This document shows, in pieces, positions 1-64,000 of a DNA stretch of 64,000 bases. This DNA is from Bacteroidales bacterium (GTDB lineage: Bacteria > Bacteroidota > Bacteroidia > Bacteroidales > UBA932). Location: assembly GCA_017428325.1 (NCBI GenBank), contig JAFRRA010000002.1, forward strand, positions 434,001 to 498,000, given 5' to 3'. The position numbers were made by a program, and so were the translations under genes. Under the pieces are notes generated by a model, which worked only from the letters and a program-made list of their open reading frames with translations, was not told the DNA's origin and made no database searches. The stretch's first letter is position 1, and every line of letters begins with the position of its first letter.

Positions 1-80
1 TCAAGGTCCTCCCTTCTTGCTCTGAAGCTCAGACTGGAAACAAAAATGTTCATAGAGTTGATGTTGATTAATTCGTGTAA

Positions 81-112
81 CAAATGTAAGCAATTATTAT
101 AAAAATAGCAAA
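81..112 (-). promoter_or_regulatory. Bacteroidetes-type promoter firing leftward out of the window
   Basis: On the minus strand a TTTG box (complement of 109-112) lies 20 bases upstream of TACATTTG (complement of 81-88), matching the known Bacteroidetes TTTG-N19-21-TAnnTTTG pattern. Transcription would leave the window on the left, so the gene it serves is not visible. Bases 1-80 hold nothing else I can identify. Confidence 0.4.
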
Positions 113-121
113 AACTGCTAT
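101..121 (-). terminator. Weak intrinsic terminator of the PurF-like gene
   Basis: Read leftward, a 5-bp stem (ATAGC/GCTAT at 105-109 and 117-121, 7-base loop) is followed by a run of T. It sits about 45 bases past the stop of the leftward gene. The stem is short, so the call is weak. Confidence 0.3.
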
Positions 122-163
122 AATTATTAAGAAATCTCCACCTAGTACACTATAACCTCAATT

Positions 164-2149
164 CTATCTGCTGTAACCTCTCTTGTATGGATTGCCTTCG
201 TACCAGTTGATGTATGCCTGAATAGCAGTCCTTGTTCCGCCTGGAGTAGGGTAGTCTCCGCTGAAATACCAGTCTCCGTTGTTCTGAGGACAGGCCTTGT
301 GAAGATTCTCAATGCTCTGGAAGATGACCTTCACCCCGCAGGACAGACCTGCCGGAGTCACCATCTGTGCTATTCTTTCCGATATTTCCTTCTCAGTAAA
401 CGGAGCGTAGATTTCCTTTACGTAATTCTCAATCATGCCGATAGCATCTCCCTTGGCCTTGCGCTTTCTCTTCTCGGCTTTCAAAATATCCACGGAAGTG
501 CTTGTAAACTCCTCCAGCGGATGGCTTTCAGCTTCCTTGCACTTGCGGTACACGTCGCTGAGCAGCTTTTCCATTCCCCTTTCCTTGAGCAGGGACACGG
601 CAGCGTTGAAGGCGATAAACTCTCCCATCCTGCTCATATCTATGCCGTAGCAGTCCGGATACCTGATCTGAGGAGAAGAGGAGATTATCACGATTTCCTC
701 CGGCTCCAGCCTTGCCAGTATCTTGATGATGCTCTGCTTGAGAGTTGTTCCGCGGACAATACTGTCATCAATAACCGCAATGGAATCCATATTAGGCCGT
801 ATACTATTATAGGTAATGTCATACACGTGAGCGGCCAGGTCATTCCTGGTGCTTCCCTCTGCGATAAAGGTTCTCATCTTTATGTCCTTGATTGCCAGCT
901 TTTCCACCCTTATCTTGTGGGCCAGCACAGACTGAATCTTCTCGGCGGTAAAACCTTTAGTTCCTACCAGTGCGGATATCTTTTTGAGCTTTATCCCGTC
1001 CAGATACTCGTTCAAACCCTCCATCATGCCGAAAAAGGCCACCTCTGCGGTATTAGGGATGAAGGAGAAGACAGTCTTGTCCAGATCCCGTTTGCCGTCC
1101 TTGCCTGAACCGCTTTCCAGAATCTGAGGAATGAGGAGTTTCCCGAGCATCTTCCTTTCCTTGTAGATATCCGCGTCGCTACCTCTTGAAAAGTAGATTC
1201 TTTCAAAAGAGCAAGGTCTTGGATTTGCGGGCCTTACGAGGCAGCTTATGTTGTACTTCCCGTCCTTGTGGATAGTAATCGCCTCGCCCGGCTGAAGTAC
1301 CTGGACATTGTCGTATTTAACGTCCAGGGCTGTCTGGATGGCTGCCCTCTCAGAAGCGGCCACTATGATTTCATCGTCAATATAGTAGAAACACGGGCGG
1401 ATTCCCCACCTGTCGCGGAACACGAAACTCTCTCCGCTTCCAGTGGATCCCACAATGCAGAAACCACCGTCCCAGGTGCTTGAGGCCTCGGAAATGATAC
1501 CCTCTACATCTATGTTGTCTTCAATCTTTGCGTTCAGTTCCTCTCCGCTCAGGCCTTCCTTCTTGTACTTGCGGTACAGAGCCGAATGGTGCTCGTCCAG
1601 GAGAGCTCCCATCTGCTCCAGGATCAGGAAAGTGTCCGCATCACTCCTTGGATGCTGGCCTTGTCCCTGGACCATCGTGGCAAACAGTTCTTTCTCGTTG
1701 GTAATGTTGAAGTTGCCGGCGAGGCACAGGTTTCTGTTCCTCCAGTTGTTCCTCCTGAGGAAAGGATGAACGTAGCTCATACCGCTCCTTCCAGTGGTGG
1801 AATATCTCAAGTGACCGATGTACACTTCTCCAATGTATGGCAAATCAATGTCGTACACAGGCCCCTTGCGGGCTTCTTCTATCTCTTTGCTCACGTTCTC
1901 GAAGCACTCGGATATAGCTGTATTACCAAGAGCCCTCTGGCGGAAAATATACTCGCTGCCCGGCTTGGAATCGATCTTAACACATGCCAGGCCGGCACCC
2001 TCCTGACCTCGGTTGTGCTGCTTTTCCATCATAAGGTACAGCTTGTTGAGCCCGTATAGAGGGGTTCCGTACTTTTCCTGATAGTAAGAAAGGGGTTTGA
2101 GAAGGCGCAAAAGAACTACGCCGCACTCGTGCTTGATCTGATCACTCAT
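164..2149 (-). CDS. Amidophosphoribosyltransferase-like protein (PurF family, long form)
   Basis: A 661-residue protein of the glutamine PRPP amidotransferase family, whose members transfer ammonia from glutamine to PRPP at the first committed step of purine synthesis. The N-terminal class-II glutaminase domain has the nucleophile candidate Cys9 in HECGVV and the segment HNRGQEGAG. A C-terminal phosphoribosyltransferase domain carries the PRPP loop VIDDSIVRGTTLKQ at about residues 451-464. At 661 residues it is longer than ordinary PurF (about 470-510). Bacteroidales commonly carry such a long paralogue beside canonical PurF, so it may be a second, diverged enzyme. The residues before Cys9 imply propeptide removal if the nucleophile must be N-terminal. 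Family assignment is firm; the substrate is inferred. Confidence 0.88.
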   Translation of the reverse strand: MSDQIKHECGVVLLRLLKPLSYYQEKYGTPLYGLNKLYLMMEKQHNRGQEGAGLACVKIDSKPGSEYIFRQRALGNTAISECFENVSKEIEEARKGPVYDIDLPYIGEVYIGHLRYSTTGRSGMSYVHPFLRRNNWRNRNLCLAGNFNITNEKELFATMVQGQGQHPRSDADTFLILEQMGALLDEHHSALYRKYKKEGLSGEELNAKIEDNIDVEGIISEASSTWDGGFCIVGSTGSGESFVFRDRWGIRPCFYYIDDEIIVAASERAAIQTALDVKYDNVQVLQPGEAITIHKDGKYNISCLVRPANPRPCSFERIYFSRGSDADIYKERKMLGKLLIPQILESGSGKDGKRDLDKTVFSFIPNTAEVAFFGMMEGLNEYLDGIKLKKISALVGTKGFTAEKIQSVLAHKIRVEKLAIKDIKMRTFIAEGSTRNDLAAHVYDITYNSIRPNMDSIAVIDDSIVRGTTLKQSIIKILARLEPEEIVIISSSPQIRYPDCYGIDMSRMGEFIAFNAAVSLLKERGMEKLLSDVYRKCKEAESHPLEEFTSTSVDILKAEKRKRKAKGDAIGMIENYVKEIYAPFTEKEISERIAQMVTPAGLSCGVKVIFQSIENLHKACPQNNGDWYFSGDYPTPGGTRTAIQAYINWYEGNPYKRGYSR

Positions 2150-2165
2150 AGTTGCAGAATTTATG

Positions 2166-2173
2166 CAAATGTA
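2166..2173 (-). promoter_or_regulatory. Possible -7 box for the PurF-like gene
   Basis: The minus strand reads TACATTTG, a match to TAnnTTTG, 17 bases upstream of the PurF-like start. I see no TTTG box at the expected spacing, so only half of the promoter pattern is present. Confidence 0.35.
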
Positions 2174-2263
2174 ATCTATTTTCTGAAGATATTCCTATTG
2201 AGATATAGTATCTAAGCGGAAATGAAAGTATTTCTTAACCATATAAGTTTCCTGCAATTTTAT

Positions 2264-2271
2264 TATCTTTG
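2264..2271 (+). promoter_or_regulatory. Possible -7 box for the phosphohexomutase/MFS pair
   Basis: TATCTTTG matches the Bacteroidetes -7 element and lies 63 bases before the phosphohexomutase start, allowing a leader of about 50 bases. The upstream box is degenerate. Confidence 0.45.
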
Positions 2272-2334
2272 AATAATCGTGTGCCCATGGCATACAGAAA
2301 ATGATTTTTTAAAGGCATATTAATTACAAACCAT

Positions 2335-4047
2335 ATGGATGAGAGGATAATTCAAGTGGCCAAAAGTTGGCTCGGAGATGGTTATGACGAGGAAACCAAG
2401 GCTGAAGTAAAACGCTTGTTGGAAGGCGATCCGAAGGAACTTCAGGAGGCATTTTACAAGAATCTGGAATTTGGAACAGGTGGTCTCCGCGGCATAATGG
2501 GAGCAGGATGCAACCGCATGAACCGCTACACCGTTGGAATGGCCACCCAGGGCTTTGCCAACTATCTTAAGAAATGCTTTGCTGACCTTCCTCAGATAAA
2601 GGTTGCAGTTTCCTACGACTGCCGCAATAACTCGGACAAGTTCTCTAGGATTGTTGCCGAGATATTCGAGGCCAACGGCTTCTACGTATATCTCACCAAG
2701 GAACTCAGGCCTACTCCTGAACTCAGCTACGCCATCCGTCACTTCGGCTGCCAGGGCGGCGTGATGGTCACAGCTTCCCATAACCCTAAGATTTACAATG
2801 GATACAAGGCATACTGGGAGGACGGCGCACAGGTAATTGCCCCTCACGATGTCAATATTATAGAAGAGGTAAACGCCATTACGGATATCTCGCAGGTGAA
2901 ATGGAATGCTAATCGTGCCGAACTGGAGCATAGCGGTAAGATAGAGCTGGTAGGGGAAGAGCTTGACAATGATTACCTTAATGACCTGAAGACTCTCCAC
3001 GTGTCTCCTGAAAGCGTTGCCCGCCATCACGATCTGGGCATAGTCTATACCCCGCTTCACGGCTGTGGTGTGAAGATTGTTCCAAGAGCACTACGGGAAA
3101 TGGGCTTTACGAATGTCCACCTAGTAGAAGAGCAATGCGTAAATTCCGGAGAATTCCCTACAGTCCAGTCCCCTAATCCAGAGGAACCAACAGCCATGAA
3201 AATGGCTCTGGATCTTGCAGACAGGGTAAATGCCGAGGTTGTGATAGCGTCTGACCCAGACGCAGACCGCTGCGGAATGGCCGTACGCAATGATGAAGGC
3301 AAGCTCATACTTCTTAACGGCAACCAGATGAACTGCATTCTCACTTATTATATGCTACGCCGCTGGCAGGAACTGGGACGCTTGGATAAACCTGAGAAGT
3401 TCCCGTATATAATAAAGACAATCGTTACCTCCAACCTAATGAGCGACATCGCAGACAAGTTTGGGGTAAAGTGGTACAACGTCCTTACCGGCTTCAAGAA
3501 CATCGCTGAGGTAATACATTATAACGAGGGCAAGGGCATCTACATCTGTGGCGGAGAGGAGAGTTTCGGTTTTGCCGTAGGTGAGTTTGTCAGAGACAAG
3601 GATTCCCCTATAACCTGCTCATTAATATGCGAATGCGCTGCCTGGTGCAAGGATATGGGCACTAACCTCTGGGGCCTACTCCAGTCCATTTACAGGGAGT
3701 TCGGCGGGCGGAAAGACTGGCTCCGCAGCTATACCTTCCCGGGTATCGAGGGCAAGCAGAAGATTGACGGCATTGTTGAGCAGTACCGCACCAATCCTCC
3801 AACCCGCATTGCAGGCAGTCCTATAGTTGAATACAGGGATTACCTAAACCAGACATATTATGCTCCGGAGGTCAAACTTGCCAAGAGCAATGTCCTCCAG
3901 TATATCGCTGAGGATGGGACAGTTGTCTCCCTCCGCCCTTCAGGCACGGAGCCTAAGGTCAAGTTCTATTTCAACTTGCGCTGCAACCCTGGCGAAGATG
4001 TGGAAGCCAAGGCGGCTGCAATAGACAAGCAGTTTGCAATAGAGTAA
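2335..4047 (+). CDS. Phosphohexomutase (phosphoglucomutase/phosphomannomutase family)
   Basis: A 570-residue alpha-D-phosphohexomutase that interconverts hexose 1- and 6-phosphates in the cytoplasm, supplying sugar-nucleotide pathways. All four family signatures are present: the phosphoserine loop TASHNP with Ser148, the Mg-binding loop DPDADR with Asp307, Asp309 and Asp311, the sugar-specificity loop GGEESFG at 406-412, and the phosphate-binding loop RPSGTEPK at 534-541. Length suits the long (about 570-580 residue) Bacteroidetes/Firmicutes type rather than short ManB proteins. A sugar carrier follows 28 bases downstream and is probably cotranscribed. Glucose versus mannose specificity cannot be read from the motifs. 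Confidence 0.93.
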   Translation: MDERIIQVAKSWLGDGYDEETKAEVKRLLEGDPKELQEAFYKNLEFGTGGLRGIMGAGCNRMNRYTVGMATQGFANYLKKCFADLPQIKVAVSYDCRNNSDKFSRIVAEIFEANGFYVYLTKELRPTPELSYAIRHFGCQGGVMVTASHNPKIYNGYKAYWEDGAQVIAPHDVNIIEEVNAITDISQVKWNANRAELEHSGKIELVGEELDNDYLNDLKTLHVSPESVARHHDLGIVYTPLHGCGVKIVPRALREMGFTNVHLVEEQCVNSGEFPTVQSPNPEEPTAMKMALDLADRVNAEVVIASDPDADRCGMAVRNDEGKLILLNGNQMNCILTYYMLRRWQELGRLDKPEKFPYIIKTIVTSNLMSDIADKFGVKWYNVLTGFKNIAEVIHYNEGKGIYICGGEESFGFAVGEFVRDKDSPITCSLICECAAWCKDMGTNLWGLLQSIYREFGGRKDWLRSYTFPGIEGKQKIDGIVEQYRTNPPTRIAGSPIVEYRDYLNQTYYAPEVKLAKSNVLQYIAEDGTVVSLRPSGTEPKVKFYFNLRCNPGEDVEAKAAAIDKQFAIE

Positions 4048-4075
4048 GACATGTATTAACAGAAAACAATAGCGT

Positions 4076-5326
4076 ATGGAGAATACGGCAATAAACCACC
4101 GGCCGACGGGTTCAAAAAGGATAGTCCTATTGGCTATAATTATGGTATTCTGGTTTGTGATATCCTTTATCACAAACATTCTTGGACCACTTATTCCGGA
4201 TATAATCAAAGATTTTAACCTCAGCAAGTTAACTCTTGCCGGCTTTATCCCGACATCATTCTTTGTGGCTTATGCAGTAATGAGTATTCCTGCCGGTCTT
4301 ATGATAGAGAAATGGGGGGAAAAAATAGTCCTTTTCCTTGGTTTCCTTATGCCTTTGGCAGGTAGCCTACTGTTTGCTTTTTTGCATACATATCCGGTTC
4401 TTCTGATTTCCTGCTTTATCATAGGTCTTGGAATGGCAATGCTGCAGACCGTGATGAACCCGCTCCAGCGTGCAGTGGGAGGTGAGGAACACTATGCTTT
4501 CGTGAGCGATTGCAGCCAGGTTGTCTTCAGCGGAGCCTCCTTTGTAAGTCCTTTGGTTTTTACTTATTACGTGGCCAATCCTATGAAGTACGCTCCGGAA
4601 GGAATGCCATGGATTTCTCTGTATTATCTCTTTGGAGCAATCCTCATTGCAATGCTCGTAATTGTCCTGCTTTGCCGCTTTCCTAAGATCGAACTCAAAT
4701 CAGATGAAAAATCCGGTGGCAAATCTTCCTATCTGGAGCTTTTCAAAGAAAGAAAGGTTTGGCTTTTTGCCCTCGGAATCTTCTTCTATGTTAGCACGGA
4801 ACAGGGCCTTGCCAACAACATAAGCCTCTTCCTGGAACGCTACCATGGATTTGATTCCCATACGGTGGGCGCCTCTGCAGTGGGCTGGTTCTGGGGTTCT
4901 ATGCTCATAGGATGCATCATCGGCCTTCTGCTTTTGAAACTGGTGGATTCCAAGAAACTCCTCAAGGTATGCTGCATTCTTGCCATTGCACTCCTGGCCG
5001 TAGGCCTTACAGCCCCTGGCAATATTGCCAAGATAGCCCTTCCGGGAGTGGGTTTTGCAATGAGCCTCATGTATCCGATAATCTTTTCTCTCGCCCTCAA
5101 TTCAGTAACAAAGCACCATGGCTCTTTCGCCGGTCTGCTCTGCACAGCAATTGTTGGCGGTGCCATTGGCCCTCTCCTGGTTAGTATGCTCAGCGATGCC
5201 ACATCTTCCCTTAAAACAGGTATGTGCTTGATATTCCTCTTCATAGCTTATATTCTGTTTGTCGCTTTCTGGGCAAAACCGCTTGTAAAGAACAAGTTGC
5301 TGACGGACAAGAGGCAAGAGGTATGA
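4076..5326 (+). CDS. MFS sugar transporter, FucP-like
   Basis: A 416-residue inner-membrane protein with about twelve hydrophobic segments in two halves joined by a charged loop near residues 200-220 (PKIELKSDEKSGGK). The first segment and the NILGPLIPDIIKDF stretch resemble the fucose/glucose-galactose permease branch of the major facilitator superfamily, which imports sugars with protons. A strong terminator follows, so it ends the phosphohexomutase transcription unit. Pairing with a phosphohexomutase fits hexose uptake; the actual substrate is not evident. Confidence 0.82.
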   Translation: MENTAINHRPTGSKRIVLLAIIMVFWFVISFITNILGPLIPDIIKDFNLSKLTLAGFIPTSFFVAYAVMSIPAGLMIEKWGEKIVLFLGFLMPLAGSLLFAFLHTYPVLLISCFIIGLGMAMLQTVMNPLQRAVGGEEHYAFVSDCSQVVFSGASFVSPLVFTYYVANPMKYAPEGMPWISLYYLFGAILIAMLVIVLLCRFPKIELKSDEKSGGKSSYLELFKERKVWLFALGIFFYVSTEQGLANNISLFLERYHGFDSHTVGASAVGWFWGSMLIGCIIGLLLLKLVDSKKLLKVCCILAIALLAVGLTAPGNIAKIALPGVGFAMSLMYPIIFSLALNSVTKHHGSFAGLLCTAIVGGAIGPLLVSMLSDATSSLKTGMCLIFLFIAYILFVAFWAKPLVKNKLLTDKRQEV

Positions 5327-5350
5327 GATTAAAAATACTCTAGAATAATG

Positions 5351-5384
5351 AAGAGCAGATGGTGAAAACTATCTGCTCTTTTTT
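5351..5384 (+). terminator. Strong intrinsic terminator after the MFS gene
   Basis: A perfect 10-bp inverted repeat (AAGAGCAGAT at 5351-5360, ATCTGCTCTT at 5371-5380) with a 10-base loop and a T-run. It insulates the polysaccharide locus from the genes on its left. Confidence 0.9.
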
Positions 5385-5455
5385 GTGTTGTTTCCTGAGT
5401 TGAAATTGATGCTTTTTTTGTTATGTTTTGAGAGGGTATTTACAGACAGATTTAA

Positions 5456-5487
5456 TTTGTTTTTAATATAAGTATTTATTATCTTTG
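5456..5487 (+). promoter_or_regulatory. Promoter of the polysaccharide locus
   Basis: TTTG at 5456-5459, a 20-base spacer, then TATCTTTG at 5480-5487: an essentially exact Bacteroidetes promoter. It lies 64 bases before the first gene, so the leader is about 55-60 bases. I found no inverted repeats flanking it of the kind that make Bacteroides capsule promoters invertible. Confidence 0.75.
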
Positions 5488-5551
5488 AATGTTTAAAGTT
5501 GCCTATTTGTTACAGTTTTGGAATAATATTGAAAATTAATATAGTAGAACC

Positions 5552-6397
5552 ATGAAATTAACTGAACACTTGAAGAACTTCGGGCATGTTTTTTGGCGCA
5601 GGTCTTTTGTCTTTGCGCTATTATCCGGTGCCTTGTTATCCTGCGCTACTCCTGAGAAGATAGCATATTTCCAGGATACCGCAGAACAGGAAAAAACAAT
5701 TAAAGTTCCCCAGGCTACCGTCAGACTTCAACCGGGAGACATGATTTCCATAATCGTGAACACCAAGGATCCAGAGAGTGCCAGTATCCTTAACCTTCCT
5801 TACGTGTCTCAACGTTTGGGGTCTTCTTCTAAAGAAGGCACTTACAACACCCAAATGTCTGGTTATACCCTTGATCCCCAAGGAAACATTGATTTCCCGA
5901 TAGTCGGAAATATTAATCTTATGGGCCTTACACGCAGTGAGGCTTCTGCAAAGATTAAGCAAGTACTTTTGGATAAACATCTGGTAAGCGACGTATTCAA
6001 CGCTGTTGTTACTGTTGAGTTTATGAACTTGGGTGTTTCTATTCTTGGCGAGGTTAACAGACCTGGACGTTTCGCCCTGCCTAAAGACAATCTTACGATT
6101 CTTGATGCCTTGGCTTTGGCAGGAGACCTTACTATTTACGGCAACAGAGAGAATGTAAGAGTTGTGAGGACTGAAGGAGATATCCAGCAGACTCATATTG
6201 TTGACCTTTGTTCGGCAGAGAGTGTCCTGAACTCCCCGGTTTATTTCCTCAAGCAGAACGATGTCATCTATGTAGAGCCAAATGAAGTGAAGATGAGGCA
6301 ATCTACTGTTAACGGCAACAATGTCAGAAGTTCATCTTTCTGGATTTCAATTGCTTCTCTTCTCACAACTATAACATTGTTTTTCATAAGAAAGTAA
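5552..6397 (+). CDS. wza: Polysaccharide export outer-membrane lipoprotein (Wza/BexD family)
   Basis: A 281-residue predicted lipoprotein of the polysaccharide export family, which forms the outer-membrane exit channel. The signal sequence ends at a lipobox-like LLSC (Cys at about residue 31). The Poly_export domain starts at VRLQPGDMISII (about 57), and a SLBB domain begins near VSILGEVNRPGRF (about 164). A hydrophobic C-terminal helix ending FFIRK fits the membrane-spanning helix of Wza. It is much shorter than E. coli Wza, as is usual for Bacteroidota. First gene of the locus; the kinase gene begins one base after its stop. Confidence 0.9.
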   Translation: MKLTEHLKNFGHVFWRRSFVFALLSGALLSCATPEKIAYFQDTAEQEKTIKVPQATVRLQPGDMISIIVNTKDPESASILNLPYVSQRLGSSSKEGTYNTQMSGYTLDPQGNIDFPIVGNINLMGLTRSEASAKIKQVLLDKHLVSDVFNAVVTVEFMNLGVSILGEVNRPGRFALPKDNLTILDALALAGDLTIYGNRENVRVVRTEGDIQQTHIVDLCSAESVLNSPVYFLKQNDVIYVEPNEVKMRQSTVNGNNVRSSSFWISIASLLTTITLFFIRK

Positions 6398-6398
6398 T

Positions 6399-8831
6399 AT
6401 GGCACAGAATAACATAGAACAACAGGAAAGCAGCATTAATATCAAAGATCTGGTATTTGCTTGTATCAGAAAGTGGAAATGGTTTGTCCTTAGCATTGCA
6501 ATCTGTCTTTTATTGGCATTGATTTATATTGCCAGGCAACAGCCTCAGTACTCAAGAACGGCAGAAGTTCTCATAAAGGATGACAGCCAGAGGCGTTCTA
6601 TGGCTAACAGTGTTGAAGGAATGACAGACTTCAGCCTCTTCAATACCAAATCCAGCGTTTACGATGAGATTAAAGTTTTCAGCGCAAGGAGTACGATGAT
6701 GGAGGTTGTCAAGAGGCTTCATCTTGACATAGATTATTCGACTCCTGGGCGTTTCCATGAGAAGGTTCTGTATGCCAATAACTTGCCTTTGACTGTAATG
6801 TTTCCGTCTTTGACTGACATGGAGTCGGTCTACCTTGAAATCAATTTAAAGGGAGACGGTAAAATTGAACTTTCTAATTTTGTTCATAACGGCGAAAAGC
6901 TGCCAGGCAAGGCAGAAGGAGTGTTGACCTCCCAAGACACGCTTTCATTGGAAACTCCTGTTGGTGAGATTCAGGTTCTTGGTTCTGCGGTCCAGAATAA
7001 TGCCCTAAACAAGATTATTGTCAGGAGAAGTTCTCTTTACTGGTCAGTAACCAGATATCTCAGAGAGCTTTCAACGGCTATTGCTGACAAGCAGTCCAGA
7101 ATTATCACTCTTACAATCAGAGACCGCTCCATAGCTAGAGCCGAGGACATACTAAACACATTGATAGGCGTTTATAATGAGCAGTGGGTTAAGGACAAGA
7201 ATCAGATTGCCAAGAGTACATCTTTGTTCATAAAAGACCGTATTGCGGTAATAGAGGATGAGTTGTCCAGTGTAGACAGTGATGTTTCATCTTTCAAGAG
7301 CAAGAACCTAGTACCTGATGTTAACGCTGCTGGTACTATGTATATGGCCCAGAGCAACGAGATCCGCAACAAGGAGTCGGAACTCAGCAATCAGCTGTAT
7401 ATGGCCAAGTATGTACGAAACTATCTTAGCAACGATATTAGCAAAACCAACGTGCTTCCGGCTAGTTTTGGCGCAAACAGTTCAGGTCTAGAGACCCAGA
7501 TTAAGGAGTATAACGAGAAACTGTTATACCGCAACAATCTTGCGAATTCAACAAGCAGCGAAAACCCGATAGTGAAGGAAATGGATGCATCATTGGATGG
7601 CATGAGGAATTCCATTGTTTCTTCAGTTGACAATCAGATTACATCTCTGAACTCGCAGATCAGTGCACTGCAAAGGGTCGGAGCACAGACATCTTCCAGA
7701 ATCGCTGCGAATCCTAACCAGGCTAAGTATCTCCTTTCTGTGGAAAGGCAGCAGGCTGTAAAACAGTCTATCTACCTGTTCCTGCTCGAAAAAAGGGAGG
7801 AGAATGAACTAAGCCAGGCATTTACTGCATACAATACTCGAATAATTGATCCTCCTTCAGGAGTATATAGTCCAGTGTCGCCAAAGAAGAACATGATTCT
7901 TCTTGCAGCTCTGATGATTGGTTTTTTGATTCCTCTGCTGATAATCTATCTTATAGAGACCTTCTACAACAAGGTAAGGGGCAAGGATGACCTTAAAGCG
8001 GTTTCAGCACCGTTCCTCGGTGAAATCCCATATGCGTATGAACAGTTTGGCTGGACAAAGAAATTGTGGAATAAGATTACCGGAAAGAAAGAGGAAGAAA
8101 AAAGCCCTATGGTGGTTGAGCCAGGTAACCGTAATGTTATTAACGAGGCATTCCGAGTGTTACGCACAAACTTGGAATTCATGACTTCTGCTTCAGATCA
8201 TAATGTAATTGCAATTACATCCTATAATCCAGGTTCCGGTAAGAGTTTCTGTTCAATCAACATGGCAGTTTCCCTAGCCATTAAGAACAAGAAGGTGCTG
8301 ATCGTGGACGGTGACCTCCGCCACGCGTCTATGTCCTCTTTCTTCGGGAAACCTCACAAGGGTATCAGCAACTATTTGAGTAAGAGGACGGATGATCTCA
8401 AGTCGCTGATAATGACAAGTGACAAGTATCCGAATTTGCAGTATATACCTGTGGGTCCTATACCGCCTAACCCAGCAGAACTTGTTGCTGAAGAAAGATT
8501 CTCCTATGCCATTGAGTCGCTTAAGGATGAATATGATTATGTCCTGATAGACTGCCCTCCTGTTGATATAGTGGCAGATACCCAGATAATTGGAAGGAGT
8601 GTAGACAGAACCATCTTTATTGTAAGAGCCGGATTATTGGACAAGAGCATGCTCTCCGAGCTTGAAGATTCATACAAGACAGGAAAATTCAGGAATCTGG
8701 CTGTAATCCTTAACGGTACTGAGATGGCTTCCGGTGGCCGATACGGTTACCGTTATGGTTACAAGTACGGATACCATTATGGCTCATACGGTTATTATGG
8801 TTCCAATAAAGACATTAAAACCGAGTCCTAA
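6399..8831 (+). CDS. wzc: Polysaccharide co-polymerase / BY-kinase (Wzc family)
   Basis: An 810-residue inner-membrane protein controlling polymer length and export. A Wzz-type periplasmic region lies between transmembrane helices at about residues 28-46 and 500-520. The cytoplasmic bacterial tyrosine kinase domain has Walker A NPGSGKS with Lys615, Walker A' VLIVDGD with Asp637 and Asp639, and Walker B VLIDCPP with Asp718. The last 32 residues (779-810) are a Gly/Tyr repeat with ten tyrosines, the expected autophosphorylation cluster. In this family, phosphorylation cycles control oligomerisation and chain length. It is translationally close to wza, and a 186-base leader follows before the NusG-like gene. 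Confidence 0.94.
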   Translation: MAQNNIEQQESSINIKDLVFACIRKWKWFVLSIAICLLLALIYIARQQPQYSRTAEVLIKDDSQRRSMANSVEGMTDFSLFNTKSSVYDEIKVFSARSTMMEVVKRLHLDIDYSTPGRFHEKVLYANNLPLTVMFPSLTDMESVYLEINLKGDGKIELSNFVHNGEKLPGKAEGVLTSQDTLSLETPVGEIQVLGSAVQNNALNKIIVRRSSLYWSVTRYLRELSTAIADKQSRIITLTIRDRSIARAEDILNTLIGVYNEQWVKDKNQIAKSTSLFIKDRIAVIEDELSSVDSDVSSFKSKNLVPDVNAAGTMYMAQSNEIRNKESELSNQLYMAKYVRNYLSNDISKTNVLPASFGANSSGLETQIKEYNEKLLYRNNLANSTSSENPIVKEMDASLDGMRNSIVSSVDNQITSLNSQISALQRVGAQTSSRIAANPNQAKYLLSVERQQAVKQSIYLFLLEKREENELSQAFTAYNTRIIDPPSGVYSPVSPKKNMILLAALMIGFLIPLLIIYLIETFYNKVRGKDDLKAVSAPFLGEIPYAYEQFGWTKKLWNKITGKKEEEKSPMVVEPGNRNVINEAFRVLRTNLEFMTSASDHNVIAITSYNPGSGKSFCSINMAVSLAIKNKKVLIVDGDLRHASMSSFFGKPHKGISNYLSKRTDDLKSLIMTSDKYPNLQYIPVGPIPPNPAELVAEERFSYAIESLKDEYDYVLIDCPPVDIVADTQIIGRSVDRTIFIVRAGLLDKSMLSELEDSYKTGKFRNLAVILNGTEMASGGRYGYRYGYKYGYHYGSYGYYGSNKDIKTES

Positions 8832-9017
8832 AGAATAGGGATATTAGCATAGGAGGTTACAGACTAGCCCTTGGATAGGGGCGTCTGGACAGGATGAGAA
8901 ATACCTGCAAACCTCAAGCGTAGAGCAAGCACTGAGCAAAAGAATACGCATTCCTTGCATCAGAATTAGATGGGGGGAGTTATAGATGTGTGCATTTAAC
9001 AAGAAGTATTGGTGGCA
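8832..9017 (+). other. Gene-free leader between wzc and the NusG-like gene
   Basis: This 186-base stretch is the longest non-coding interval inside the polysaccharide locus. It holds one stable hairpin (8860-8887) and possible nested pairings (TGCAA 8906-8910 with TTGCA 8955-8959, enclosing GCGTA 8918-8922 with TACGC 8945-8949). An AGGAGG at 8851-8856 has no start codon behind it. There is no promoter match, no T-run after the hairpin and no open frame with a recognisable product. It may be a structured RNA read by the antiterminator encoded next. Confidence 0.5.
8860..8887 (+). promoter_or_regulatory. Stable RNA hairpin ahead of a NusG paralogue
   Basis: CAGAC (8860-8864) pairs with GTCTG (8883-8887). 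After a TA bulge, GCCCTT (8867-8872) pairs with AGGGGC (8877-8882) around a GGAT loop, giving 11 pairs. There is no T-run, so it is not a terminator. In Firmicutes the NusG paralogue LoaP acts with RNA hairpins in long operon leaders; a similar recruiting role here is inference. Confidence 0.45.
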
Positions 9018-9599
9018 ATGAAAGAGATAATCAATTGGTACGCATTGAAGATCTTCTACAATAAAGCTCTTCATTTCAAAGAGCTTGTAGAGAAGGACGG
9101 AGTAGAAACATATCTTGCCATGACTTCAAAAGAAGTGAAGGAGAGTGGTAGAATCCAGCATCAGAAAAAACCACTTGTCTCATCGCTGATGTTTATCAGG
9201 AGTACTGAAGATTATCTTAAATCGTTGAGAGAACACCATTTTTCAGAGTTGACTTATTATAAAACAGCTCACTTTATATTGCAACCAGGTAATAATTCAG
9301 TGGAATATGTGCCTGCTATTATTCCGGAGGACCAGATGGAAGTCTTCAGGCAAGCGACAACAGAAGGAGGTAATATCCAATACCTTGGTACAATCAAGTC
9401 GTTGAATCTGAAGCCAGGTGACAGGGTTATGGTCACTGAAGGACCATTCAAAGGGCGTGAGGGCTATCTGAAACGTATTAAGAAGGACAGGAAATTTGTC
9501 ATAACCATAGGGAATATTGCTGCTTTCACGATCGAAGGCATTACTTATAAGATGGTTAAAAGGATTGACAACAACAATAGTTTATCAAGAAACACTTAA
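9018..9599 (+). CDS. NusG-family processive antiterminator (UpxY-like)
   Basis: A 193-residue NusG paralogue. The N-terminal NGN domain starts at WYALKIFYNKA and the C-terminal KOW domain contains LKPGDRVMVTEGPFKG at about residues 134-149. I chose ATG 9018 because the alternative upstream start is a TTG and family members begin just before the WYAL motif. Paralogues such as Bacteroides UpxY and RfaH bind elongating RNA polymerase and suppress termination in long polysaccharide operons. Its position as third gene of a roughly 48-kb unit fits this role. Unlike typical upxY genes it is not first in the locus, and no upxZ partner is visible. Confidence 0.87.
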   Translation: MKEIINWYALKIFYNKALHFKELVEKDGVETYLAMTSKEVKESGRIQHQKKPLVSSLMFIRSTEDYLKSLREHHFSELTYYKTAHFILQPGNNSVEYVPAIIPEDQMEVFRQATTEGGNIQYLGTIKSLNLKPGDRVMVTEGPFKGREGYLKRIKKDRKFVITIGNIAAFTIEGITYKMVKRIDNNNSLSRNT

Positions 9600-9602
9600 A
9601 GG

Positions 9603-11492
9603 ATGTTAAAATATTTTAATATAAGCCGTTTAAAGGAATCATTCGTAAGGGAGGAATTGATATTCATCCTAGACATGATTATTTCCGTAGGGGCTTCGAT
9701 TATTTTGATTCTTGGAGGAGAACTTGTTATGCCACAGGTTTTCCAGTCGTTTAATGTGGTTCTCACATATCTGCTGGCATCTATTGTGGCATCATTCGCA
9801 TTTTTTCTTTTGCTCAAAACATACAAAATCATTATCCGTCATTTGGGAGTCAAGGATATTATTCCATTTGCTTTGGCTTCCATTTTCAAGGGTATTCTTC
9901 TTTTGCTGGTCTTCATTGTTGGGTATGGCTATAACAACTGGTATCTTTTTGTTTCGGTAATAGATTTCCTTATAACCTTCTTCTTGCTTTTAGGCATCAG
10001 GATTGCTATGATATTGGTTTACAATACGCTGGTGCAGAAACGTTCAGAGGAATTCAAAAGGCAAAGAGTTCTTGTTTACGGAACGGCAGATAAAAGCGTT
10101 GCTGTAATCAAGCGTCTTCAGACATCTCCGCACTATCGTATTGTTGGTTTCATAGAGCGTTCAGACAGGCATGCCAAAATGCTTCTGGACCAGCATCCGG
10201 TGTTTAATTTTGATGATGACAAGACTTTGCGTCGTATCATTTCAGAGTATTCTATTGATTCTATATTGTTCTCCAAGGATACTGATGCACAGCATGAGTC
10301 TGACGGTTTGATAGAGTTCTGTATAAACAATAAGGTCAAGACACTGATTGTTCCTGAAGTCGATGAAGTTGTTGAAGGTCAGGCCCTGTTGCGCCCAAGA
10401 GCTATAAAAGTTGAAGATTTGCTTGGAAGGAAGGAGATACAGATTTCTTTGAACGAGATAAAAGCGTACTTCAGTGATAAGGTGGTAATGGTCACAGGTG
10501 CTGCAGGATCCATCGGTTCCGAGCTTGTTCGCCAATTGGCGACTTTCGGAGTTGCGAAAATAGTGCTTTATGACAATGCAGAAACTCCGATGCACAATTT
10601 ACGTCTTGAACTGGAGGATAAATACAAGAATTTGAGTTTTGTCCCTATAATTGGAGATGTACGTCAGAAACCGAGGCTTGATTATGCATTCAGGACACAT
10701 AGGCCGCAGGTAGTATTCCATGCCGCTGCGTATAAACACGTTCCCCTGATGGAGGAAAATCCGTGCGAAGCGGTTCTTGTTAATGTTTATGGAACCCGTA
10801 ATGTTGCAGACAAATGCCTGGAATATTGTGTTGACCGTATGGTGATGATTTCTACAGACAAAGCTGTTAATCCGACCAATATTATGGGATGTACCAAACG
10901 CCTTGCAGAAATTTATGTTCAATCTTTAGGTTTGGCAATTGAAAACGGACAAATAGAAGGCAAGACAATATTTGTTACCACCCGTTTTGGCAATGTTCTG
11001 GGTTCCAATGGTTCTGTTATACCAAGATTCAGGGATCAAATTGCCAAGGGCGGTCCGGTAACAGTTACTCATAAAGACATCACCCGTTACTTCATGACTA
11101 TTCCTGAAGCATGCCGCCTTGTGATGGAGGCTGCTACAATGAGTTCCGGAAACCAGATATTTGTGTTTGATATGGGTGAACCTATTAAGATTGACCAATT
11201 GGCAAGGCGTATGATATCCCTCGCCGGTTTTATTCCTGATAAAGACATCAAAATCAAATATTCCGGTCTCAGACCTGGAGAGAAACTATACGAAGAGGTC
11301 CTCGCCAACGATGAGAATACAATTCCTTCTTTCCATAACCGTATACGCATAGCAAAAGTTAGGGAATATAATTACGATTTCTCTCAGAAAGTGGTTTCCA
11401 GGTTGGAAGATCTTGCCCGTAAGGTAGAAATACCAGAGGTTATCAGTATCATGAAAGAAATTGTTCCTGAATACCATTCTGAAGTTTATTAA
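9603..11492 (+). CDS. Membrane-anchored UDP-HexNAc 4,6-dehydratase (PglF/WbpM/CapD type)
   Basis: A 629-residue protein with four N-terminal transmembrane helices (about residues 15-140), a Rossmann-like linker and a C-terminal short-chain dehydrogenase domain. The NAD-binding loop is TGAAGSIG (298-305) and the catalytic triplet TDK is at 418-420. The family converts UDP-GlcNAc to the 4-keto-6-deoxy sugar with retention at C5, the first step to bacillosamine, QuiNAc and FucNAc4N. Matching later steps (DegT aminotransferase at 50.4 kb, PglD-like acyltransferase at 40.4 kb, PglC-like transferase at 39.8 kb) are in the same locus. It begins three bases after the antiterminator gene. Confidence 0.92.
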   Translation: MLKYFNISRLKESFVREELIFILDMIISVGASIILILGGELVMPQVFQSFNVVLTYLLASIVASFAFFLLLKTYKIIIRHLGVKDIIPFALASIFKGILLLLVFIVGYGYNNWYLFVSVIDFLITFFLLLGIRIAMILVYNTLVQKRSEEFKRQRVLVYGTADKSVAVIKRLQTSPHYRIVGFIERSDRHAKMLLDQHPVFNFDDDKTLRRIISEYSIDSILFSKDTDAQHESDGLIEFCINNKVKTLIVPEVDEVVEGQALLRPRAIKVEDLLGRKEIQISLNEIKAYFSDKVVMVTGAAGSIGSELVRQLATFGVAKIVLYDNAETPMHNLRLELEDKYKNLSFVPIIGDVRQKPRLDYAFRTHRPQVVFHAAAYKHVPLMEENPCEAVLVNVYGTRNVADKCLEYCVDRMVMISTDKAVNPTNIMGCTKRLAEIYVQSLGLAIENGQIEGKTIFVTTRFGNVLGSNGSVIPRFRDQIAKGGPVTVTHKDITRYFMTIPEACRLVMEAATMSSGNQIFVFDMGEPIKIDQLARRMISLAGFIPDKDIKIKYSGLRPGEKLYEEVLANDENTIPSFHNRIRIAKVREYNYDFSQKVVSRLEDLARKVEIPEVISIMKEIVPEYHSEVY

Positions 11493-11510
11493 TAGAAAGA
11501 CAAAAGTACT

Positions 11511-12125
11511 ATGCTGAATTTGATACAACTTCCATATGCTCAAGATGCGCTTGAGCCTGTGATTAGTACAAATACTTTGGATTTCCATCACGGCAAGCAT
11601 TTGAAAGGATATGTAGATAATCTTAATAAGCTGATAGTAGGTACACCATTTGAAAAAATGTCATTGGTAGACATTGTCAGATTTTCAGACGGTCCAGTTT
11701 TCAACAATGCAGGCCAGGTTCTGAACCACAATCTTTATTTTAAACAGTTTCAGAATCAAGCCTCACATCAAACAGATGAGCGGATTTGCATTTCAGCTCC
11801 CAAACTTTCAAAACAGATAGAAAAACAATGGGGAACTATTGCCGCATTTAAGGCCGACTTTGAGTCTATGGGTACTTCTCTATTTGGGAGTGGCTGGGTC
11901 TGGCTTTCCGCCAGAGAAGACGGCTCACTCTTAATAACACAGGAATCAGGTGCTGGCAATCCAATCCGCTCCGGTTGGGACAAGTCTGGAGAAATCCTCA
12001 AACCAATTTTGACCTTTGATGTATGGGAACATGCTTACTATCTGGATTATCAGAATCGCAGAGCTGCTTACCTTCAGGCACTTTGGTCAATCATTAATTG
12101 GAGTGCGATTGAAGAACTATACTGA
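11511..12125 (+). CDS. sodB: Iron/manganese superoxide dismutase
   Basis: A 204-residue Fe/Mn superoxide dismutase with all four metal ligands in place: His26 (FHHGKH), His73 (VLNHNLYF), Asp170 and His174 (DVWEHAYYLDY). These enzymes convert superoxide to oxygen and hydrogen peroxide. No signal peptide is visible, so it should act in the cytoplasm. It starts 18 bases after the dehydratase gene on the same strand and is followed by more polysaccharide genes, so it appears to be a true operon member. A short insertion around GWDKSGEILK before the DVWEH motif differs from E. coli SodB. The metal (Fe, Mn or either) is not settled by sequence. Confidence 0.93.
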   Translation: MLNLIQLPYAQDALEPVISTNTLDFHHGKHLKGYVDNLNKLIVGTPFEKMSLVDIVRFSDGPVFNNAGQVLNHNLYFKQFQNQASHQTDERICISAPKLSKQIEKQWGTIAAFKADFESMGTSLFGSGWVWLSAREDGSLLITQESGAGNPIRSGWDKSGEILKPILTFDVWEHAYYLDYQNRRAAYLQALWSIINWSAIEELY

Positions 12126-12184
12126 TCTCCAATGGGCAGCAGATCCAGGATATTATTAGTCTGAATATTTTTATTTTTTTCTTT

Positions 12185-13234
12185 ATGTCAATTTTTTGTG
12201 ACAAAGTCCTGATGATTACAGGAGGCACTGGCAGTTTCGGCAACGCGGTTCTTAAGCGCTTTCTTAGGACAGATATTGGCGAAATCCGAATTTTTTCACG
12301 AGATGAAAAGAAGCAAGACGATATGCGTCATGAGTACCAGTCCAGGTATCCGGATGTGGCTCATAAGGTGAAGTTCTATATAGGGGATGTCCGTAACAAA
12401 AGCACTCTTAAGTATGCTATGCAAGGAGTGGATTATGTTTTTCACGCAGCTGCGCTTAAACAGGTGCCGAGTTGTGAATTTTTCCCGATGGAAGCTGTCA
12501 AAACCAATGTTATAGGTACTGATAACACTCTAGATGCAGCTATAGACGCCGGAGTAAAATGTGTAATCTGTCTTTCCACGGACAAGGCTGCATATCCAAT
12601 CAATGCTATGGGTATAACCAAGGCTATTGAGGAGAAGATTGCTGTCGCCAAAAGCCGTTACAGTGGTAATACAAAGATTTGCTGCACTCGTTATGGAAAC
12701 GTAATGTGCAGTCGTGGTTCTGTAATTCCGCTATGGATTGACCAGATCCGCAATGGCAACCCCATAACGCTAACGGAACCTACGATGACCCGTTTTATTA
12801 TGTCTCTTGAGGAGGCTGTCGATCTGGTGCTCTATGCTTTTGAACATGGACAAAATGGTGATATCCTTGTACAGAAAGCTCCTGCATGCACGATTCAAAC
12901 CCAAGCAGAGGCCGTTTGTGAGCTATTTGGGGGCAATAAGGAGGACATAAAAGTCATAGGTATCCGTCACGGCGAGAAGTTATTCGAGACCCTTCTTACT
13001 AACGAAGAATGCGCAAAGGCAATAGATGAAGGTAATTTTTATCGTGTTCCGGCAGATAACCGCGACTTGAACTATGATAAGTATTTTACAGACGGAAATG
13101 CTGAAAGAAATGTTCTTACTGAGTTCAATTCAAACAATACTGAGCGTTTAGATATAGGACAAGTCAAGGCTAAGCTTTTGTCGCTTGATTATATACAGAA
13201 TGAATTAAACGGAGTAGAAAACATAGCTAAGTAA
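12185..13234 (+). CDS. UDP-GlcNAc 4,6-dehydratase/5-epimerase (FnlA/WbjB/CapE type)
   Basis: A 349-residue soluble short-chain dehydrogenase with NAD loop TGGTGSFG and catalytic TDK at about 132-134. The FSRDEKKQDDMR segment is characteristic of the FnlA/WbjB/CapE branch. These enzymes convert UDP-GlcNAc to UDP-2-acetamido-2,6-dideoxy-L-hexos-4-uloses, the entry to UDP-L-FucNAc and UDP-L-QuiNAc. The next two genes supply the following steps in pathway order, almost without gaps. Length equals the usual family size. Confidence 0.9.
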   Translation: MSIFCDKVLMITGGTGSFGNAVLKRFLRTDIGEIRIFSRDEKKQDDMRHEYQSRYPDVAHKVKFYIGDVRNKSTLKYAMQGVDYVFHAAALKQVPSCEFFPMEAVKTNVIGTDNTLDAAIDAGVKCVICLSTDKAAYPINAMGITKAIEEKIAVAKSRYSGNTKICCTRYGNVMCSRGSVIPLWIDQIRNGNPITLTEPTMTRFIMSLEEAVDLVLYAFEHGQNGDILVQKAPACTIQTQAEAVCELFGGNKEDIKVIGIRHGEKLFETLLTNEECAKAIDEGNFYRVPADNRDLNYDKYFTDGNAERNVLTEFNSNNTERLDIGQVKAKLLSLDYIQNELNGVENIAK

Positions 13235-13236
13235 AT

Positions 13237-14091
13237 ATGAAGTTCTTTATTTGTGGTTGTAATGGGATGGCAGGGCATACCATCTCTCTCTATCTTAAGG
13301 AACAAGGCCATGAAGTTTTGGGTTTTGATCTTAGAAAGTCACAAATTATCCCTAGCTTTGTCTGTAATGCATTTGATACTAATACTTTAGAGAAAGTTAT
13401 CAAGGATGGAAAATATGACAGTGTAATAAATTGCATTGGTATTCTCAACCAGTTTGCTGAACAGAACAAGGCGTTGGCTGCTTTTCTGAATTCCTTTTTT
13501 CCTCACTTTCTCGCCAAAACCACTGAAGGAACTGAAACACAAGTGATACATATGAGTACAGACTGTGTTTTTTCTGGTCGCCGTGGTGCATATAGTGAAG
13601 ATGATTTTCAAGATGGAGAGACTTTCTATGACCGCAGTAAAGCTCTTGGCGAGTTGAATGATGAGAAAAATATAACCCTTCGCAATTCTATTGTCGGTCC
13701 GGATATCAACCCCAATGGCATAGGTCTTCTCAACTGGTTTCTTCAGCAGAAGGGACAGATTAATGGCTTTACTAAGGCAATGTGGACAGGTCAAACCACT
13801 CTACAGTTAGCCAAGACAATGGAACAGGCCGCTAAGGAGAAAGCGCATGGCCTTTATAATACGGTGCCTGACCATAGTATCAGCAAATACGAGCTCTGCA
13901 ATTTATTTAATAAGTACTTCCGTGATAATTCTTTGACAATTAATCCAGTAGACGGAGTCGTTGCAGACAAGTCCCTTAAGCGTACCCGATTTGAGTTCGC
14001 TTACCTCATTCCAGATTACGAGACTATGGTAAAAGAGCTTTCGGATTGGGTAAAAGCTCATAAGAACATGTATCCTCACTACAATTTATAG
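13237..14091 (+). CDS. RmlD-like nucleotide-sugar 4-ketoreductase (L-QuiNAc or L-FucNAc path)
   Basis: A 284-residue reductase of the RmlD-type extended SDR family. It has a dinucleotide loop CGCNGMAG near the N-terminus, STDCVFSG, and the active-site YDRSK at about residues 129-133. It sits between a FnlA-like dehydratase and a UDP-GlcNAc 2-epimerase. In L-FucNAc synthesis this slot is filled by the longer FnlB/WbjC/CapF, which carries a C-terminal cupin. Here no cupin is present, as in the RmlD-like WbvR/QnlA of L-QuiNAc pathways. On that basis I favour UDP-L-RhaNAc as product, then UDP-L-QuiNAc. Start ATG follows the previous stop by two bases. Confidence 0.85.
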   Translation: MKFFICGCNGMAGHTISLYLKEQGHEVLGFDLRKSQIIPSFVCNAFDTNTLEKVIKDGKYDSVINCIGILNQFAEQNKALAAFLNSFFPHFLAKTTEGTETQVIHMSTDCVFSGRRGAYSEDDFQDGETFYDRSKALGELNDEKNITLRNSIVGPDINPNGIGLLNWFLQQKGQINGFTKAMWTGQTTLQLAKTMEQAAKEKAHGLYNTVPDHSISKYELCNLFNKYFRDNSLTINPVDGVVADKSLKRTRFEFAYLIPDYETMVKELSDWVKAHKNMYPHYNL

Positions 14092-14094
14092 AGT

Positions 14095-15222
14095 ATGAGA
14101 AAACTGAAGCTGATGACGATTGTCGGGACTCGCCCGGAGATTATCAAGATGTCTGCCATCATTAAGAAGGCAGACAAGTACTTTGAACAGATTCTAGTTC
14201 ATACTGGGCAGAATTACGACTATACTCTGAACGAGATTTTCTTTAAGGACCTTGGTTTAAGAGAGCCAGATCATTATTTGAACGTTGTCGGTGGCAACCT
14301 GGGGCAAACCATGGGTAATGTGATATTTAAAAGCTATGAATTGATGGAAGAGGTTAAACCGGATGCTGTTATAGTTCTTGGTGACACTAACTCATGCCTC
14401 AGCGTTATCTCGGCAAAGCGTCTAAAAATCCCAGTGTTCCATATGGAAGCCGGAAACCGCTGTAAGGATGAGAACCTCCCGGAAGAAGTTATCCGTCGCA
14501 TAGTTGACGTGACTAGTGACATCAATTTATGCTACAGCGAACATGCCCGCAGGTATATTTTAGACACAGGTGTGAAGCCTGAATACACTTTTGTTGTCGG
14601 ATCTCCAATGGCCGAGGTGCTTAAAGAGGTTCTTCCTCATATTGAAGCAAGCACAGTATTAGATGATTTAGGACTGGAAGCGGGTAAATATATTCTGCTA
14701 AGCGCTCACCGTGAAGAGAATATTGACATTGAGACTAATTTCTTCTCGCTGATGAATGCCGTGAACAAGATGGCTGAATCATATGATATGCCAGTACTAT
14801 ACAGTTGCCATCCTCGTAGCCAGAAGATGATTGATAAACGTGGCTTCAAATTCCATGAAAAAGTGATTAAACACAAGCCTTTGGGGTTCTTTGACTACAA
14901 TAAACTTCAGCAGAACGCATTTTGTGTGGTGAGCGATAGCGGGACATTACCTGAGGAAGGATCTTTCTTCGGTTTTCCGGCTGTTAGCATCCGTACAAGT
15001 ACTGAGCGTCCTGAAGCTATGGACAAAGGTGTGTTCACTATCGGTTCTATCACATCAGAACATGTATTGCAGGCTGTCGGATTAGCGGTGGCAATGCATT
15101 CTAATGGTGATGATGCTTGCCCGGTGCCTTCATATACTGATGATAATGTCTCGACCAAGGTTATTAAGATAATTCAGAGCTATGTCGGTATCGTCAATAA
15201 GATGATTTGGAGAAAATTCTAG
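14095..15222 (+). CDS. UDP-N-acetylhexosamine 2-epimerase (FnlC/WbjD/CapG type)
   Basis: A 375-residue non-hydrolysing 2-epimerase of the WecB superfamily: GTRPEIIKM near the N-terminus, HMEAGNRC, and the C-terminal SDSGTLPEEGSFFGFP segment typical of this GT-B-fold enzyme. As the third member of the L-sugar trio it would invert C2 of the UDP-6-deoxy-L-sugar, giving UDP-L-QuiNAc or UDP-L-FucNAc. It is three bases from the preceding reductase gene, so the trio is tightly coupled. Confidence 0.9.
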   Translation: MRKLKLMTIVGTRPEIIKMSAIIKKADKYFEQILVHTGQNYDYTLNEIFFKDLGLREPDHYLNVVGGNLGQTMGNVIFKSYELMEEVKPDAVIVLGDTNSCLSVISAKRLKIPVFHMEAGNRCKDENLPEEVIRRIVDVTSDINLCYSEHARRYILDTGVKPEYTFVVGSPMAEVLKEVLPHIEASTVLDDLGLEAGKYILLSAHREENIDIETNFFSLMNAVNKMAESYDMPVLYSCHPRSQKMIDKRGFKFHEKVIKHKPLGFFDYNKLQQNAFCVVSDSGTLPEEGSFFGFPAVSIRTSTERPEAMDKGVFTIGSITSEHVLQAVGLAVAMHSNGDDACPVPSYTDDNVSTKVIKIIQSYVGIVNKMIWRKF

Positions 15223-15246
15223 ATAGTCTCTTTTAATAAACAGTTT

Positions 15247-16455
15247 ATGTTCAATTTAGACAGGTTCATAGCGAATTGCGTTATAAGGAGGGATAAAAGT
15301 ATGTTTGCTCTTGATATAGAGGCAAACAGGGATATCTTAACAAGGGAGATAAAAGGCAAGAAGCTATGTGTGATTGGTGGGGCAGGAAGCATTGGGTCCA
15401 GTTTCATTAAGGCGGTTCTTCGCTTTGAACCAAAGAGTGTAGTGGTTGTGGATCTGAACGAAAATGGGCTTGCAGAGTTGGTAAGGGATGTCCGGAGTTC
15501 TGACGGCTTGTATGTCCCTGATGAATTCCGATGTTATACGCTTAATTTTGCCGATCCCATATTCAGGAGGATTTTTTATGAGGAGAAGGGGTTTGACATT
15601 TTGGCTAATTTCTCTGCACATAAGCATGTCCGGAGTGAAAAGGACAGGTATTCCGTGCAGGCATTGATAGAGAATAATGATATCAAGGCAAAGAAGCTGA
15701 TGGATATGCTGAAGGTATATCCTCCTAAACACTTCTTTTGTGTCAGTACAGACAAGGCGGCTAATCCTGTGAATATAATGGGGGCCAGTAAACGCATTAT
15801 GGAGGACATGGTTATGGCTTATAACCAGTACTTTAAAGTTACAACAGCTCGCTTTGCCAATGTTGCCTTCAGTAATGGTTCTTTGCCTGATGGATGGCTG
15901 CACAGATTGCAGAAAAAGCAGCCATTGGTAGCACCAAGCGACGTAAAGCGTTTCTTTGTCAGTCCAGAAGAAAGCGGTCAGATATGTATGTTAGCATGTA
16001 TCCTGGGAAATCCAGGAGAAGTGTTCTTCCCTAAGTTGGGCGAGGACCAGATGCTGACATTTGGCAGTATCTGTGACGTTTTTCTAAAGGCTGAAGGTTT
16101 CATAAAGAAACAATGTTCTTCGGAAGAGGAGGCTAAAGCATATGCTGCCGCTATGGGATATGATAGCGAGATTTACCCTGTCTTCTATTCTGGTTCTGAT
16201 ACTACGGGAGAAAAAGCATATGAAGAGTTTTACGTTAGTGGGGAGAAAATTAATCTGCAGAGATTCAATAGTCTAGGTGTTGTTGAACAGACGGCACGGC
16301 ATAACATGGAAGAGGTGGACAGTTTCTTCAATGATTTGGAGTCTCTTTTCAAGAAAGAAAACTTCTCCAAGTCTGACATTGTTGAAGCCATCAAGACCTT
16401 CATTCCTAATTTCGAGCATGAAGAAAAAGGCAAGAACCTTGATCAGAAAATGTAA
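15247..16455 (+). CDS. Nucleotide-sugar 4,6-dehydratase, CapD-like (LegB-associated type)
   Basis: A 402-residue extended SDR of the polysaccharide-biosynthesis CapD type with NAD loop GGAGSIGS (about residues 42-49), NFSAHKHVRSEKD, and catalytic STDKAANPVNIMGASKR. It lacks membrane helices. Its long C-terminal region (SGSDTTGEKAYEEFY and beyond) resembles the roughly 400-residue dehydratases found beside LegC-type aminotransferases. It would make a 4-keto-6-deoxy-HexNAc nucleotide for the aminotransferase encoded 17 bases later. UDP versus GDP carrier cannot be told from sequence. It is the third 4,6-dehydratase of the locus. Confidence 0.82.
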   Translation: MFNLDRFIANCVIRRDKSMFALDIEANRDILTREIKGKKLCVIGGAGSIGSSFIKAVLRFEPKSVVVVDLNENGLAELVRDVRSSDGLYVPDEFRCYTLNFADPIFRRIFYEEKGFDILANFSAHKHVRSEKDRYSVQALIENNDIKAKKLMDMLKVYPPKHFFCVSTDKAANPVNIMGASKRIMEDMVMAYNQYFKVTTARFANVAFSNGSLPDGWLHRLQKKQPLVAPSDVKRFFVSPEESGQICMLACILGNPGEVFFPKLGEDQMLTFGSICDVFLKAEGFIKKQCSSEEEAKAYAAAMGYDSEIYPVFYSGSDTTGEKAYEEFYVSGEKINLQRFNSLGVVEQTARHNMEEVDSFFNDLESLFKKENFSKSDIVEAIKTFIPNFEHEEKGKNLDQKM

Positions 16456-16472
16456 GTATTTATATAAATATT

Positions 16473-17612
16473 ATGGCATACAAAATACCACTTTTTAATC
16501 TCAATTTTGATGATCGTGAGGCTCAGGCAGCATATGCTACTATAAAGTCCGGGTGGATTTCAACCGGTCCGAAGAATGCGGAGCTTGAACAGATGTTTAT
16601 TGATATGTGGGGCGTTAAATACGCTGTGAGCATGTCTAACTGTACCGATGCTTTACATGTGTGCTGTATGGTGTGTGGTTTTGGGCCTGGAGACGAGGTA
16701 ATTTGTCCTTCTTTGACTTTTGCGGCCAGTTGCAACTGTATTCGCTATGTGGGTGCTACTCCTGTTTTTGCTGATATTGTCGGGGCAGACCATATCAATA
16801 TAGATCCCAAGGATATTGAACGCAAAATTACCTCCAAGACTAAGGGCATAGTGGTAGTCCATATGGCTGGATTTCCTTCACAGATGGACGAAATTATGGC
16901 TATAGCCCGAAAGTATAATCTTAAGGTTGTCGAGGATGCTTGTCATGGACCTCTCTCTGAGTATAAGGGTAAGAAATTAGGCACTATCGGCGACTGTGCG
17001 TCATTCAGTTTCTTCTCTAATAAGAATATCAGTACAGGAGAAGGTGGGATGTTTATAAGCAATAATGAGGAGATGGCAGCTAAAGCCCGGCTTATAAGAA
17101 GCCATGGCATGAGCACTATGAGTTATCAGCGAGCCACCGGTCACGCTACCGAGTATGACATTACCTGTTTGGGCTATAACTTCCGTATGGATGATATTCG
17201 TGCATCTATTGCCATAGAGCAGTTGAAGAAACTAAAGGGCGACCTGGAAACCCGAATGACAGTACGAAAGCTATACCTTGACAGACTGACAAAGATAGAC
17301 GGTGTGGTTGTTCCGTTTGCTGACAACACTGAGTTTGTAAGCAATTACATCTTGCCTGTCGTGCTTTTGAACAGCACCAAGGAACGTCGCAATAAGATAC
17401 GGGACTTCATCCATAAAGCAGGAATCCAGACTAGCGTCCATTATCCTGCAGTACATAAATTCTCGATTTATAAGGATTTGGGCGCTGTGCTTCCTAAGAC
17501 TGATTATGTAACCGACAATGAAATCACGTTGCCGATGTATGCTGCTCTGACGAAGGAACAGATATCTTTCATTTGCGATACATTTGAAGCTGCCGTAAAA
17601 GAGATAAAGTAA
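16473..17612 (+). CDS. PLP-dependent sugar 4-aminotransferase (DegT/DnrJ/EryC1 family)
   Basis: A 379-residue PLP aminotransferase with the internal aldimine Lys184 in FFSNKNISTGEGG and the PLP-contacting Asp in VVEDACHG. This family transfers amino groups from glutamate to 4-keto (or 3-keto) nucleotide sugars. Directly downstream of a 4,6-dehydratase, it most simply makes a 4-amino-4,6-dideoxy-HexNAc nucleotide. The product is a plausible substrate for the ATP-grasp ligase or the acyltransferase encoded next. Confidence 0.9.
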   Translation: MAYKIPLFNLNFDDREAQAAYATIKSGWISTGPKNAELEQMFIDMWGVKYAVSMSNCTDALHVCCMVCGFGPGDEVICPSLTFAASCNCIRYVGATPVFADIVGADHINIDPKDIERKITSKTKGIVVVHMAGFPSQMDEIMAIARKYNLKVVEDACHGPLSEYKGKKLGTIGDCASFSFFSNKNISTGEGGMFISNNEEMAAKARLIRSHGMSTMSYQRATGHATEYDITCLGYNFRMDDIRASIAIEQLKKLKGDLETRMTVRKLYLDRLTKIDGVVVPFADNTEFVSNYILPVVLLNSTKERRNKIRDFIHKAGIQTSVHYPAVHKFSIYKDLGAVLPKTDYVTDNEITLPMYAALTKEQISFICDTFEAAVKEIK

Positions 17613-18800
17613 ATGTATCGTAGTAAGAAAGCTGTTCTTGTCTTTGGTGTAGGCCCTCTTCAGAGATCGATAGTTGAGAGGGCAAAGAATATGGGGCTTT
17701 ATACCGTGGGGGTTGATCCGGCGGAAGATGCAGTCTGCCGTGAGGCTGTGGATGCCTTCGAGATTGTTGGGGGCCAGGACTATGAAGGGACTTGTGCTGT
17801 GATTGAGAAGTATGGCATTGACGCCATTGTGACAGCTGCTACCGACAAACCTTTGGTGATGATGGCGCATATAGCAGAGAGATATGGCTTTCCCTTCTTC
17901 TCTGCTGAAACAGCCATATGCAGTACGGATAAATTCAAGATGAAGCAGCGGTTTATGGATGGAAAAGTTCCATGTGCCAAAGGCCGTCTTGTGAAATCTG
18001 CGAATGAGGTTGAGGATTTTGAGTATCCTGTCATTGTTAAGCCTAGAGATAATTCAGGAAGCCGCGGCGTAAAACTTTGCCGCAGCAAAGATGAATTGGA
18101 TTATTCTATCAGTGAAGCCCTTGATGTGTCACATTATGACAATGTTCTGGTCGAGGAGTTCATAGAAGGGTCTGAATTCAGCATAGAAGGGCTTCATTTT
18201 GATGGCAAGAGTGAGGTTATTCAATTTACCGAAAAGAGCACTACTGAATTCCCATATAACGTTGAGACTGGACATATTCAGCCAGCGAATATCTCTGAAG
18301 ACAACAGAGAGAGAATTCGCCAGATTGTACGTTTGATCGGCGATGTGATGAAATTTGAGAATTGTCCTTCTCATACAGAGTTGAAGATTAACAATCGTGG
18401 AATCTTTGTAATAGAGACCAGTCCGCGTCTTGGGGGAGACTATATTACATCTACATTGACCCCATTATCTACTGGGGTCAACATGGAAGACCAGTTATTG
18501 CATATTGCTCTCGGCGATACTGTCAGCATACATCCTGCCTCGGTACAGTATTCAGGCATTCGTTTCTTTTCTTTTGAAGAGGGGAGAAAGGTACAGCATT
18601 TGCCTGATCCTTCAGTTGTCAAGAACTGGCCACATGTAGTTGATTATTCTTTATCTCTAAAAGTTGGGGATGAGGTAAACAGGATAACCTCGAGCCTTAA
18701 CCGTTACGGACACATTATTCTTCAGACAAATAATAGGGACGAGATGGAGGATGAGTTTGACAAATACGTGAAAGAGATTAAAAAGACAATGTTTTTATAG
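17613..18800 (+). CDS. ATP-grasp ligase
   Basis: A 395-residue ATP-grasp protein that begins immediately after the aminotransferase stop. An N-terminal Rossmann-like preATP-grasp domain is followed by the ATP-binding loop KPRDNSGSRGV and the Mg-binding end VIETSPRLGGD. The family forms amide or peptide bonds through an acyl phosphate. Between an aminotransferase and an N-acyltransferase gene it may attach an amino acid or other carboxylate to an amino sugar, or make the acid used by the module that follows. Neither substrate is evident from motifs. Confidence 0.8.
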   Translation: MYRSKKAVLVFGVGPLQRSIVERAKNMGLYTVGVDPAEDAVCREAVDAFEIVGGQDYEGTCAVIEKYGIDAIVTAATDKPLVMMAHIAERYGFPFFSAETAICSTDKFKMKQRFMDGKVPCAKGRLVKSANEVEDFEYPVIVKPRDNSGSRGVKLCRSKDELDYSISEALDVSHYDNVLVEEFIEGSEFSIEGLHFDGKSEVIQFTEKSTTEFPYNVETGHIQPANISEDNRERIRQIVRLIGDVMKFENCPSHTELKINNRGIFVIETSPRLGGDYITSTLTPLSTGVNMEDQLLHIALGDTVSIHPASVQYSGIRFFSFEEGRKVQHLPDPSVVKNWPHVVDYSLSLKVGDEVNRITSSLNRYGHIILQTNNRDEMEDEFDKYVKEIKKTMFL

Positions 18801-18809
18801 ATCATAGTC

Positions 18810-19448
18810 ATGAAAAAGATAGCTTTTTTAGGATCTGGTGCTTTGGCTGTTGACTTAAGTGATACTGTCGTTAACTGGAAGCTATATGAAGTTGCAGGCT
18901 TTATAGATGGCAATTGCGTTAAGGGTACGCTGGTTAATGGTTATCCGGTATTGGGGAACGACGATGACGTTGTCACATTATATAATAATGGCTCTTTTGA
19001 TTTTTTGTTCATTGCAATCGGCTACTTGAATTTTTCAATAAGGGAGAAATTGTATAATCGTTTCAAAGGAATAGTTCCTTTTGCTAATATCATATCTCCA
19101 ACAGCATATATTCATCCAACTGCGACAATAGGTGAAGGAGTGATGGTTTCTGACGGTGTCTATATTAGCCGGCATGTAATCCTGGAAGACAATGTTATGA
19201 TAACCTTACGCTCAATTGTCAACCATGACGGTCATGTGAAAAAGCATTCTTTTTTCTCCACACTTGTGACCACAGCCGGTAATGTGACGATTGGGGAGAG
19301 GTGTTTCGCTGGCGTGGGAGTGACAATCTCAGATGGAGTAACGTTATGTGATGATGTATGGCTTTCGCCAGGGACAGTTGTGGCTAATGATATTGATACG
19401 CCAGGACATTATATGTCGAAAACCATAAAGCTCTATAATTTAGGCTAA
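18810..19448 (+). CDS. PglD/NeuD-type sugar acyltransferase (module 1)
   Basis: A 212-residue protein with an N-terminal Rossmann-like sugar-nucleotide domain and a left-handed parallel beta-helix of hexapeptide repeats. The likely catalytic base lies in NHDGH (His139, His142), the position of the PglD active-site His. Such enzymes N-acetylate the 4-amino group of UDP-sugars using acetyl-CoA. Here an acyl carrier protein gene follows 26 bases later, so the donor may be acyl-ACP instead. It has a counterpart at 40427-41068 with the same His-Asp-x-His spacing and the same following ACP. Confidence 0.85.
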   Translation: MKKIAFLGSGALAVDLSDTVVNWKLYEVAGFIDGNCVKGTLVNGYPVLGNDDDVVTLYNNGSFDFLFIAIGYLNFSIREKLYNRFKGIVPFANIISPTAYIHPTATIGEGVMVSDGVYISRHVILEDNVMITLRSIVNHDGHVKKHSFFSTLVTTAGNVTIGERCFAGVGVTISDGVTLCDDVWLSPGTVVANDIDTPGHYMSKTIKLYNLG

Positions 19449-19474
19449 CTGTAATAGATTTTTATATTAACAAG

Positions 19475-19705
19475 ATGGAAATTAATGATTTTATTCAACA
19501 TTTCGCAGAACAGTTTGATTTCACTGATTCCGGTGAATTCAAAGCTGATACTGTTTTTAAGCAATTAGACGAGTGGTCTTCAATAGTGGCATTGAGTGTC
19601 ATCTCAATGGTTGATGAAGAGTATGGTGTGACTATCAAGGGTGATGATATCAAACTCTCTGACACTATAGAAGATTTATTTAATATAGTTCAATCCAAAG
19701 CATGA
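19475..19705 (+). CDS. Acyl carrier protein, WSS type (module 1, ACP-a)
   Basis: A 76-residue acidic acyl carrier protein homologue. The phosphopantetheine site is Ser36 in EWSSIVAL, where Ser replaces the usual Asp of the DSL motif. In an ungapped comparison by eye it matches the second module's ACP-a (41080-41313) at 35 of 76 positions, including Ser36. ACPs carry acyl groups as thioesters. Its gene overlaps the next reductase gene by ATGA, which implies coupled translation. Confidence 0.82.
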   Translation: MEINDFIQHFAEQFDFTDSGEFKADTVFKQLDEWSSIVALSVISMVDEEYGVTIKGDDIKLSDTIEDLFNIVQSKA

Positions 19706-20457
19706 TGGATTACAATCCCTTTTCCTTAGAAGGCAAAACAATTCTTATTACAGGAGGAGCTGGGGGCATTGGCAGTGAGGTTGCCCGTGTCTGTTCTAAA
19801 CTGGGCGCCAGAATTATCTTAACGGATATTCGCGAGGAAGCGCTTACTATGGCACTGGACACTCTTTCAAAACATGAGGGGAAGGAGCATCTCGCCATTA
19901 AGGCTGATCTTACCGATGCGGATGAATTGAATGGCCTCGTGACCGCGATTCCGGAAATTGACGGTTTTGTCTGCAATGCCGGCGTTATGAAATTAGTTCT
20001 TACTCAGTTTATCACTGAAGAAGAACTCAAGCGGATTCAAAGTATCAATCTGAATGCTCCGATACTGCTGACTAGATCTTTGCTTAAAAAGAAAAAGATC
20101 AATAGAGGCGGATCTATAGTTTTTACTGCTTCCGCTGCAGGAGTTTACAGGGTGTCAATAGGAAATGCGATATATGCCACGACCAAATGCGGTATAGATG
20201 CCTTTATGAGAACAGTTGCCCTTGAATATGGTCATAAAGGTATTCGCTGTAATAGTGTTAATCCCGGCATGGTTGAAACTGCATTAATCAGTGGATTCAC
20301 TGAGGAAGAAAAAGAAAAGGAGATGTTAAATTATCCATTGAGACGTTTCGCCAAGCCTGAAGACATTGCTTTTGGCATTGCATTTCTTCTTTCGGACGCG
20401 TCATCTTTTGTTACAGGCTCAGCTTTGAAAATCGATGGTGGAATGACGTTAAGTTAG
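19702..20457 (+). CDS. Short-chain dehydrogenase (module 1, SDR-a)
   Basis: A 251-residue classical SDR with NAD(P) loop TGGAGGIG, NAG motif and catalytic YATTK; the C-terminal FVTGSALKIDGG is FabG-like. Its N-terminal NPFSLEGK is shared with the SDR after ACP-a in the second module, so ACP-a and SDR-a seem to be an inherited pair. FabG-type enzymes reduce 3-oxoacyl-ACP to 3-hydroxyacyl-ACP, which is the likely role, though oxidation or a sugar substrate is possible. The start overlaps the ACP stop. Confidence 0.85.
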   Translation: MMDYNPFSLEGKTILITGGAGGIGSEVARVCSKLGARIILTDIREEALTMALDTLSKHEGKEHLAIKADLTDADELNGLVTAIPEIDGFVCNAGVMKLVLTQFITEEELKRIQSINLNAPILLTRSLLKKKKINRGGSIVFTASAAGVYRVSIGNAIYATTKCGIDAFMRTVALEYGHKGIRCNSVNPGMVETALISGFTEEEKEKEMLNYPLRRFAKPEDIAFGIAFLLSDASSFVTGSALKIDGGMTLS

Positions 20458-20463
20458 TTATCC

Positions 20464-21183
20464 ATGAAACTATTAGAGAATAAAGTAGTCCTTATTACGG
20501 GCGCAGGTCGTGGTATAGGCCGGGTTATTGCAGACCAGTTTATTTCTGACGGTGCAATAGTATATGCAAACGATCTTAATGAGTTTGAAATAGATGGAGC
20601 CCGAACCATCTGTTTTGATGTAACAGACAGTAATGCTTTGAAGGCAGGGCTGATGTCTATCTACAAAGCAGAAGGGAGGATTGACTGTGTGGTTAATAAT
20701 GCTGCCGTCATCGCCAACCAGAAACTTGGTATGGTTACGAAACAATTATTGGAAAAGATGTATCAAGTGAATGTTTTTGCTGTAATAGACATGATACAGA
20801 CAGTTTCGCGCCTGATGGCACGTAATGGAGGAGGGAACATCATAAATATGGCATCTGTCACAGGAGTGGTCGGTTCACCTGGACAGGTAGCTTATTCCGC
20901 TTCCAAAGGAGCTGTCATAGCACTCACTAAATCAGCAGCAAAAGAACTTGCCCCCCAGGGTATACGTGTAAATGCCATTGCACCTGGTATTATTAAGACA
21001 GAAAGATTTGAAGAATTGTATGAGGCCAGCGGTGACAAAATAGACCAGCGTATAGGACGGATAGCTTTGGGACGTTTAGGGACACCACAGGATGTTGCGT
21101 TTGCAGCAGCTTTTCTTGCTTCAGACCGAGCTTCATATATCAGTGGACATATCCTTGGCGTTGATGGCTGTGCGACTATTTAA
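20464..21183 (+). CDS. Short-chain dehydrogenase, FabG-like (module 1, SDR-b)
   Basis: A 239-residue classical SDR with TGAGRGIG, NNAAV, catalytic Ser in NMASVTG and YSASK, ending in ISGHILGVDGC. Overall it is close to 3-oxoacyl-ACP reductases. It starts six bases after SDR-a. Two reductases with one ketosynthase suggest either different substrates or one working in the oxidative direction. Confidence 0.85.
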   Translation: MKLLENKVVLITGAGRGIGRVIADQFISDGAIVYANDLNEFEIDGARTICFDVTDSNALKAGLMSIYKAEGRIDCVVNNAAVIANQKLGMVTKQLLEKMYQVNVFAVIDMIQTVSRLMARNGGGNIINMASVTGVVGSPGQVAYSASKGAVIALTKSAAKELAPQGIRVNAIAPGIIKTERFEELYEASGDKIDQRIGRIALGRLGTPQDVAFAAAFLASDRASYISGHILGVDGCATI

Positions 21184-21196
21184 CAAATAAGAAGCA

Positions 21197-22576
21197 GTGT
21201 TTTTAGATTTAGACAAGAAGGAGCGAACCAGGATAGCCGCTATCGATGATAGCGGCCGGTCTGTTTCTTATGGTGATATTTGCGATATTGCAGAAGAGTT
21301 CGGGGGATATTTGCCAAAGCGTTCTTTGATTTTTATCCTCTCGGAGAATTGTATCGGTTCACTTTTAGGGTATACATCTGCACTTTATAACCAGATAGTG
21401 CCAATTATTTTAAGCTCTGCAACTGAAGAGTCTTTGTACGATAACCTATATGATACTTATAAACCAGAGTACTTATGGTTATCGTTAAGGAAAGCCAAGG
21501 AAAAGTGTTATGTTCCGTTATTCTCTGTATGGGACTATTGTCTTGTAAAAACAGGCAATGAACATACTCCGATGTTTGAAGAATTGTCCTTGCTGCTGCC
21601 AACATCTGGTTCTACTGGCAGTCCCAAAATGGTGCGTCATAGCTATAGGAATATTGAAGCCAATGCCGATAATGTCCGGAGATTATTTAAACTGGATGGA
21701 AGTGAGAGGGCAATGGCTATTCTGCCGATGCATTATACGATGGGATTGTCCGTGATAGCATCTCATCTTCTTGCAGGATCTACATTATTGCTCTCTGCAC
21801 GTTCTTTACTTGACAAGGGCTTCTGGCAAATGTTGAAAGAGGCGACAAGTTTTACTGGGGTTCCATATAGCTATGAAATATTGGTGAAAATGCGCTTTAC
21901 GCGCATGGAATGGCCTAAACTCAAGGTTATTACTCAGGGCGGTGGAAAATTGTCCGAAAAAATGTGGAGCACTTTGGCACAATATGCTGCAGACAACGGC
22001 AAGAGTTTCATTGCAACATACGGGCAGTCAGAATGCACGGCAAGAATGGCTTTTCTTCCTGCGGATCTAGCTTTAGTTAAGGTCTGTAGCATAGGATTTG
22101 CTGAACCTGGTGGCCAACTCTCTATCGTTGATGAAAATGGGATTGAATCTTTTGAAGGTGTGGCTCAGGGTGAGATGGTATACCGTGGTGAGAACGTTAC
22201 CTTAGGCTATGCATACAGCCGGGAAGATTTGTTGAAGGGTGATGAGAATCACGGGGTGATGCACACTGGCGATCTTGCCAGGCGCGACGCTGACGGGTGT
22301 TATTTTATAATGGGGCGCCTAAAACGTTTTTTGAAGATATTCGGATTGAGGATAGGGTTAGACGAAACAGAGAGATTGATAAAGTCTGAATTCAATACGG
22401 ATTGCTATTGCAAAGGGAATGATGAAAAACTCATAGTGATGCTGACCAACCCCCAGATACAGGAACTTATCCCACAATTCATTGAAGAAAAGACACATTT
22501 GTTCCATCAAAAAGTGGAGGTACAGTTGGTGAAAGAAATATTGCGAAATGAAGCAGGAAAAGTAATTAATCAATAA
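21197..22576 (+). CDS. Acyl-adenylating ligase (module 1)
   Basis: A 459-residue ANL-superfamily AMP-forming ligase beginning with GTG. The P-loop is TSGSTGSPKM, the adenylate region includes ATYGQSE, the hinge region is GRLKRFLKIFG, and the C-terminal catalytic Lys455 is in EAGKVINQ. The enzyme activates a carboxylic acid as acyl-AMP and transfers it to CoA or to an ACP. The ACP gene ten bases downstream is the obvious acceptor. It is shorter than typical acyl-CoA synthetases, as is common for ACP-loading ligases. The acid is unknown. Confidence 0.85.
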   Translation: MFLDLDKKERTRIAAIDDSGRSVSYGDICDIAEEFGGYLPKRSLIFILSENCIGSLLGYTSALYNQIVPIILSSATEESLYDNLYDTYKPEYLWLSLRKAKEKCYVPLFSVWDYCLVKTGNEHTPMFEELSLLLPTSGSTGSPKMVRHSYRNIEANADNVRRLFKLDGSERAMAILPMHYTMGLSVIASHLLAGSTLLLSARSLLDKGFWQMLKEATSFTGVPYSYEILVKMRFTRMEWPKLKVITQGGGKLSEKMWSTLAQYAADNGKSFIATYGQSECTARMAFLPADLALVKVCSIGFAEPGGQLSIVDENGIESFEGVAQGEMVYRGENVTLGYAYSREDLLKGDENHGVMHTGDLARRDADGCYFIMGRLKRFLKIFGLRIGLDETERLIKSEFNTDCYCKGNDEKLIVMLTNPQIQELIPQFIEEKTHLFHQKVEVQLVKEILRNEAGKVINQ

Positions 22577-22586
22577 TCAATTCTTT

Positions 22587-22826
22587 ATGACTAATTTAGA
22601 AAAATTGAACAAGATATTCTGCGAGGTGTTTTCTGTCGAACCGACAGCCCTTGGCAGTGATTTTAACAAGAATACGGTTGCTGGATGGGATTCTGTTCAT
22701 CAGCTCAGCCTGACAACTGCTGTTGAGGATGAATTCGATATTCTGCTTGATGTAGAAGATATTCTTGAATTCACCTCATACGACAACGCCAAGACTGTTT
22801 TGACAAAATATGATATTGTTTTCTAA
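22587..22826 (+). CDS. Acyl carrier protein, WDS type (module 1, ACP-b)
   Basis: A 79-residue acyl carrier protein with phosphopantetheine Ser36 in GWDSVHQL, followed by acidic helix-3 residues. It differs from ACP-a and matches the WDS-type ACP of module 2 in its motif and in lying next to a ligase gene. Its stop overlaps the ketosynthase start (TAATG). Confidence 0.85.
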   Translation: MTNLEKLNKIFCEVFSVEPTALGSDFNKNTVAGWDSVHQLSLTTAVEDEFDILLDVEDILEFTSYDNAKTVLTKYDIVF

Positions 22827-23887
22827 TGGCATTTTGGAGTATAAAGAATGTAGCGTTTAGGGGAGTTACGGGAACTGTACCTGATCATTCTGTAAAAACC
22901 GCAGACTTTAGTTTTTTTTCAAAAGAAGATGCGGATTTATTCGATAATACAGTTGGTATAAAGAATCGGTACATAGCCCCAACCGATGTGTGCGCCTCTG
23001 ATTTGTGCTTTGATGCAGCGGAGCGTTTGATAGAAGGATTGGGATGGAGCAAAGAAAGCATAGATGTTCTTGTTTTCGCCTCAGTTACTGGTGACTATAA
23101 GACACCACCCACGTCGGGGATATTGCAAGACCGTTTAGGGTTGCCAACATCGGTCTTTGTGCTTGATATACCTATGGGGTGCTGTGGAACATTGTATGCG
23201 ATTAATGTTGCCGGGAATTTGCTGTCTGGCGGGACAGCTAAACGTGCTTTGCTTCTTGTAGGAGATACTGCCTATCGGATGGGTTCACCGATTGACAAAA
23301 GCAGGGTGCCTCTTTTCGGTGATGCCGGGATGGCAATGGCGCTTGAGCATGATGAAACAGCTGAAGATATTTCAATAGACTTTAATACCTTAGGTTCTGG
23401 ATATCAAGCTCTGATGACCCCACATGGCGGTTACAGGCATCCGGTTACAATAGAAGAATCATTTAAGTATGAAGATTTCGGGAATGGTATTGTCCGTGCT
23501 CCTAAAGACGCGCTTATAAATGGAATGGATGTTTTCTCCTTTGCAATTTCCAAACCTCCGTTGAGCATAAAAATGATGCTTGAAGAAAAAAGTCTTGACA
23601 AAGACAAAGACATTGATTTCTTCCTTATTCATCAGGCAAATAAGCTTATAGTTGACCGGATCGTAAAGAAATTGAAACTGCCGGTTGAAAAGGTTCCATA
23701 TGACTTGCAGGAGTTTGGTAATCTTGGCGGAGCTTCCATACCGATGCTTATGACCTACAATTTGTCAGAAGAGTTGAGAAATCGCCCTCTGACACTGATG
23801 TGTTCAGCTTTCGGACTCGGTTTAACTTGGGGCACTATGCTACTCAAGACACGGCCATGCGTTGTATTAGACTTGAATTTTCTATAG
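22826..23887 (+). CDS. Ketoacyl-ACP synthase III-like enzyme (module 1)
   Basis: A 353-residue FabH-family thiolase-fold enzyme with the full triad: Cys119 in DIPMGCCG, His269 in LIHQAN, and Asn in FGNLGGAS. FabH enzymes condense an acyl thioester with malonyl-ACP. With an acid-activating ligase and two ACPs beside it, this one probably extends an ACP-bound or CoA-bound starter by two carbons. It has the same starting motif (MAF-SI-NV) and the same Cys position as the module 2 ketosynthase. HMG-CoA-synthase-like or acyl-transfer chemistry is a possible alternative. Confidence 0.88.
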   Translation: MAFWSIKNVAFRGVTGTVPDHSVKTADFSFFSKEDADLFDNTVGIKNRYIAPTDVCASDLCFDAAERLIEGLGWSKESIDVLVFASVTGDYKTPPTSGILQDRLGLPTSVFVLDIPMGCCGTLYAINVAGNLLSGGTAKRALLLVGDTAYRMGSPIDKSRVPLFGDAGMAMALEHDETAEDISIDFNTLGSGYQALMTPHGGYRHPVTIEESFKYEDFGNGIVRAPKDALINGMDVFSFAISKPPLSIKMMLEEKSLDKDKDIDFFLIHQANKLIVDRIVKKLKLPVEKVPYDLQEFGNLGGASIPMLMTYNLSEELRNRPLTLMCSAFGLGLTWGTMLLKTRPCVVLDLNFL

Positions 23888-23923
23888 AATACTTTCCCGA
23901 ACATCTTTTTGAAAATAATTAAT

Positions 23924-24658
23924 ATGAAAGTAATTGGTGTCATTCCGGCAAGATTTGCCTCATCCCGCTTTCCTGGTAAGCCATTGGCAGACATATGTGG
24001 TAAACCTATGATTTGGTGGGTATACCATCAAGTGGTAAAAGTAAAAGGCTTCAGTGATATTTTCGTTGCAACAGACGATGAGCGTATTGCAGACACTTGT
24101 CGTAAATATGATATGAAGTTCATAATGACGAGGACAGATACGCCAAATCATATACATCGCATATGGGAAGTGTCAGAGATGGTAGAAGCTGATTACTACA
24201 TAAGTATAAACGGGGATGAGCCTCTTATTTCCCCAGATAACATAAAAGAAACTTTCCCTGACAAGGTAATTGATGACTCTCCTTATTTTCAAAGTGTTTA
24301 TCGTGAATTAAAGGATCCGGCAGAGTTGATGGATATTGCCAATGTCAAGATAGTGCTGAATAAAGAAGGGGCATGTATGTATCAGTCTCGTTATCCGATA
24401 CCTTGTCCTAAAGGATCCTTACTGTTTAGGTACAAGAAGGCTATTGGTATAGAGTGTTTTAACAAAAAGGCCCTGGATTTCTTTTCACATGCTCCAATGG
24501 GAGAGTTGGAGAAGATAGAGGATATTGACCACTTGCGTTTTTTAGAGAACGGAATACCAATTTATTACAAGAAAATAGAGTCGGAATCATTGTCAGTTGA
24601 CACAAGAAATGATTTGGAAAAAGTGAGGTTAATAATAGAAAACCAATTAAAAAAGTGA
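23924..24658 (+). CDS. CMP-Kdo synthetase-like cytidylyltransferase (KdsB family)
   Basis: A 244-residue cytidylyltransferase with the KdsB N-terminus GVIPARFASSRFPGKPL and the loop INGDEPLI. I chose ATG 23924 because the upstream alternative is a TTG adding five residues outside the conserved start. KdsB couples Kdo to CMP. Because a pyruvate-aldolase-like enzyme and a KdsC-like phosphatase follow, the substrate may be another 3-deoxy-2-ulosonic acid. Housekeeping Kdo genes would be expected elsewhere, so this looks like a locus-specific paralogue. Confidence 0.85.
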   Translation: MKVIGVIPARFASSRFPGKPLADICGKPMIWWVYHQVVKVKGFSDIFVATDDERIADTCRKYDMKFIMTRTDTPNHIHRIWEVSEMVEADYYISINGDEPLISPDNIKETFPDKVIDDSPYFQSVYRELKDPAELMDIANVKIVLNKEGACMYQSRYPIPCPKGSLLFRYKKAIGIECFNKKALDFFSHAPMGELEKIEDIDHLRFLENGIPIYYKKIESESLSVDTRNDLEKVRLIIENQLKK

Positions 24659-24660
24659 GT

Positions 24661-26286
24661 ATGAAGAATATAAGAATACTAGACTGCACTTTGCGAGATG
24701 GTGGGCGAATCATAAACTGTTCGTTTTCTGATGCTGAAACGAAAGATATATCCTATCGTCTCTCATCTGCAAAAATTGATATAATAGAGGTTGGCTTTCT
24801 TAGGGACCCTGCAAAAGTGAATTATCAGGGTAACAGCACTTTTTTTACAAAGGTCGACCAAATACGCCCGTTTGTTAAAAAAGACTCCCATACCAAGTAT
24901 GTGGCATTCATTGATTACGAGCTTTATGATTTTGATACTTTGACTCCATATGACGGGACTTCGATAGATGGAGTGAGGGTCGGTTTCACAAAGAAAAGTT
25001 TTGAGACTAATAAGGAGGATATTATCCGATGCTTAAACTCTGTCAAGGAAAAGGGGTACATGTTGTTTATCCAAGGTGTTAATTCTCTTGGCTATACAGA
25101 CAAAGAATTCCTGGAACTCCTGGAATTGGTCAACACAATTCATCCTAATGGGTTTGGCATCGTTGATACTTACGGGGCAATGTATGTTGATGATGTTGAC
25201 AGAATATATACGCTTGTTGACCATAATATGTCAGAAGACATTGCCATAGACTTTCATTCACATAATAATTTCCAGCTCTCTTTTGCTTTTGCACAAGAAA
25301 TCATTCGCTTGAGTAATGGAAAACGCAAGGTTATACTTGATGGCACCTTGAATGGAATGGGGAAAGGCGCAGGTAATCTCAATACAGAGCTGATTGTAGA
25401 CTTTATGGTGAGAAAACGCAATTATGATTATGACTTGGATGCCATTTTCGACATAATAGACGATTATATCCTCAATTATCATTCATTGCACCCATGGGGC
25501 TATTCCATTCCGGCTTTAATGGGAGGAATATACAAATCACATCCGAATAACATTATTTATCTGACGGAGAAGTTCCGCCTGGCAACAAAAGATATCAAGT
25601 ATATTATCAGCATGATAGACCCTCAACTACGTATGAGGTATGACTATGATAACATAAAACGTCTCTATCAAGAGTATAATCATACCAAAGTTGATGATCA
25701 TCAAGCCTTGAAGAGTATTAAGGACAGGCTTGAGGGGAGAAAGATTCTGCTGTTGTTACCTGGCAACTCAATATCTGTGTATAAGCAAGATATCCTTGAC
25801 TGTGTGGAAAAGAATAATCTGCTGGTCATAATGGTAAACTTTATCGATAAGGATTTCCTTAAATCAGATAGCCTTGTATTTTGGGGCAGTACGAAGAGAT
25901 ATAATTATTTCAAACCGCAAAGGGAATTGGTACAGTCTATATTGACATCCAATGTCGAGTCGGATAACAGTAATGATATTGTGGTCAATTACGATTCTTA
26001 CATTGACCGTACAAAAGACTACTCGGATAATACAATGCTAATGCTTCTTCGCGTTTTGAACCGGATAGATGTCACTTCTTATTACATAGCTGGTTTTGAT
26101 GGGTTTACAAGCGAAAGTGAAAATTATTGCTATACAAATAAAAGCGAAGAACGCTTCTCTTTCAAATACAGAGAAATAAACAATGCTATTGAAACGCATT
26201 TAAAATCATTTGCGGAAACAGTTGGAGACAAGTTGAAAGTGAAATTCTTGACTCCAAGTATTTATAAAAACATATTTGAAAAATAA
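24661..26286 (+). CDS. DRE-TIM aldolase with extra C-terminal domain
   Basis: A 541-residue protein. Residues 1 to about 320 form a DRE-TIM (HMGL-like) barrel with LDCTLRDGG (catalytic Arg12, metal ligand Asp13) and the metal-binding HSHNN (His199, His201). This resembles 4-hydroxy-2-oxovalerate aldolases that join or split pyruvate and an aldehyde. Residues from about 345 on look like a Rossmann-type domain beginning KILLLLPGNSI, of unknown role. ATG 24661 is preferred over an overlapping GTG six bases earlier because it sits just before the barrel motif. With KdsB-like and KdsC-like neighbours it could make a 3-deoxy-2-keto sugar acid. Confidence 0.78.
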   Translation: MKNIRILDCTLRDGGRIINCSFSDAETKDISYRLSSAKIDIIEVGFLRDPAKVNYQGNSTFFTKVDQIRPFVKKDSHTKYVAFIDYELYDFDTLTPYDGTSIDGVRVGFTKKSFETNKEDIIRCLNSVKEKGYMLFIQGVNSLGYTDKEFLELLELVNTIHPNGFGIVDTYGAMYVDDVDRIYTLVDHNMSEDIAIDFHSHNNFQLSFAFAQEIIRLSNGKRKVILDGTLNGMGKGAGNLNTELIVDFMVRKRNYDYDLDAIFDIIDDYILNYHSLHPWGYSIPALMGGIYKSHPNNIIYLTEKFRLATKDIKYIISMIDPQLRMRYDYDNIKRLYQEYNHTKVDDHQALKSIKDRLEGRKILLLLPGNSISVYKQDILDCVEKNNLLVIMVNFIDKDFLKSDSLVFWGSTKRYNYFKPQRELVQSILTSNVESDNSNDIVVNYDSYIDRTKDYSDNTMLMLLRVLNRIDVTSYYIAGFDGFTSESENYCYTNKSEERFSFKYREINNAIETHLKSFAETVGDKLKVKFLTPSIYKNIFEK

Positions 26287-26291
26287 ACATA

Positions 26292-26759
26292 ATGAAGATA
26301 AGACTCTTGGCTATGGATGTTGACGGCACTCTGACCGACGGCAAGATATATATGTCGGCCAATGGGGAGGCATTCAAAGCATTTGACATAAAGGATGGTT
26401 ATACCATATATACACTTGACAGAATAGGTATAATACCTGTGATCGTAACCGGACGAGAGTCGCTGATTGTGGCAAGGAGAGCAGAGGAACTGAAGATTAA
26501 AGAAGTCCACCAAGGCATTTCCGATAAACTGGCTAAACTGAAAGAGGTGGCTAAATGCTATGGAGCGACACTGGAAGAGGTGGCATATTTTGGGGATGAT
26601 TATAACGATGTGGATTGCATGGTTAACTGTGGTTACAGCGGATGTCCCCACAATGCAGAGGAAGATGTCAAGAAACAGGTGGACTATGTCTGTGAAGCCA
26701 ATTGTGGGGAGGGTGCATTGCGGGAATTTGTGAAAAGCATTGTTAAGGCATTCGCTTAA
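26292..26759 (+). CDS. KdsC-like HAD phosphatase
   Basis: A 155-residue HAD-superfamily phosphatase of the KdsC type, with the nucleophile motif DVDGTLTDG (Asp9, Asp11) and the metal motif FGDDYND. KdsC removes the 8-phosphate from Kdo-8-P. Its position five bases after the aldolase and downstream of the CMP-Kdo synthetase-like gene points to a dedicated ulosonic-acid branch. Size is typical for KdsC without fusion. Confidence 0.85.
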   Translation: MKIRLLAMDVDGTLTDGKIYMSANGEAFKAFDIKDGYTIYTLDRIGIIPVIVTGRESLIVARRAEELKIKEVHQGISDKLAKLKEVAKCYGATLEEVAYFGDDYNDVDCMVNCGYSGCPHNAEEDVKKQVDYVCEANCGEGALREFVKSIVKAFA

Positions 26760-26776
26760 CAAGAATGACTTGAAAT

Positions 26777-28003
26777 ATGATAAAGGTGATAATAATGGTT
26801 CCTTCTGCTCTAACTGAACGATGGCAGAGTATGTTCTGTTCAGATGAGCTGTCTAAATTTTTTGATTTAGAGTATTGGGACTGTTCTAAAATCTGCCGGC
26901 CATTCTTTGAGGCGTCATCTGTGCTGAAGAGATGCTATTCGCGGATTATTAATGATTTTCCGGATATGGAAAGTAATTTGAGCCGTTTGCCAAAGGATGT
27001 GGTCATCATATCCCATATTCATTTGGAAGGATTTAATTACAAGTTACATAAACTGATATCCAGTTATAATAGGAATCGCGTATATATTGACTTCTGGGCT
27101 AACAGGATATCACTATTTGTCGAATCTTCTAAAGATTATGCCGAAAACGTAAAGAAAGATTTAAAAAAGAAATCTGTTTGGGAAAAATTGCTCCGGACAT
27201 TTCCCTCAATTGACTGCTTGGTGAAGTTCATGGAATATAAAGGCGGTCCGGAATTCAGGAAATATAGAGATGAGAAGAGGAAATTAAGGCGTTATTATAA
27301 AGCGGTTCCTCTGTATAACCGTTTTCTTATCTCTGTCAAACCGCACATGCGTTATTCGATCAATCATCCGGATTATGAAAAGTATCTCAGTGTCGTTAAC
27401 GGGGGGAACAAGTCATTGGTAGACGGAAGATATACGGTTTTTTTAGATCAATGTTTTCCCTGCCACCCTACATTAAAATCGGAGAATCCGGATATTGATT
27501 TCGAAGCATTGGCTCAACCTTATTATTCATCGCTTAACAGTTTCTTTGACAAAATAGAAAAAGAATACAATTGCCGTGTTGTCATTGCCGGTCATCCTGT
27601 TGCCAACTATGGGCAAAACCCTTTTTGTGGCCGGCCGATATTTTATTTTAAGACGGCAGAGCTTGTGGCCTCATCGATAGCGGTATTGATGCATTGCAGT
27701 TTCAGCATTTCTTATCCGATACTGTTCGATAAACCTGTATGTCTTATAGCCAATAAGGCGTTATTGCAGGCAACAGAGATTCGGAGCAACATAAATAAAT
27801 TTAGTATAGCCTTTAAAAAAGATATCATAGATACAGATTGCATTGCTGATGTTTCAGAATCGTTAACCCCAATTGACGAGATGATACGCAAACAGTATAT
27901 TGATATGTTTTTTGACACAAGCATTAAAGAAAGGAATGACCAGTTGCTGGTACGCCATATAGAAAGTATTCATGAGACGATAGTTAATGGCCTTGCCTCA
28001 TAG
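26777..28003 (+). CDS. Putative glycosyltransferase (GT-B-like, unassigned family)
   Basis: A 408-residue protein without signal peptide or membrane helices that I cannot place in a named family. The C-terminal half contains IAGHPVANYGQ and, about 50 residues later, SSIAVLMHCSFSISYPILF. This resembles the nucleotide-sugar-binding end of GT-B enzymes such as Kdo- or sialic-acid-type transferases. It directly follows the three Kdo-like precursor genes, so it may transfer that sugar. Function is inferred from weak patterns and position. Confidence 0.5.
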   Translation: MIKVIIMVPSALTERWQSMFCSDELSKFFDLEYWDCSKICRPFFEASSVLKRCYSRIINDFPDMESNLSRLPKDVVIISHIHLEGFNYKLHKLISSYNRNRVYIDFWANRISLFVESSKDYAENVKKDLKKKSVWEKLLRTFPSIDCLVKFMEYKGGPEFRKYRDEKRKLRRYYKAVPLYNRFLISVKPHMRYSINHPDYEKYLSVVNGGNKSLVDGRYTVFLDQCFPCHPTLKSENPDIDFEALAQPYYSSLNSFFDKIEKEYNCRVVIAGHPVANYGQNPFCGRPIFYFKTAELVASSIAVLMHCSFSISYPILFDKPVCLIANKALLQATEIRSNINKFSIAFKKDIIDTDCIADVSESLTPIDEMIRKQYIDMFFDTSIKERNDQLLVRHIESIHETIVNGLAS

Positions 28004-28042
28004 CTTTCGTTTTTATAATAATATCCAGTTTAGTTTTGATCC

Positions 28043-28960
28043 ATGATTAGATTATTTCGTTTTTCTTTTCTTTTGTTCCCGTTTTTTTTATTTCCTGCCT
28101 CGTGTACGGATTTAGACCCTGAGGACGAGGTTATTATCGAAGTGGAAAAAGAGGAAAGTCCATTGGAAAAACAAGGAAGACAATGGCTAGAGACCCTTTG
28201 CAGTGAAAAAATGATGGGAAGGCGAATCGGAACTAAGGGGGGAGCCAATGCATATGAATTCCTGGTTGCAGAATTGGGAAAATTTGGGCTTACTCCGGTA
28301 ACGCAAGAATTCAATGCCGGAAATGGTTTGCTGGCAAGAAATATAATTATCACAATACCTGGACAAATAGATAGTTCTATAGTAATTGGGGCCCATTATG
28401 ATGGGGCCAATGAATCATATGATGATTATCATTATCCTGCGGCAAATGATAACGCGTCGGGGTGTGTCGCATTGTTGCATCTGATACAGCAATGTATCTT
28501 AAAGCCAGTGCCAACAAAGTATACCATAGTTTTCTGTTTTTGGGATGGAGAAGAGGTATATGAGGACTCTTCATATAAAGGTTCCAGATATTATTTGCAG
28601 AACAATGCAGATATTAGGAAAATCCTTTTTTACATTAATTTGGATTGTATTGGCCATAAGCATAAAGATCACCCTGAAGTTTACCTTTCCTTTAACGGCA
28701 ACGAGCGATTAAAAAGGACTGCGTCAAAGATAACCCAAAGTAATTATCTGGACCTTGTCATATCTCTTACTCCGGGAAGGCTGAATTCAGATAATGTGCC
28801 ATTCAATTCCAATGGGATACCTTATTTGTATTTTCATGACCACAATGGCTTTTCATGTCCTAATCCAAGCCATTCGTTAGCTGATTCTCCAATTGCCATT
28901 TCAATCAGCCGTCTGATCGGAATTGCGTCTTGCGTGAAAGAAGCTATTGCTGATTATTAA
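28043..28960 (+). CDS. M28-family metallopeptidase-like lipoprotein
   Basis: A 305-residue exported protein. A hydrophobic signal ends at FPASC (lipoprotein-like Cys about residue 21), then an M28 zinc-peptidase domain. Likely metal ligands are His118 (GAHYDG), Asp136 (ANDNASG), the acidic pair Glu170-Glu171 (DGEE), an Asp in NLDCIGH and a His in NPSHSLAD. M28 enzymes are aminopeptidases, carboxypeptidases or glutaminyl cyclases. A periplasmic or surface peptidase inside a polysaccharide operon is unusual; it might remove an amide-linked substituent from the glycan or process a protein carrier. The gene is in line with its neighbours (gaps of 39 and 23 bases). Confidence 0.83.
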   Translation: MIRLFRFSFLLFPFFLFPASCTDLDPEDEVIIEVEKEESPLEKQGRQWLETLCSEKMMGRRIGTKGGANAYEFLVAELGKFGLTPVTQEFNAGNGLLARNIIITIPGQIDSSIVIGAHYDGANESYDDYHYPAANDNASGCVALLHLIQQCILKPVPTKYTIVFCFWDGEEVYEDSSYKGSRYYLQNNADIRKILFYINLDCIGHKHKDHPEVYLSFNGNERLKRTASKITQSNYLDLVISLTPGRLNSDNVPFNSNGIPYLYFHDHNGFSCPNPSHSLADSPIAISISRLIGIASCVKEAIADY

Positions 28961-28983
28961 TAATATTAGGATTCAATAATTGA

Positions 28984-30054
28984 ATGTTGAGCAATATGGA
29001 TTATAAAAAGATAGAAAGCCGTTCAATAAGCCGCACTACATCACTTCTTGAAGCCATGAAGCTGATGGACGCGAGCAAGGTGAAAACTCTATTTGTCCTC
29101 GATGACGGGCGCTTTGAGGGAATAGTGACAATTGGCGATATCCAACGTGCGATTATTAATAACATTGCTTTGAAGGAACCTGTTAGCAGTATCCTGAAAA
29201 AGAATAAGGTTTACGGTTACCAGTCTGAAGGAGAGGATAGCATTAAGGATAAGATGCGCAAGATGCGCGCAGAGGTGATGCCTATTCTGGATGATCAGGG
29301 AAATCTGGAGGATGTGTGGTTCTGGAGCGACCTGTTTAAGAAGACCGAATCATCTCAGCGTGAGAAGATAAATCTACCTGTGGTCATTATGGCTGGAGGA
29401 AAGGGTACACGGCTGAAACCTATCACTAATGTCATTCCCAAACCTTTGGTGCCTATTGGTGACAAGACCATCCTGGAAACAATTCTTGACCAATTTGAGG
29501 ATATTGGCTGCACGAAATTCTATATGAGTGTGAATTACAAGGCAGATATTATGAAGTATTATCTCGGCCAGTTGGATCACAAGTATGATATCGAGTTCTT
29601 CCAGGAAGATAAGCCACTTGGCACTATTGGAAGCGTTGCGCTCCTGAAAGGAAAAATAACCACTCCTTTCTTCGTCTCTAATTGTGACAGTATTAATGAA
29701 CAGGACTATCGCGATGTGTATGACTATCATATCGAGAACAGAAATGACCTCACAATTGTAACGATGGTTAAGAGTTTCAAGATACCATATGGTGTAATCG
29801 AGACAGGAGAGGACGGACTTATGACTGCACTGAGCGAAAAGCCCGAAATGACATTTCAGGTGAATACGGGAGTGTATATTCTGAATCCGTCCTGCATAGA
29901 CGAGATTCCTGCTGGCGAATTCTTTCACATAACTCATCTGTTGGAGAAGATAAAGACCCGTGGTGGCAGAGTTGGTTGCTTCCCGGTAAGCGAACATGCA
30001 TGGAAAGATATGGGTGAGTGGCCTGAGTATCTGAAAATGATAGATGTGCTGTAA
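28984..30054 (+). CDS. CBS-domain sugar nucleotidyltransferase (PtmE-like)
   Basis: A 356-residue protein with two N-terminal CBS domains (about residues 8-118) and an NTP_transferase domain carrying AGGKGTRLKP at 137-146. The same architecture is found in Campylobacter PtmE, the GDP-glucosamine pyrophosphorylase of legionaminic acid synthesis. It would activate a hexose- or hexosamine-1-phosphate as a GDP- or other NDP-sugar, with CBS domains possibly sensing nucleotides. LegB/LegC-like genes occur earlier, but NeuB- and NeuC-like genes are absent, so full legionaminate synthesis is not encoded here. Confidence 0.82.
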   Translation: MLSNMDYKKIESRSISRTTSLLEAMKLMDASKVKTLFVLDDGRFEGIVTIGDIQRAIINNIALKEPVSSILKKNKVYGYQSEGEDSIKDKMRKMRAEVMPILDDQGNLEDVWFWSDLFKKTESSQREKINLPVVIMAGGKGTRLKPITNVIPKPLVPIGDKTILETILDQFEDIGCTKFYMSVNYKADIMKYYLGQLDHKYDIEFFQEDKPLGTIGSVALLKGKITTPFFVSNCDSINEQDYRDVYDYHIENRNDLTIVTMVKSFKIPYGVIETGEDGLMTALSEKPEMTFQVNTGVYILNPSCIDEIPAGEFFHITHLLEKIKTRGGRVGCFPVSEHAWKDMGEWPEYLKMIDVL

Positions 30055-30056
30055 TT

Positions 30057-30821
30057 ATGACAAATAGAGAGAAATATCATTTTGATGACTTTACGCTGGA
30101 TAATTACAGGCGGCTGATCCGCATTGCCTTGGAACGTGGCTTCAGTTTTATTCCGTATACCAGTCAGAAGGATGTTTTACGGAAGGAAGTCCTTTGGAGG
30201 CATGACGTTGAGTTCGAACCCGATATTGCATTGAAAATGGCAGAGATCGAGTATGAAGAAGGAATAAGGGCTACTTATTTTTTCCAGCTTCATAGTGGTT
30301 ATTATAATCTTTTTGACAGACACTATTCAGAGGTATTCCATAAGATAAAGGATCTTGGTCATTATTGGGGGCTTCACTTTGACTGTCGCTATTGGGGTAT
30401 CGCCGATGAAAAACAACTGGATGAATTTATAACACTCGACCGCAGTTACATGGAACGGTGCCTTGGTGTGGGATTGGAGGTTTTCTCTTTCCACAACACA
30501 ACTCCTTTTACACAGAGTTGCCTGAATTATAAGTATGGAGGGTTGATTAACGTGTATTCCTCATACTTCAAGAAGAACTACAATTACTGTGGTGACAGTT
30601 TAGGTTATTGGCGTTTTGACCGGTTAGAAGATGTGCTTTCGGATGAAAATGTTACCCATTTACAGGTGTTGACTCACGACGCGAACTGGAGTGAAGAAGT
30701 TTTATCTCCGAGAAAGAGGTTCAAGAAAGCTATTCATGACAATGCAGAACGTAAGATAAAGAGTCAGATTGACGGAATGCACCGGCTGGGGAATCTAGTC
30801 CCGGATGATTGCGAAGATTAA
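30057..30821 (+). CDS. NodB-fold polysaccharide deacetylase-like protein (WbmS-like)
   Basis: A 254-residue cytoplasmic protein related to carbohydrate esterase 4 enzymes. RHDVEFE at 48-54 corresponds to the NodB metal/catalytic motif, and LHFDCRYWG and LTHDANW look like further active-site strands. No signal peptide is present, so it would act on a nucleotide- or lipid-linked precursor. Such WbmS-like proteins recur in O-antigen and capsule loci. Removal of an N-acetyl group before another acyl group is added is one possibility. It lies two bases after the nucleotidyltransferase gene. Confidence 0.68.
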   Translation: MTNREKYHFDDFTLDNYRRLIRIALERGFSFIPYTSQKDVLRKEVLWRHDVEFEPDIALKMAEIEYEEGIRATYFFQLHSGYYNLFDRHYSEVFHKIKDLGHYWGLHFDCRYWGIADEKQLDEFITLDRSYMERCLGVGLEVFSFHNTTPFTQSCLNYKYGGLINVYSSYFKKNYNYCGDSLGYWRFDRLEDVLSDENVTHLQVLTHDANWSEEVLSPRKRFKKAIHDNAERKIKSQIDGMHRLGNLVPDDCED

Positions 30822-30827
30822 GACTGG

Positions 30828-32345
30828 ATGGCTGTTGATAATAAGAAAATAGTTAAAAACACAATTTCCCTATATATAAGGATGCTGCTGATGATGGCAG
30901 TGTCATTATATACGTCTAGGGTAATTCTTGATGTGTTGGGGGTGGATGACTTCGGCATCTATAACCTCATCGGTGGGTTTATCACGCTGTTTTCTTTTAT
31001 CAGTGCTTCTCTAGTAGGGGCGATGCAGCGTTTTTTCAATGTTGCATTGGGGAAAAAAGACGAGGCGCAGTATCAGAAGGTCTATTCGATGAGCGTCAAT
31101 ATTTTTGCAATTTTCTCCCTATTCCTGATTATTGTTGGCGAGACTGTTGGATTGTGGTTTGTTACAACGCAGCTAAATATTCCCGAAGGTCGTGAGACAG
31201 CAGCGTTCTGGGTATATCAAATTACATTGGCGACATTGATTGTCAACCTGTTCAGGACACCAGACAATGCATCTATAATAGCTCATGAAAGGATGTCTTT
31301 CTATGCCTATATAAGTATAGGTGAGGCCCTTCTGAAGCTTGCCATTGTATTTGTTCTACAATCCTTCGGTCAAGATAAGTTGATAGTTTATGTGCTTCTG
31401 TATCTGGCTTCAACGCTGCTTATCAATGTAGTATACAGGATTTATTGCCGGAAGCATATTCCATTGAGCCGGTTCTCGTGGATGTGGGACAAGCCTATAT
31501 TCAGAAGTCTTGTATCATTCTCTGGCTGGAATCTGTTATCTGGCGGTTCACGTGTAGTAAAAAGCCAAGGAGACAATTTTTTGCTGAATCATTACTATTC
31601 CGTTGCTGTCAATGCAGCCTTTGGGGTGGCGGCACAGGTATATAATGCAGTGAATTTGTTCCTTACAAACTTCCAGACAGCCTTTCGTCCCCAGTTGGTC
31701 CAGACATATGCTGCAGGAGAGATGGATGAGCATTACAGTTTGTTGTACAGATCGTCGAAGTATTCGTTTTATCTGCTTCTGCTCATTGTAGTTCCTGTTG
31801 CGTTCAATCTTCAAGGGCTTTTAGGTCTTTGGCTTAAAGAGGTGCCGGAATATACTTTTCAGTTCTGCCTTATCCTGCTGATGGTTTATCTGGTAGATTC
31901 TGTAGGCGCCCCCCTGGCTATCTCTGTCACAGCACAGGGTAATATTAAAGGGATGCAGATATGGTCTTCTGTTTTGCTCTTGGCTGGACTTGCGGCAAGT
32001 TTTATATTCCTGTACCACGGGGCTGAACCATGGATTGTGGCAGTGATAACATTTGCAGTGCATTTAGGTTTCTTTTTGTCATATATGTATTATGCCAGGA
32101 AACTTTGTCAAGTGAATTTGCGCCTTTTTTTATATAAAGTCATTTTGCCAGTCAGCCGTGTTGCCATTGTGGCTGTGATTATACCAATTCTGATAAGCAG
32201 AATTGATCTGAAAGGATGGATGGTGCTGCTTTCTTGTTTAATTTGTCTTATATGGGTAGTTGTAGCCGTTTATCTCGTGGGTCTGACTGCAGATGAGCGC
32301 TGTTATGTTATGAATCGATTGTCCACAATAGTTAAACGCAAATAA
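30828..32345 (+). CDS. wzx: Oligosaccharide-unit flippase (Wzx)
   Basis: A 505-residue polytopic inner-membrane protein with about 12-14 helices and an N-terminal YTSRVILDVLGVDDFGIYNL typical of MATE/MOP-fold Wzx proteins. It would flip the undecaprenyl-linked repeat unit to the periplasm. Presence with an EpsG-type polymerase and a Wzc kinase sets the locus as Wzx/Wzy-dependent. Confidence 0.92.
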   Translation: MAVDNKKIVKNTISLYIRMLLMMAVSLYTSRVILDVLGVDDFGIYNLIGGFITLFSFISASLVGAMQRFFNVALGKKDEAQYQKVYSMSVNIFAIFSLFLIIVGETVGLWFVTTQLNIPEGRETAAFWVYQITLATLIVNLFRTPDNASIIAHERMSFYAYISIGEALLKLAIVFVLQSFGQDKLIVYVLLYLASTLLINVVYRIYCRKHIPLSRFSWMWDKPIFRSLVSFSGWNLLSGGSRVVKSQGDNFLLNHYYSVAVNAAFGVAAQVYNAVNLFLTNFQTAFRPQLVQTYAAGEMDEHYSLLYRSSKYSFYLLLLIVVPVAFNLQGLLGLWLKEVPEYTFQFCLILLMVYLVDSVGAPLAISVTAQGNIKGMQIWSSVLLLAGLAASFIFLYHGAEPWIVAVITFAVHLGFFLSYMYYARKLCQVNLRLFLYKVILPVSRVAIVAVIIPILISRIDLKGWMVLLSCLICLIWVVVAVYLVGLTADERCYVMNRLSTIVKRK

Positions 32346-32366
32346 TAATACAAACACAAATATACA

Positions 32367-33662
32367 ATGGGTGATAAGTTGAAAGTTGCAATGGTGTGCC
32401 ACTTTTCAAGTGCGAAAGTCCGTCAGCATCTGCGGTTGGACAACAGGAAATTGTATAGGTTGGTCCGAAAACTGCTCTTTATGCCGACCAAAGATAGTGG
32501 TTATGGCGATTTAGCGGGATGGGATTCATATATCATCGAGGAACTCAGGAAACGCCCTGATATAGAACTTCATGTCATATCCGCTCACAATGGGCTTAAG
32601 AAATCAGTCTGTCCGTTTGAACTGGAAGGCGTTAATTATTATTTTGTGCGCTGCGATCGTGCTACCATGTTGAAACGCTTGATACCCAGTTCAAAATTGT
32701 GGCATAAGCTGAATCCGATGCGTCCTGTGGTCAGAAAGCTGGTAAAGAAGATACAGCCGGACGTCATTGCACTGATTGGGGCCGAGAACGCCTATTATTC
32801 CGGCACAGTGCTAGGCATTAAGGGAATACCTGTAATATTGAAGTGCCAAACAATCTACAATAATTCAGATCGCATAAAGAACGATATTTTTGATAAAAAG
32901 AACGCATATGTGGAGCGTCTCCTCTTCAAAGAATTGCAATATGTAGCCGTTGGAAAGGGGATACATACCAATTTGTTCCGGCAGTTCAACCAAACGGCAT
33001 ATAACTTCAAATGGAAACTCGGAAACCTGATGCCGGAGGTAAAACCATTGGAAAAGGAATATGATTTCGTAAACTTTGCCATGCTTATGTTGCCCAAGAA
33101 AGGGTTCCCTGATGCCATTGAGGCGCTTGCAATCGTGAAAAAAGAGTATCCTGAAGTTAAATTGAACCTGATCGGAGGAGTTTCTTCTGAGGATAATGAG
33201 TCTTTGCACAATATGGTAGAATCGTTAGAGCTGACTGACAATGTTGTTTTCAGCCCATTCTTCCCGAATCAGGAGGATTTGTTCCAGCATTTGCAGCGTT
33301 CACGCTTTGCGTTGCTGCCGTGTAAAATGGACACAGTGTCCAGCACTATACGTCAGGCTATGTATTACGAATTGCCTGTGATTTGTTATGAAACTGACGG
33401 AACACCTAAGCTGAATCAGGATAAAGAGTGTGTAATGATTGCCAGAAATGGCAGTGTAGAAGACCTTGCCGCCAAAATGTTAATCTTGCTCCGCAACAAA
33501 GAGAAAGGGGATGAATTAAGAATTAATGCAAAGGAATTCTCGAAACGGTGGAATGACGATGACAGGAATGCTCAACAGATGGTTGATAACTTTCGTGCCA
33601 TAGTTGAGCATTACCGCCACGGGACTCCAATACCAGCTTCTTTGCTGGTTGAAAACGACTAG
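32367..33662 (+). CDS. Glycosyltransferase, GT4-like
   Basis: A 431-residue GT-B-fold transferase. The N-terminal half begins LKVAMVCHFSS; the C-terminal donor domain has MLPKKGFPDAIEAL, LNLIGG and PCKMDTVSSTIRQAMYYELPVI, the latter at the position of the EX7E donor region. The first Glu of that motif is not obvious, so it is a variant GT4 or a related family. It adds one sugar to the repeat unit at the cytoplasmic face. Confidence 0.83.
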   Translation: MGDKLKVAMVCHFSSAKVRQHLRLDNRKLYRLVRKLLFMPTKDSGYGDLAGWDSYIIEELRKRPDIELHVISAHNGLKKSVCPFELEGVNYYFVRCDRATMLKRLIPSSKLWHKLNPMRPVVRKLVKKIQPDVIALIGAENAYYSGTVLGIKGIPVILKCQTIYNNSDRIKNDIFDKKNAYVERLLFKELQYVAVGKGIHTNLFRQFNQTAYNFKWKLGNLMPEVKPLEKEYDFVNFAMLMLPKKGFPDAIEALAIVKKEYPEVKLNLIGGVSSEDNESLHNMVESLELTDNVVFSPFFPNQEDLFQHLQRSRFALLPCKMDTVSSTIRQAMYYELPVICYETDGTPKLNQDKECVMIARNGSVEDLAAKMLILLRNKEKGDELRINAKEFSKRWNDDDRNAQQMVDNFRAIVEHYRHGTPIPASLLVEND

Positions 33663-33687
33663 AACACTTATTAAAAACAAAAACTCT

Positions 33688-34608
33688 ATGGTAAAGAATA
33701 CTGTAAGAGTAGAAGATATAATTCTTTTTCTGGCAGAAGACGTGATAACGGTCTTAGGAGACTATAAAGGGAAATTTATCGACAATATTGTTGATGTTGA
33801 AAGAGTTAATGAACTGAGTCTAGACTGGATAAACCCTAACAAGAAAGAAAAGCAGAAGATAGCAGAGAATAGCAGCGCAAGGGTATTGTTGACTGATTCT
33901 AGCATTGCTTATAATGAAACCTTGGAAAATCAGAGTAAGGTTTTAATAGTTGTCAGTAATCCCAAGCGGTCTCTAATCAGTGTCATCAGAAAGTTTTTTA
34001 CAGAAAGTTTCACTCCCGGGATTGATAAAAGCTCGTTTGTACATCCGGACGCGACAATAGGAGACAATGTATATATTGGACCGAATTGTTATATCGGAAA
34101 ATGTAAGATCGGGAATAATAATGTTATCCATTCCAATGTATGTATATATGACCGAACCGTTATAGGGAATAATAATGTTATACATTCCGGAGCATTGATT
34201 TGTGTAGATGGGCTTGGCTGTATGAGGCAGGCAGACGGCAAACTGGAAGAGTTCCCGCAAATTGGAGGAGTTGTAATAGGTGATAATTGCTACATAGGTG
34301 GCAATACTCATATTGCAAGTGGCTCATTATCTGATACAATTATAGAAAATGGCTGTAAGATAAATGGCCTTTGTTTTATCGGATCCAACGATATCTTGCA
34401 CGAAAATGTATGGATAACAGGGTCAACGATGTTGGCAGGAAGTGTAGAGGTGGGACGTGACACTAATATTTTTTCACGGGTTGTTGTAAGGGATTGGTGC
34501 AAGATCGGAAATGGCTGTACTATTGGAATGGGTGCTGTTGTGACTAAGAATGTTCCTTCTGGAGAGACTTGGGTGGGGAATCCAGCCCGGAAGTTGGATC
34601 AGAAATAA
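33688..34608 (+). CDS. LpxD-like acyltransferase with left-handed beta-helix
   Basis: A 306-residue protein with an LpxD-type N-terminal domain (to about residue 105) and a hexapeptide-repeat helix including HPDATIGDNVYIGPN and MLAGSVEVG. LpxD transfers 3-hydroxyacyl groups from ACP to the amine of a UDP-glucosamine. In my alignment the catalytic His of E. coli LpxD (IAHNV) falls on Ser233 (IGSNDIL), with His238 five residues later, so mechanism or activity may differ. ATG 33688 was chosen because the earlier in-frame start lies inside the previous gene. An ACP-dependent transferase in a locus with four ACPs is notable. Confidence 0.78.
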   Translation: MVKNTVRVEDIILFLAEDVITVLGDYKGKFIDNIVDVERVNELSLDWINPNKKEKQKIAENSSARVLLTDSSIAYNETLENQSKVLIVVSNPKRSLISVIRKFFTESFTPGIDKSSFVHPDATIGDNVYIGPNCYIGKCKIGNNNVIHSNVCIYDRTVIGNNNVIHSGALICVDGLGCMRQADGKLEEFPQIGGVVIGDNCYIGGNTHIASGSLSDTIIENGCKINGLCFIGSNDILHENVWITGSTMLAGSVEVGRDTNIFSRVVVRDWCKIGNGCTIGMGAVVTKNVPSGETWVGNPARKLDQK

Positions 34609-34617
34609 GAGAGAAGT

Positions 34618-35727
34618 ATGAATATTAATTTATTCCTTATACCTTTTATCATCCTAGTCGGTTTAATCTTTTCCAGAAAGGAAAACGACCGAAGCCGTTC
34701 GCAGTACATCTGGATCTGCAGTGTTGTACTGATTTTAGTTGCCGCTTTGCGAAGTCCTGAGTGGCTGACTGAAACATATCACTTGGACACCCTTAATTAT
34801 AAAGAGTATTTTGAGAACACCTTTTTGTTGGGATGGAGTGAGTTAAAGCGTGCTTTCATTATGCGTTATTATTTAGGAACCGGCGATTTCGATATAGGTT
34901 ATATTCTTCTGTGCAAGTTGATTAGCTTTTTCACCCATGAGTTTTGGGTGTTTTCTCTATTGGCTGACCTTATCTTCTTTATACCTTTTGGCATTATCCT
35001 GTACCGTTACACGACAAATGTCAGACAGATTATTTTTGCCTTTTTGTTCTATGTAATGCTTATACAGGTCTTCTTTCTTGGAGGCGCCCGTCAGATGTTT
35101 GCAATCGGGTTTGACCTTATGGCCTTGTTAGCGATTATTGACAGGAAAAAGCTGAGGATGGTCCTTTTCTTCCTTTTAGGTATTTCCATTCACTTTTCAT
35201 CACTTCTGTTCTTGATACCTTTAATGATGGTATGGATCAACATGAAGCCTCAAACTTTAAAATTTCTTCACTTTGCGAGCTTCCTTTTATTCTCACTGGT
35301 GCTGGTTTTCCCTAATGAGCTGATTCGATTCATGGGAAATGCCGCAGGTGTGGAGAAATATGCAGAATATGGTTCGGGAATGATAAAAGGAGGTTCCGAA
35401 ATGTTTATCATATTGGTAGAAGCTTTATCACTATTCTGTCTGATAGCCATCAGAGCGGAGGATATTGCTGCTAAAACCTCAATCCGGATCTTTTATGTAA
35501 TGGCTCCGATGCTTACATTGTTTACTCCTTTGATTATCAGTGATGGTTCATTGATCAGATTGTCTCTTTACTTCAATCTGTTCTTGGCCCTTCTAGTGCC
35601 ATATTCTATAGACTGTTCGTTTGAAGGAAGAAAGAGGGTGGCTTCCTATGCCCTGGCAATAGCTGTAATGTCTGCAGCTGCACTCGTTATCAGTAATTTG
35701 AAATACTATTTCTTCTGGCAGAAATAA
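34618..35727 (+). CDS. wzy: Polysaccharide polymerase, EpsG family (Wzy)
   Basis: A 369-residue polytopic membrane protein with about ten helices and EpsG-type motifs FFLGGARQMFAIGF and GISIHFSS. EpsG-type Wzy proteins polymerise undecaprenyl-linked units in the periplasm. It is the only polymerase candidate in the locus. The start lies ten bases after the LpxD-like gene. Confidence 0.88.
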   Translation: MNINLFLIPFIILVGLIFSRKENDRSRSQYIWICSVVLILVAALRSPEWLTETYHLDTLNYKEYFENTFLLGWSELKRAFIMRYYLGTGDFDIGYILLCKLISFFTHEFWVFSLLADLIFFIPFGIILYRYTTNVRQIIFAFLFYVMLIQVFFLGGARQMFAIGFDLMALLAIIDRKKLRMVLFFLLGISIHFSSLLFLIPLMMVWINMKPQTLKFLHFASFLLFSLVLVFPNELIRFMGNAAGVEKYAEYGSGMIKGGSEMFIILVEALSLFCLIAIRAEDIAAKTSIRIFYVMAPMLTLFTPLIISDGSLIRLSLYFNLFLALLVPYSIDCSFEGRKRVASYALAIAVMSAAALVISNLKYYFFWQK

Positions 35728-35748
35728 ATTAGTAATGAATTGGCAATT

Positions 35749-37062
35749 ATGCTACCTAAGGTGTTGATAGTATCAAGAGGAGTTTGGGATGATTCAAAAG
35801 GGGTCTCCAGCACATTGTCCAATCTTTTCCAGGATTACGACCCTGAAAAAATCGCTCATATTTATATAGAAACCATAATTCCCAACACCCGCTGCTGTTA
35901 TCGCTTCTTTCAGATATCAGAGATATCACTTGTCCGCAAACTATATAAGTGGCATACAAAGACGGGGCACTCCATTGATACAAGGGAGGCAAATGCTGAA
36001 AAAGTGGAAGAACGAATTGCCAATCAAGAAGCTGCGGTAATGAGTTATGTCCGTGGACACCGCTCCTTTTTCTTTTCCATAATGCGCGAGGTTCTATGGG
36101 GATTAAATGGATGGAAAAGCAAAGAATTAGCGCAGTTTATCTTGGATTTTGCTCCCGATGTCGTGTGGATGGACGGGTCACCGCTGCCTTTGATGAACCG
36201 TCTATATGACCATGTGCTTAAGATTGCCAGGAAACCTGCAAGCATCTTCATGCAGGATGATGTCTACACCTACAAGAGTTGTGGGAAGAATCTTTTTCTT
36301 AAGATTATGAAGCACAGGCTCCGCCGACTGGTCCGGAGGGTTGTTGGACAATGCGACAATATGTTTGTGGCCAGCCCGAAGATGAAACATGAGTACGACA
36401 AGATCTTTGGCGTGGACAGTACGTTTATTGCAAAAAGTTTAGATTTTAATAATATAGTTATATCAAAAGATATAAGAGTTCATAATCCTGTCCGGCTGGT
36501 TTATTTGGGGCAAGTCATTTATGGGCGCATCCATTCGTTGATTGCCATAGCAGAGACATTGGCAAAAATCAATCAGGAGAGTGTAAAAGCCCAGCTATAT
36601 GTCTATACCAATAATCAAATCAGCGATGAGCTTAAAAAACGTCTTCTGGTTAAGGATAGCGTGTTTCTTCTTCCCCCTGTCCCGTATACTGAAGTGCCCC
36701 AAGTAATGGTGGAGAATGATGTTGTTGTTTTCGTGGAATCGTTTGACCCCCGTTTCTGCAATGTTGCACGTTTGTCTTTCTCCACCAAAATTTGCGATTA
36801 TCTGGGGAGTGGCAAGTGCATTCTTGCAATTGGACCTGCAGATGTTGCCCCAATAGAGTATTTCAGCGAAGAAAAGGCCGCTTTGGTGGCTACTTCCACG
36901 GATGATATTGAGGCTCAGATTGAACGGTTATTGCTTCCTGGAGTCATTGAAGATTGTATTGTTAACGCAAGGCGATGTGCAGAGAAGAATCATGACAGGA
37001 AGAAAATGAATGCCATCATTTATAGTAAACTTGAGGAGATTTCAGACAATGATAACAGATAG
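35749..37062 (+). CDS. Glycosyltransferase, GT-B fold
   Basis: A 437-residue putative glycosyltransferase starting LPKVLIVSRGVWDD, with donor-side segments VRLVYLGQVIYGR and FSTKICDYLGSGKCILAIGP, a pattern seen in GT4-like enzymes. ATG 35749 is used rather than a TTG three codons upstream. Sugar and linkage are unknown. Confidence 0.8.
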   Translation: MLPKVLIVSRGVWDDSKGVSSTLSNLFQDYDPEKIAHIYIETIIPNTRCCYRFFQISEISLVRKLYKWHTKTGHSIDTREANAEKVEERIANQEAAVMSYVRGHRSFFFSIMREVLWGLNGWKSKELAQFILDFAPDVVWMDGSPLPLMNRLYDHVLKIARKPASIFMQDDVYTYKSCGKNLFLKIMKHRLRRLVRRVVGQCDNMFVASPKMKHEYDKIFGVDSTFIAKSLDFNNIVISKDIRVHNPVRLVYLGQVIYGRIHSLIAIAETLAKINQESVKAQLYVYTNNQISDELKKRLLVKDSVFLLPPVPYTEVPQVMVENDVVVFVESFDPRFCNVARLSFSTKICDYLGSGKCILAIGPADVAPIEYFSEEKAALVATSTDDIEAQIERLLLPGVIEDCIVNARRCAEKNHDRKKMNAIIYSKLEEISDNDNR

Positions 37063-37075
37063 TAGAGATTACCTG

Positions 37076-38674
37076 ATGAGTTCTTTTGCAGTTAAGCGAG
37101 TCCTTTGTGGTATTGCTTTCTTTTTGTGTTTGTTGTCGCCTATAAAAGCCCGCACTCATCGTGTTTTTAGGGTTTCCTCATATGGCATTGAAGGAAGGTC
37201 GATAGCAAAGCTGGTGTCCGATGTAAATAGAAATCATGGAGGCCGTATTGTCTTTCCAAAAGGCAAAACCATTGTTTTGACAATTGATGAAGATCCTAAT
37301 GGCGGTCATAGACTGCTGCCGCAAGATTCTTCGATCCCATTCTCTTTCAAGGACTGCAGTTATTTGGATATAGACTTAAATGGTTCGACTATCGTTCTGG
37401 ATAAGAATCACAGCAGCAAATATGCGCTTTTCTGTTTTTTTAATTGCAGGTCTTTTTCATTGAGAAATGGCTCAATTGTCGGAGATGCTATGAATCACGA
37501 TTATTCTCCAGTGGTTTATATGGGCAATCGTGAGGACTCCTCGCATGAGTGGGGGCATGGAATAATGGTTATTGGCTCCAAGGGGAAAGTAACAGACTTA
37601 TCCGTTTCCTACATGTGCGGTGATGGATTATATGTGGCCAGCTACCGTAAGTCCGGGACGGTTTTAGATGCAAGGATTGAGTTGAATAGCTGTGATATAG
37701 GTTTTTGCCGTCGGAACGGAGTTTCCTGCGCCTCAAACACAGGCTTCAAGTTAATTAATTCTACTATTCACAATATCGGTTCTTTGGGTAGCATAATAGG
37801 GGCGGATCCCCGCGCTGGGGTTGACTTTGAATATGAGGACGGTGTTCATTGTCTAGGGGAGGTTGTGATTACCGGATGTACAATAAGAGATTGTGAGAAA
37901 AAAACTGTAACATCATCTAATGTCTCTGTTCCTAAGGTGTTGTCTTTCCTGATAGAGAAGTCTAGTTTTTCCGTAAGCTCTTTTCAGATTGCAAATCTTG
38001 AATCAGTGGGAGGAAAGAGTGTCCGGAATTGCTGTTTTGATAAGGTACCCATCAATTGCGGGGATTCTTTTATAGACAGCTGCAAATTTATAATGGGCTC
38101 GAAACTTCATTATGTTCATGGGACTTCCTTTTCGAATTGTGAGTTTGTCGGATCGCTTGATGGCCTTTCTGGGCCTTATGGCTGCGCCATTGTGGGCAAT
38201 TCGTTGGATACTGCCCGCTTCAACAAATGTATGTTCAGAGATGTCAGGGGACTTGATAATTCATCTCCTGCGTATCAAGGAATATCTGGTTTTAATTTTC
38301 CGCTGAATGCATACTTTAAAGGATGTACATTCATGAATACTTCCTTTGTTAAAGGGAATCCCAAGTATGAATCATCTTTCGTTTTTGAAGATTGCCTTTT
38401 ATCCAATGGATGCATGATCTATAACGAAGGAGGAAGTGCTGTATTGTTCAGGAATTCAACTGTAAACAATGTGAATTCATATCATACCCAATCAGGAGTA
38501 TTTATCTTTGAAAATTGTGAGGTTATTCAAGACGACGAGTCCATTGAGAACCCTCTCCTGTATTTTGGCACACATCTTTTCAAGAACAGCCGGATTATTA
38601 ACAAATTGTCTGTAACACCTCAGATGAGAAAAAAAGGTGTTACCCGAATCAAGCTTCTAGAGGTTTCCGAATGA
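37076..38674 (+). CDS. Secreted right-handed beta-helix protein
   Basis: A 532-residue protein with a signal peptide (MSSFAVKRVLCGIAFF... ending near IKA) and a pectate-lyase-like beta-helix: many short repeats such as FKDCSYLDIDLNGSTI, FNCRSFSLRNGSIVG and FEDCLLSNGCMI. This fold occurs in polysaccharide lyases, hydrolases and epimerases, so it may trim or modify the finished polymer in the periplasm. ATG 37076 gives the best signal peptide; ATG 37049, inside the end of the previous gene, is the alternative. No catalytic residues can be assigned. Confidence 0.75.
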   Translation: MSSFAVKRVLCGIAFFLCLLSPIKARTHRVFRVSSYGIEGRSIAKLVSDVNRNHGGRIVFPKGKTIVLTIDEDPNGGHRLLPQDSSIPFSFKDCSYLDIDLNGSTIVLDKNHSSKYALFCFFNCRSFSLRNGSIVGDAMNHDYSPVVYMGNREDSSHEWGHGIMVIGSKGKVTDLSVSYMCGDGLYVASYRKSGTVLDARIELNSCDIGFCRRNGVSCASNTGFKLINSTIHNIGSLGSIIGADPRAGVDFEYEDGVHCLGEVVITGCTIRDCEKKTVTSSNVSVPKVLSFLIEKSSFSVSSFQIANLESVGGKSVRNCCFDKVPINCGDSFIDSCKFIMGSKLHYVHGTSFSNCEFVGSLDGLSGPYGCAIVGNSLDTARFNKCMFRDVRGLDNSSPAYQGISGFNFPLNAYFKGCTFMNTSFVKGNPKYESSFVFEDCLLSNGCMIYNEGGSAVLFRNSTVNNVNSYHTQSGVFIFENCEVIQDDESIENPLLYFGTHLFKNSRIINKLSVTPQMRKKGVTRIKLLEVSE

Positions 38675-39804
38675 AAAAAATCATACGCTCTTCAACTGTT
38701 CCCAGTTCACTAGATAATTTCTGTAGAGGAGTCCTTAGAGACTTGTCTGTGGACTACGAAGTTGTTGCCCTTTCTTCTTCGGGACCTGAAATGGATATGA
38801 TAAGGTCTCGCGAGGGCGTCAGAGCAATTGAGGTCCCAATGGAGAGGCATATATCACCTTTCAAGGACTTTGTTTCTCTTCTTAGGATTATAGCTGTTTT
38901 CCGAAGGGAAAGACCCGATATGGTGCATAGTATGACGCCAAAGGCGGGCCTTCTATGCATGATGGCGGCTTGGCTTACGCATGTTCCTGTCAGAGTGCAT
39001 ACATTTACAGGACTAGTTTTCCCGACTGCTACAGGTCTGAAGAAGAGGATTCTTATGCTGACAGACAGAATAACAGCCAAATGCGCGACGCATATCATTC
39101 CAGAAGGCGAAGGTGTAAAGAACGATTTGATATCATATGGAATAACCAAAAAGCCTATTTCTGTTTTAGGCCATGGCAATGTCAAGGGGGTAGACATGAA
39201 TTACTATGACAGAACGGAAGTGGTTATGGCAGCGGCAAAAGCCTTAAGAAGCGACAGTTTCTTTTCTTTCCTGTTTGTCGGGCGAATAGTGCACGATAAG
39301 GGGATCGATGAGCTGGTTTTTGCTTTTAAGCGTTTAAGTAAAGAGTTTCCCAATATCCGTCTATTTCTTATAGGACCTAATGAAGATGATATGGATCCTA
39401 TAAGTCCTGTTACTAGAGAAGACATAAAAGCATTGGACAGCGTATTTTCTGTTGGTGAAAAGACAGGAATTGAATTATTGTCATATTATGCTGCTTCCGA
39501 CTGTTTTGTTTTACCAAGCTATCGTGAGGGTTTCCCAAATACAGTGCTTGAAGCAGGTGCCATGGGCCTGCCTAGTATAGTGACCGATATTAATGGTTCA
39601 CGCGAGATTATCTCAAACGGTTATAATGGATTAATTGTTCCACCCCATGATGATTACGCTCTTTATCTGGCTATGAAGAAAATGCTTTCGGATAAAGAAA
39701 TGCGAGATAAGATGGCTTCAGTTTGTCGCCATCATATAGAGTCATACTATGAACAGGGGTATGTCCGTCAGTGTTTGTATGATTTTTACAAAACCATTTT
39801 GTAA
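38671..39804 (+). CDS. Glycosyltransferase, GT4 (PglA-like)
   Basis: A 377-residue retaining GT4 enzyme. The donor domain has FLFVGRIVHDKGIDEL, LFLIGPNEDD and the EX7E motif in REGFPNTVLEAGAMGLP. Its overall pattern and its position beside a PglC-like initiating transferase and a PglD-like acyltransferase suggest that it adds the second sugar, as PglA does. The start overlaps the previous stop by ATGA. Confidence 0.88.
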   Translation: MKKIIRSSTVPSSLDNFCRGVLRDLSVDYEVVALSSSGPEMDMIRSREGVRAIEVPMERHISPFKDFVSLLRIIAVFRRERPDMVHSMTPKAGLLCMMAAWLTHVPVRVHTFTGLVFPTATGLKKRILMLTDRITAKCATHIIPEGEGVKNDLISYGITKKPISVLGHGNVKGVDMNYYDRTEVVMAAAKALRSDSFFSFLFVGRIVHDKGIDELVFAFKRLSKEFPNIRLFLIGPNEDDMDPISPVTREDIKALDSVFSVGEKTGIELLSYYAASDCFVLPSYREGFPNTVLEAGAMGLPSIVTDINGSREIISNGYNGLIVPPHDDYALYLAMKKMLSDKEMRDKMASVCRHHIESYYEQGYVRQCLYDFYKTIL

Positions 39805-39811
39805 AATATAG

Positions 39812-40420
39812 ATGTACGCAAATTTCTTTAAACGCATTCTTGATTTTATAATTGCCTTAATTGCGTTATTGCTGATAGGCTGGCTCCTGGTCATATTTGC
39901 AATTTGGCTTCATTTTGCCAATAAAGGTGCCGGTGTCTTCTTTTGCCAGGAACGTCCCGGTAAAAACGAGAAACTTTTTAAGGTCATTAAGTTCAAGACA
40001 ATGACTGATGATAGAGATGCAGAAGGGAATTTTCTTCCAGATGAGAAGAGACTTACAAAAGCCGGAAAGTTTGTCCGGTCTACATCGATAGATGAGCTGC
40101 CGCAGTTGATAAATGTTCTAAAAGGTGATATGTCTCTGATTGGTCCGAGACCGTTGCTTCCTCGGTATTTATCATTATATTCGCATGAGCAACGACGCCG
40201 CCATGAAGTCAGGCCAGGTATATCAGGCTGGGCTCAGTGTCACGGAAGGAATGCAATTAGTTGGACGGAGAGGTTCAAGCTTGATGTTTGGTATGTTGAC
40301 CATTGCTCATTGTGGACAGATATTCGCGTGATATGTTTAACAATCAAGAATGTTCTTTTGCGGAAAGATATTAATTCTTCAACATCAGCAACAATGGAAG
40401 AGTTTAATGGATATAACTAG
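39812..40420 (+). CDS. Initiating phosphoglycosyl transferase (PglC type)
   Basis: A 202-residue small phosphoglycosyl transferase with one N-terminal membrane-inserted helix (about residues 12-34) and the catalytic dyad Asp94-Glu95 in SIDELPQ, followed by SLIGPRPLL. PglC-type enzymes move a phospho-sugar from UDP to undecaprenyl phosphate and start repeat-unit assembly. Known members use UDP-diNAcBac or related UDP-sugars. The PglD-like gene seven bases later supports an acylated 4-amino sugar as the first residue. Confidence 0.92.
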   Translation: MYANFFKRILDFIIALIALLLIGWLLVIFAIWLHFANKGAGVFFCQERPGKNEKLFKVIKFKTMTDDRDAEGNFLPDEKRLTKAGKFVRSTSIDELPQLINVLKGDMSLIGPRPLLPRYLSLYSHEQRRRHEVRPGISGWAQCHGRNAISWTERFKLDVWYVDHCSLWTDIRVICLTIKNVLLRKDINSSTSATMEEFNGYN

Positions 40421-40426
40421 AATAAT

Positions 40427-41068
40427 ATGAAAGATATTGTAATCTATGGCGCAGGAGGTTTCGGTAGAGAGATTGCGTGTCTGATAAACCGTGTTAACTC
40501 GATAAAGCCTGAATGGAACCTACTTGGTTTTCTTGATGACGGAGAACCTGTCGGAACTAAGAACGAATATGGGGAGGTGTTGGGAAACCTTGATTTTATA
40601 AATAGTTATCCCCATGAGATATCTGTTGTCCTTGCGATTGGTACGCCACATATTCTTCAGAAACTGGCAAATGCAATAACAAATCCTAAAGTGAATTATC
40701 CGAATATTGTTGATCCGGATGTTTTCTTCTTGGATAAGAATAACATCAGTATGGGGAGAGGCAATGTTATTTGTGCTCAGTGTGTAGTAAGTTGCAATGT
40801 AAAGATGGGAGACTTTAATTTGTTCAATATCGGTGCAGGTATCGGACATGATACACATTTGGATAACTATAATGTTATTATGCCGAATGTAAATATTTCC
40901 GGTGGCGTTGTGATAGGAAATTGTAACTTGCTTGGTGTAAAATCAACCGTATTACAATACTTGAAAATAGGCAATCGCATAACTATTGGCGCTAACAGTT
41001 TGTTGATAAGGAATGCGAAAGATGATGCGCTGTATATAGGAAACCCCGCAAAAAAAGTTGATTTTTAA
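40427..41068 (+). CDS. PglD-like sugar N-acyltransferase (module 2)
   Basis: A 213-residue acyltransferase with N-terminal GAGGFGRE and a left-handed beta-helix. Candidate catalytic His141 is in GIGHDTH, with His144. PglD N-acetylates UDP-4-amino sugars for bacillosamine. It opens the second ACP module, just as the acyltransferase at 18810-19448 opens the first. The donor could be acetyl-CoA or an acyl-ACP. Confidence 0.88.
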   Translation: MKDIVIYGAGGFGREIACLINRVNSIKPEWNLLGFLDDGEPVGTKNEYGEVLGNLDFINSYPHEISVVLAIGTPHILQKLANAITNPKVNYPNIVDPDVFFLDKNNISMGRGNVICAQCVVSCNVKMGDFNLFNIGAGIGHDTHLDNYNVIMPNVNISGGVVIGNCNLLGVKSTVLQYLKIGNRITIGANSLLIRNAKDDALYIGNPAKKVDF

Positions 41069-41079
41069 TTTACATACAT

Positions 41080-41313
41080 ATGGATATTAATTGTTTTATT
41101 GAAGCCTTTGCTGACTTGTTTGAGGAGACAGAGGCAGATGCTTTTTCTCCGGAAACGCATTTCCGTGATTTGGCTGAATGGTCATCTCTTATAGCACTTT
41201 CTGTCATGTCGATGATAGATGATGAATATGATGTTCAGCTTAATGCTTCAGAATTGCGCCAGGCCAACACAATCCAGGAATTATTTGAAATAGTTTCATC
41301 AAAAAAATCATGA
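41080..41313 (+). CDS. Acyl carrier protein, WSS type (module 2, ACP-a)
   Basis: A 77-residue acyl carrier protein with phosphopantetheine site Ser36 in EWSSLIAL. It is clearly paralogous to ACP-a of module 1. The stop overlaps the next SDR start by ATGA, exactly as in module 1. Confidence 0.82.
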   Translation: MDINCFIEAFADLFEETEADAFSPETHFRDLAEWSSLIALSVMSMIDDEYDVQLNASELRQANTIQELFEIVSSKKS

Positions 41314-42056
41314 GCAATCCATTCTCTCTAAAAGGCAAGAGCATCATGGTTACAGGTGCTTCTTCAGGTATTGGCCGCTCAATAGCAATTGAGTGTTCCC
41401 ATATGGGTGCTGACATTATTATGGTTGCACGTAACCAAAGTCGATTGGAAGAAACTCTTTCAATGATGGGAGAGGGAAATCATGTGATGATTCTTACACA
41501 TTTAGAGATAGAAGAAGAATTAGATAATTTAGTTGAAAACATTACATCCCTTGATGGAGTTGTTCATTGTGCCGGCATTGCACCACATCATCCTTTTAAA
41601 TTCGTAAGCCGTTCAAAGTTTGAAGAGACTTTCGCTGTGAACTTTTTTGCACCAGCTCTTTTGTCCCAAAAATTGGTAAAGAAGAAAAAAATGTCCAAGC
41701 CGTCTTCTATTGTATTTATTTCCTCTATATCAGGTAATTGTATAGCAGCATCGGCTTCAACTGCATATTGTTCCAGCAAAGCGGCTATCGGAGGATTGGT
41801 AAAGTCTATGGCCGTGGATCTGGCATCGCAGGGTATTCGTGTAAACAGTATTTCTCCAGGCGCAATCAGAACGGCTATTTTTGATAGTGGCCAATTTTCT
41901 GAAGAGGACATCAAAGCGGAAGAGCAACGATATCTCTTGAAGCGTCTCGGAAAACCAGAAGATATTGCTTATGCGGCCATTTATCTTCTTTCTGATGCCA
42001 GTTCATGGACAACAGGCTCTAATATAGTTGTAGATGGCGGTTATACTGTCTTATAA
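41310..42056 (+). CDS. Short-chain dehydrogenase (module 2, SDR-a)
   Basis: A 248-residue classical SDR with TGASSGIG, HCAGIAP, SSISG and catalytic YCSSK. It shares the N-terminal NPFSLKGK with the SDR that overlaps ACP-a in module 1. Probable 3-oxoacyl-ACP reductase or related oxidoreductase acting on an ACP-bound group. Confidence 0.85.
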   Translation: MSNPFSLKGKSIMVTGASSGIGRSIAIECSHMGADIIMVARNQSRLEETLSMMGEGNHVMILTHLEIEEELDNLVENITSLDGVVHCAGIAPHHPFKFVSRSKFEETFAVNFFAPALLSQKLVKKKKMSKPSSIVFISSISGNCIAASASTAYCSSKAAIGGLVKSMAVDLASQGIRVNSISPGAIRTAIFDSGQFSEEDIKAEEQRYLLKRLGKPEDIAYAAIYLLSDASSWTTGSNIVVDGGYTVL

Positions 42057-42068
42057 TTAAACTAGTTT

Positions 42069-43124
42069 ATGGCTTTTTTATCAATACCCAATGTTCGAAT
42101 AGCCGGACTTGCCGCTGCTGTTCCCAAAGAAAAGAAAGACATACTGAATTTGAAATGTTTCGCCCCTGGCGAAGCAGAGAAGGTTATGGCACTGACAGGC
42201 ATTACTGAAAGTAGACTTGCGCCGGAAGGTATGGTATGTTCTGATTATTGCCAATTTGCTTCTGAAAGACTGATAGAGGAATTGGGATGGGAGAAGGATT
42301 CTATTGATGCTCTTGTTTATCTCTCGGTTTCGAGAGATTATATAGAGCCTAATACCTCTACAGTTATTCAAGGCAGAATGGGGCTGCCTTCATCTTGCTA
42401 TACAATAGATGTTCCGATGGCTTGTTCTGGGTATTGTTATGGATTGTCAGTTGTTGCTTCTCTGCTCTCGCTTGGTTGCATGAAGCGAGCACTTATGCTA
42501 GTTGGAGATACCCCGTCTAAGATTATGTCTGATTTGGATAAGACCGTATGGCCCCTTCATGGAGACGCAGGTACTGCTACAGCCTTAGAATTCTGTCAAG
42601 GGGCATCACCTATGCTTATGAATCTTCTCAGCGATGGTTCACAGAAGGATGCGATTATTTCTCCCCACAGCGGTGTTCGGAACCCTATTACGGAAGTGTC
42701 CCTAAAGATGGAATATATTGATGAAGGCATCATCCGAAATAAGACACATGTAACAATGGATGGGATTAGTGTTTTTGCCTTTGCAACAATGCGGGTTCCT
42801 AAGGATATTCTGGCTCTAATCGATCATTTCGGGTTGAATAAGGACTCAATTGATTATTTACTCCTTCATCAGGCAAACAAGTATATTGATGACAAGATCC
42901 GTAAGAAGCTGAAGTTCACAGAAGAGAAAACACCGTATTGCCTGGATGAATTTGGCAATACCAGTAGCGGTACCATACCAATGACTATGGTTACAAGAAT
43001 ACGCGAGGATCTGGAGGGTAAGAAGAATAAACTCCTCTTGAGTGGTTTTGGTGCAGGATTATCTTGGGCTGCAGTTTATCTGGAAACCGATCCGTTCAGA
43101 GTTTTGCCTTTAATAGAAGTTTAA
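42069..43124 (+). CDS. Ketoacyl-ACP synthase III-like enzyme (module 2)
   Basis: A 351-residue FabH-family ketosynthase with Cys119 in DVPMACSG, His267 in LLHQAN, and Asn in FGNTSSGTIP, so the condensing triad is complete. It is the counterpart of the module 1 ketosynthase, with the same Cys position and similar N-terminus. Here it sits between the two reductases rather than at the end, showing that the module has been rearranged since duplication. Confidence 0.88.
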   Translation: MAFLSIPNVRIAGLAAAVPKEKKDILNLKCFAPGEAEKVMALTGITESRLAPEGMVCSDYCQFASERLIEELGWEKDSIDALVYLSVSRDYIEPNTSTVIQGRMGLPSSCYTIDVPMACSGYCYGLSVVASLLSLGCMKRALMLVGDTPSKIMSDLDKTVWPLHGDAGTATALEFCQGASPMLMNLLSDGSQKDAIISPHSGVRNPITEVSLKMEYIDEGIIRNKTHVTMDGISVFAFATMRVPKDILALIDHFGLNKDSIDYLLLHQANKYIDDKIRKKLKFTEEKTPYCLDEFGNTSSGTIPMTMVTRIREDLEGKKNKLLLSGFGAGLSWAAVYLETDPFRVLPLIEV

Positions 43125-43130
43125 ATAATT

Positions 43131-43877
43131 ATGGGAAAATTTAGAGATAAAGTTGTCTGTATTACGGGTTCAGATGGAGGAATCGGTAGAGTCCTTTCAA
43201 AGAAATTTGCAGCAGAAGGCGCAACTTTGATATTGACAAGTATTGCGGATTCTCCTTCATTTGAAGATTTTGTGTCAGAACTGAAAAGCGAATACAAGGT
43301 TGAAGTTTATCCTTTCTTTTTTGACCTCACGGATGAAGAAGCCATCAAAGAAGGATTGAAAGCGATAAAAGCCTTAAAATTAAAGATACATGTGCTTATC
43401 AACAATGCCGGTATACCTCATCTGGCTATTCTGCCATTTACGAGGATGAGCGATGTGAGGAAAGTTTTCCAAGTTAATTATTTTGCCCAGCTCCAAATCA
43501 CTCAGTCTCTTTTGTCTGTGATTGTAAAAGATGGCACTGGATGTATTCTTAATGCGGCTTCAATAGCTGGAATTGACGGAGATATCGGCAACTCTGTATA
43601 TGGAGCCACAAAAGCATCTATGATATTGATGACAAAAGTGTTATCCAAAGAGCTTGCTTCATCGAAGATTCGAGTCAATGCTGTGGCTCCCGGTCTAACG
43701 TCTACTCCTTTTGCTGATGCGATGGGCGATAAGGCCAAGGCGTCTATGGAACAGATTTCTAGCATGGGGCGAATGGCAACCCCTGATGAAATAGCCAACA
43801 CCTACTTTTTTTTGGCATCTGATGATGCTTCATTCATCAATGGACAGGTCATCAGAGTTGATGGAGGTGTGAAATAG
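43131..43877 (+). CDS. Short-chain dehydrogenase, FabG-like (module 2, SDR-b)
   Basis: A 248-residue SDR with TGSDGGIG, NNAGIP, AASIAG and catalytic YGATK, ending FINGQVIRVDGG. Resembles 3-oxoacyl-ACP reductase and corresponds to SDR-b of module 1. It starts six bases after the ketosynthase stop. Confidence 0.85.
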   Translation: MGKFRDKVVCITGSDGGIGRVLSKKFAAEGATLILTSIADSPSFEDFVSELKSEYKVEVYPFFFDLTDEEAIKEGLKAIKALKLKIHVLINNAGIPHLAILPFTRMSDVRKVFQVNYFAQLQITQSLLSVIVKDGTGCILNAASIAGIDGDIGNSVYGATKASMILMTKVLSKELASSKIRVNAVAPGLTSTPFADAMGDKAKASMEQISSMGRMATPDEIANTYFFLASDDASFINGQVIRVDGGVK

Positions 43878-43906
43878 AGAAAGTATTAATCAAGTTAGTA
43901 TAGATA

Positions 43907-44152
43907 ATGGATAAAGATCAAATTTTAGGAACAGTATCTAGTATTGTTGCAGAAATATGCGGTGTTGAAAAGGATGCGGTTAATGAAAACAGCACAGTGG
44001 GCGATTTCCCTGCATGGGATTCTGTCGGGCATCTCAGCATATTGTCAAAAGTTGAAGAAACCTATGATATCAGCTTCGAACCAGAAGAAATGATGGAAAT
44101 AGAAGATGTTAAGGATATCGTTGAGGCTGTGTACAATATACTTCAGAAATGA
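43907..44152 (+). CDS. Acyl carrier protein, WDS type (module 2, ACP-b)
   Basis: An 81-residue acyl carrier protein with phosphopantetheine Ser39 in AWDSVGHL. Its stop overlaps the ligase start (ATGA), so ligase and ACP-b are coupled; in module 1 the ligase and WDS-type ACP are also adjacent. The ligase probably loads this ACP. Confidence 0.87.
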   Translation: MDKDQILGTVSSIVAEICGVEKDAVNENSTVGDFPAWDSVGHLSILSKVEETYDISFEPEEMMEIEDVKDIVEAVYNILQK

Positions 44153-45597
44153 CAATCGAAGAGCAAATTGTTCTCAACTCAATCAACAGGCCTGACCATA
44201 TTGCACTAATAGCAGGAGATGAAAAAGTCTCCTATTCCCAGTTATGGGAGCGCTGTCTGGTAGCGGCAACCAATGTCAAGAAGAAATATGGGCTTAAGCA
44301 AGGGGACAGAATAATTCTGTCTGCATCAGCCAATATTGATTTCATATATGCATATTTAGGCATTCATATTGCCGGTGGCATTTGTGTTCCAATAGATCCA
44401 GATACAAATGAATCCCGCTTTGAACTGATTAAGGCATCCACTGCCCCAGTTTGCACAATGGGTACGCTACTGAAGGTGGAGGGGACTTCAACCATTCCAT
44501 TGAGTAATTTGCTTGAGTCTTGTGATGTTGTGGAACCATTTCGGCAGATAGAGATAGATACTATTGCCGACGTGTTGTTTACAACAGGCACAACTGGGGC
44601 ACCTAAAGGTGTGTCACTAAGCCACAAGAATTTATCGGCTGCGGCACTTAACATTAATACATTCATTAAAAACACGGCTGATGATGTGGAACTGTTGGCA
44701 TTACCTGTGAGCCATTCTTTTGGCTTGGGTCGTGTTCGGTGTGTACTATCTAAAGGAGGAACTCTTGTTTTGCTTGGCAGTTTTGCGAGTATGAAGAAAT
44801 TCTTTGGGTGTATTGACAGGTATCATTGCACTGGCTTTGGAATGGTTCCTGCCGGATGGGGCTATATTAAAAAGATGAGTGGAAAGAAATTAGGCCAATA
44901 TGCAGACCAGTTGCGTTATATAGAAATTGGCAGCTCCTTTATGCCTGTTGAGGATAAAGAGCTTCTTTGCGAATTGCTTCCCCAAACACGTATTTGTATG
45001 CATTATGGATTGACAGAGGCTTCTCGCTCTGCTTTTATGGAATTCCATTCAGAAGGCAAACACCTTAATACTGCCGGGAAGCCTTCGCCTAATGTAGATA
45101 TCAAGATTTTCGATGCTGAGGGCCATCTCCTATTAAATGGTGAAGAAGGTGAGGTTTGTGTGAAAGGTAACCATGTGACCTGCAGTTATTGGAATGAGAG
45201 CAAGGACCGATTTGCTAAAGACTTTTTTAATGGTTATTTCCGGACTGGTGACAGTGGCTATCTAGATGAAGACGGTTATATTCATCTGAAGAGCAGAATC
45301 AAGGAAATTATTAATGTAGGTGGCAAGAAAGTTAGCCCCATGGAGGTTGAGGATATTCTGAACTCTATTCCGGGGATTGAAGACTGTGCATGTGTCGCGA
45401 TGCCTGACCCGGAAGGGGTGATGGGTGAGTTGGTGAAAGCGTTCATAGTGACTCATGACGAGTCTCTGACTGATACAGCCATTCTTGCTGCTTTGAAACC
45501 GAAGTTAGAAGTGTATAAACTCCCTGCCGCAATCGAGCGTATTGACTCAATACCCAAGACTGCATCTGGTAAAGTTCAACGACTACAATTGAAATAA
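44149..45597 (+). CDS. Acyl-adenylating ligase (module 2)
   Basis: A 482-residue AMP-forming acyl ligase with TTGTTGAPKG, HYGLTEASR, GYFRTGDSGYL and C-terminal Lys475 in ASGKVQRL. It activates an unknown carboxylic acid and loads CoA or the adjacent ACP-b. Slightly longer and more canonical than the module 1 ligase. Confidence 0.88.
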   Translation: MTIEEQIVLNSINRPDHIALIAGDEKVSYSQLWERCLVAATNVKKKYGLKQGDRIILSASANIDFIYAYLGIHIAGGICVPIDPDTNESRFELIKASTAPVCTMGTLLKVEGTSTIPLSNLLESCDVVEPFRQIEIDTIADVLFTTGTTGAPKGVSLSHKNLSAAALNINTFIKNTADDVELLALPVSHSFGLGRVRCVLSKGGTLVLLGSFASMKKFFGCIDRYHCTGFGMVPAGWGYIKKMSGKKLGQYADQLRYIEIGSSFMPVEDKELLCELLPQTRICMHYGLTEASRSAFMEFHSEGKHLNTAGKPSPNVDIKIFDAEGHLLLNGEEGEVCVKGNHVTCSYWNESKDRFAKDFFNGYFRTGDSGYLDEDGYIHLKSRIKEIINVGGKKVSPMEVEDILNSIPGIEDCACVAMPDPEGVMGELVKAFIVTHDESLTDTAILAALKPKLEVYKLPAAIERIDSIPKTASGKVQRLQLK

Positions 45598-45601
45598 CGA
45601 T

Positions 45602-48070
45602 ATGGAAGAGCAGATATCCAACATGGACAAATTGTTCAATTTACCGGCCTATTCCGATAGTGAGGAACAGAATTGTCTGTATATGAATGCTTTGCAGGAA
45701 GAGCTGGTTTTTCACTATGGACATAATGAAATGTACCGCCAGTTTTGTGACCGCAAGGGTTTTGACCCGCATAAGGGGATTTCTTCGATTGAGGCTATTC
45801 CGCCGGTTGCAGTCAGTGTGTTTAAAGACCTTGGTATGGGATTGGCGTCTGTTCCTAAAGAGGATATCAAGTTACGTTTGCAGTCTTCCGCCACTTCAGG
45901 TACACCAAGTACAATCGTAGTGGATAAAATAACCGGCAAGCGACAGGCCAAGGCGATGGTGAAGGTTATTCAAGAGGCTATTGGAAGAGAGCGTAAACCT
46001 TTCCTTGTAATGGATATTGATCCACGGTCGGAGTTCCGGTCCCTGTTAGGCGCCCGTTTTGCTGCAATTACCGGATATTTGAACTTTGCTAGCAAGGCAG
46101 GGTATTTTCTGAAAGCAAAAGACGGTGTTTCTAACTTTGATGTTGATGCTATTCAGGAGTATGTTGCTACCATACCGGCAGATCAACCGGTGGTCGTGTT
46201 TGGCTTTACATATATCCTATATAGCAATGTTCTAAAAGCTGTAAAGGAAAAGAGTCTCACAATTCAATTGCCTAAGGGTTCAAAGATTATTCATATCGGT
46301 GGATGGAAGAAACTGGAGAGCGAGAAGATCAGTAAAGAACTCTTTAATAAGCAACTGGCTGACTGCTTCGGTGTTGAACCGGTAGATGTAATTGATATAT
46401 ATGGTTTTACAGAGCAGATGGGTTTGAACTATCCTGACTGTCCGTGTGGTTGCAAGCACGAATCCAGTTATGTAAAGGTATTAGTTCGAGATATAGTAAC
46501 CAATAAGGTATTGCCTGCGGGAGAAGAAGGTAAACTGGAGTTTATAACTCCAATTCCGCACAGTTATCCCGGTAATGTTGTCTTAACAGATGACTTGGGT
46601 ATGGTGATTGATGAACCTTGTCCATACGGCCGTGCAGGTAAGCGCTTTAAAATCTTAGGTCGTTTGAAGAAAGCAGAGGTTCGTGGATGTGGCGATATTC
46701 TTTCCAACAAACTGACCTTCAAAAAGCATATTTCAGGTTCAGAAAATGACAATAAACTGGAAATTCAGTATTTTACTCACGAACTACCTGAATTAGAGAC
46801 TTCCGAGATGGTCCTTCAGAGAATGATTGATTCTCTGCGTGGCGAACTTTCTTGGTTGAGAAAACAACCTGTAGAGGCATTGATAGGTTTGATTGATGCT
46901 GCTGCAAAGCGTTGGGGCACGGATTTGAAGTATATGTCCCTGAAGGATAAGGGTTTGAACTTCCTGGTTAACTGGTGTAGCGAAAGGCATTTGAAATATA
47001 TAGCGGAGTTTGGACTTCGGGGGAACCTAGGATATGCTGACAGTTACTGTCCATTCCCAGATAGCGAAAAGCATCTTTTGAAAGCAAATTCTCGCGGTTT
47101 GGTTTGTCACTGGATGGCCGGAAACGTACAGATTTTGGGCCTTTTCGCTTTAGTTCAGTGTGTTATTACTAAAAATGTAAACTTGCTGAAAGTTTCATCA
47201 CATGATGATGGCGTGTTTGCCTCTTTATTGAGTGCTTTTGAAGGTCTGACCTATTCTACAGAAGACGGTTATACGATATCAGGTGATGACCTGTTGAAAA
47301 CCATCGGTGTCGTCTATTTCTCACGAAATGCTGTTAAGCTGGGGGAACAGATGTCCAAGAATGCTGAAGTGCGAATTGCCTGGGGGGGGCGTGAAGCTGT
47401 AGAAACTGTGGCCGGTTATCCTTCTAGGTATGACTGCGAGACTATAATCTTTGGACCAAAGTTGTCCTTTGCTGTAATAAGTAAAGAAAAGTTGACGGAT
47501 GAGCAGACTGCCAAGAAACTGGCTCGACGTGTTTCTGTGGACGTGTCTGTTTTTGACCAATCTGGATGTGCTTCTGCTCATAATCTCTTTATTGAGAGGG
47601 GAGGGGCTGTAAGTCCTGAGAGATTCTGTGAGATTCTCAACGAATCGATGGGTAAGACTGAAATTCAGATTCCAAAGCCTACAATGTCTCCAGAGCAAGT
47701 AGCTGCAGTACACTCCATACGTGGGGTGTATGATTTCTGTGGATTGTCTATAGGTAGTGAAACAATGTCATATTCAATCCTTCTGGATAACTATGATGAG
47801 TTGCATAAGCCGGTTTATTCAAGAGTACTTTTTGTTCATGCGGTTGATAGCATCATGCAAGCTGTGAAACATATCACTGAAGATATTCAGACCGTTGGCA
47901 TTGAGGCTACTCCTGAACAGTCTATCTCATTTGCTGAAGCTGCTACACCTAAGGGAGCAGTCCGTTTTCCGCAGATTGGCCGAATGCTAAATTTTGAAAT
48001 GCCATGGGATGGTATTGTGTTAATAGACAGACTGGTCAAATGGAATACTCTAATGGGGCCGCTTGTGTAA
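45602..48070 (+). CDS. Fused LuxE-LuxC-like acyl-protein synthetase/acyl reductase
   Basis: An 822-residue fusion. Residues 1 to about 375 match the LuxE acyl-protein synthetase family: P-loop SSATSGTPS (95-103), IGGWKKLE, IYGFTEQMG and GRLKKAEVRGCGD. Residues from about 400 to the end match LuxC acyl-CoA reductases, with the candidate catalytic Cys656 in DQSGCASAHN. In bioluminescent bacteria separate LuxE and LuxC reduce an activated acyl group to an aldehyde. No luciferase or LuxD thioesterase gene is present. Here the fusion may reduce an acyl-ACP to an aldehyde, or pass acyl groups between carriers. It begins five bases after the ligase stop. Confidence 0.85.
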   Translation: MEEQISNMDKLFNLPAYSDSEEQNCLYMNALQEELVFHYGHNEMYRQFCDRKGFDPHKGISSIEAIPPVAVSVFKDLGMGLASVPKEDIKLRLQSSATSGTPSTIVVDKITGKRQAKAMVKVIQEAIGRERKPFLVMDIDPRSEFRSLLGARFAAITGYLNFASKAGYFLKAKDGVSNFDVDAIQEYVATIPADQPVVVFGFTYILYSNVLKAVKEKSLTIQLPKGSKIIHIGGWKKLESEKISKELFNKQLADCFGVEPVDVIDIYGFTEQMGLNYPDCPCGCKHESSYVKVLVRDIVTNKVLPAGEEGKLEFITPIPHSYPGNVVLTDDLGMVIDEPCPYGRAGKRFKILGRLKKAEVRGCGDILSNKLTFKKHISGSENDNKLEIQYFTHELPELETSEMVLQRMIDSLRGELSWLRKQPVEALIGLIDAAAKRWGTDLKYMSLKDKGLNFLVNWCSERHLKYIAEFGLRGNLGYADSYCPFPDSEKHLLKANSRGLVCHWMAGNVQILGLFALVQCVITKNVNLLKVSSHDDGVFASLLSAFEGLTYSTEDGYTISGDDLLKTIGVVYFSRNAVKLGEQMSKNAEVRIAWGGREAVETVAGYPSRYDCETIIFGPKLSFAVISKEKLTDEQTAKKLARRVSVDVSVFDQSGCASAHNLFIERGGAVSPERFCEILNESMGKTEIQIPKPTMSPEQVAAVHSIRGVYDFCGLSIGSETMSYSILLDNYDELHKPVYSRVLFVHAVDSIMQAVKHITEDIQTVGIEATPEQSISFAEAATPKGAVRFPQIGRMLNFEMPWDGIVLIDRLVKWNTLMGPLV

Positions 48071-48080
48071 CGCATATATA

Positions 48081-48659
48081 ATGGTTACAATTCACGACAT
48101 TACTAACACGATATTCTCCTCAAAGACATATATCCTTTCTAAAGAGGGTTATGATAGGGCATGGATAATTGATGTAGGGGATATAGATCCATTGGTGAGG
48201 TACCTTGATTCCTGTCATTTGGGAATAGAGGGTATTCTAATCACTCATGCGCATTTCGACCATATTTATGGGCTTAATGATCTGGTTAAAAAGTATCCTG
48301 ACTGCAAAGTATATGTTACAGAATATTCAAAAGAGGCATTGGCCTCGGATAAATTGAATTTGTCAAAGTATCACGGGCAGTCTATCCTATATGTGAATGA
48401 TAATATAGTTGTGGTTCACGATGGAGAAAGGATAAAACTTTTTGAAGATGAGCCCACAATGGAGTTTTACGAAACCCCAGGTCACAATCCCGGATGCCTT
48501 TCAATGTCAATTGGTAATGTGTTTTTTACGGGAGATTCATACATTCCCAGAATCGGTGTTGACACAAGACTTCCACGATCCAATAAGCAACAGGCTCAGC
48601 AATCATTGGAACGAATCCTAACCCTGTCTGAAGGAAAAGTGATTTTATGTGGACATTGA
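48081..48659 (+). CDS. Metallo-beta-lactamase-fold hydrolase (GloB-like)
   Basis: A 192-residue MBL-fold protein with the zinc motif HAHFDH, a second-site His in TPGHNPG, and FTGDSYI. It ends exactly at the final conserved GH, so it lacks the C-terminal extension of glyoxalase II. Such proteins often hydrolyse thioesters, so it may release misloaded acyl groups from the module's ACPs. ATG 48081 is chosen over a TTG inside the previous gene. Confidence 0.83.
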   Translation: MVTIHDITNTIFSSKTYILSKEGYDRAWIIDVGDIDPLVRYLDSCHLGIEGILITHAHFDHIYGLNDLVKKYPDCKVYVTEYSKEALASDKLNLSKYHGQSILYVNDNIVVVHDGERIKLFEDEPTMEFYETPGHNPGCLSMSIGNVFFTGDSYIPRIGVDTRLPRSNKQQAQQSLERILTLSEGKVILCGH

Positions 48660-48682
48660 ATTAGCTGTTAATTGACTTCTTT

Positions 48683-49378
48683 ATGGATTGTTTTGCCGTG
48701 AGAATAGTTCGATTAAAAATTATCCGGTACCCTATGCTTTTTATTCTTCGGGCCAGAATTTGGCAAAGAATGAAGATTAACCGGTATTTGAGGCAATCGG
48801 ATGATCCTAAACTGCAGATCGGTTTTGGCAATAATCCTTTGAATGGCTGGTTAAATACAGGGGTATCTCTAAGTGAAATCTGGCATGGTGCTTACCTGGA
48901 TGCAGGAAAACAGTTCCCTTTACCGGATTCTTCGTTAAACTATGTGTATTCTGAACACGTATTTGAGCATTTGTCATATCAGCAAGGGATTAATATGCTG
49001 AAGGAGAGCTACAGGGTATTAAAACCTGGAGGCCTGATAAGAATTGCTACCCCTAATCTTCAGTTTCTGCTAGATTTATATCAAGAACCAGAGAACCCCT
49101 TACATAGGGATTATATCGAATATTCGTCAAAGCATGGGGGAATTCCTCCGAAACCAGTATATGTTATCAGCCGTTTCCATACAGATTGGGGGCATAAGGT
49201 AATTTATGATAGGGAAACTTTGGCAAATTTATTGGAAGAAGTAGGTTTTACATGTATTTGCATATGTGAAGTGGGAAAGAGCAAGCATAGTGCCTTAATT
49301 GGGGTAGAGGGTCACGACAAAGTTCTTCCAGATTGTTTCAATCGTTTGGAAACCATGATTTTGGAAGCCGTTAAATGA
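48683..49378 (+). CDS. SAM-dependent methyltransferase
   Basis: A 231-residue class I methyltransferase-like protein: LQIGFGNNPLNGWLNTG as the SAM-binding loop, YSEHVFEHLSYQQG, and YRVLKPGGLIRIATP. This type is frequent in O-antigen loci and methylates sugars or lipid-linked glycans. The substrate is unknown. The stop overlaps the next start by ATGA. Confidence 0.82.
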   Translation: MDCFAVRIVRLKIIRYPMLFILRARIWQRMKINRYLRQSDDPKLQIGFGNNPLNGWLNTGVSLSEIWHGAYLDAGKQFPLPDSSLNYVYSEHVFEHLSYQQGINMLKESYRVLKPGGLIRIATPNLQFLLDLYQEPENPLHRDYIEYSSKHGGIPPKPVYVISRFHTDWGHKVIYDRETLANLLEEVGFTCICICEVGKSKHSALIGVEGHDKVLPDCFNRLETMILEAVK

Positions 49379-50397
49379 AGGTTTCAATCATTATTCCAGT
49401 ATATGAAGTGGCTCCATACATTGTAAAGTGTTTGAAGAGTGTGATGGGCCAGACATATACAGGTAGTATGGAGTGTCTGCTGATTGATGACTGCGGGGCG
49501 GATGACAGTATTGCAATAGCAAATAGAATGATAGCTGATTATGATGGGCCGATTCGTTTTAAGGTGGTTCGTCATGAATGTAATAGAGGACTATCTGCTG
49601 CTAGAAATACAGGTCTTATTTGCGCTAATGGTGACTACGTCTTCTTTTTGGATAGTGATGATGAAATAACAGATAATTGTATTGATTTGCTGATGGAAAA
49701 GGCAGAGGAGGACCCTGCTTTAGAGTTAGTTCAGGGGACGGTAAGAACTTACCCTGTCAAGAATCTGCACAAGTTGACACCTAAGGTGACACTGACTAAA
49801 GTCGCCAGTAATGAAGACGCCAGGAAATGCTACTACCATATGGGACAGCTGATAGTAGCAGCATGGAACAAGCTTATCAAGCGTTCTTTCCTGATAAAAC
49901 ACAGTATCTTTTTTATTGAGGGCGTGATTTACGAAGATACGCCGTGGATGTTCATAATGCTTAAGCATCTCAAAAGTATTTCTTTCGTGGGGACAGTCTC
50001 TTATTACTATAAGCTACGGAGCAAATCAATAGTTACTAGCAGCACTAGTGTTAAGAAGGCAGAGAGTTTTAGAAAGAATTATCATGAGATCATCACCAAC
50101 CTTACTCCATACCATGAACATGAGGAGGTGATGTATTATGCCAGGAAGTTTTCATACTTTTACGCCAGATATTCTTTCCTTGATACCGGTTATAAGGAAT
50201 TGATGAAAAAATGGATAGAGAAATCTAGGGAATATGGTAATTGGGGTATCCGTTTGCGATTAGGTTTAAGCCGAATATTTGGAAGAATAAGATACGGGTG
50301 GTTACTTCTGTCTCTATTATTCAGGATAGAAGAACCTTCATTAATTCCAATAGACATTAGAAGACTATTATATAGATTCAACTTAATAAGATCTTAA
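49375..50397 (+). CDS. Glycosyltransferase, GT2
   Basis: A 340-residue GT-A-fold inverting transferase: SIIIPVYEVAPYI, LLIDDCGADDS, NRGLSAARNTGL and the metal-binding YVFFLDSDDEI. A basic, hydrophobic C-terminus (about residues 290-320) suggests membrane association. It adds a sugar to the lipid-linked repeat unit. Confidence 0.9.
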   Translation: MKVSIIIPVYEVAPYIVKCLKSVMGQTYTGSMECLLIDDCGADDSIAIANRMIADYDGPIRFKVVRHECNRGLSAARNTGLICANGDYVFFLDSDDEITDNCIDLLMEKAEEDPALELVQGTVRTYPVKNLHKLTPKVTLTKVASNEDARKCYYHMGQLIVAAWNKLIKRSFLIKHSIFFIEGVIYEDTPWMFIMLKHLKSISFVGTVSYYYKLRSKSIVTSSTSVKKAESFRKNYHEIITNLTPYHEHEEVMYYARKFSYFYARYSFLDTGYKELMKKWIEKSREYGNWGIRLRLGLSRIFGRIRYGWLLLSLLFRIEEPSLIPIDIRRLLYRFNLIRS

Positions 50398-50401
50398 TAA
50401 T

Positions 50402-51658
50402 ATGGCTAACAAGAGAATTTACCTTTGCTTAGCTCATATGAGCGAAACTGGACTGGAACAGAAGTATATTCAAGAAGCTTTCGATACAAACTGGGTAGTG
50501 CCTCTTGGACCGAATGTTAATGCTTTCGAAAAGGATCTGGAGGATTTCTGTGGACAAGATAAGCGAGTTGTGGCATTAAGTTCCGGTACCGCAGCAGTAC
50601 ACTTGGCTTTGATTGCTTGTGGGGTGAGGCCTGGAGATGAGGTTTGCGTTCAGAGTTTTACTTTCTGCGCATCTAGTCATCCTATTACATACCTTGGTGC
50701 AAGTCCAGTTTTTATAGACTCAGAGATAAATACTTGGAATATGGATCCGGAATTGCTGGAGGAGGCGATTAGGGACCGTATAGCAAAGACAGGCAAAAAG
50801 CCTAAGGCCATTGTGCCAGTTGCTTTGTACGGAATGCCGTATCAGATAGATAAGATAATGTCTGTCGCAGATAAATATGATATTCCAGTAATTGAAGATG
50901 CTGCGGAAGGTTTTGGCTCTAGGTTCAAAGGTCAGGTGTTGGGAACTTTCGGCAAGTATGGGGTGCTGTCATTCAACGGGAATAAGATGATTACGACATC
51001 AGGTGGCGGGGCTCTTATTACTCCCAATGAAGATACATGGAGAGAAGTTATGATGTATGCGACACAGTATCGGGAGAGTTACCCTTATTATCAACACGAA
51101 AAGATTGGCTACAACTATCGCTTGAGTAATATTTGTGCGGGGATTGGTAGGGGACAAATGACAGTTGTTGATGATCATATTGCTCACCATAAGCATGTGC
51201 AGTTTTTATATGAAGAGTTGCTGAGGGGTGTGAATGGTATTACTGTCCACTCCCAGCCGGATACTGGGGAGTACGATTCTAACTATTGGTTATGTACAGT
51301 TACGCTTGACCGTGATTTGAGGATTAAGGGACAGGAGAATGCCTATAAATCCATTGTTAAGGGTGCTGTCGGAGGAGCTGCCGGTGTAATTCATATGGCT
51401 GATTCTGCTACAACTGATTGCCAACCTAATGATAATGTTGAAGCATTGAGGGTCTTTATGGATGCTGCGGGTATTGAGGCACGTCCTGTTTGGAAACCGA
51501 TGCACAAGCAGCCAGTTTATAAGAATGCACCTGCTTACGTGAATGGTAACTCAGAGGCAGTGTTTAATAAGGGAATGTGCCTTCCGGCTGGGCCGTGTGT
51601 GAGTGATGATGATGTAAAGTTTATTGTTGAGACTATAAAGTCTGCGATCCTGTTATAA
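50402..51658 (+). CDS. PLP-dependent sugar aminotransferase (PglE-like)
   Basis: A 418-residue DegT-family aminotransferase with aldimine Lys195 in SFNGNKMITTSGGG and the PLP-contacting VIEDAAEGFG. It resembles PglE, which aminates the 4-keto product of PglF. With the PglF-, PglD- and PglC-like genes of this locus it completes a bacillosamine-type pathway, though scattered over about 40 kb. It is the second aminotransferase of the locus. Confidence 0.9.
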   Translation: MANKRIYLCLAHMSETGLEQKYIQEAFDTNWVVPLGPNVNAFEKDLEDFCGQDKRVVALSSGTAAVHLALIACGVRPGDEVCVQSFTFCASSHPITYLGASPVFIDSEINTWNMDPELLEEAIRDRIAKTGKKPKAIVPVALYGMPYQIDKIMSVADKYDIPVIEDAAEGFGSRFKGQVLGTFGKYGVLSFNGNKMITTSGGGALITPNEDTWREVMMYATQYRESYPYYQHEKIGYNYRLSNICAGIGRGQMTVVDDHIAHHKHVQFLYEELLRGVNGITVHSQPDTGEYDSNYWLCTVTLDRDLRIKGQENAYKSIVKGAVGGAAGVIHMADSATTDCQPNDNVEALRVFMDAAGIEARPVWKPMHKQPVYKNAPAYVNGNSEAVFNKGMCLPAGPCVSDDDVKFIVETIKSAILL

Positions 51659-51702
51659 TAACATGTTGCCGGGATTTTTGTGTTGTCTGAAGTGCTATAT
51701 TG

Positions 51703-52815
51703 GTGAAGAATAAGAATAGAAATATTGATGCGTTTTTTGCTTTACTGAGAGCCGGCCTCTGGGAACAGGGTGTCCGGCTTTCTGATTTTGCACCAGTTGA
51801 CTACAAAGATGTTTACCGGTTGTCCTTGGAACAGTTAGTGGTTGGACTTGTGGCTGCTGGATTGGAGCAAGTTGAGGATATAAAGTTCAGCAATCAAGAT
51901 AAATTGCCTTTTTTGAAAAATGTTCTTGGCCTGGAAACCAGAAACGCATCTATGAATAGATTTATCGCTGAGGTAATAGGTCAGATGAGTGCGGCTGGAA
52001 TTTTTGTTTTGGTTGTTAAGGGACAGGGGATAGCTCAGTGCTATGAGAGACCTGCATGGAGAGCTTCTGGGGACATTGATTTCTTTTTGGATGCAGTGAA
52101 TTATGAGAAGGCCAAGGCTTTTTTGATTCCGATGGCTTCTTCTGTTGAAATAGAAGACAAGTCTCGCCTTCATATGGGAATGACGGTTAAATCCTGGATG
52201 GTTGAGTTACACGGTACAATGAATACCGGAATATCAAGTAGAATAGATGACGGTATTGTATTAGTTCAGAGAGATATTTTTGAGAATGACGGGATACGTG
52301 TCTGGCATAATTCAGGAATTGATGTGTTTTTGCCGAGTCCTGATAATGACGCTATTATAGTTTTTACTCATTTCATTGAGCATTTCTTTGTAGGAGGAGT
52401 CGGATTGCGTCAGATCTCTGATTGGTGCAGGTTGTTGTGGACTTATAGGGATGTGATTGACCGGACGTTGCTTGGCCGTCGATTGGAGGAAATGCGTTTG
52501 ATGTCCGAATGGAAAGCCTTTGCGTCTTTTGCTGTTTCCTGGTTGGGAATGCCAGATTCAGCAATGCCATTCTATGTGACTTCTTCCCGTTTCGAACGAA
52601 AGGCTCGCCGTATTTGCAGGATTATTATTGATGCCGGTAATTTCGGTCACAATAAGGATCAAAGTTACCGTTCCCGTTATCCTAAACTGATAGAGAAGAG
52701 TATAACTTTCTTCCGCCGTTTGGGAGAATTTCTGCGTTTATCATGTATTTTTCCGTCCAACACTCCAAGGTTTTTTGTTACGTATGTTTGCAGACGGATG
52801 AGATCTGGATGGTAG
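51703..52815 (+). CDS. Nucleotidyltransferase-fold protein (NTP_transf_5 family)
   Basis: A 370-residue protein of the uncharacterised nucleotidyltransferase family common in Bacteroidota polysaccharide loci. VVKGQGIAQCYERP leads to the acidic ASGDIDFFLD, the presumed metal site, and FTHFIEHFF follows. No ATG is suitable; I use GTG 51703, with TTG 51700 equally possible. Actual chemistry and substrate of the family are not known to me. Confidence 0.78.
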   Translation: MKNKNRNIDAFFALLRAGLWEQGVRLSDFAPVDYKDVYRLSLEQLVVGLVAAGLEQVEDIKFSNQDKLPFLKNVLGLETRNASMNRFIAEVIGQMSAAGIFVLVVKGQGIAQCYERPAWRASGDIDFFLDAVNYEKAKAFLIPMASSVEIEDKSRLHMGMTVKSWMVELHGTMNTGISSRIDDGIVLVQRDIFENDGIRVWHNSGIDVFLPSPDNDAIIVFTHFIEHFFVGGVGLRQISDWCRLLWTYRDVIDRTLLGRRLEEMRLMSEWKAFASFAVSWLGMPDSAMPFYVTSSRFERKARRICRIIIDAGNFGHNKDQSYRSRYPKLIEKSITFFRRLGEFLRLSCIFPSNTPRFFVTYVCRRMRSGW

Positions 52816-52870
52816 ACTACAATTAGTGGTGTCTTTTTTCTTAACTTAGCGCTGTATAAAGATTGGGATT

Positions 52871-54145
52871 ATGAAAAAGCAGGAAAAGATTGCAGTTGTG
52901 GGGCTGGGATATGTGGGGTTGCCACTGGCGCTGGCTTTTGCGCAGAATTTTGATGTTGTAGGTTTTGACATCAGTAAGGGAAAGGTGGAGAAGCTCCGTA
53001 AGGGAGTGGATCCTAGTAGGGAGATTGGAGCGGCTGAGTTCAAGGGGAAGAGGATAGCGTTTACTTATGACGTAGAGGGTATTAGGGATGCGTCTTTTTA
53101 TGTGGTTGCGGTTCCGACACCTGTCACGGAGGCTAATGAGCCGGATCTGAGACCGTTGATTGGGGCTGCTGAGACAGTTGGAAAAGTGCTTGGACGCGGT
53201 GATTGTGTTGTGTTTGAGAGTACGGTTTATCCTGGATGTACGGAAGAGGAGTGCGTTCCTGTGTTGGAGAGGCTTTCTGGGCTGAAAATGGGGAAGGATT
53301 TCAAGGTCGGATATTCGCCTGAGAGGATTAATCCGGGGGATAAGGTTCATACTCTAAAAAATACAGTTAAGATTGTTTCCGGTTGCGACAAGCCTGCCCT
53401 TGATAGAGTTGCACGAGTTTATGGCTCTGTGGTTGAGGCTGGCGTTCATAAGGCTCCGAGTATTAAGGTAGCTGAGGCGGCTAAGATTATCGAGAATACC
53501 CAGAGGGACGTTAACATTGCTTTAATGAACGAGTTGAGTATCCTGTTTGGAAGGATGGGAATCAACACGTACGATGTTCTTGAGGCTGCCGGTACCAAGT
53601 GGAATTTCCTGAAGTTTTATCCAGGGCTTGTTGGTGGTCATTGCATTGGCGTGGATCCGTATTATCTTGTCCACAAGGCTCATCAGCTTAAATACCACAC
53701 CAAAGTTATCAATGCCGGCCGTTTTGTTAACGATTCTATGGGCGGGTATATCGGCAAGAAGGTAGTCAAGGAGCTGATAAAGGGGGGCCGGGCCATAAAG
53801 GGTGCCAAAGTGCTGGTTCTGGGTATTACGTTCAAGGAGGATGTGGCGGACATACGCAATTCCAAGGTTGTGAACATTGTAGAGGAACTTGAGAGTTATG
53901 GAGTTAAGGCAAGCGTTTATGATCCCCATGCAGATCCAGAGGAGGTAAAGAAGGCATATGGAATAAATATGATGAAGTCTATGGGCAAGGGCTATGATGC
54001 AGTTGTTGTGGCTGTTGCACATAAACAGATGCGTAAGATGACTGAGAAGGATTTCTTGGCGTTGACATATCCTGGCGCTTTGCTCGTGGATATCAAGGGA
54101 CTTTATCGCGGACGAATAAAGGAGATGAATTACTGGAGCCTGTAA
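52871..54145 (+). CDS. Nucleotide-sugar 6-dehydrogenase (WecC/TviB/WbpO family)
   Basis: A 424-residue UDP-sugar dehydrogenase with NAD loop VGLGYVGLPLA, VAVPTPVTEAN, FESTVYPG and catalytic Cys258 in GGHCIGVDP. The family oxidises UDP-HexNAc to UDP-HexNAc uronic acids, so the polymer probably contains an acidic sugar. It resembles the TviB/WbpO branch (UDP-GlcNAcA/GalNAcA). The WlbA-like oxidoreductase at 58.7 kb could act on such a product. It is the last gene of the locus before a strong terminator; G-rich codon use differs by eye from the AT-richer genes upstream. Confidence 0.9.
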   Translation: MKKQEKIAVVGLGYVGLPLALAFAQNFDVVGFDISKGKVEKLRKGVDPSREIGAAEFKGKRIAFTYDVEGIRDASFYVVAVPTPVTEANEPDLRPLIGAAETVGKVLGRGDCVVFESTVYPGCTEEECVPVLERLSGLKMGKDFKVGYSPERINPGDKVHTLKNTVKIVSGCDKPALDRVARVYGSVVEAGVHKAPSIKVAEAAKIIENTQRDVNIALMNELSILFGRMGINTYDVLEAAGTKWNFLKFYPGLVGGHCIGVDPYYLVHKAHQLKYHTKVINAGRFVNDSMGGYIGKKVVKELIKGGRAIKGAKVLVLGITFKEDVADIRNSKVVNIVEELESYGVKASVYDPHADPEEVKKAYGINMMKSMGKGYDAVVVAVAHKQMRKMTEKDFLALTYPGALLVDIKGLYRGRIKEMNYWSL

Positions 54146-54146
54146 T

Positions 54147-54164
54147 CTTTGGGGAATCCCAAAG
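54147..54164 (+). other. Small hairpin just past the dehydrogenase stop
   Basis: CTTTGGG (54147-54153) pairs with CCCAAAG (54158-54164) around a GAAT loop. No T-run follows. It may protect the 3' end of the long transcript. Confidence 0.4.
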
Positions 54165-54180
54165 AAACGCAAATAATTAC

Positions 54181-54214
54181 AAAAATGGGAACTGGCAGAA
54201 CGGTTCCCATTTTT
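54181..54214 (+). terminator. Strong intrinsic terminator ending the polysaccharide locus
   Basis: AAAAATGGGAAC (54181-54192) is a perfect 12-bp inverted repeat with GTTCCCATTTTT (54203-54214), with a 10-base loop and T-run. The A/T symmetry would allow it to work in both directions. Confidence 0.88.
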
Positions 54215-54242
54215 GTTTTAACGCTGGATAGTGTTAAATTTG
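54212..54242 (+). promoter_or_regulatory. Possible promoter of the phytase-like lipoprotein gene
   Basis: TTTG (54212-54215), a 19-base spacer, then TAAATTTG (54235-54242) fits the Bacteroidetes pattern. It overlaps the terminator tail and lies only eight bases before the start codon, so the mRNA would be nearly leaderless. Confidence 0.35.
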
Positions 54243-54249
54243 TTTACTC

Positions 54250-55518
54250 ATGAAACGATTGTTTACATATTTTGCCATAATAGTCTCGTGTGCCAGTTGC
54301 GGGATAACACGTCCTGTTACTGTATCGGTATCTCAAGATGATTCATGTGTAGCAACTGAAGTTCCGCAGGATACCATTTCATCTGCTAAGGTTGTATCAC
54401 AGATTACTGATACTGAAAGGGACAGCTTATTCAAAAACAGCACTTTGCAACAAGGCTCAATGAGCAAAGACAGTTTGGCTGTCGCCGTACAGGAAGTGTC
54501 TGAACCTATTAGGTATGACTTCTCTCCTGTATATCAGACTGATGTGTATGTACCCACTCCTCAGGAGATGCCGGCTGGAGAGTATTCCGGAATAACCTAC
54601 CTGGGAAGTCATAACTATGCCGTTGTACACGACAAACTTAACGGTGGGGGAATAGTTTTCATGCAGATTTATATTGACGATAGTGGCAAGATTAATTCCG
54701 TGGAGACAACCATTCCGGCATTTACCACGAGTTCCAAAGTTTTAGGCCGTGACAATGAGGGTATTGCTTTTGTGCCCGATGCAAAGAATACGCCTCATGT
54801 GACATCAGGGAGATTGTTCGTGAGTTCAGAGAGTACACAAAGCATCGTTGAATACACTCTTGATGGAAAGGAAACAGGTCGTTCTCTCAAGGTCCCGGCT
54901 GCCTTTGCCAAGGACAAGATTAATTCTAACAATGGCTTTGAGGCGTTGACTTACAATGATGTAACTAAAACGTTCTGGACCACGACAGAGACTCCGCTTA
55001 AGGCTGATGGGAAAGACAGCCGGTTGCTGAGGCTCCAGAGTTTTGACCCCAACCTGAAGGCCGGGAAACAGTACCTCTACAAGATGGATGCTCCGGTCAA
55101 ATCTGCTGATGAGGGCTCAGCCGCAAAGGCCTACGTACATGGAGTTCCAGCCCTGGCTGCTTTGGACGACGGTTCTATTATAGTGCTTGAAAGAGAGGTG
55201 TATGTGCCAAACGGAGGATTATTTGCCAAAGCCCTGGGATCATTCACCCGAACTAAGCTGTACGTTGTTAATCCATCGGGTTCTTCTTCAAATACATCTT
55301 TCAAGAAATCATCCTCTGAGATTCTTGAAAAGAGACTTCTGCTCTCATTTAACACATCTGCTCTAAACTTGGCAAATTATGAAGGAATGTGTGTCGGACC
55401 TGTCATTTACGGTGAGAATCCCCAGGATGATTGGCACACATTGGTCCTTATCGCCGATTCACAGGGCGGTTCCAATGGTCTGACCGCGGAATACATCAAG
55501 GTCATCGTCTTCAAATAG
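54250..55518 (+). CDS. Phytase-like esterase-domain lipoprotein
   Basis: A 422-residue exported protein with a signal peptide (MKRLFTYFAIIVSC) and Cys residues at 14 and 17 that could carry lipid. After a Ser/Asp-rich linker comes a domain resembling the esterase-like phytase family, with GEYSGITYLG, DNEGIAFVP, NNGFEALTY and NYEGMCVGP as repeated blade-like motifs. The family is poorly characterised; a periplasmic phosphoesterase role is only a guess. Confidence 0.72.
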   Translation: MKRLFTYFAIIVSCASCGITRPVTVSVSQDDSCVATEVPQDTISSAKVVSQITDTERDSLFKNSTLQQGSMSKDSLAVAVQEVSEPIRYDFSPVYQTDVYVPTPQEMPAGEYSGITYLGSHNYAVVHDKLNGGGIVFMQIYIDDSGKINSVETTIPAFTTSSKVLGRDNEGIAFVPDAKNTPHVTSGRLFVSSESTQSIVEYTLDGKETGRSLKVPAAFAKDKINSNNGFEALTYNDVTKTFWTTTETPLKADGKDSRLLRLQSFDPNLKAGKQYLYKMDAPVKSADEGSAAKAYVHGVPALAALDDGSIIVLEREVYVPNGGLFAKALGSFTRTKLYVVNPSGSSSNTSFKKSSSEILEKRLLLSFNTSALNLANYEGMCVGPVIYGENPQDDWHTLVLIADSQGGSNGLTAEYIKVIVFK

Positions 55519-55584
55519 AACCTCTTGTTTTGTATACGTATAGTTCAGATGGAAGTATCTTGAGTTACTTATAAATAATTCCCA

Positions 55585-58500
55585 ATGGGCCAGATTCTTA
55601 CTGATAAATTACATAGGATTGCGTATGCTACGGACGCTTCCGTCTATCGGGAGATGCCGTTAGGTGTGGCTTATCCCGAGACCGTTGAGGATATCCAGGC
55701 CCTAGTGGCTGAGGCTAGTCGGAGGGGAACTCATCTGATTCCGCGTGCCGGCGGAACATCCATTGCCGGTCAGGTAGTGGGTAGTGGCATCGTCTGCGAT
55801 ATATCTAAGCACTGGAACAAGATACTGGAAATCAATCCGTCTCAGCGATGGGCAAGGGTTCATCCAGGCGTTGTCCGCGATGAATTGAACCTTGCTCTGA
55901 AGCCTCACGGACTGTTCTTTAGTCCGGAAACCTCCACCAGTAACCGCTGCTGCATAGGCGGGATGCTGGGCAACAATTCCTGTGGCACTCATTCTCTGGT
56001 TTATGGCAGCACCCGCCATCACATCCTTGAGGCTGTTGGTGTTCTCAGCGATGGAAGCGTGGAGCATTTCCGTGATTACACAGTCGCAGAACTTGAAGAA
56101 CGCTTCGGCCCTCGTTTCTGGGAGAAGGATCCAGAATCTTTGATAGAGAATATTTACGCACAGATTATCCGCTGGGGACTGGATGAAGAGACGGTCCGGC
56201 TTGTGATGGACAGTTTCCCTGATACCAGTCTCAGAAGACGGAGCTGCGGGTATGCAATTGACGAGACGATTGCTTCTCTTTGTGACTGCATCAAAGGTGA
56301 TAATAAAGAAGGGATAGCTGCTTCTGGTGTTGGTGATGTGGTTCTGCCGCTGAAGGAACGTAAGGTGAATCTTTGTCCGCTCCTGTGCGGAAGCGAGGGA
56401 ACACTGGCCTTCATTACGGAGATAAAAGTTTCCTTGGATCCTCTTCCGCCGGCCGAGAGAATGGTGGTTTGTGCTCATTGCAATAGTCTGGAAGACAGTC
56501 TGTATGCAAATCTTGCAGCGTTGCGTCACGGTCCGGTTGCTGTGGAACTGATGGATGGCCAGATCCTGGATCTCAGCGAGGGAAACCTGGAGCAGCAGCG
56601 TAACCGGTTCTTCATTGAGGGAAAGCCCGCCGCACTTATCATCGCCGAGTTTGAAGGTCCGGAAATGGAGGCAAAGGCTTCTGCTTTTGAGGCGGAGGTT
56701 CTTGGCAAGGCTGCTTCGGGCTATGATAATATTGATGGGAGTGATATTGCTGATGTTAATAATAGAGCATCGTTGGCATATTGCTGTACAAGGGTTTACG
56801 GCAAGGATATCAGCAGGGTTTGGGACTTGAGGAAGGCTGGACTGGGAGTCCTGAGCGGCATGAAGGGCGATGCCAAGCCGGTGGGGGTGATTGAGGACAC
56901 GGCGGTTGCGCCTGAAAGGATGCCGGCATACATAGCGGACTTCAAGGAGATGCTCCAGAGGCTTGGGCTTTCTTGTGTCTATTATGGACATATAAGTACG
57001 GGAGAATTGCACCTGCGTCCGATTCTGAACCTGAAAGATCCGGCTGACAGAAAGAAGTTTAGGGAGGTTGCCCGTGAGACTGCGCTACTTGTCCGTAAAC
57101 ACCGTGGAAGCCTATCTGGAGAGCACGGAGATGGCCGTTTGCGTGGAGAGTTCATCCCGCTAATGTACGGAGATGCCGTCTACCAGATGATGCGCCAGGT
57201 GAAGGCCGTGTGGGATTCCTCAGGAGTTTTCAACATCGGCAAGATTACAGACACTCCTCCAATGGACGAGTATCTCCGCTATCTTTTGAATTCCGGGACT
57301 GGACGGGAGAGCGGGTATATACTTCCGGAAAAGACATATTTCAGGTGGAACGCCGGGTTTACTCACGGAGAGAGCAATCCTTACGCATTCCTCTGCAGCA
57401 TAGAGCAGTGCAACGGTGCGGGGGCTTGCCGCAAGTCCAACGCGATGGGTGGGACTATGTGCCCAGCATTCAAGGTTTCCGGGGATGAACTTTGCGTTAC
57501 CCGTGCCCGTGCTAATGTTATCCGTGAACTGCTCACATATGGTTTTTCGGGGGTTGGGAATTCTGGAGATGGGGGTAAAAAGAAAGGAGGCTCTTTCAGT
57601 GAAATTGTGAAGGGGCCGGAGATTGAGGAAGTTCTGTTCTCGTGCCTTGCTTGCAAGGGATGCCGGAGCGAGTGTCCGTCCAATGTGGATATGACAAGGC
57701 TGCGTGCGGAATTGCTCCAGCACAAGTGGGATGCTCAGGGAACTCCGCTCGGAGTCTGGATGGTAGCCCGTATGGCTGCGTTCGAGAGGCTTGGGCACCT
57801 TGTCCGGCCGCTTTATAACTTCTTTGCCGGATGGAAGGTGTCCGAACGCCTGATAAAGAGGCTGGTGCACTTTGCGGCTGAAAGGCATATCCCTAAGCTC
57901 AGCCACCATTCAATGAGGTATCTTGTTGGCCTGGAAAACAAGAAGATGCATAGTGTTAAATCTCAACATAAAGGAAAGGTCTACCTGTTTGCGGACGAGT
58001 TTACTGACAGGCAGGAGGCAGAACTGGGACTTACTTTTGCACGCCTGCTGCTGAAGTTGGGGTATGATGTGGAGATTCCGTACCACGTGGAAAGCGGCCG
58101 TGCTGCAATCTCCAAGGGCTGTCTGAGGCTTGCAAAGAAGTTTGCTAAGAGGAATGTGGAGTTGCTCGGCGATATTGTTTCTGCTGAAACGCCTCTTGTT
58201 GGCATTGAACCTAGCTGTATCCTGAGTTTCAGGGATGAGTATCCGGATCTGGTGCCTGAGGAGTTGTCAGAGAAAGCCAAGAGTCTGGGACGTAATGCGT
58301 TGCTATATGACGAGTTCCTTGTTCGGGAGATGGAGAGGGGGAATATTAAGGCTGATATGTTCAGCGATGAAGCTGCCGAGATATACCTGCATGGGCATTG
58401 CCACCAGAAAGCCCTTGTTGGAATTGAGAAGACGGAGAAGGCTCTTCGTGGACTTCTCTGCGGTGCAACAGTCCATACGATTCCGAGCGGATGCTGCGGT

Positions 58501-58728
58501 ATGGCGGGAAGCTTCGGGTACGAGAAGACGCACTACAGGACCTCTATGGAAATCGGGGAGATGATCCTCTTCCCGGCTGTCCGTAAGGCCATATCATCTG
58601 ATGAAAAGCCAGTTCTGGTTGCGGCTCCGGGAACGAGTTGCCGTCAGCAGATTCTGGATGGAACAGGTGTCAAAGCCTTCCATCCGATAGAAATTCTCTG
58701 GAATTATAGTATCTTTGATAGAGTTTGA
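55585..58728 (+). CDS. FAD-linked oxidase / Fe-S protein fusion (D-lactate or glycolate dehydrogenase type)
   Basis: A 1047-residue fusion. An N-terminal FAD-binding oxidase region has RAGGTSIAGQVVGSG (about 53-67) and GSEGTLAFITEI; SGEHGDGR marks the FAD-oxidase C-terminal part. Two Fe-S segments follow, CNGAGACRKS (Cys609, Cys615) with MCP (Cys626), and CLACKGCRSECP (Cys687, 690, 693, 697). A CCG-type domain (HGHCHQKA, SGCCGMAGSFG) closes it. Such proteins oxidise 2-hydroxy acids and feed electrons to the respiratory chain. A Gly/Lys-rich insert near residues 655-670 separates the clusters. The hydroxy acid is unknown. Confidence 0.88.
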   Translation: MGQILTDKLHRIAYATDASVYREMPLGVAYPETVEDIQALVAEASRRGTHLIPRAGGTSIAGQVVGSGIVCDISKHWNKILEINPSQRWARVHPGVVRDELNLALKPHGLFFSPETSTSNRCCIGGMLGNNSCGTHSLVYGSTRHHILEAVGVLSDGSVEHFRDYTVAELEERFGPRFWEKDPESLIENIYAQIIRWGLDEETVRLVMDSFPDTSLRRRSCGYAIDETIASLCDCIKGDNKEGIAASGVGDVVLPLKERKVNLCPLLCGSEGTLAFITEIKVSLDPLPPAERMVVCAHCNSLEDSLYANLAALRHGPVAVELMDGQILDLSEGNLEQQRNRFFIEGKPAALIIAEFEGPEMEAKASAFEAEVLGKAASGYDNIDGSDIADVNNRASLAYCCTRVYGKDISRVWDLRKAGLGVLSGMKGDAKPVGVIEDTAVAPERMPAYIADFKEMLQRLGLSCVYYGHISTGELHLRPILNLKDPADRKKFREVARETALLVRKHRGSLSGEHGDGRLRGEFIPLMYGDAVYQMMRQVKAVWDSSGVFNIGKITDTPPMDEYLRYLLNSGTGRESGYILPEKTYFRWNAGFTHGESNPYAFLCSIEQCNGAGACRKSNAMGGTMCPAFKVSGDELCVTRARANVIRELLTYGFSGVGNSGDGGKKKGGSFSEIVKGPEIEEVLFSCLACKGCRSECPSNVDMTRLRAELLQHKWDAQGTPLGVWMVARMAAFERLGHLVRPLYNFFAGWKVSERLIKRLVHFAAERHIPKLSHHSMRYLVGLENKKMHSVKSQHKGKVYLFADEFTDRQEAELGLTFARLLLKLGYDVEIPYHVESGRAAISKGCLRLAKKFAKRNVELLGDIVSAETPLVGIEPSCILSFRDEYPDLVPEELSEKAKSLGRNALLYDEFLVREMERGNIKADMFSDEAAEIYLHGHCHQKALVGIEKTEKALRGLLCGATVHTIPSGCCGMAGSFGYEKTHYRTSMEIGEMILFPAVRKAISSDEKPVLVAAPGTSCRQQILDGTGVKAFHPIEILWNYSIFDRV

Positions 58729-58745
58729 GAAACAACTTATAGAGT

Positions 58746-59726
58746 ATGTTGAATTTTGCGCTGATAGGGGCGGCTGGATATATTGCTCCGAGGCATATCA
58801 AGGCAATTGCCGATACCGGAAACAAACTGATTGTGGCTTACGACAAGTTTGACAGTGTGGGAAGGCTGGACAGCAGTTTCCCGGATTGCTCCTTTTATAC
58901 TGAAAACGAGCAGTTTGACCGCTTCTGCTCCAAAAGGATGCGTACAGATGACCCGCTTCACTGGCTAAGTATATGTACGCCTAATTATACTCACGATGCC
59001 TTCATTCGCTACGGCCTCCGTCTTGGCGTGGATGTGATTTGCGAGAAACCTCTGGTGCTGAATCCTTATAACATAGACAATCTCGTTGAGCTGGAGAAGG
59101 AGACCGGACACAAGGCGTACACGATTCTGCAGCTGAGGTTACACGACAGCATCGTTGCGCTGAAGAAGAAGGTGGATGAGGGACCTAAGGATAAGATCTA
59201 TGACGTTGACCTTACTTACATTACCTCTCGCGGAAAATGGTATTACACTTCCTGGAAGGGAGATGTGCACAAGAGCGGCGGAGTGGCTACCAATATCGGT
59301 GTTCATTTCTACGATATGCTCCAGTGGGTGTTTGGGCCGGTGAAGAAGAATATTGTTCACGTGATGAGCTTTGACCGCGTGGCCGGATATCTGGAGCTGG
59401 AGAAGGCCAGGGTACGCTATTTCCTGAGTATCAATGCGGAATGCCTGCCTGAAAATGCCGTTCAGGGAGAAAAGCGTACATATCGCACACTGAATATAGA
59501 CGGAGAGGAGTTTGAGTTCAGCGCCGGGTTTACGGAGCTGCATACCAAGAGCTATCAGAAGATTCTTGCCGGAGAGGGATTCCGCATAAGCGAGGCCCGT
59601 CCGTGCATCGAGACAGTTAGCCAAATCCGCAATGCCAAGCCGGTAGGGCTGGTCGGGGACTATCATCCTCTTGCACGCCTTCCGCTTGCCAAGCACCCGT
59701 TCGGCTGGGACGACATGAAGTTTTGA
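58746..59726 (+). CDS. WlbA-like sugar-nucleotide 3-dehydrogenase (Gfo/Idh/MocA family)
   Basis: A 326-residue NAD-dependent oxidoreductase with N-terminal IGAAGYIAPRHI and catalytic Lys101 in CEKPLVLNP. It resembles WlbA/WbpB, which oxidise C3 of UDP-GlcNAcA on the way to UDP-diacetamido-mannuronate. A UDP-sugar dehydrogenase that could supply the substrate is 4.6 kb upstream, but no WlbC-type aminotransferase or WlbB-type acetyltransferase is adjacent. It follows the FAD/Fe-S gene by 17 bases, so it is probably in that operon. Confidence 0.85.
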   Translation: MLNFALIGAAGYIAPRHIKAIADTGNKLIVAYDKFDSVGRLDSSFPDCSFYTENEQFDRFCSKRMRTDDPLHWLSICTPNYTHDAFIRYGLRLGVDVICEKPLVLNPYNIDNLVELEKETGHKAYTILQLRLHDSIVALKKKVDEGPKDKIYDVDLTYITSRGKWYYTSWKGDVHKSGGVATNIGVHFYDMLQWVFGPVKKNIVHVMSFDRVAGYLELEKARVRYFLSINAECLPENAVQGEKRTYRTLNIDGEEFEFSAGFTELHTKSYQKILAGEGFRISEARPCIETVSQIRNAKPVGLVGDYHPLARLPLAKHPFGWDDMKF

Positions 59727-59743
59727 GAATTAAATACATAGAT

Positions 59744-60226
59744 ATGAAAAAGATCCTTTTGATTGCATCGCTGATGATGTTTTGTCTTGCGGCTAAGGCC
59801 CAGAATAACAGAGATTCAGTAATTATTAACATTGAGGAATACACGATTAACAACGTCTTTTCCAAATGCTTTTCCAACTGCGACAAGAACCATGACGGCA
59901 AGCTTACCGTGGCCGAGGCTGCGGCTGCTGATACCCTTATTCTCGGTTACGGCGGCAGGAAGAACATCATCTCTGACCTATCCATCCTCAAGTTCTTCCC
60001 GAACCTTAAGTTCCTTGAGGCTGGCAACTACACAGGTGAAGTTCTGGATATCAGAAACATGAAGCATCTTGAAGAATTAAATCTCAGGCTTGCCGTGTTC
60101 ATTAAGAAAGTTATTATCCCGACTGGATGTTTTCCTAAGATTATTTATCCTGCAGGAGAAGGAGAGATTGTCATCGACAGGGTCAGGATAATAGATCCGA
60201 ATAATGCAATGTCCTGGTTTGACTGA
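59744..60226 (+). CDS. Small secreted protein with one EF-hand-like loop
   Basis: A 160-residue protein with a clear signal peptide (MKKILLIASLMMFCLAAKA). A calcium-binding-like loop DKNHDGKLTVAE follows, then a short leucine-rich segment (LSILKFFPNLKFLEAGN, MKHLEELNLRL). I do not recognise a named family; it resembles small Bacteroidales surface proteins with LRR-like repeats. ATG 59744 is preferred over a TTG overlapping the upstream gene. Confidence 0.65.
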   Translation: MKKILLIASLMMFCLAAKAQNNRDSVIINIEEYTINNVFSKCFSNCDKNHDGKLTVAEAAAADTLILGYGGRKNIISDLSILKFFPNLKFLEAGNYTGEVLDIRNMKHLEELNLRLAVFIKKVIIPTGCFPKIIYPAGEGEIVIDRVRIIDPNNAMSWFD

Positions 60227-60247
60227 TAACCTTTTGTACAGATTTCC

Positions 60248-60976
60248 ATGAGTGATAACGGCATACATTTCAGGCGCGACCGTTTTGAGCAGCGCAAAAA
60301 GAGGAGTGCAAGGAGTTCGATAATACTTGTAGTGCTTCTTCTGGCGCTTATCGGGGCGTGGATTTACCTTTCAAAGACCGCAAAGAGCGGCAATACTGCA
60401 AACACTGAAACAAGCATTAATACAGATATGAAGAAAGTCACCGATTTCTTCCTGACGGGCAAGAATGGCCAGCAGGTTAGCCTTTCCGAGTGGAAGGGCA
60501 AGGTCCTTTTGATAGTTAACACCGCCACAGGCTGTGGCTTCACGCCTCAGTACGATGAGCTTGAGGCTATGTACAAAAAGCTTAAGGACAAGGGATTCGA
60601 GATTCTCGATATCCCTTGTAACCAATTCGGTAACCAGACTCCGGGAACGGACGATGAGATTACCGAGTTCTGCCAGCTGAAGTTCGGCACGGACTTCCCG
60701 CAGTTCAAGAAGAGCGATGTGAACGGGGAGAACGAGCTCCCGCTTTACACCTGGCTCAAGAGCCAGAAAGGCTTTGAGGGCTTTGACGCGGACAACAAGC
60801 TCACTCCGATTCTGGAGAAAATGTTCGATGAGAAGAATCCAGGCTGGAGAGAAACCAGCGATATCAAATGGAATTTCACCAAATTCCTAGTTAACCGCGA
60901 TGGGGAAGTTGTTGCCCGCTTCGAGCCGACACATCCGCTTTCCAAGGTTGAAGCCGCTGTTGAAGAGCTTCTCTAA
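60248..60976 (+). CDS. Membrane-anchored glutathione peroxidase-family protein
   Basis: A 242-residue protein with a basic N-terminus, one transmembrane helix (about residues 24-42) and a thioredoxin-fold peroxidase domain. The peroxidatic Cys96 is in NTATGCGFTPQY; the signatures CNQFGNQTPG and WNFTKFLV provide the Gln, Trp and Asn of the active site. Bacterial members usually reduce peroxides with thioredoxin. The orientation suggests a periplasm-facing domain. The helix is an uncommon addition to this family. Confidence 0.88.
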   Translation: MSDNGIHFRRDRFEQRKKRSARSSIILVVLLLALIGAWIYLSKTAKSGNTANTETSINTDMKKVTDFFLTGKNGQQVSLSEWKGKVLLIVNTATGCGFTPQYDELEAMYKKLKDKGFEILDIPCNQFGNQTPGTDDEITEFCQLKFGTDFPQFKKSDVNGENELPLYTWLKSQKGFEGFDADNKLTPILEKMFDEKNPGWRETSDIKWNFTKFLVNRDGEVVARFEPTHPLSKVEAAVEELL

Positions 60977-60987
60977 GATCATGCTTG

Positions 60988-61641
60988 ATGGATTCTATTG
61001 AAAGACATCCGCTGGAACCATTTGTGCCGGATGGAGCCAAGTTGCTGATATTAGGCAGCTTTCCTCCGCCGAGGAACAAGTGGAGCATGGTTTTCTTCTA
61101 TCCGAACTTCATCAACGATTTCTGGAGAATCTGCGGTCTTGTTTTCTTCAACGATAAGGATCATTTCATCGCTGAGGAGAAGGGAAAGATACTTAAACGT
61201 TTTGATAAAGATAAGATTGTTGCTTTCTGCAGGGAGAAAGGGATAGCCTTGTATGATACAGCCTCTGCCATCAGGCGTCTGAAAGGCAACGCATCCGATA
61301 ACTTCCTGGACGTGGCTACTCCAACAGACATCTCTGCCATCCTTTCCCGTATGCCGGATTGCCGTGCAATTGCCGTCACCGGCCAGAAAGCCCTGGAAAC
61401 CTTCCTGGATGCCAACCATCCAATCGACGGGCATACTTCAGAACCGCTTAAGGCCTCTGATATCAAGATAGGGGAAGCGCTCCCTATACTTATCTGTTGC
61501 AAACAGGCTGGGAAAGCCCAGAAGTATCGCAGAGTATTGTTCTTCCGATTGCCGTCCACCTCCCGTGCCTATCCGCTGCCGCTTGAGAATAAATCGGAAT
61601 TCTATAGCAAAATGTTTCACCAATGTTTAAGTAATTGGTGA
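60988..61641 (+). CDS. Uracil-DNA glycosylase-superfamily protein
   Basis: A 217-residue member of the uracil-DNA glycosylase superfamily, with LLILGSFPPPRNKW at the N-terminus, VFFYPNFINDFWRI, and the C-terminal LPSTSRAYPLPLE typical of a family annotated in Bacteroidota. It probably excises damaged or mismatched bases. ATG 60988 follows a TTG alternative. Last gene of the rightward group; a terminator lies 30 bases downstream. Confidence 0.75.
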   Translation: MDSIERHPLEPFVPDGAKLLILGSFPPPRNKWSMVFFYPNFINDFWRICGLVFFNDKDHFIAEEKGKILKRFDKDKIVAFCREKGIALYDTASAIRRLKGNASDNFLDVATPTDISAILSRMPDCRAIAVTGQKALETFLDANHPIDGHTSEPLKASDIKIGEALPILICCKQAGKAQKYRRVLFFRLPSTSRAYPLPLENKSEFYSKMFHQCLSNW

Positions 61642-61671
61642 AAGGCTTAAAATGCGGTTGCTGTAAAATAC

Positions 61672-61702
61672 AAAGACACAAGCTTGTATAGCCTGTGTCT
61701 TT
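61672..61702 (+). terminator. Bidirectional intrinsic terminator
   Basis: AAAGACACA (61672-61680) pairs with TGTGTCTTT (61694-61702), followed by TTGTTTTT on the right and preceded by A-rich sequence on the left. It can end both the rightward glycosylase gene and the leftward tRNA gene. Confidence 0.75.
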
Positions 61703-61713
61703 TGTTTTTCAGG

Positions 61714-61787
61714 TGATTCGGTTGGGATTCGAACCCAAGACCCACAGCTTAGAAGGCTGTTGCTCTATCCAGCTGAGCTACCGAACC
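61714..61787 (-). tRNA. tRNA-Arg (anticodon UCU)
   Basis: Read on the minus strand it folds as a normal cloverleaf: acceptor GGTTCGG with CCGAATC (one G-U pair), D-arm AGCTCAGCTGGATAGAGC, anticodon stem ACAGC/GCTGT with loop CTTCTAA (anticodon UCU, reads AGA), and T-loop TTCGAAT. CCA is not encoded. No integrated element is seen at its 3' end. Confidence 0.95.
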
Positions 61788-61822
61788 ATTCCATCCTTAA
61801 CCCGCATTGGCGGTTGGGGATG

Positions 61823-61830
61823 CAAATGTA
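61823..61830 (-). promoter_or_regulatory. Possible -7 box for tRNA-Arg
   Basis: The minus strand reads TACATTTG 36 bases upstream of the tRNA 5' end. The TTTG partner box is not clear. Confidence 0.4.
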
Positions 61831-61856
61831 ACAATTTTTCTGAATTATCACATAAT

Positions 61857-62777
61857 TTACTCTTTGGCTTTGCTGTGGCTAGCCCAGGTCTCGAGAATCA
61901 CAACTATCGCGATACCGACTATTGCCATTATTATGGCAGTGGCTATCTGAGGGTTGCAGCCGTTAAGGGCAGCGTACTTGGCCGGGAGGATCGGGTGGGT
62001 GATGGCTTTGTCGCCTTCGCCCTGGAGGATTTGCTGCCAAGGCCATATCTTGATGAGTGAGCCCACCATAAAGCCCGTCAGGAGGGCTATCGTCTGGTTG
62101 TACCAGTTCTTGAGGAGCCAGGCCAGGAAGTGGGAGAAGGCCAGAAGTCCGGCCACTGCACCAATGAGGTAGAGGGCCAGGCGAGGCAGGTTAAGGCTGC
62201 TGATGCTCTGCATAAGGTCTTCGTACTTGACCATCAGAACTAGAAGGAAACTTCCGGAGATGCCCGGGAGGATCATTCCGCAGATGCTGGCGGCACCTGC
62301 AATCAGGATGAACCACCAGGTGTCCGGAGTTTCGGCAGGAGAGGTCAGCGATACCCATACGGCTATAGCGGTGCCAAGGATGAGACTGAGGAATGTGCCA
62401 ACGTTCCATTTCTTGACTTCCTTGAGCACGTACCAGCAGGATACTAGGACAAGGCCAAAGAAGAAACTCCACGTTGCAACCGGATGGTTGTGAAGCAGAT
62501 ACAGCATAAGCTTGGCTAGGGAGAAGGCACTGATGGCAATACCCAGGATGATGAACAGCAGGAATACGATGTCCGTTTCCTTTGCCCATTGCTTGAACTT
62601 GCCCTGGAACAGAAGCTTTGTGGTCCTGAGGTTGAAAGACTTCAGGGAGTTGATCAGACGCTCAAAAATGCCTGTTAGGAACGCTATTGTTCCGCCACTT
62701 ACGCCAGGGATGACGTTTGCGGCTCCTATGCCTATTCCCTTGAGGGTCCACAGTATGTAATCTCGTGCTTTGCTCAT
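61857..62777 (-). CDS. DUF368 membrane protein (PopT-type undecaprenyl phosphate transporter)
   Basis: A 306-residue polytopic inner-membrane protein with about eight helices and the family signature NVIPGVSGGTIAFLTG at about residues 21-36. DUF368 proteins (PopT) have been implicated in returning undecaprenyl phosphate to the cytoplasmic face, the lipid on which Wzx/Wzy repeat units and peptidoglycan precursors are built. Placement a few kilobases from a polysaccharide locus may be coincidental. It is 24 bases behind the TPR gene and probably cotranscribed with it. Confidence 0.85.
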   Translation of the reverse strand: MSKARDYILWTLKGIGIGAANVIPGVSGGTIAFLTGIFERLINSLKSFNLRTTKLLFQGKFKQWAKETDIVFLLFIILGIAISAFSLAKLMLYLLHNHPVATWSFFFGLVLVSCWYVLKEVKKWNVGTFLSLILGTAIAVWVSLTSPAETPDTWWFILIAGAASICGMILPGISGSFLLVLMVKYEDLMQSISSLNLPRLALYLIGAVAGLLAFSHFLAWLLKNWYNQTIALLTGFMVGSLIKIWPWQQILQGEGDKAITHPILPAKYAALNGCNPQIATAIIMAIVGIAIVVILETWASHSKAKE

Positions 62778-62801
62778 CTTATTCTTTGCAATATTTATCC
62801 G

Positions 62802-63953
62802 TTATACGCCTTCCAAATCTTCAAGGTCCGGATAGTCTGCCTGATTCTTGTTTCTGGTGTCCTTGTGGCGTGGCTTTATCTTTTCCTGAAGCTTCTTTTC
62901 CGCCTGAACCTCAGCGAGTCCGGTCAAGGCAACCTTATGGTTCGGGTCAAAGATCAGGGCCTTGCGGTAGAGGATCTCTGCCTGGTTCAAATCGCCGAGG
63001 AAAAAGTATGAGAGAGCCTGACCGCAGATACCGTCAGGGTTGTTCTTTTCAATGCGGTTGAAGTCGTTGAAATGCTTCAGGGCCTCCTCCGGCATCTTGC
63101 ACTCAATGCAGAGCTGGCCCATGTTGAAGAGGGCGTGGATGTTCTGCGGATTGAGGGCTATGGCATAGCCAAATGCGTCGTAAGAGTCTTTGTAACGGTT
63201 TTTCTTCTCGTAGATTATGCCGAGGTTGTGCCAGATAATGTCGTTGAACGGGTCTATGTCCAGGCACTTCTGGTACAGCTCGATGGACTTGTCCTCCTGC
63301 CCGAGTTTCTCGCAGCAGAAGGCGTAGTCAAACCAGAAGGAAGTCAGGTTCTCGTCTTTTTCTTTCTCGTTGTGCTTGGCGTTCCAGGTGGCGGTAAGTT
63401 CTGCAGTGCGGTCCAGGTAGTAGAGCGCTTCCTGATACTCCTCGATCTCCATGCAGTCCTGGGCCAGAGTGTGGACGGAATCGCACACGTCTTCCGGGAA
63501 AGATTCCACGGCAATCGCCATGTCAAAGTAGCGGCGGGCCTCCACGAGGTCTTTCTTTCCAATATATACCCGGCTGTATGACAGGTAGATATCTGCATTC
63601 GGCGGGAAGGAGTCCTTGTAATTGTCCAAAACCTGGAGGGCCTTGGAGAAATCCTTGAGTATTACAAGCGCATCCGTGTACCGTACCAGCAGTGCGGATG
63701 AGTAGGGGTGTTTCTTGAATCCTTCTTCAGACGCCTTGTTGGCCATATCTATATTGTAGAGGTCTACGTACTTGTCAATAATGTACTCGTACTCATCCTC
63801 TTCAAACCTGTTTTCCTCAGCGATGGAGCCACTGTCCATATGCAAAGAGGTACTCCCCTTGCGGTTATGCAAGGAGTCGTACCTCTCGAATGCCCGTCTC
63901 AGACGCTCGTCTTCCTGCCTTTCGAACTCTTGTTCCTCTCTGTCCTGATCCAT
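62802..63953 (-). CDS. Tetratricopeptide-repeat protein
   Basis: A 383-residue cytoplasmic protein made mostly of TPR helices, for example NIIWHNLGIIYEKKNRYKDS, AHALFN-type starts and GICGQALSYFFLGDLNQAEI. A charged N-terminus (EEQEFERQEDERLRR) and Lys-rich C-terminus flank the repeats. TPRs mediate protein contacts; no partner is evident apart from the cotranscribed DUF368 gene. Confidence 0.85.
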   Translation of the reverse strand: MDQDREEQEFERQEDERLRRAFERYDSLHNRKGSTSLHMDSGSIAEENRFEEDEYEYIIDKYVDLYNIDMANKASEEGFKKHPYSSALLVRYTDALVILKDFSKALQVLDNYKDSFPPNADIYLSYSRVYIGKKDLVEARRYFDMAIAVESFPEDVCDSVHTLAQDCMEIEEYQEALYYLDRTAELTATWNAKHNEKEKDENLTSFWFDYAFCCEKLGQEDKSIELYQKCLDIDPFNDIIWHNLGIIYEKKNRYKDSYDAFGYAIALNPQNIHALFNMGQLCIECKMPEEALKHFNDFNRIEKNNPDGICGQALSYFFLGDLNQAEILYRKALIFDPNHKVALTGLAEVQAEKKLQEKIKPRHKDTRNKNQADYPDLEDLEGV

Positions 63954-63973
63954 ATGCTAGAAATCACAGGCTG

Positions 63974-63981
63974 CAAAGATA
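63974..63981 (-). promoter_or_regulatory. Possible -7 box for the TPR/DUF368 pair
   Basis: The minus strand reads TATCTTTG, an exact TAnnTTTG match 20 bases upstream of the TPR start. The partner box would lie beyond the window edge. Confidence 0.5.
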
Positions 63982-64000
63982 ACAAAATGTCCGCAGTTTC

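Follow-up and report, generated by a model that had tools for sequence, protein, structure and literature searches.

The closest described systems are the islands and loci that furnish surface amino sugars with N-acyl groups. The viosamine island of Pseudomonas syringae holds VioA, VioB, VioR, VioS and an acyl carrier protein (ACP), with a proposed 3-hydroxybutyryl-type N-acyl group, and the modified viosamine is absent from a vioR mutant (PMC3927599). In the O-antigen R1 locus of Flavobacterium psychrophilum (wfpC-wfpG), the N-acyl group was assigned by NMR as 3,5-dihydroxyhexanoyl, and the roles of the genes are predicted (PMC6519341). Group II flagellar glycan islands of Aeromonas carry an ACP / ketoreductase / AMP-synthetase / LuxE / LuxC set (PMC7874193), and genes similar to it occur in enterobacterial islands (PMC4875605). 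In Vibrio cholerae O1, WbeL (471 aa, with a putative ATP-binding domain) is predicted to be needed for the tetronate N-acyl group, and deletion of wbeL removes the O1 antigen (PMC3441752). Each of these sources is represented here by part of its text, and all four systems are likened to ours through their published descriptions.

The capsules of gut Bacteroidales determine what immune cells and phages see, and to our knowledge their non-sugar groups have hardly been charted. A recognisable acyl-making cassette would let unusual N-acyl groups be predicted and tested from sequence. Such a candidate, module 1, lies in the window analysed here (the whole 64,000-nucleotide stretch, from a Bacteroidales bacterium), and would also offer a small, separable system for one ketosynthase reading two different carrier proteins. 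With slightly more belief than doubt, we hypothesize that module 1 makes acyl groups for capsule sugar synthesis in two stages, as a small factory built from a ligase with its carrier (LIG/ACPb), a ketosynthase with another (KS1/ACPa), two short-chain reductases (SDRs) and the acyltransferase PglD1.

The seven genes and their surroundings

Module 1 consists of:
PglD1, 18810..19448, + strand: left-handed beta-helix nucleotide-sugar N-acyltransferase, His139
ACPa, 19475..19705, + strand: acyl carrier protein belonging to half-module 'a', with Ser36
SDRa, 19702..20457, + strand: beta-ketoacyl reductase-like SDR (adh_short_C2)
SDRb, 20464..21183, + strand: second SDR, partner of LIG (adh_short_C2)
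LIG, 21197..22576, + strand: acyl-AMP ligase with a GTG start (AMP-binding), putatively loading an acid onto ACPb
ACPb, 22587..22826, + strand: acyl carrier protein belonging to half-module 'b', with Ser36
KS1, 22826..23887, + strand: KAS III ketosynthase, C119-H269-N299 (ACP_syn_III and ACP_syn_III_C)

The initial annotation had read these as seven consecutive genes, and each is indeed an open reading frame on the + strand with no internal stop; it had also called them mostly overlapping, which is wrong, as overlaps occur at two of the six junctions (4 bp and 1 bp) and the others have gaps of 26, 6, 13 and 10 bp. Its statement that dehydratase, enoyl reductase and malonyl transferase are absent from the seven genes agrees with our Pfam and NCBIfam profile searches, as does its statement on catalytic residues with our alignments (the ketosynthase triad, His139 of PglD, E279 and K455 of LIG, and Ser...YxxxK in both SDRs). 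The rest of the genome contains one match each to the malonyl transferase (FabD) family and to phosphopantetheinyl transferase, along with further ACPs. Intact reading frames and the conserved gene order described below rule out chance or artefact as the origin of the module.

The neighbouring features of the window are:
Three FnlA/FnlB/FnlC-type genes, 12185..15222, + strand: Polysacc_synt_2 with its C-terminal domain, RmlD_sub_bind and Epimerase_2
PglF-like nucleotide-sugar 4,6-dehydratase, 15247..16455, + strand: best solved relative the UDP-GlcNAc 4,6-dehydratase 3pvz (322.7 bits)
PglE-like DegT sugar aminotransferase, 16473..17612, + strand: PF01041 at 359 bits; among solved structures, closest to ArnB and perosamine synthases
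ATP-grasp ligase, amino-acid-ligase-like, 17613..18800, + strand: ATP-grasp_4 and LAL_C2 above cut-off; travels with PglE
Module 2, 40427..48070, + strand, by Pfam: PglD2-ACPa2-SDRa2-KS2-SDRb2-ACPb2-LIG2-LuxE/LuxC fusion

The FnlA/FnlB/FnlC-type genes, so named from family and order, probably serve UDP-L-FucNAc synthesis. PglD1 directly follows PglF-PglE-ATP-grasp; the ATP-grasp gene between PglE and PglD1 went unmentioned in the initial annotation. PglD1 exceeds the Pfam PglD_N cut-off (34.8 bits against 23.4) and falls below that of NCBIfam TIGR03570 (138 bits against 160.8), as a divergent member; its AlphaFold model (pLDDT 93.6) matches the nucleotide-sugar N-acyltransferases PglB, PerB, PglD and VioB, and His139 is invariant in all 30 aligned PglDs.

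Two half-modules and two carriers

Across about 100 loci we recognised two half-modules: a, PglD-ACPa-SDRa-KS, and b, SDRb-LIG-ACPb. The exact order ACPa-SDRa-SDRb-LIG-ACPb-KS recurs in 18 of 24 unique related loci (L076, a copy of the L053 contig, was dropped before counting), far beyond chance, in a sample that was gathered mostly via LIG similarity and is thus biased toward finding LIG with ACPb; SDRb directly precedes LIG in 21 of the 24, and named isolates with the cassette include Bacteroides timonensis AP1 and Butyricimonas sp. Marseille-P3923. The b half stands alone, as PglD-SDRb-LIG-ACPb, in L086 and L087, where tblastn found neither KS nor ACPa. The a half is cleanly alone in one locus only, L067 (PglD-ACPa-KS-SDRa-KS), in which no ligase or second carrier was found; the near-copies L062 and L065 were rejected for another carrier-like reading frame or another ligase after the KS, and L066 for another carrier. 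In the L074 and L084 cassettes a second KS adjoins ACPa.

Neither module-1 carrier reached a Pfam or NCBIfam model in profile searches; we call them ACPs because they are homologous to carriers like ACPa2 and ACPb2 of module 2, which match PF00550, and have the Ser36 motif (EWSS and GWDS). The ACP tree divides into clades of 45 (ACPa) and 78 (ACPb) members on a branch with support 99/96, a division that is partly circular, since class labels were taken from best BLAST hits, with one relabelled from the tree. PglD adjoins 27/45 members of the ACPa clade and LIG 2/45; in the ACPb clade LIG adjoins 52/78 and PglD 2/78, and LuxE/LuxC acyl reductases lie near 35/78. Correlations of pairwise identity are highest within LIG-ACPb-KS1 (rho 0.85, 0.63 and 0.62, with none of 500 permutations as high), the other pairs giving 0.10-0.44, except SDRb-KS at 0.54. 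Weaker correlations also beat most permutations (0/500 as high for ACPa-ACPb and for PglD-KS, 23/500 for PglD-ACPa), as shared ancestry would give.

The gene before ACPa is of PglD type in 15 of the 24 cassettes and a GNAT in 2. The acyl-building cassette is portable, with a transferase that differs between loci. In best matches, PglDs from loci with the b half alone share 54-64% identity with full-cassette PglDs; PglD type is therefore silent on the donor ACP, and ACPb may be the donor in full cassettes too. A glycosyltransferase, flippase or sugar-gene relative lies within eight genes of 23 of the 24 cassettes (weakly so for L077 and L105), and in the remaining one, L073, a DegT gene lies further upstream. 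The occurrence of these genes elsewhere without a sugar aminotransferase, proposed earlier as evidence against a sugar role, is seen in part: the G446 cassette (L055) lies on a 62.5-kb contig free of DegT, but DegT matches are present on two other contigs of that genome. DegT was not found in 9 of the 24 loci within the 10-21 kb of sequence per locus.

Enzymes, proposed route and rival readings

LIG has the motifs of an ANL ligase (a TSGSTGSPK P-loop, YGQ(S/T)E, TGD and a C-terminal catalytic Lys), and E279 (85/85), R283 (85/85) and K455 (84/84) are invariant in the alignment. Its model (pLDDT 92.7) has the adenylating-enzyme fold; a structure comparison aimed at the identity of the starter gave no substrate-specific match, the best solved matches being a mixture of oxalate-CoA ligase, MenE and A domains, with MatB structures matched also. 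Against the NCBIfam malonyl-CoA synthase model it scores 87 bits, far under the cut-off of 558. We reject an amino-acid ligase of the NRPS/DltA kind, as LIG lacks the A4-type Asp region and has the motif LPMHYTMGLS, which we take to be acyl-CoA-ligase-like. Arg283 presumably belongs to the acyl-pocket region (a position carried over from the NRPS code) and may point to a polar group or a second carboxylate in the substrate. LIG probably loads an acid onto ACPb, because the two genes are adjacent and co-inherited. Relatives of LIG (38-39%) also occur outside such loci: a phylum-wide draw gave a match at E <= 1e-30 in 18 of 395 genomes, and among the four best matches besides the window's own, for which neighbours were read, L070 and L072 are ACPb-SDRb-LIG-LuxE, and L069 and L071 are LIG alone with no ACP, KS or glycan context.

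KS1 exceeds the Pfam cut-offs for both ACP_syn_III and ACP_syn_III_C, and scores 169.8 bits against NCBIfam fabH (cut-off 292.1), as a relative that is not classed as housekeeping FabH. Its triad, C119/H269/N299, is invariant in 21/21 aligned ketosynthases. The Asn of the triad separates condensing KAS III enzymes from acyltransferring KS III enzymes such as CerJ; because Asn299 is retained, KS1 is read as a condensing enzyme and the acyltransferring assignment is rejected. In the KS1 clade (25 rows, support 100/100), ACPb lies beside the KS in 24/25 and ACPa in 0/25. SDRa has the catalytic motif Ser/YATTK and an Asp at the end of beta2, a position that we take as a rule to signal NAD(H), so its cofactor is probably NAD(H); among the 16 loci read, 8 have this Asp and 8 lack it, a count that leaves out two SDRs outside the cassette (L073 and L093).

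The sequences themselves show what the genes are, their catalytic residues, both half-modules, the conservation of the cassette and the exchange of its transferase. In the two-stage route, for which we infer the starter, the cargo of each ACP, the direction of the SDRs and the acceptor, LIG would adenylate a small polar acid, perhaps hydroxy- or dicarboxylic, and load it onto ACPb, and SDRb would adjust the oxidation state of the bound acyl group. KS1 would then take this acyl group from ACPb and condense it with malonyl-ACPa (the malonyl supplied by housekeeping FabD), adding two carbons; SDRa would reduce the beta-keto group; and PglD1 would move the chain, probably 3-hydroxylated, to a nucleotide-sugar amine. 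This could be the 4-amine that PglF/PglE produce but may well be that of an amino acid attached by the ATP-grasp ligase. The initial annotation had proposed that an acyl group assembled on an ACP is transferred to an amino sugar. Its outline (a dedicated pathway beside a PglD-type enzyme, LIG-ACPb, one ketosynthase step and a reduction) is supported and its acceptor is not as stated: that the amine comes from the pair just upstream is uncertain, since PglE and the ATP-grasp gene form an independent unit. They adjoin each other in all eight same-family genomes that carry the ATP-grasp at 50% identity or above (the window's own included), and six of the eight lack both KS and ACP over the 17-18 kb that were read.

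As PglE/ATP-grasp mostly occurs without an acyl module, PglD1 may cap an aminoacylated sugar: the 4-amino sugar would first be aminoacylated by the ATP-grasp enzyme, and PglD1 would then put the module-1 acyl group on the attached amino acid, yielding an acyl-aminoacyl amino sugar. This variant, which alters the two-stage reading in the acceptor only, is a serious possibility though somewhat short of probable. It accords with LAL_C2 on the ATP-grasp protein and the L-amino acid ligases among its solved relatives (the best solved hit, 4dim, carries a purine-enzyme annotation, which speaks against it), and with L169 and L170, where an ATP-grasp-GNAT fusion takes the place of PglD1 and the module. 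By the part of the source used here, 4-amino-4,6-dideoxyglucose bearing N-[(R)-3-hydroxybutyryl]-L-alanyl is known in nature (PMC3210612); among the 24 cassettes, however, a close ATP-grasp (65-71%) is nearby only in L054 and L074, the same two that have PglE of the window's type close by. The simpler proposal of the initial annotation, a 3-hydroxybutyryl-type group made from a common short acid and placed on the unsubstituted 4-amine of the sugar that PglF and PglE make, draws on the position of PglD1 behind those genes and on an a half equal in composition to VioS/VioR/VioB/ACP. It leaves the ATP-grasp gene unexplained and the ligase, second ACP and second SDR idle, since P. syringae makes such a group without them, and we consider it unlikely.

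A role for LIG as a (substituted) malonate ligase that loads an extender onto ACPb, with acetyl-CoA as the starter of KS1, would explain the missing malonyl transferase, and the weak malonyl-CoA synthase and MatB matches, the adjacency of KS1 and ACPb, and an Arg283 that could bind a second carboxylate (given its presumed pocket location) are compatible with it; yet the genome carries its own FabD match, and an extender makes little sense in L086 and L087, where LIG and ACPb accompany PglD in the absence of a KS, or for the 35 of 78 ACPb genes near LuxE/LuxC, so that we regard this role as rather improbable. That the module makes a lipid or secondary metabolite and stands in a polysaccharide operon by coincidence is very improbable: KS, ACP and SDR families do serve fatty-acid and polyketide synthesis as well, but the glycan-gene relatives around the cassettes and the PglD-type or GNAT gene before ACPa argue against it. 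Returning to the two-stage factory, we can extend it, speculatively and with far more doubt than belief, to a mini-polyketide synthase that is portable, uses two carriers and belongs to gut and rumen Bacteroidales. In it, ligase-charged ACPb would pass a polar or dicarboxylic starter to the dedicated KS1 and to ACPa, which would yield a hydroxylated, perhaps acidic, chain on aminoacyl amino sugars; capsules would then be sugar-peptide-polyketide hybrids, with the acyl cassette shuffled between strains and transferases exchangeable.

Comparison with described systems

In the open-access literature we found no description of a system in which a dedicated acid-loading enzyme works with two carriers; searched for an acyl-ACP pathway of a Bacteroides capsule, the same literature yielded F. 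psychrophilum as the only relevant case, and it yielded nothing on 3-hydroxybutanoyl with ACP gene clusters. The V. cholerae tetronate pathway is of ACP/reductase composition, and we know of no ketosynthase in it. By its description, that pathway resembles module 1 in having a dedicated protein predicted to serve the N-acyl group of an amino sugar (PMC3441752). The Aeromonas ACP-SDR-AMP-ligase unit resembles the b half, and the genera in which homology to LIG of module 1 was searched were Vibrio, Marinomonas and others; the Aeromonas set has a LuxE/LuxC reductase, and no KS is named in the part of the account used (PMC7874193). LuxC acyl reductase is absent from module 1 and present in module 2.

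The related logic that the initial annotation saw in Pseudomonas viosamine islands is borne out, in that a KS III and a ketoreductase accompany a proposed 3-hydroxybutyryl-type group (PMC3927599). Like module 1, the P. syringae island combines a sugar aminotransferase, an acyltransferase, an ACP, a KS III and a ketoreductase; unlike it, the island as described in the portion consulted has a single ACP and neither acyl-AMP ligase nor second SDR, and acts on a dTDP sugar for flagellin rather than a capsule (PMC3927599). The dehydratase of our window is closest to a UDP-GlcNAc dehydratase. The initial annotation's further remark, that it knew of no such system described in Bacteroidota, gives way to the F. 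psychrophilum locus, which holds the core set and an NMR-assigned acyl group (PMC6519341). This locus, also from the Bacteroidota, shares with the window fnl genes, pglE/pglF, a pglD homologue, an ACP, a ketoreductase and a ketosynthase, and differs from module 1, in the part of the paper used, in having two ketosynthases and a single ACP instead of LIG-ACPb-SDRb (PMC6519341). L067, from the same family as the window's genome, has a set like that of wfp. The core of PglD, ACP, ketoreductase and KS III is thus already known from P. syringae and F. psychrophilum, as far as the consulted parts of both papers go (PMC3927599, PMC6519341); what appears, from gene content, to set module 1 apart is LIG-ACPb-SDRb, and with it the combination of the 'a' and 'b' halves with KS1.

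Module 1 and its catalytic equipment

Module 1 lies in an assembly of 7 contigs (1.95 Mb), within a run of + strand genes extending from the start of a capsule export region (Poly_export, a Wzz/GNVR kinase, and a NusG-KOW regulator that we take to be of the UpxY kind) through the module itself. Three FnlA/B/C-type genes (named from Pfam families and gene order) are found 5' of it, as are the first three of the following genes:

15247..16455, + strand, PglF-like dehydratase; closest solved relative, UDP-GlcNAc 4,6-dehydratase (3pvz)
16473..17612, + strand, PglE-like DegT aminotransferase
17613..18800, + strand, ATP-grasp ligase, not mentioned in the initial annotation
18810..23887, + strand, module 1: PglD1, ACPa, SDRa, SDRb, LIG (acyl-AMP ligase), ACPb and KS1 (KAS III)

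An ORF check of the window found all seven module-1 genes intact and placed as first annotated. Described as mostly overlapping, they in fact overlap at just two junctions, ACPa-SDRa by 4 bp and ACPb-KS1 by 1 bp, the other four being gaps of 26, 6, 13 and 10 bp. The following catalytic residues are present: Cys119, His269 and Asn299 of KS1 (invariant in 21/21 aligned ketosynthases, KSs), His139 of PglD1 (30/30 aligned), Glu279 and Lys455 of LIG, and the Ser and YxxxK of both SDRs. The AlphaFold model of PglD1 (pLDDT 93.6) has PglB, PerB, PglD and VioB, all sugar N-acetyltransferases, as its top fold matches, with LpxD ranking only later. An Asp at the end of beta2 in an SDR points to a probable NAD(H) preference; it occurs in SDRb at 15/15 readable module-1 loci examined (one more was unreadable) and in SDRa at 8/16. 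Four residues past Glu279, Arg283 of LIG is invariant in 85/85 relatives; by NRPS pocket numbering this residue would line the acyl pocket, and it suggests a substrate with a polar or second acidic group. The genome as a whole yields single matches to phosphopantetheinyl transferase and to FabD, together with additional ACPs.

Downstream, three consecutive genes at 23909-26759 encode a KdsB-like cytidylyltransferase, an HMGL-like aldolase of 543 aa whose second half matches no Pfam domain, and a KdsC-like HAD phosphatase; together they may supply a CMP-activated keto acid with no NeuB-type synthase involved. The polysaccharide operon also includes an M28-type peptidase-like gene (28043-28960, named from sequence). 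In locus L054, from another genus, counterparts of HMGL, HAD, 26777, M28-like and PtmE genes (11198-17400) are collinear with those downstream of module 1 at 40-73% identity, the peptidase-like homologue being 40% identical with its order conserved.

A conserved cassette with two halves

A search with LIG gave at least 541 relatives, from which 80 named loci were kept; eight of these 80 are 70-79% identical, all labelled Bacteroidales, Bacteroidia or Prevotella and several bearing rumen or RUG labels (the window's own record is possibly not in the list). Among 299 same-family genomes, some KS is found in 46 at E <= 1e-40 and one of at least 66% identity in 7 (own included), and the order ACPa-SDRa-SDRb-LIG-ACPb-KS, here called the cassette, is seen in all six others. 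Adding 20 further loci to the 80 gave 25 with KS1 at 58% identity or more, counted as 24 because L076 repeats the L053 contig. The exact order is kept in 18/24 (including L093, where ACPa is doubled); of the remainder, L079 gains a single small ORF, a second KS adjoins ACPa in L074 and L084, L081 has two inserted genes, L075 is rearranged and L090 is truncated by the contig end. The gene immediately before ACPa is of PglD type in 15/24 (by BLAST, with a Pfam check on three), and otherwise a GNAT (2), a weak hexapeptide match (1), a flippase (2), another gene (2) or unassigned (2). Median identity to the window is 24% for PglD (match in 19/24), KS1 reaching 67% and LIG 55%: the transferase is swapped between loci, with the cassette retained.

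The cassette consists of an a half (PglD-ACPa-SDRa-KS, its PglD lying outside the cassette proper) and a b half (SDRb-LIG-ACPb). The ACP tree (n=123) has two clades of 45 and 78 rows (support 99/96), a division that is partly circular because the a/b labels were taken from BLAST. ACPa adjoins PglD in 27/45 and LIG in 2/45; ACPb adjoins LIG in 52/78 and PglD in 2/78, and has LuxE/LuxC nearby in 35/78, versus 0/45 for ACPa. The KS1 group forms a single clade (25/60 rows, support 100/100) and adjoins ACPb in 24/25 and ACPa in 0/25; other KSs adjoin ACPa in 13/35 and ACPb in 3/35. SDRb directly precedes LIG in 21/24 loci. When matrices of pairwise identity are compared, agreement is highest for LIG-ACPb (rho 0.85), LIG-KS (0.63) and ACPb-KS (0.62), and lower for SDRb-KS (0.54), PglD-SDRa and PglD-LIG (both 0.44), and ACPa with others (0.10-0.38). 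Permutations (500 for each of ten pairs) reached the observed value 0 times for seven pairs, 3 for ACPa-SDRa, 6 for ACPa-KS and 23 for PglD-ACPa; shared ancestry therefore contributes to all of these agreements.

The b half occurs by itself in L086 and L087 (PglD-SDRb-LIG-ACPb), where tblastn of their 19 kb found no KS or ACPa. From this gene content the b half with PglD seems enough in these loci, and for this reason the acid carried by ACPb probably already serves as a complete acyl group, which the a half would extend by one ketide. A point against so neat a picture is that PglDs from L086 and L087 share 54-64% identity with their best matches among full-cassette PglDs, and PglD type therefore cannot distinguish donor ACPs. 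The a half stands cleanly by itself in L067 (PglD-ACPa-KS-SDRa-KS); L062, L065 and L066 contain PglD-ACPa-SDRa-KS too, followed there by a further ligase or carrier. L133 reads PglD-ACPa-SDRa-ACPb-LIG-KS, without SDRb. Also counting against a neat half-module picture, L069 and L071 have LIG relatives (38-39%) without any ACP, KS or cassette partners.

Two side observations concern these loci. L086 has an additional ligase-like fusion past PglC. In L065, an ORF of 96 aa (10302-10589) whose D-S motif is carrier-like lies between PglD-ACPa-SDRa-KS and another AMP ligase (23% to the module 2 ligase, LIG2); the two may represent a third type of ligase/carrier pair.

The presumed acceptor sugar

The C-terminal domain of the ATP-grasp protein is of the L-amino-acid-ligase type (above the Pfam cut-off), and its solved relatives include L-amino acid ligases. 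It is found at 50% identity or more in 8/299 family genomes (own included; 9/299 at E <= 1e-60), adjoins PglE in 8/8, and has the acyl module for company in just two cases, the window and L054. Loci L169-L174 show no KS or ACP across their 17-18 kb; in L169 (6925-8490) and L170 (7176-8750) an ATP-grasp/GNAT acetyltransferase fusion directly follows PglF-PglE-ATP-grasp, occupying the position of PglD1 and the module. This arrangement would fit coupling of an amino acid to the sugar amine, the amino acid then receiving an acetyl cap (L169, L170) or the module-1 acyl cap. Known structures given in PMC3210612 include N-[(R)-3-hydroxybutyryl]-L-alanyl on 4-amino-4,6-dideoxyglucose, a bacillosamine-type sugar bearing 2-hydroxyglutaryl in Flexibacter maritimus, and 4-hydroxybutyramido sugars. 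Separately, L175 (7553-16711) has KS-ACP-SDR adjoining an ATP-grasp gene (34%), a MaoC-type dehydratase and NeuB, by its gene content another acyl pathway, with a dehydratase.

The expected association with sugar aminotransferases holds in part: the sequenced surroundings examined contain a DegT relative in 15/24 loci (some at only 27-33% identity) and none in 9/24. Two of the nine are short contigs; in one of the nine, G446, the genome carrying L055, the DegT matches sit on two further contigs and none on the 62.5-kb one with the cassette, and the other eight genomes all have DegT matches somewhere.

Module 2 and comparison with known systems

The window's second acyl module combines module-1 parts with LuxE-LuxC; in its ligase, an Arg sits one position before that of Arg283 in LIG:

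39812-40420, PglC-type initiating transferase, adjoining module 2
40427-48070, module 2, including an 822-aa LuxE/LuxC fusion
50402-51658, DegT aminotransferase, further on

Module 2 probably acylates the initiating sugar. Elsewhere, L094, L096 and L060 have LIG (LIG2-type in L060) with LuxE/LuxC, together with a thiamine-diphosphate enzyme and NeuB in L094 and a split transketolase instead in L096 and L060; such sets may form unusual higher sugars by way of an aldehyde. The ORF lengths of L142 (Vibrio sinaloensis) equal those of L094; L117 is an ACPb-LIG-LuxE set on a contig labelled Methanocorpusculaceae archaeon (a MAG, with mis-binning possible).

The a half corresponds to the VioB/ACP/VioR/VioS logic of P. 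syringae, where VioR is backed by a mutant and mass spectrometry (PMC3927599), and within Bacteroidota to F. psychrophilum, where a 3,5-dihydroxyhexanoyl group was assigned by NMR and the R-group genes are tied to an antigenic effect (PMC6519341). The b half resembles the ACP-reductase-AMP-synthetase-LuxE-LuxC sets of Aeromonas flagellar islands (PMC7874193) and the corresponding enterobacterial sets (PMC4875605), for which these papers go no further than suggesting a lipid-bearing sugar. The initial remark that no described Bacteroidota system of this composition was known does not hold for the a half. In the open-access literature searched, no account turned up that unites the a and b halves and a dedicated KS. 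In module 1, the a half is known and the b half resembles known sets; their combination with a dedicated KS would be the new part.
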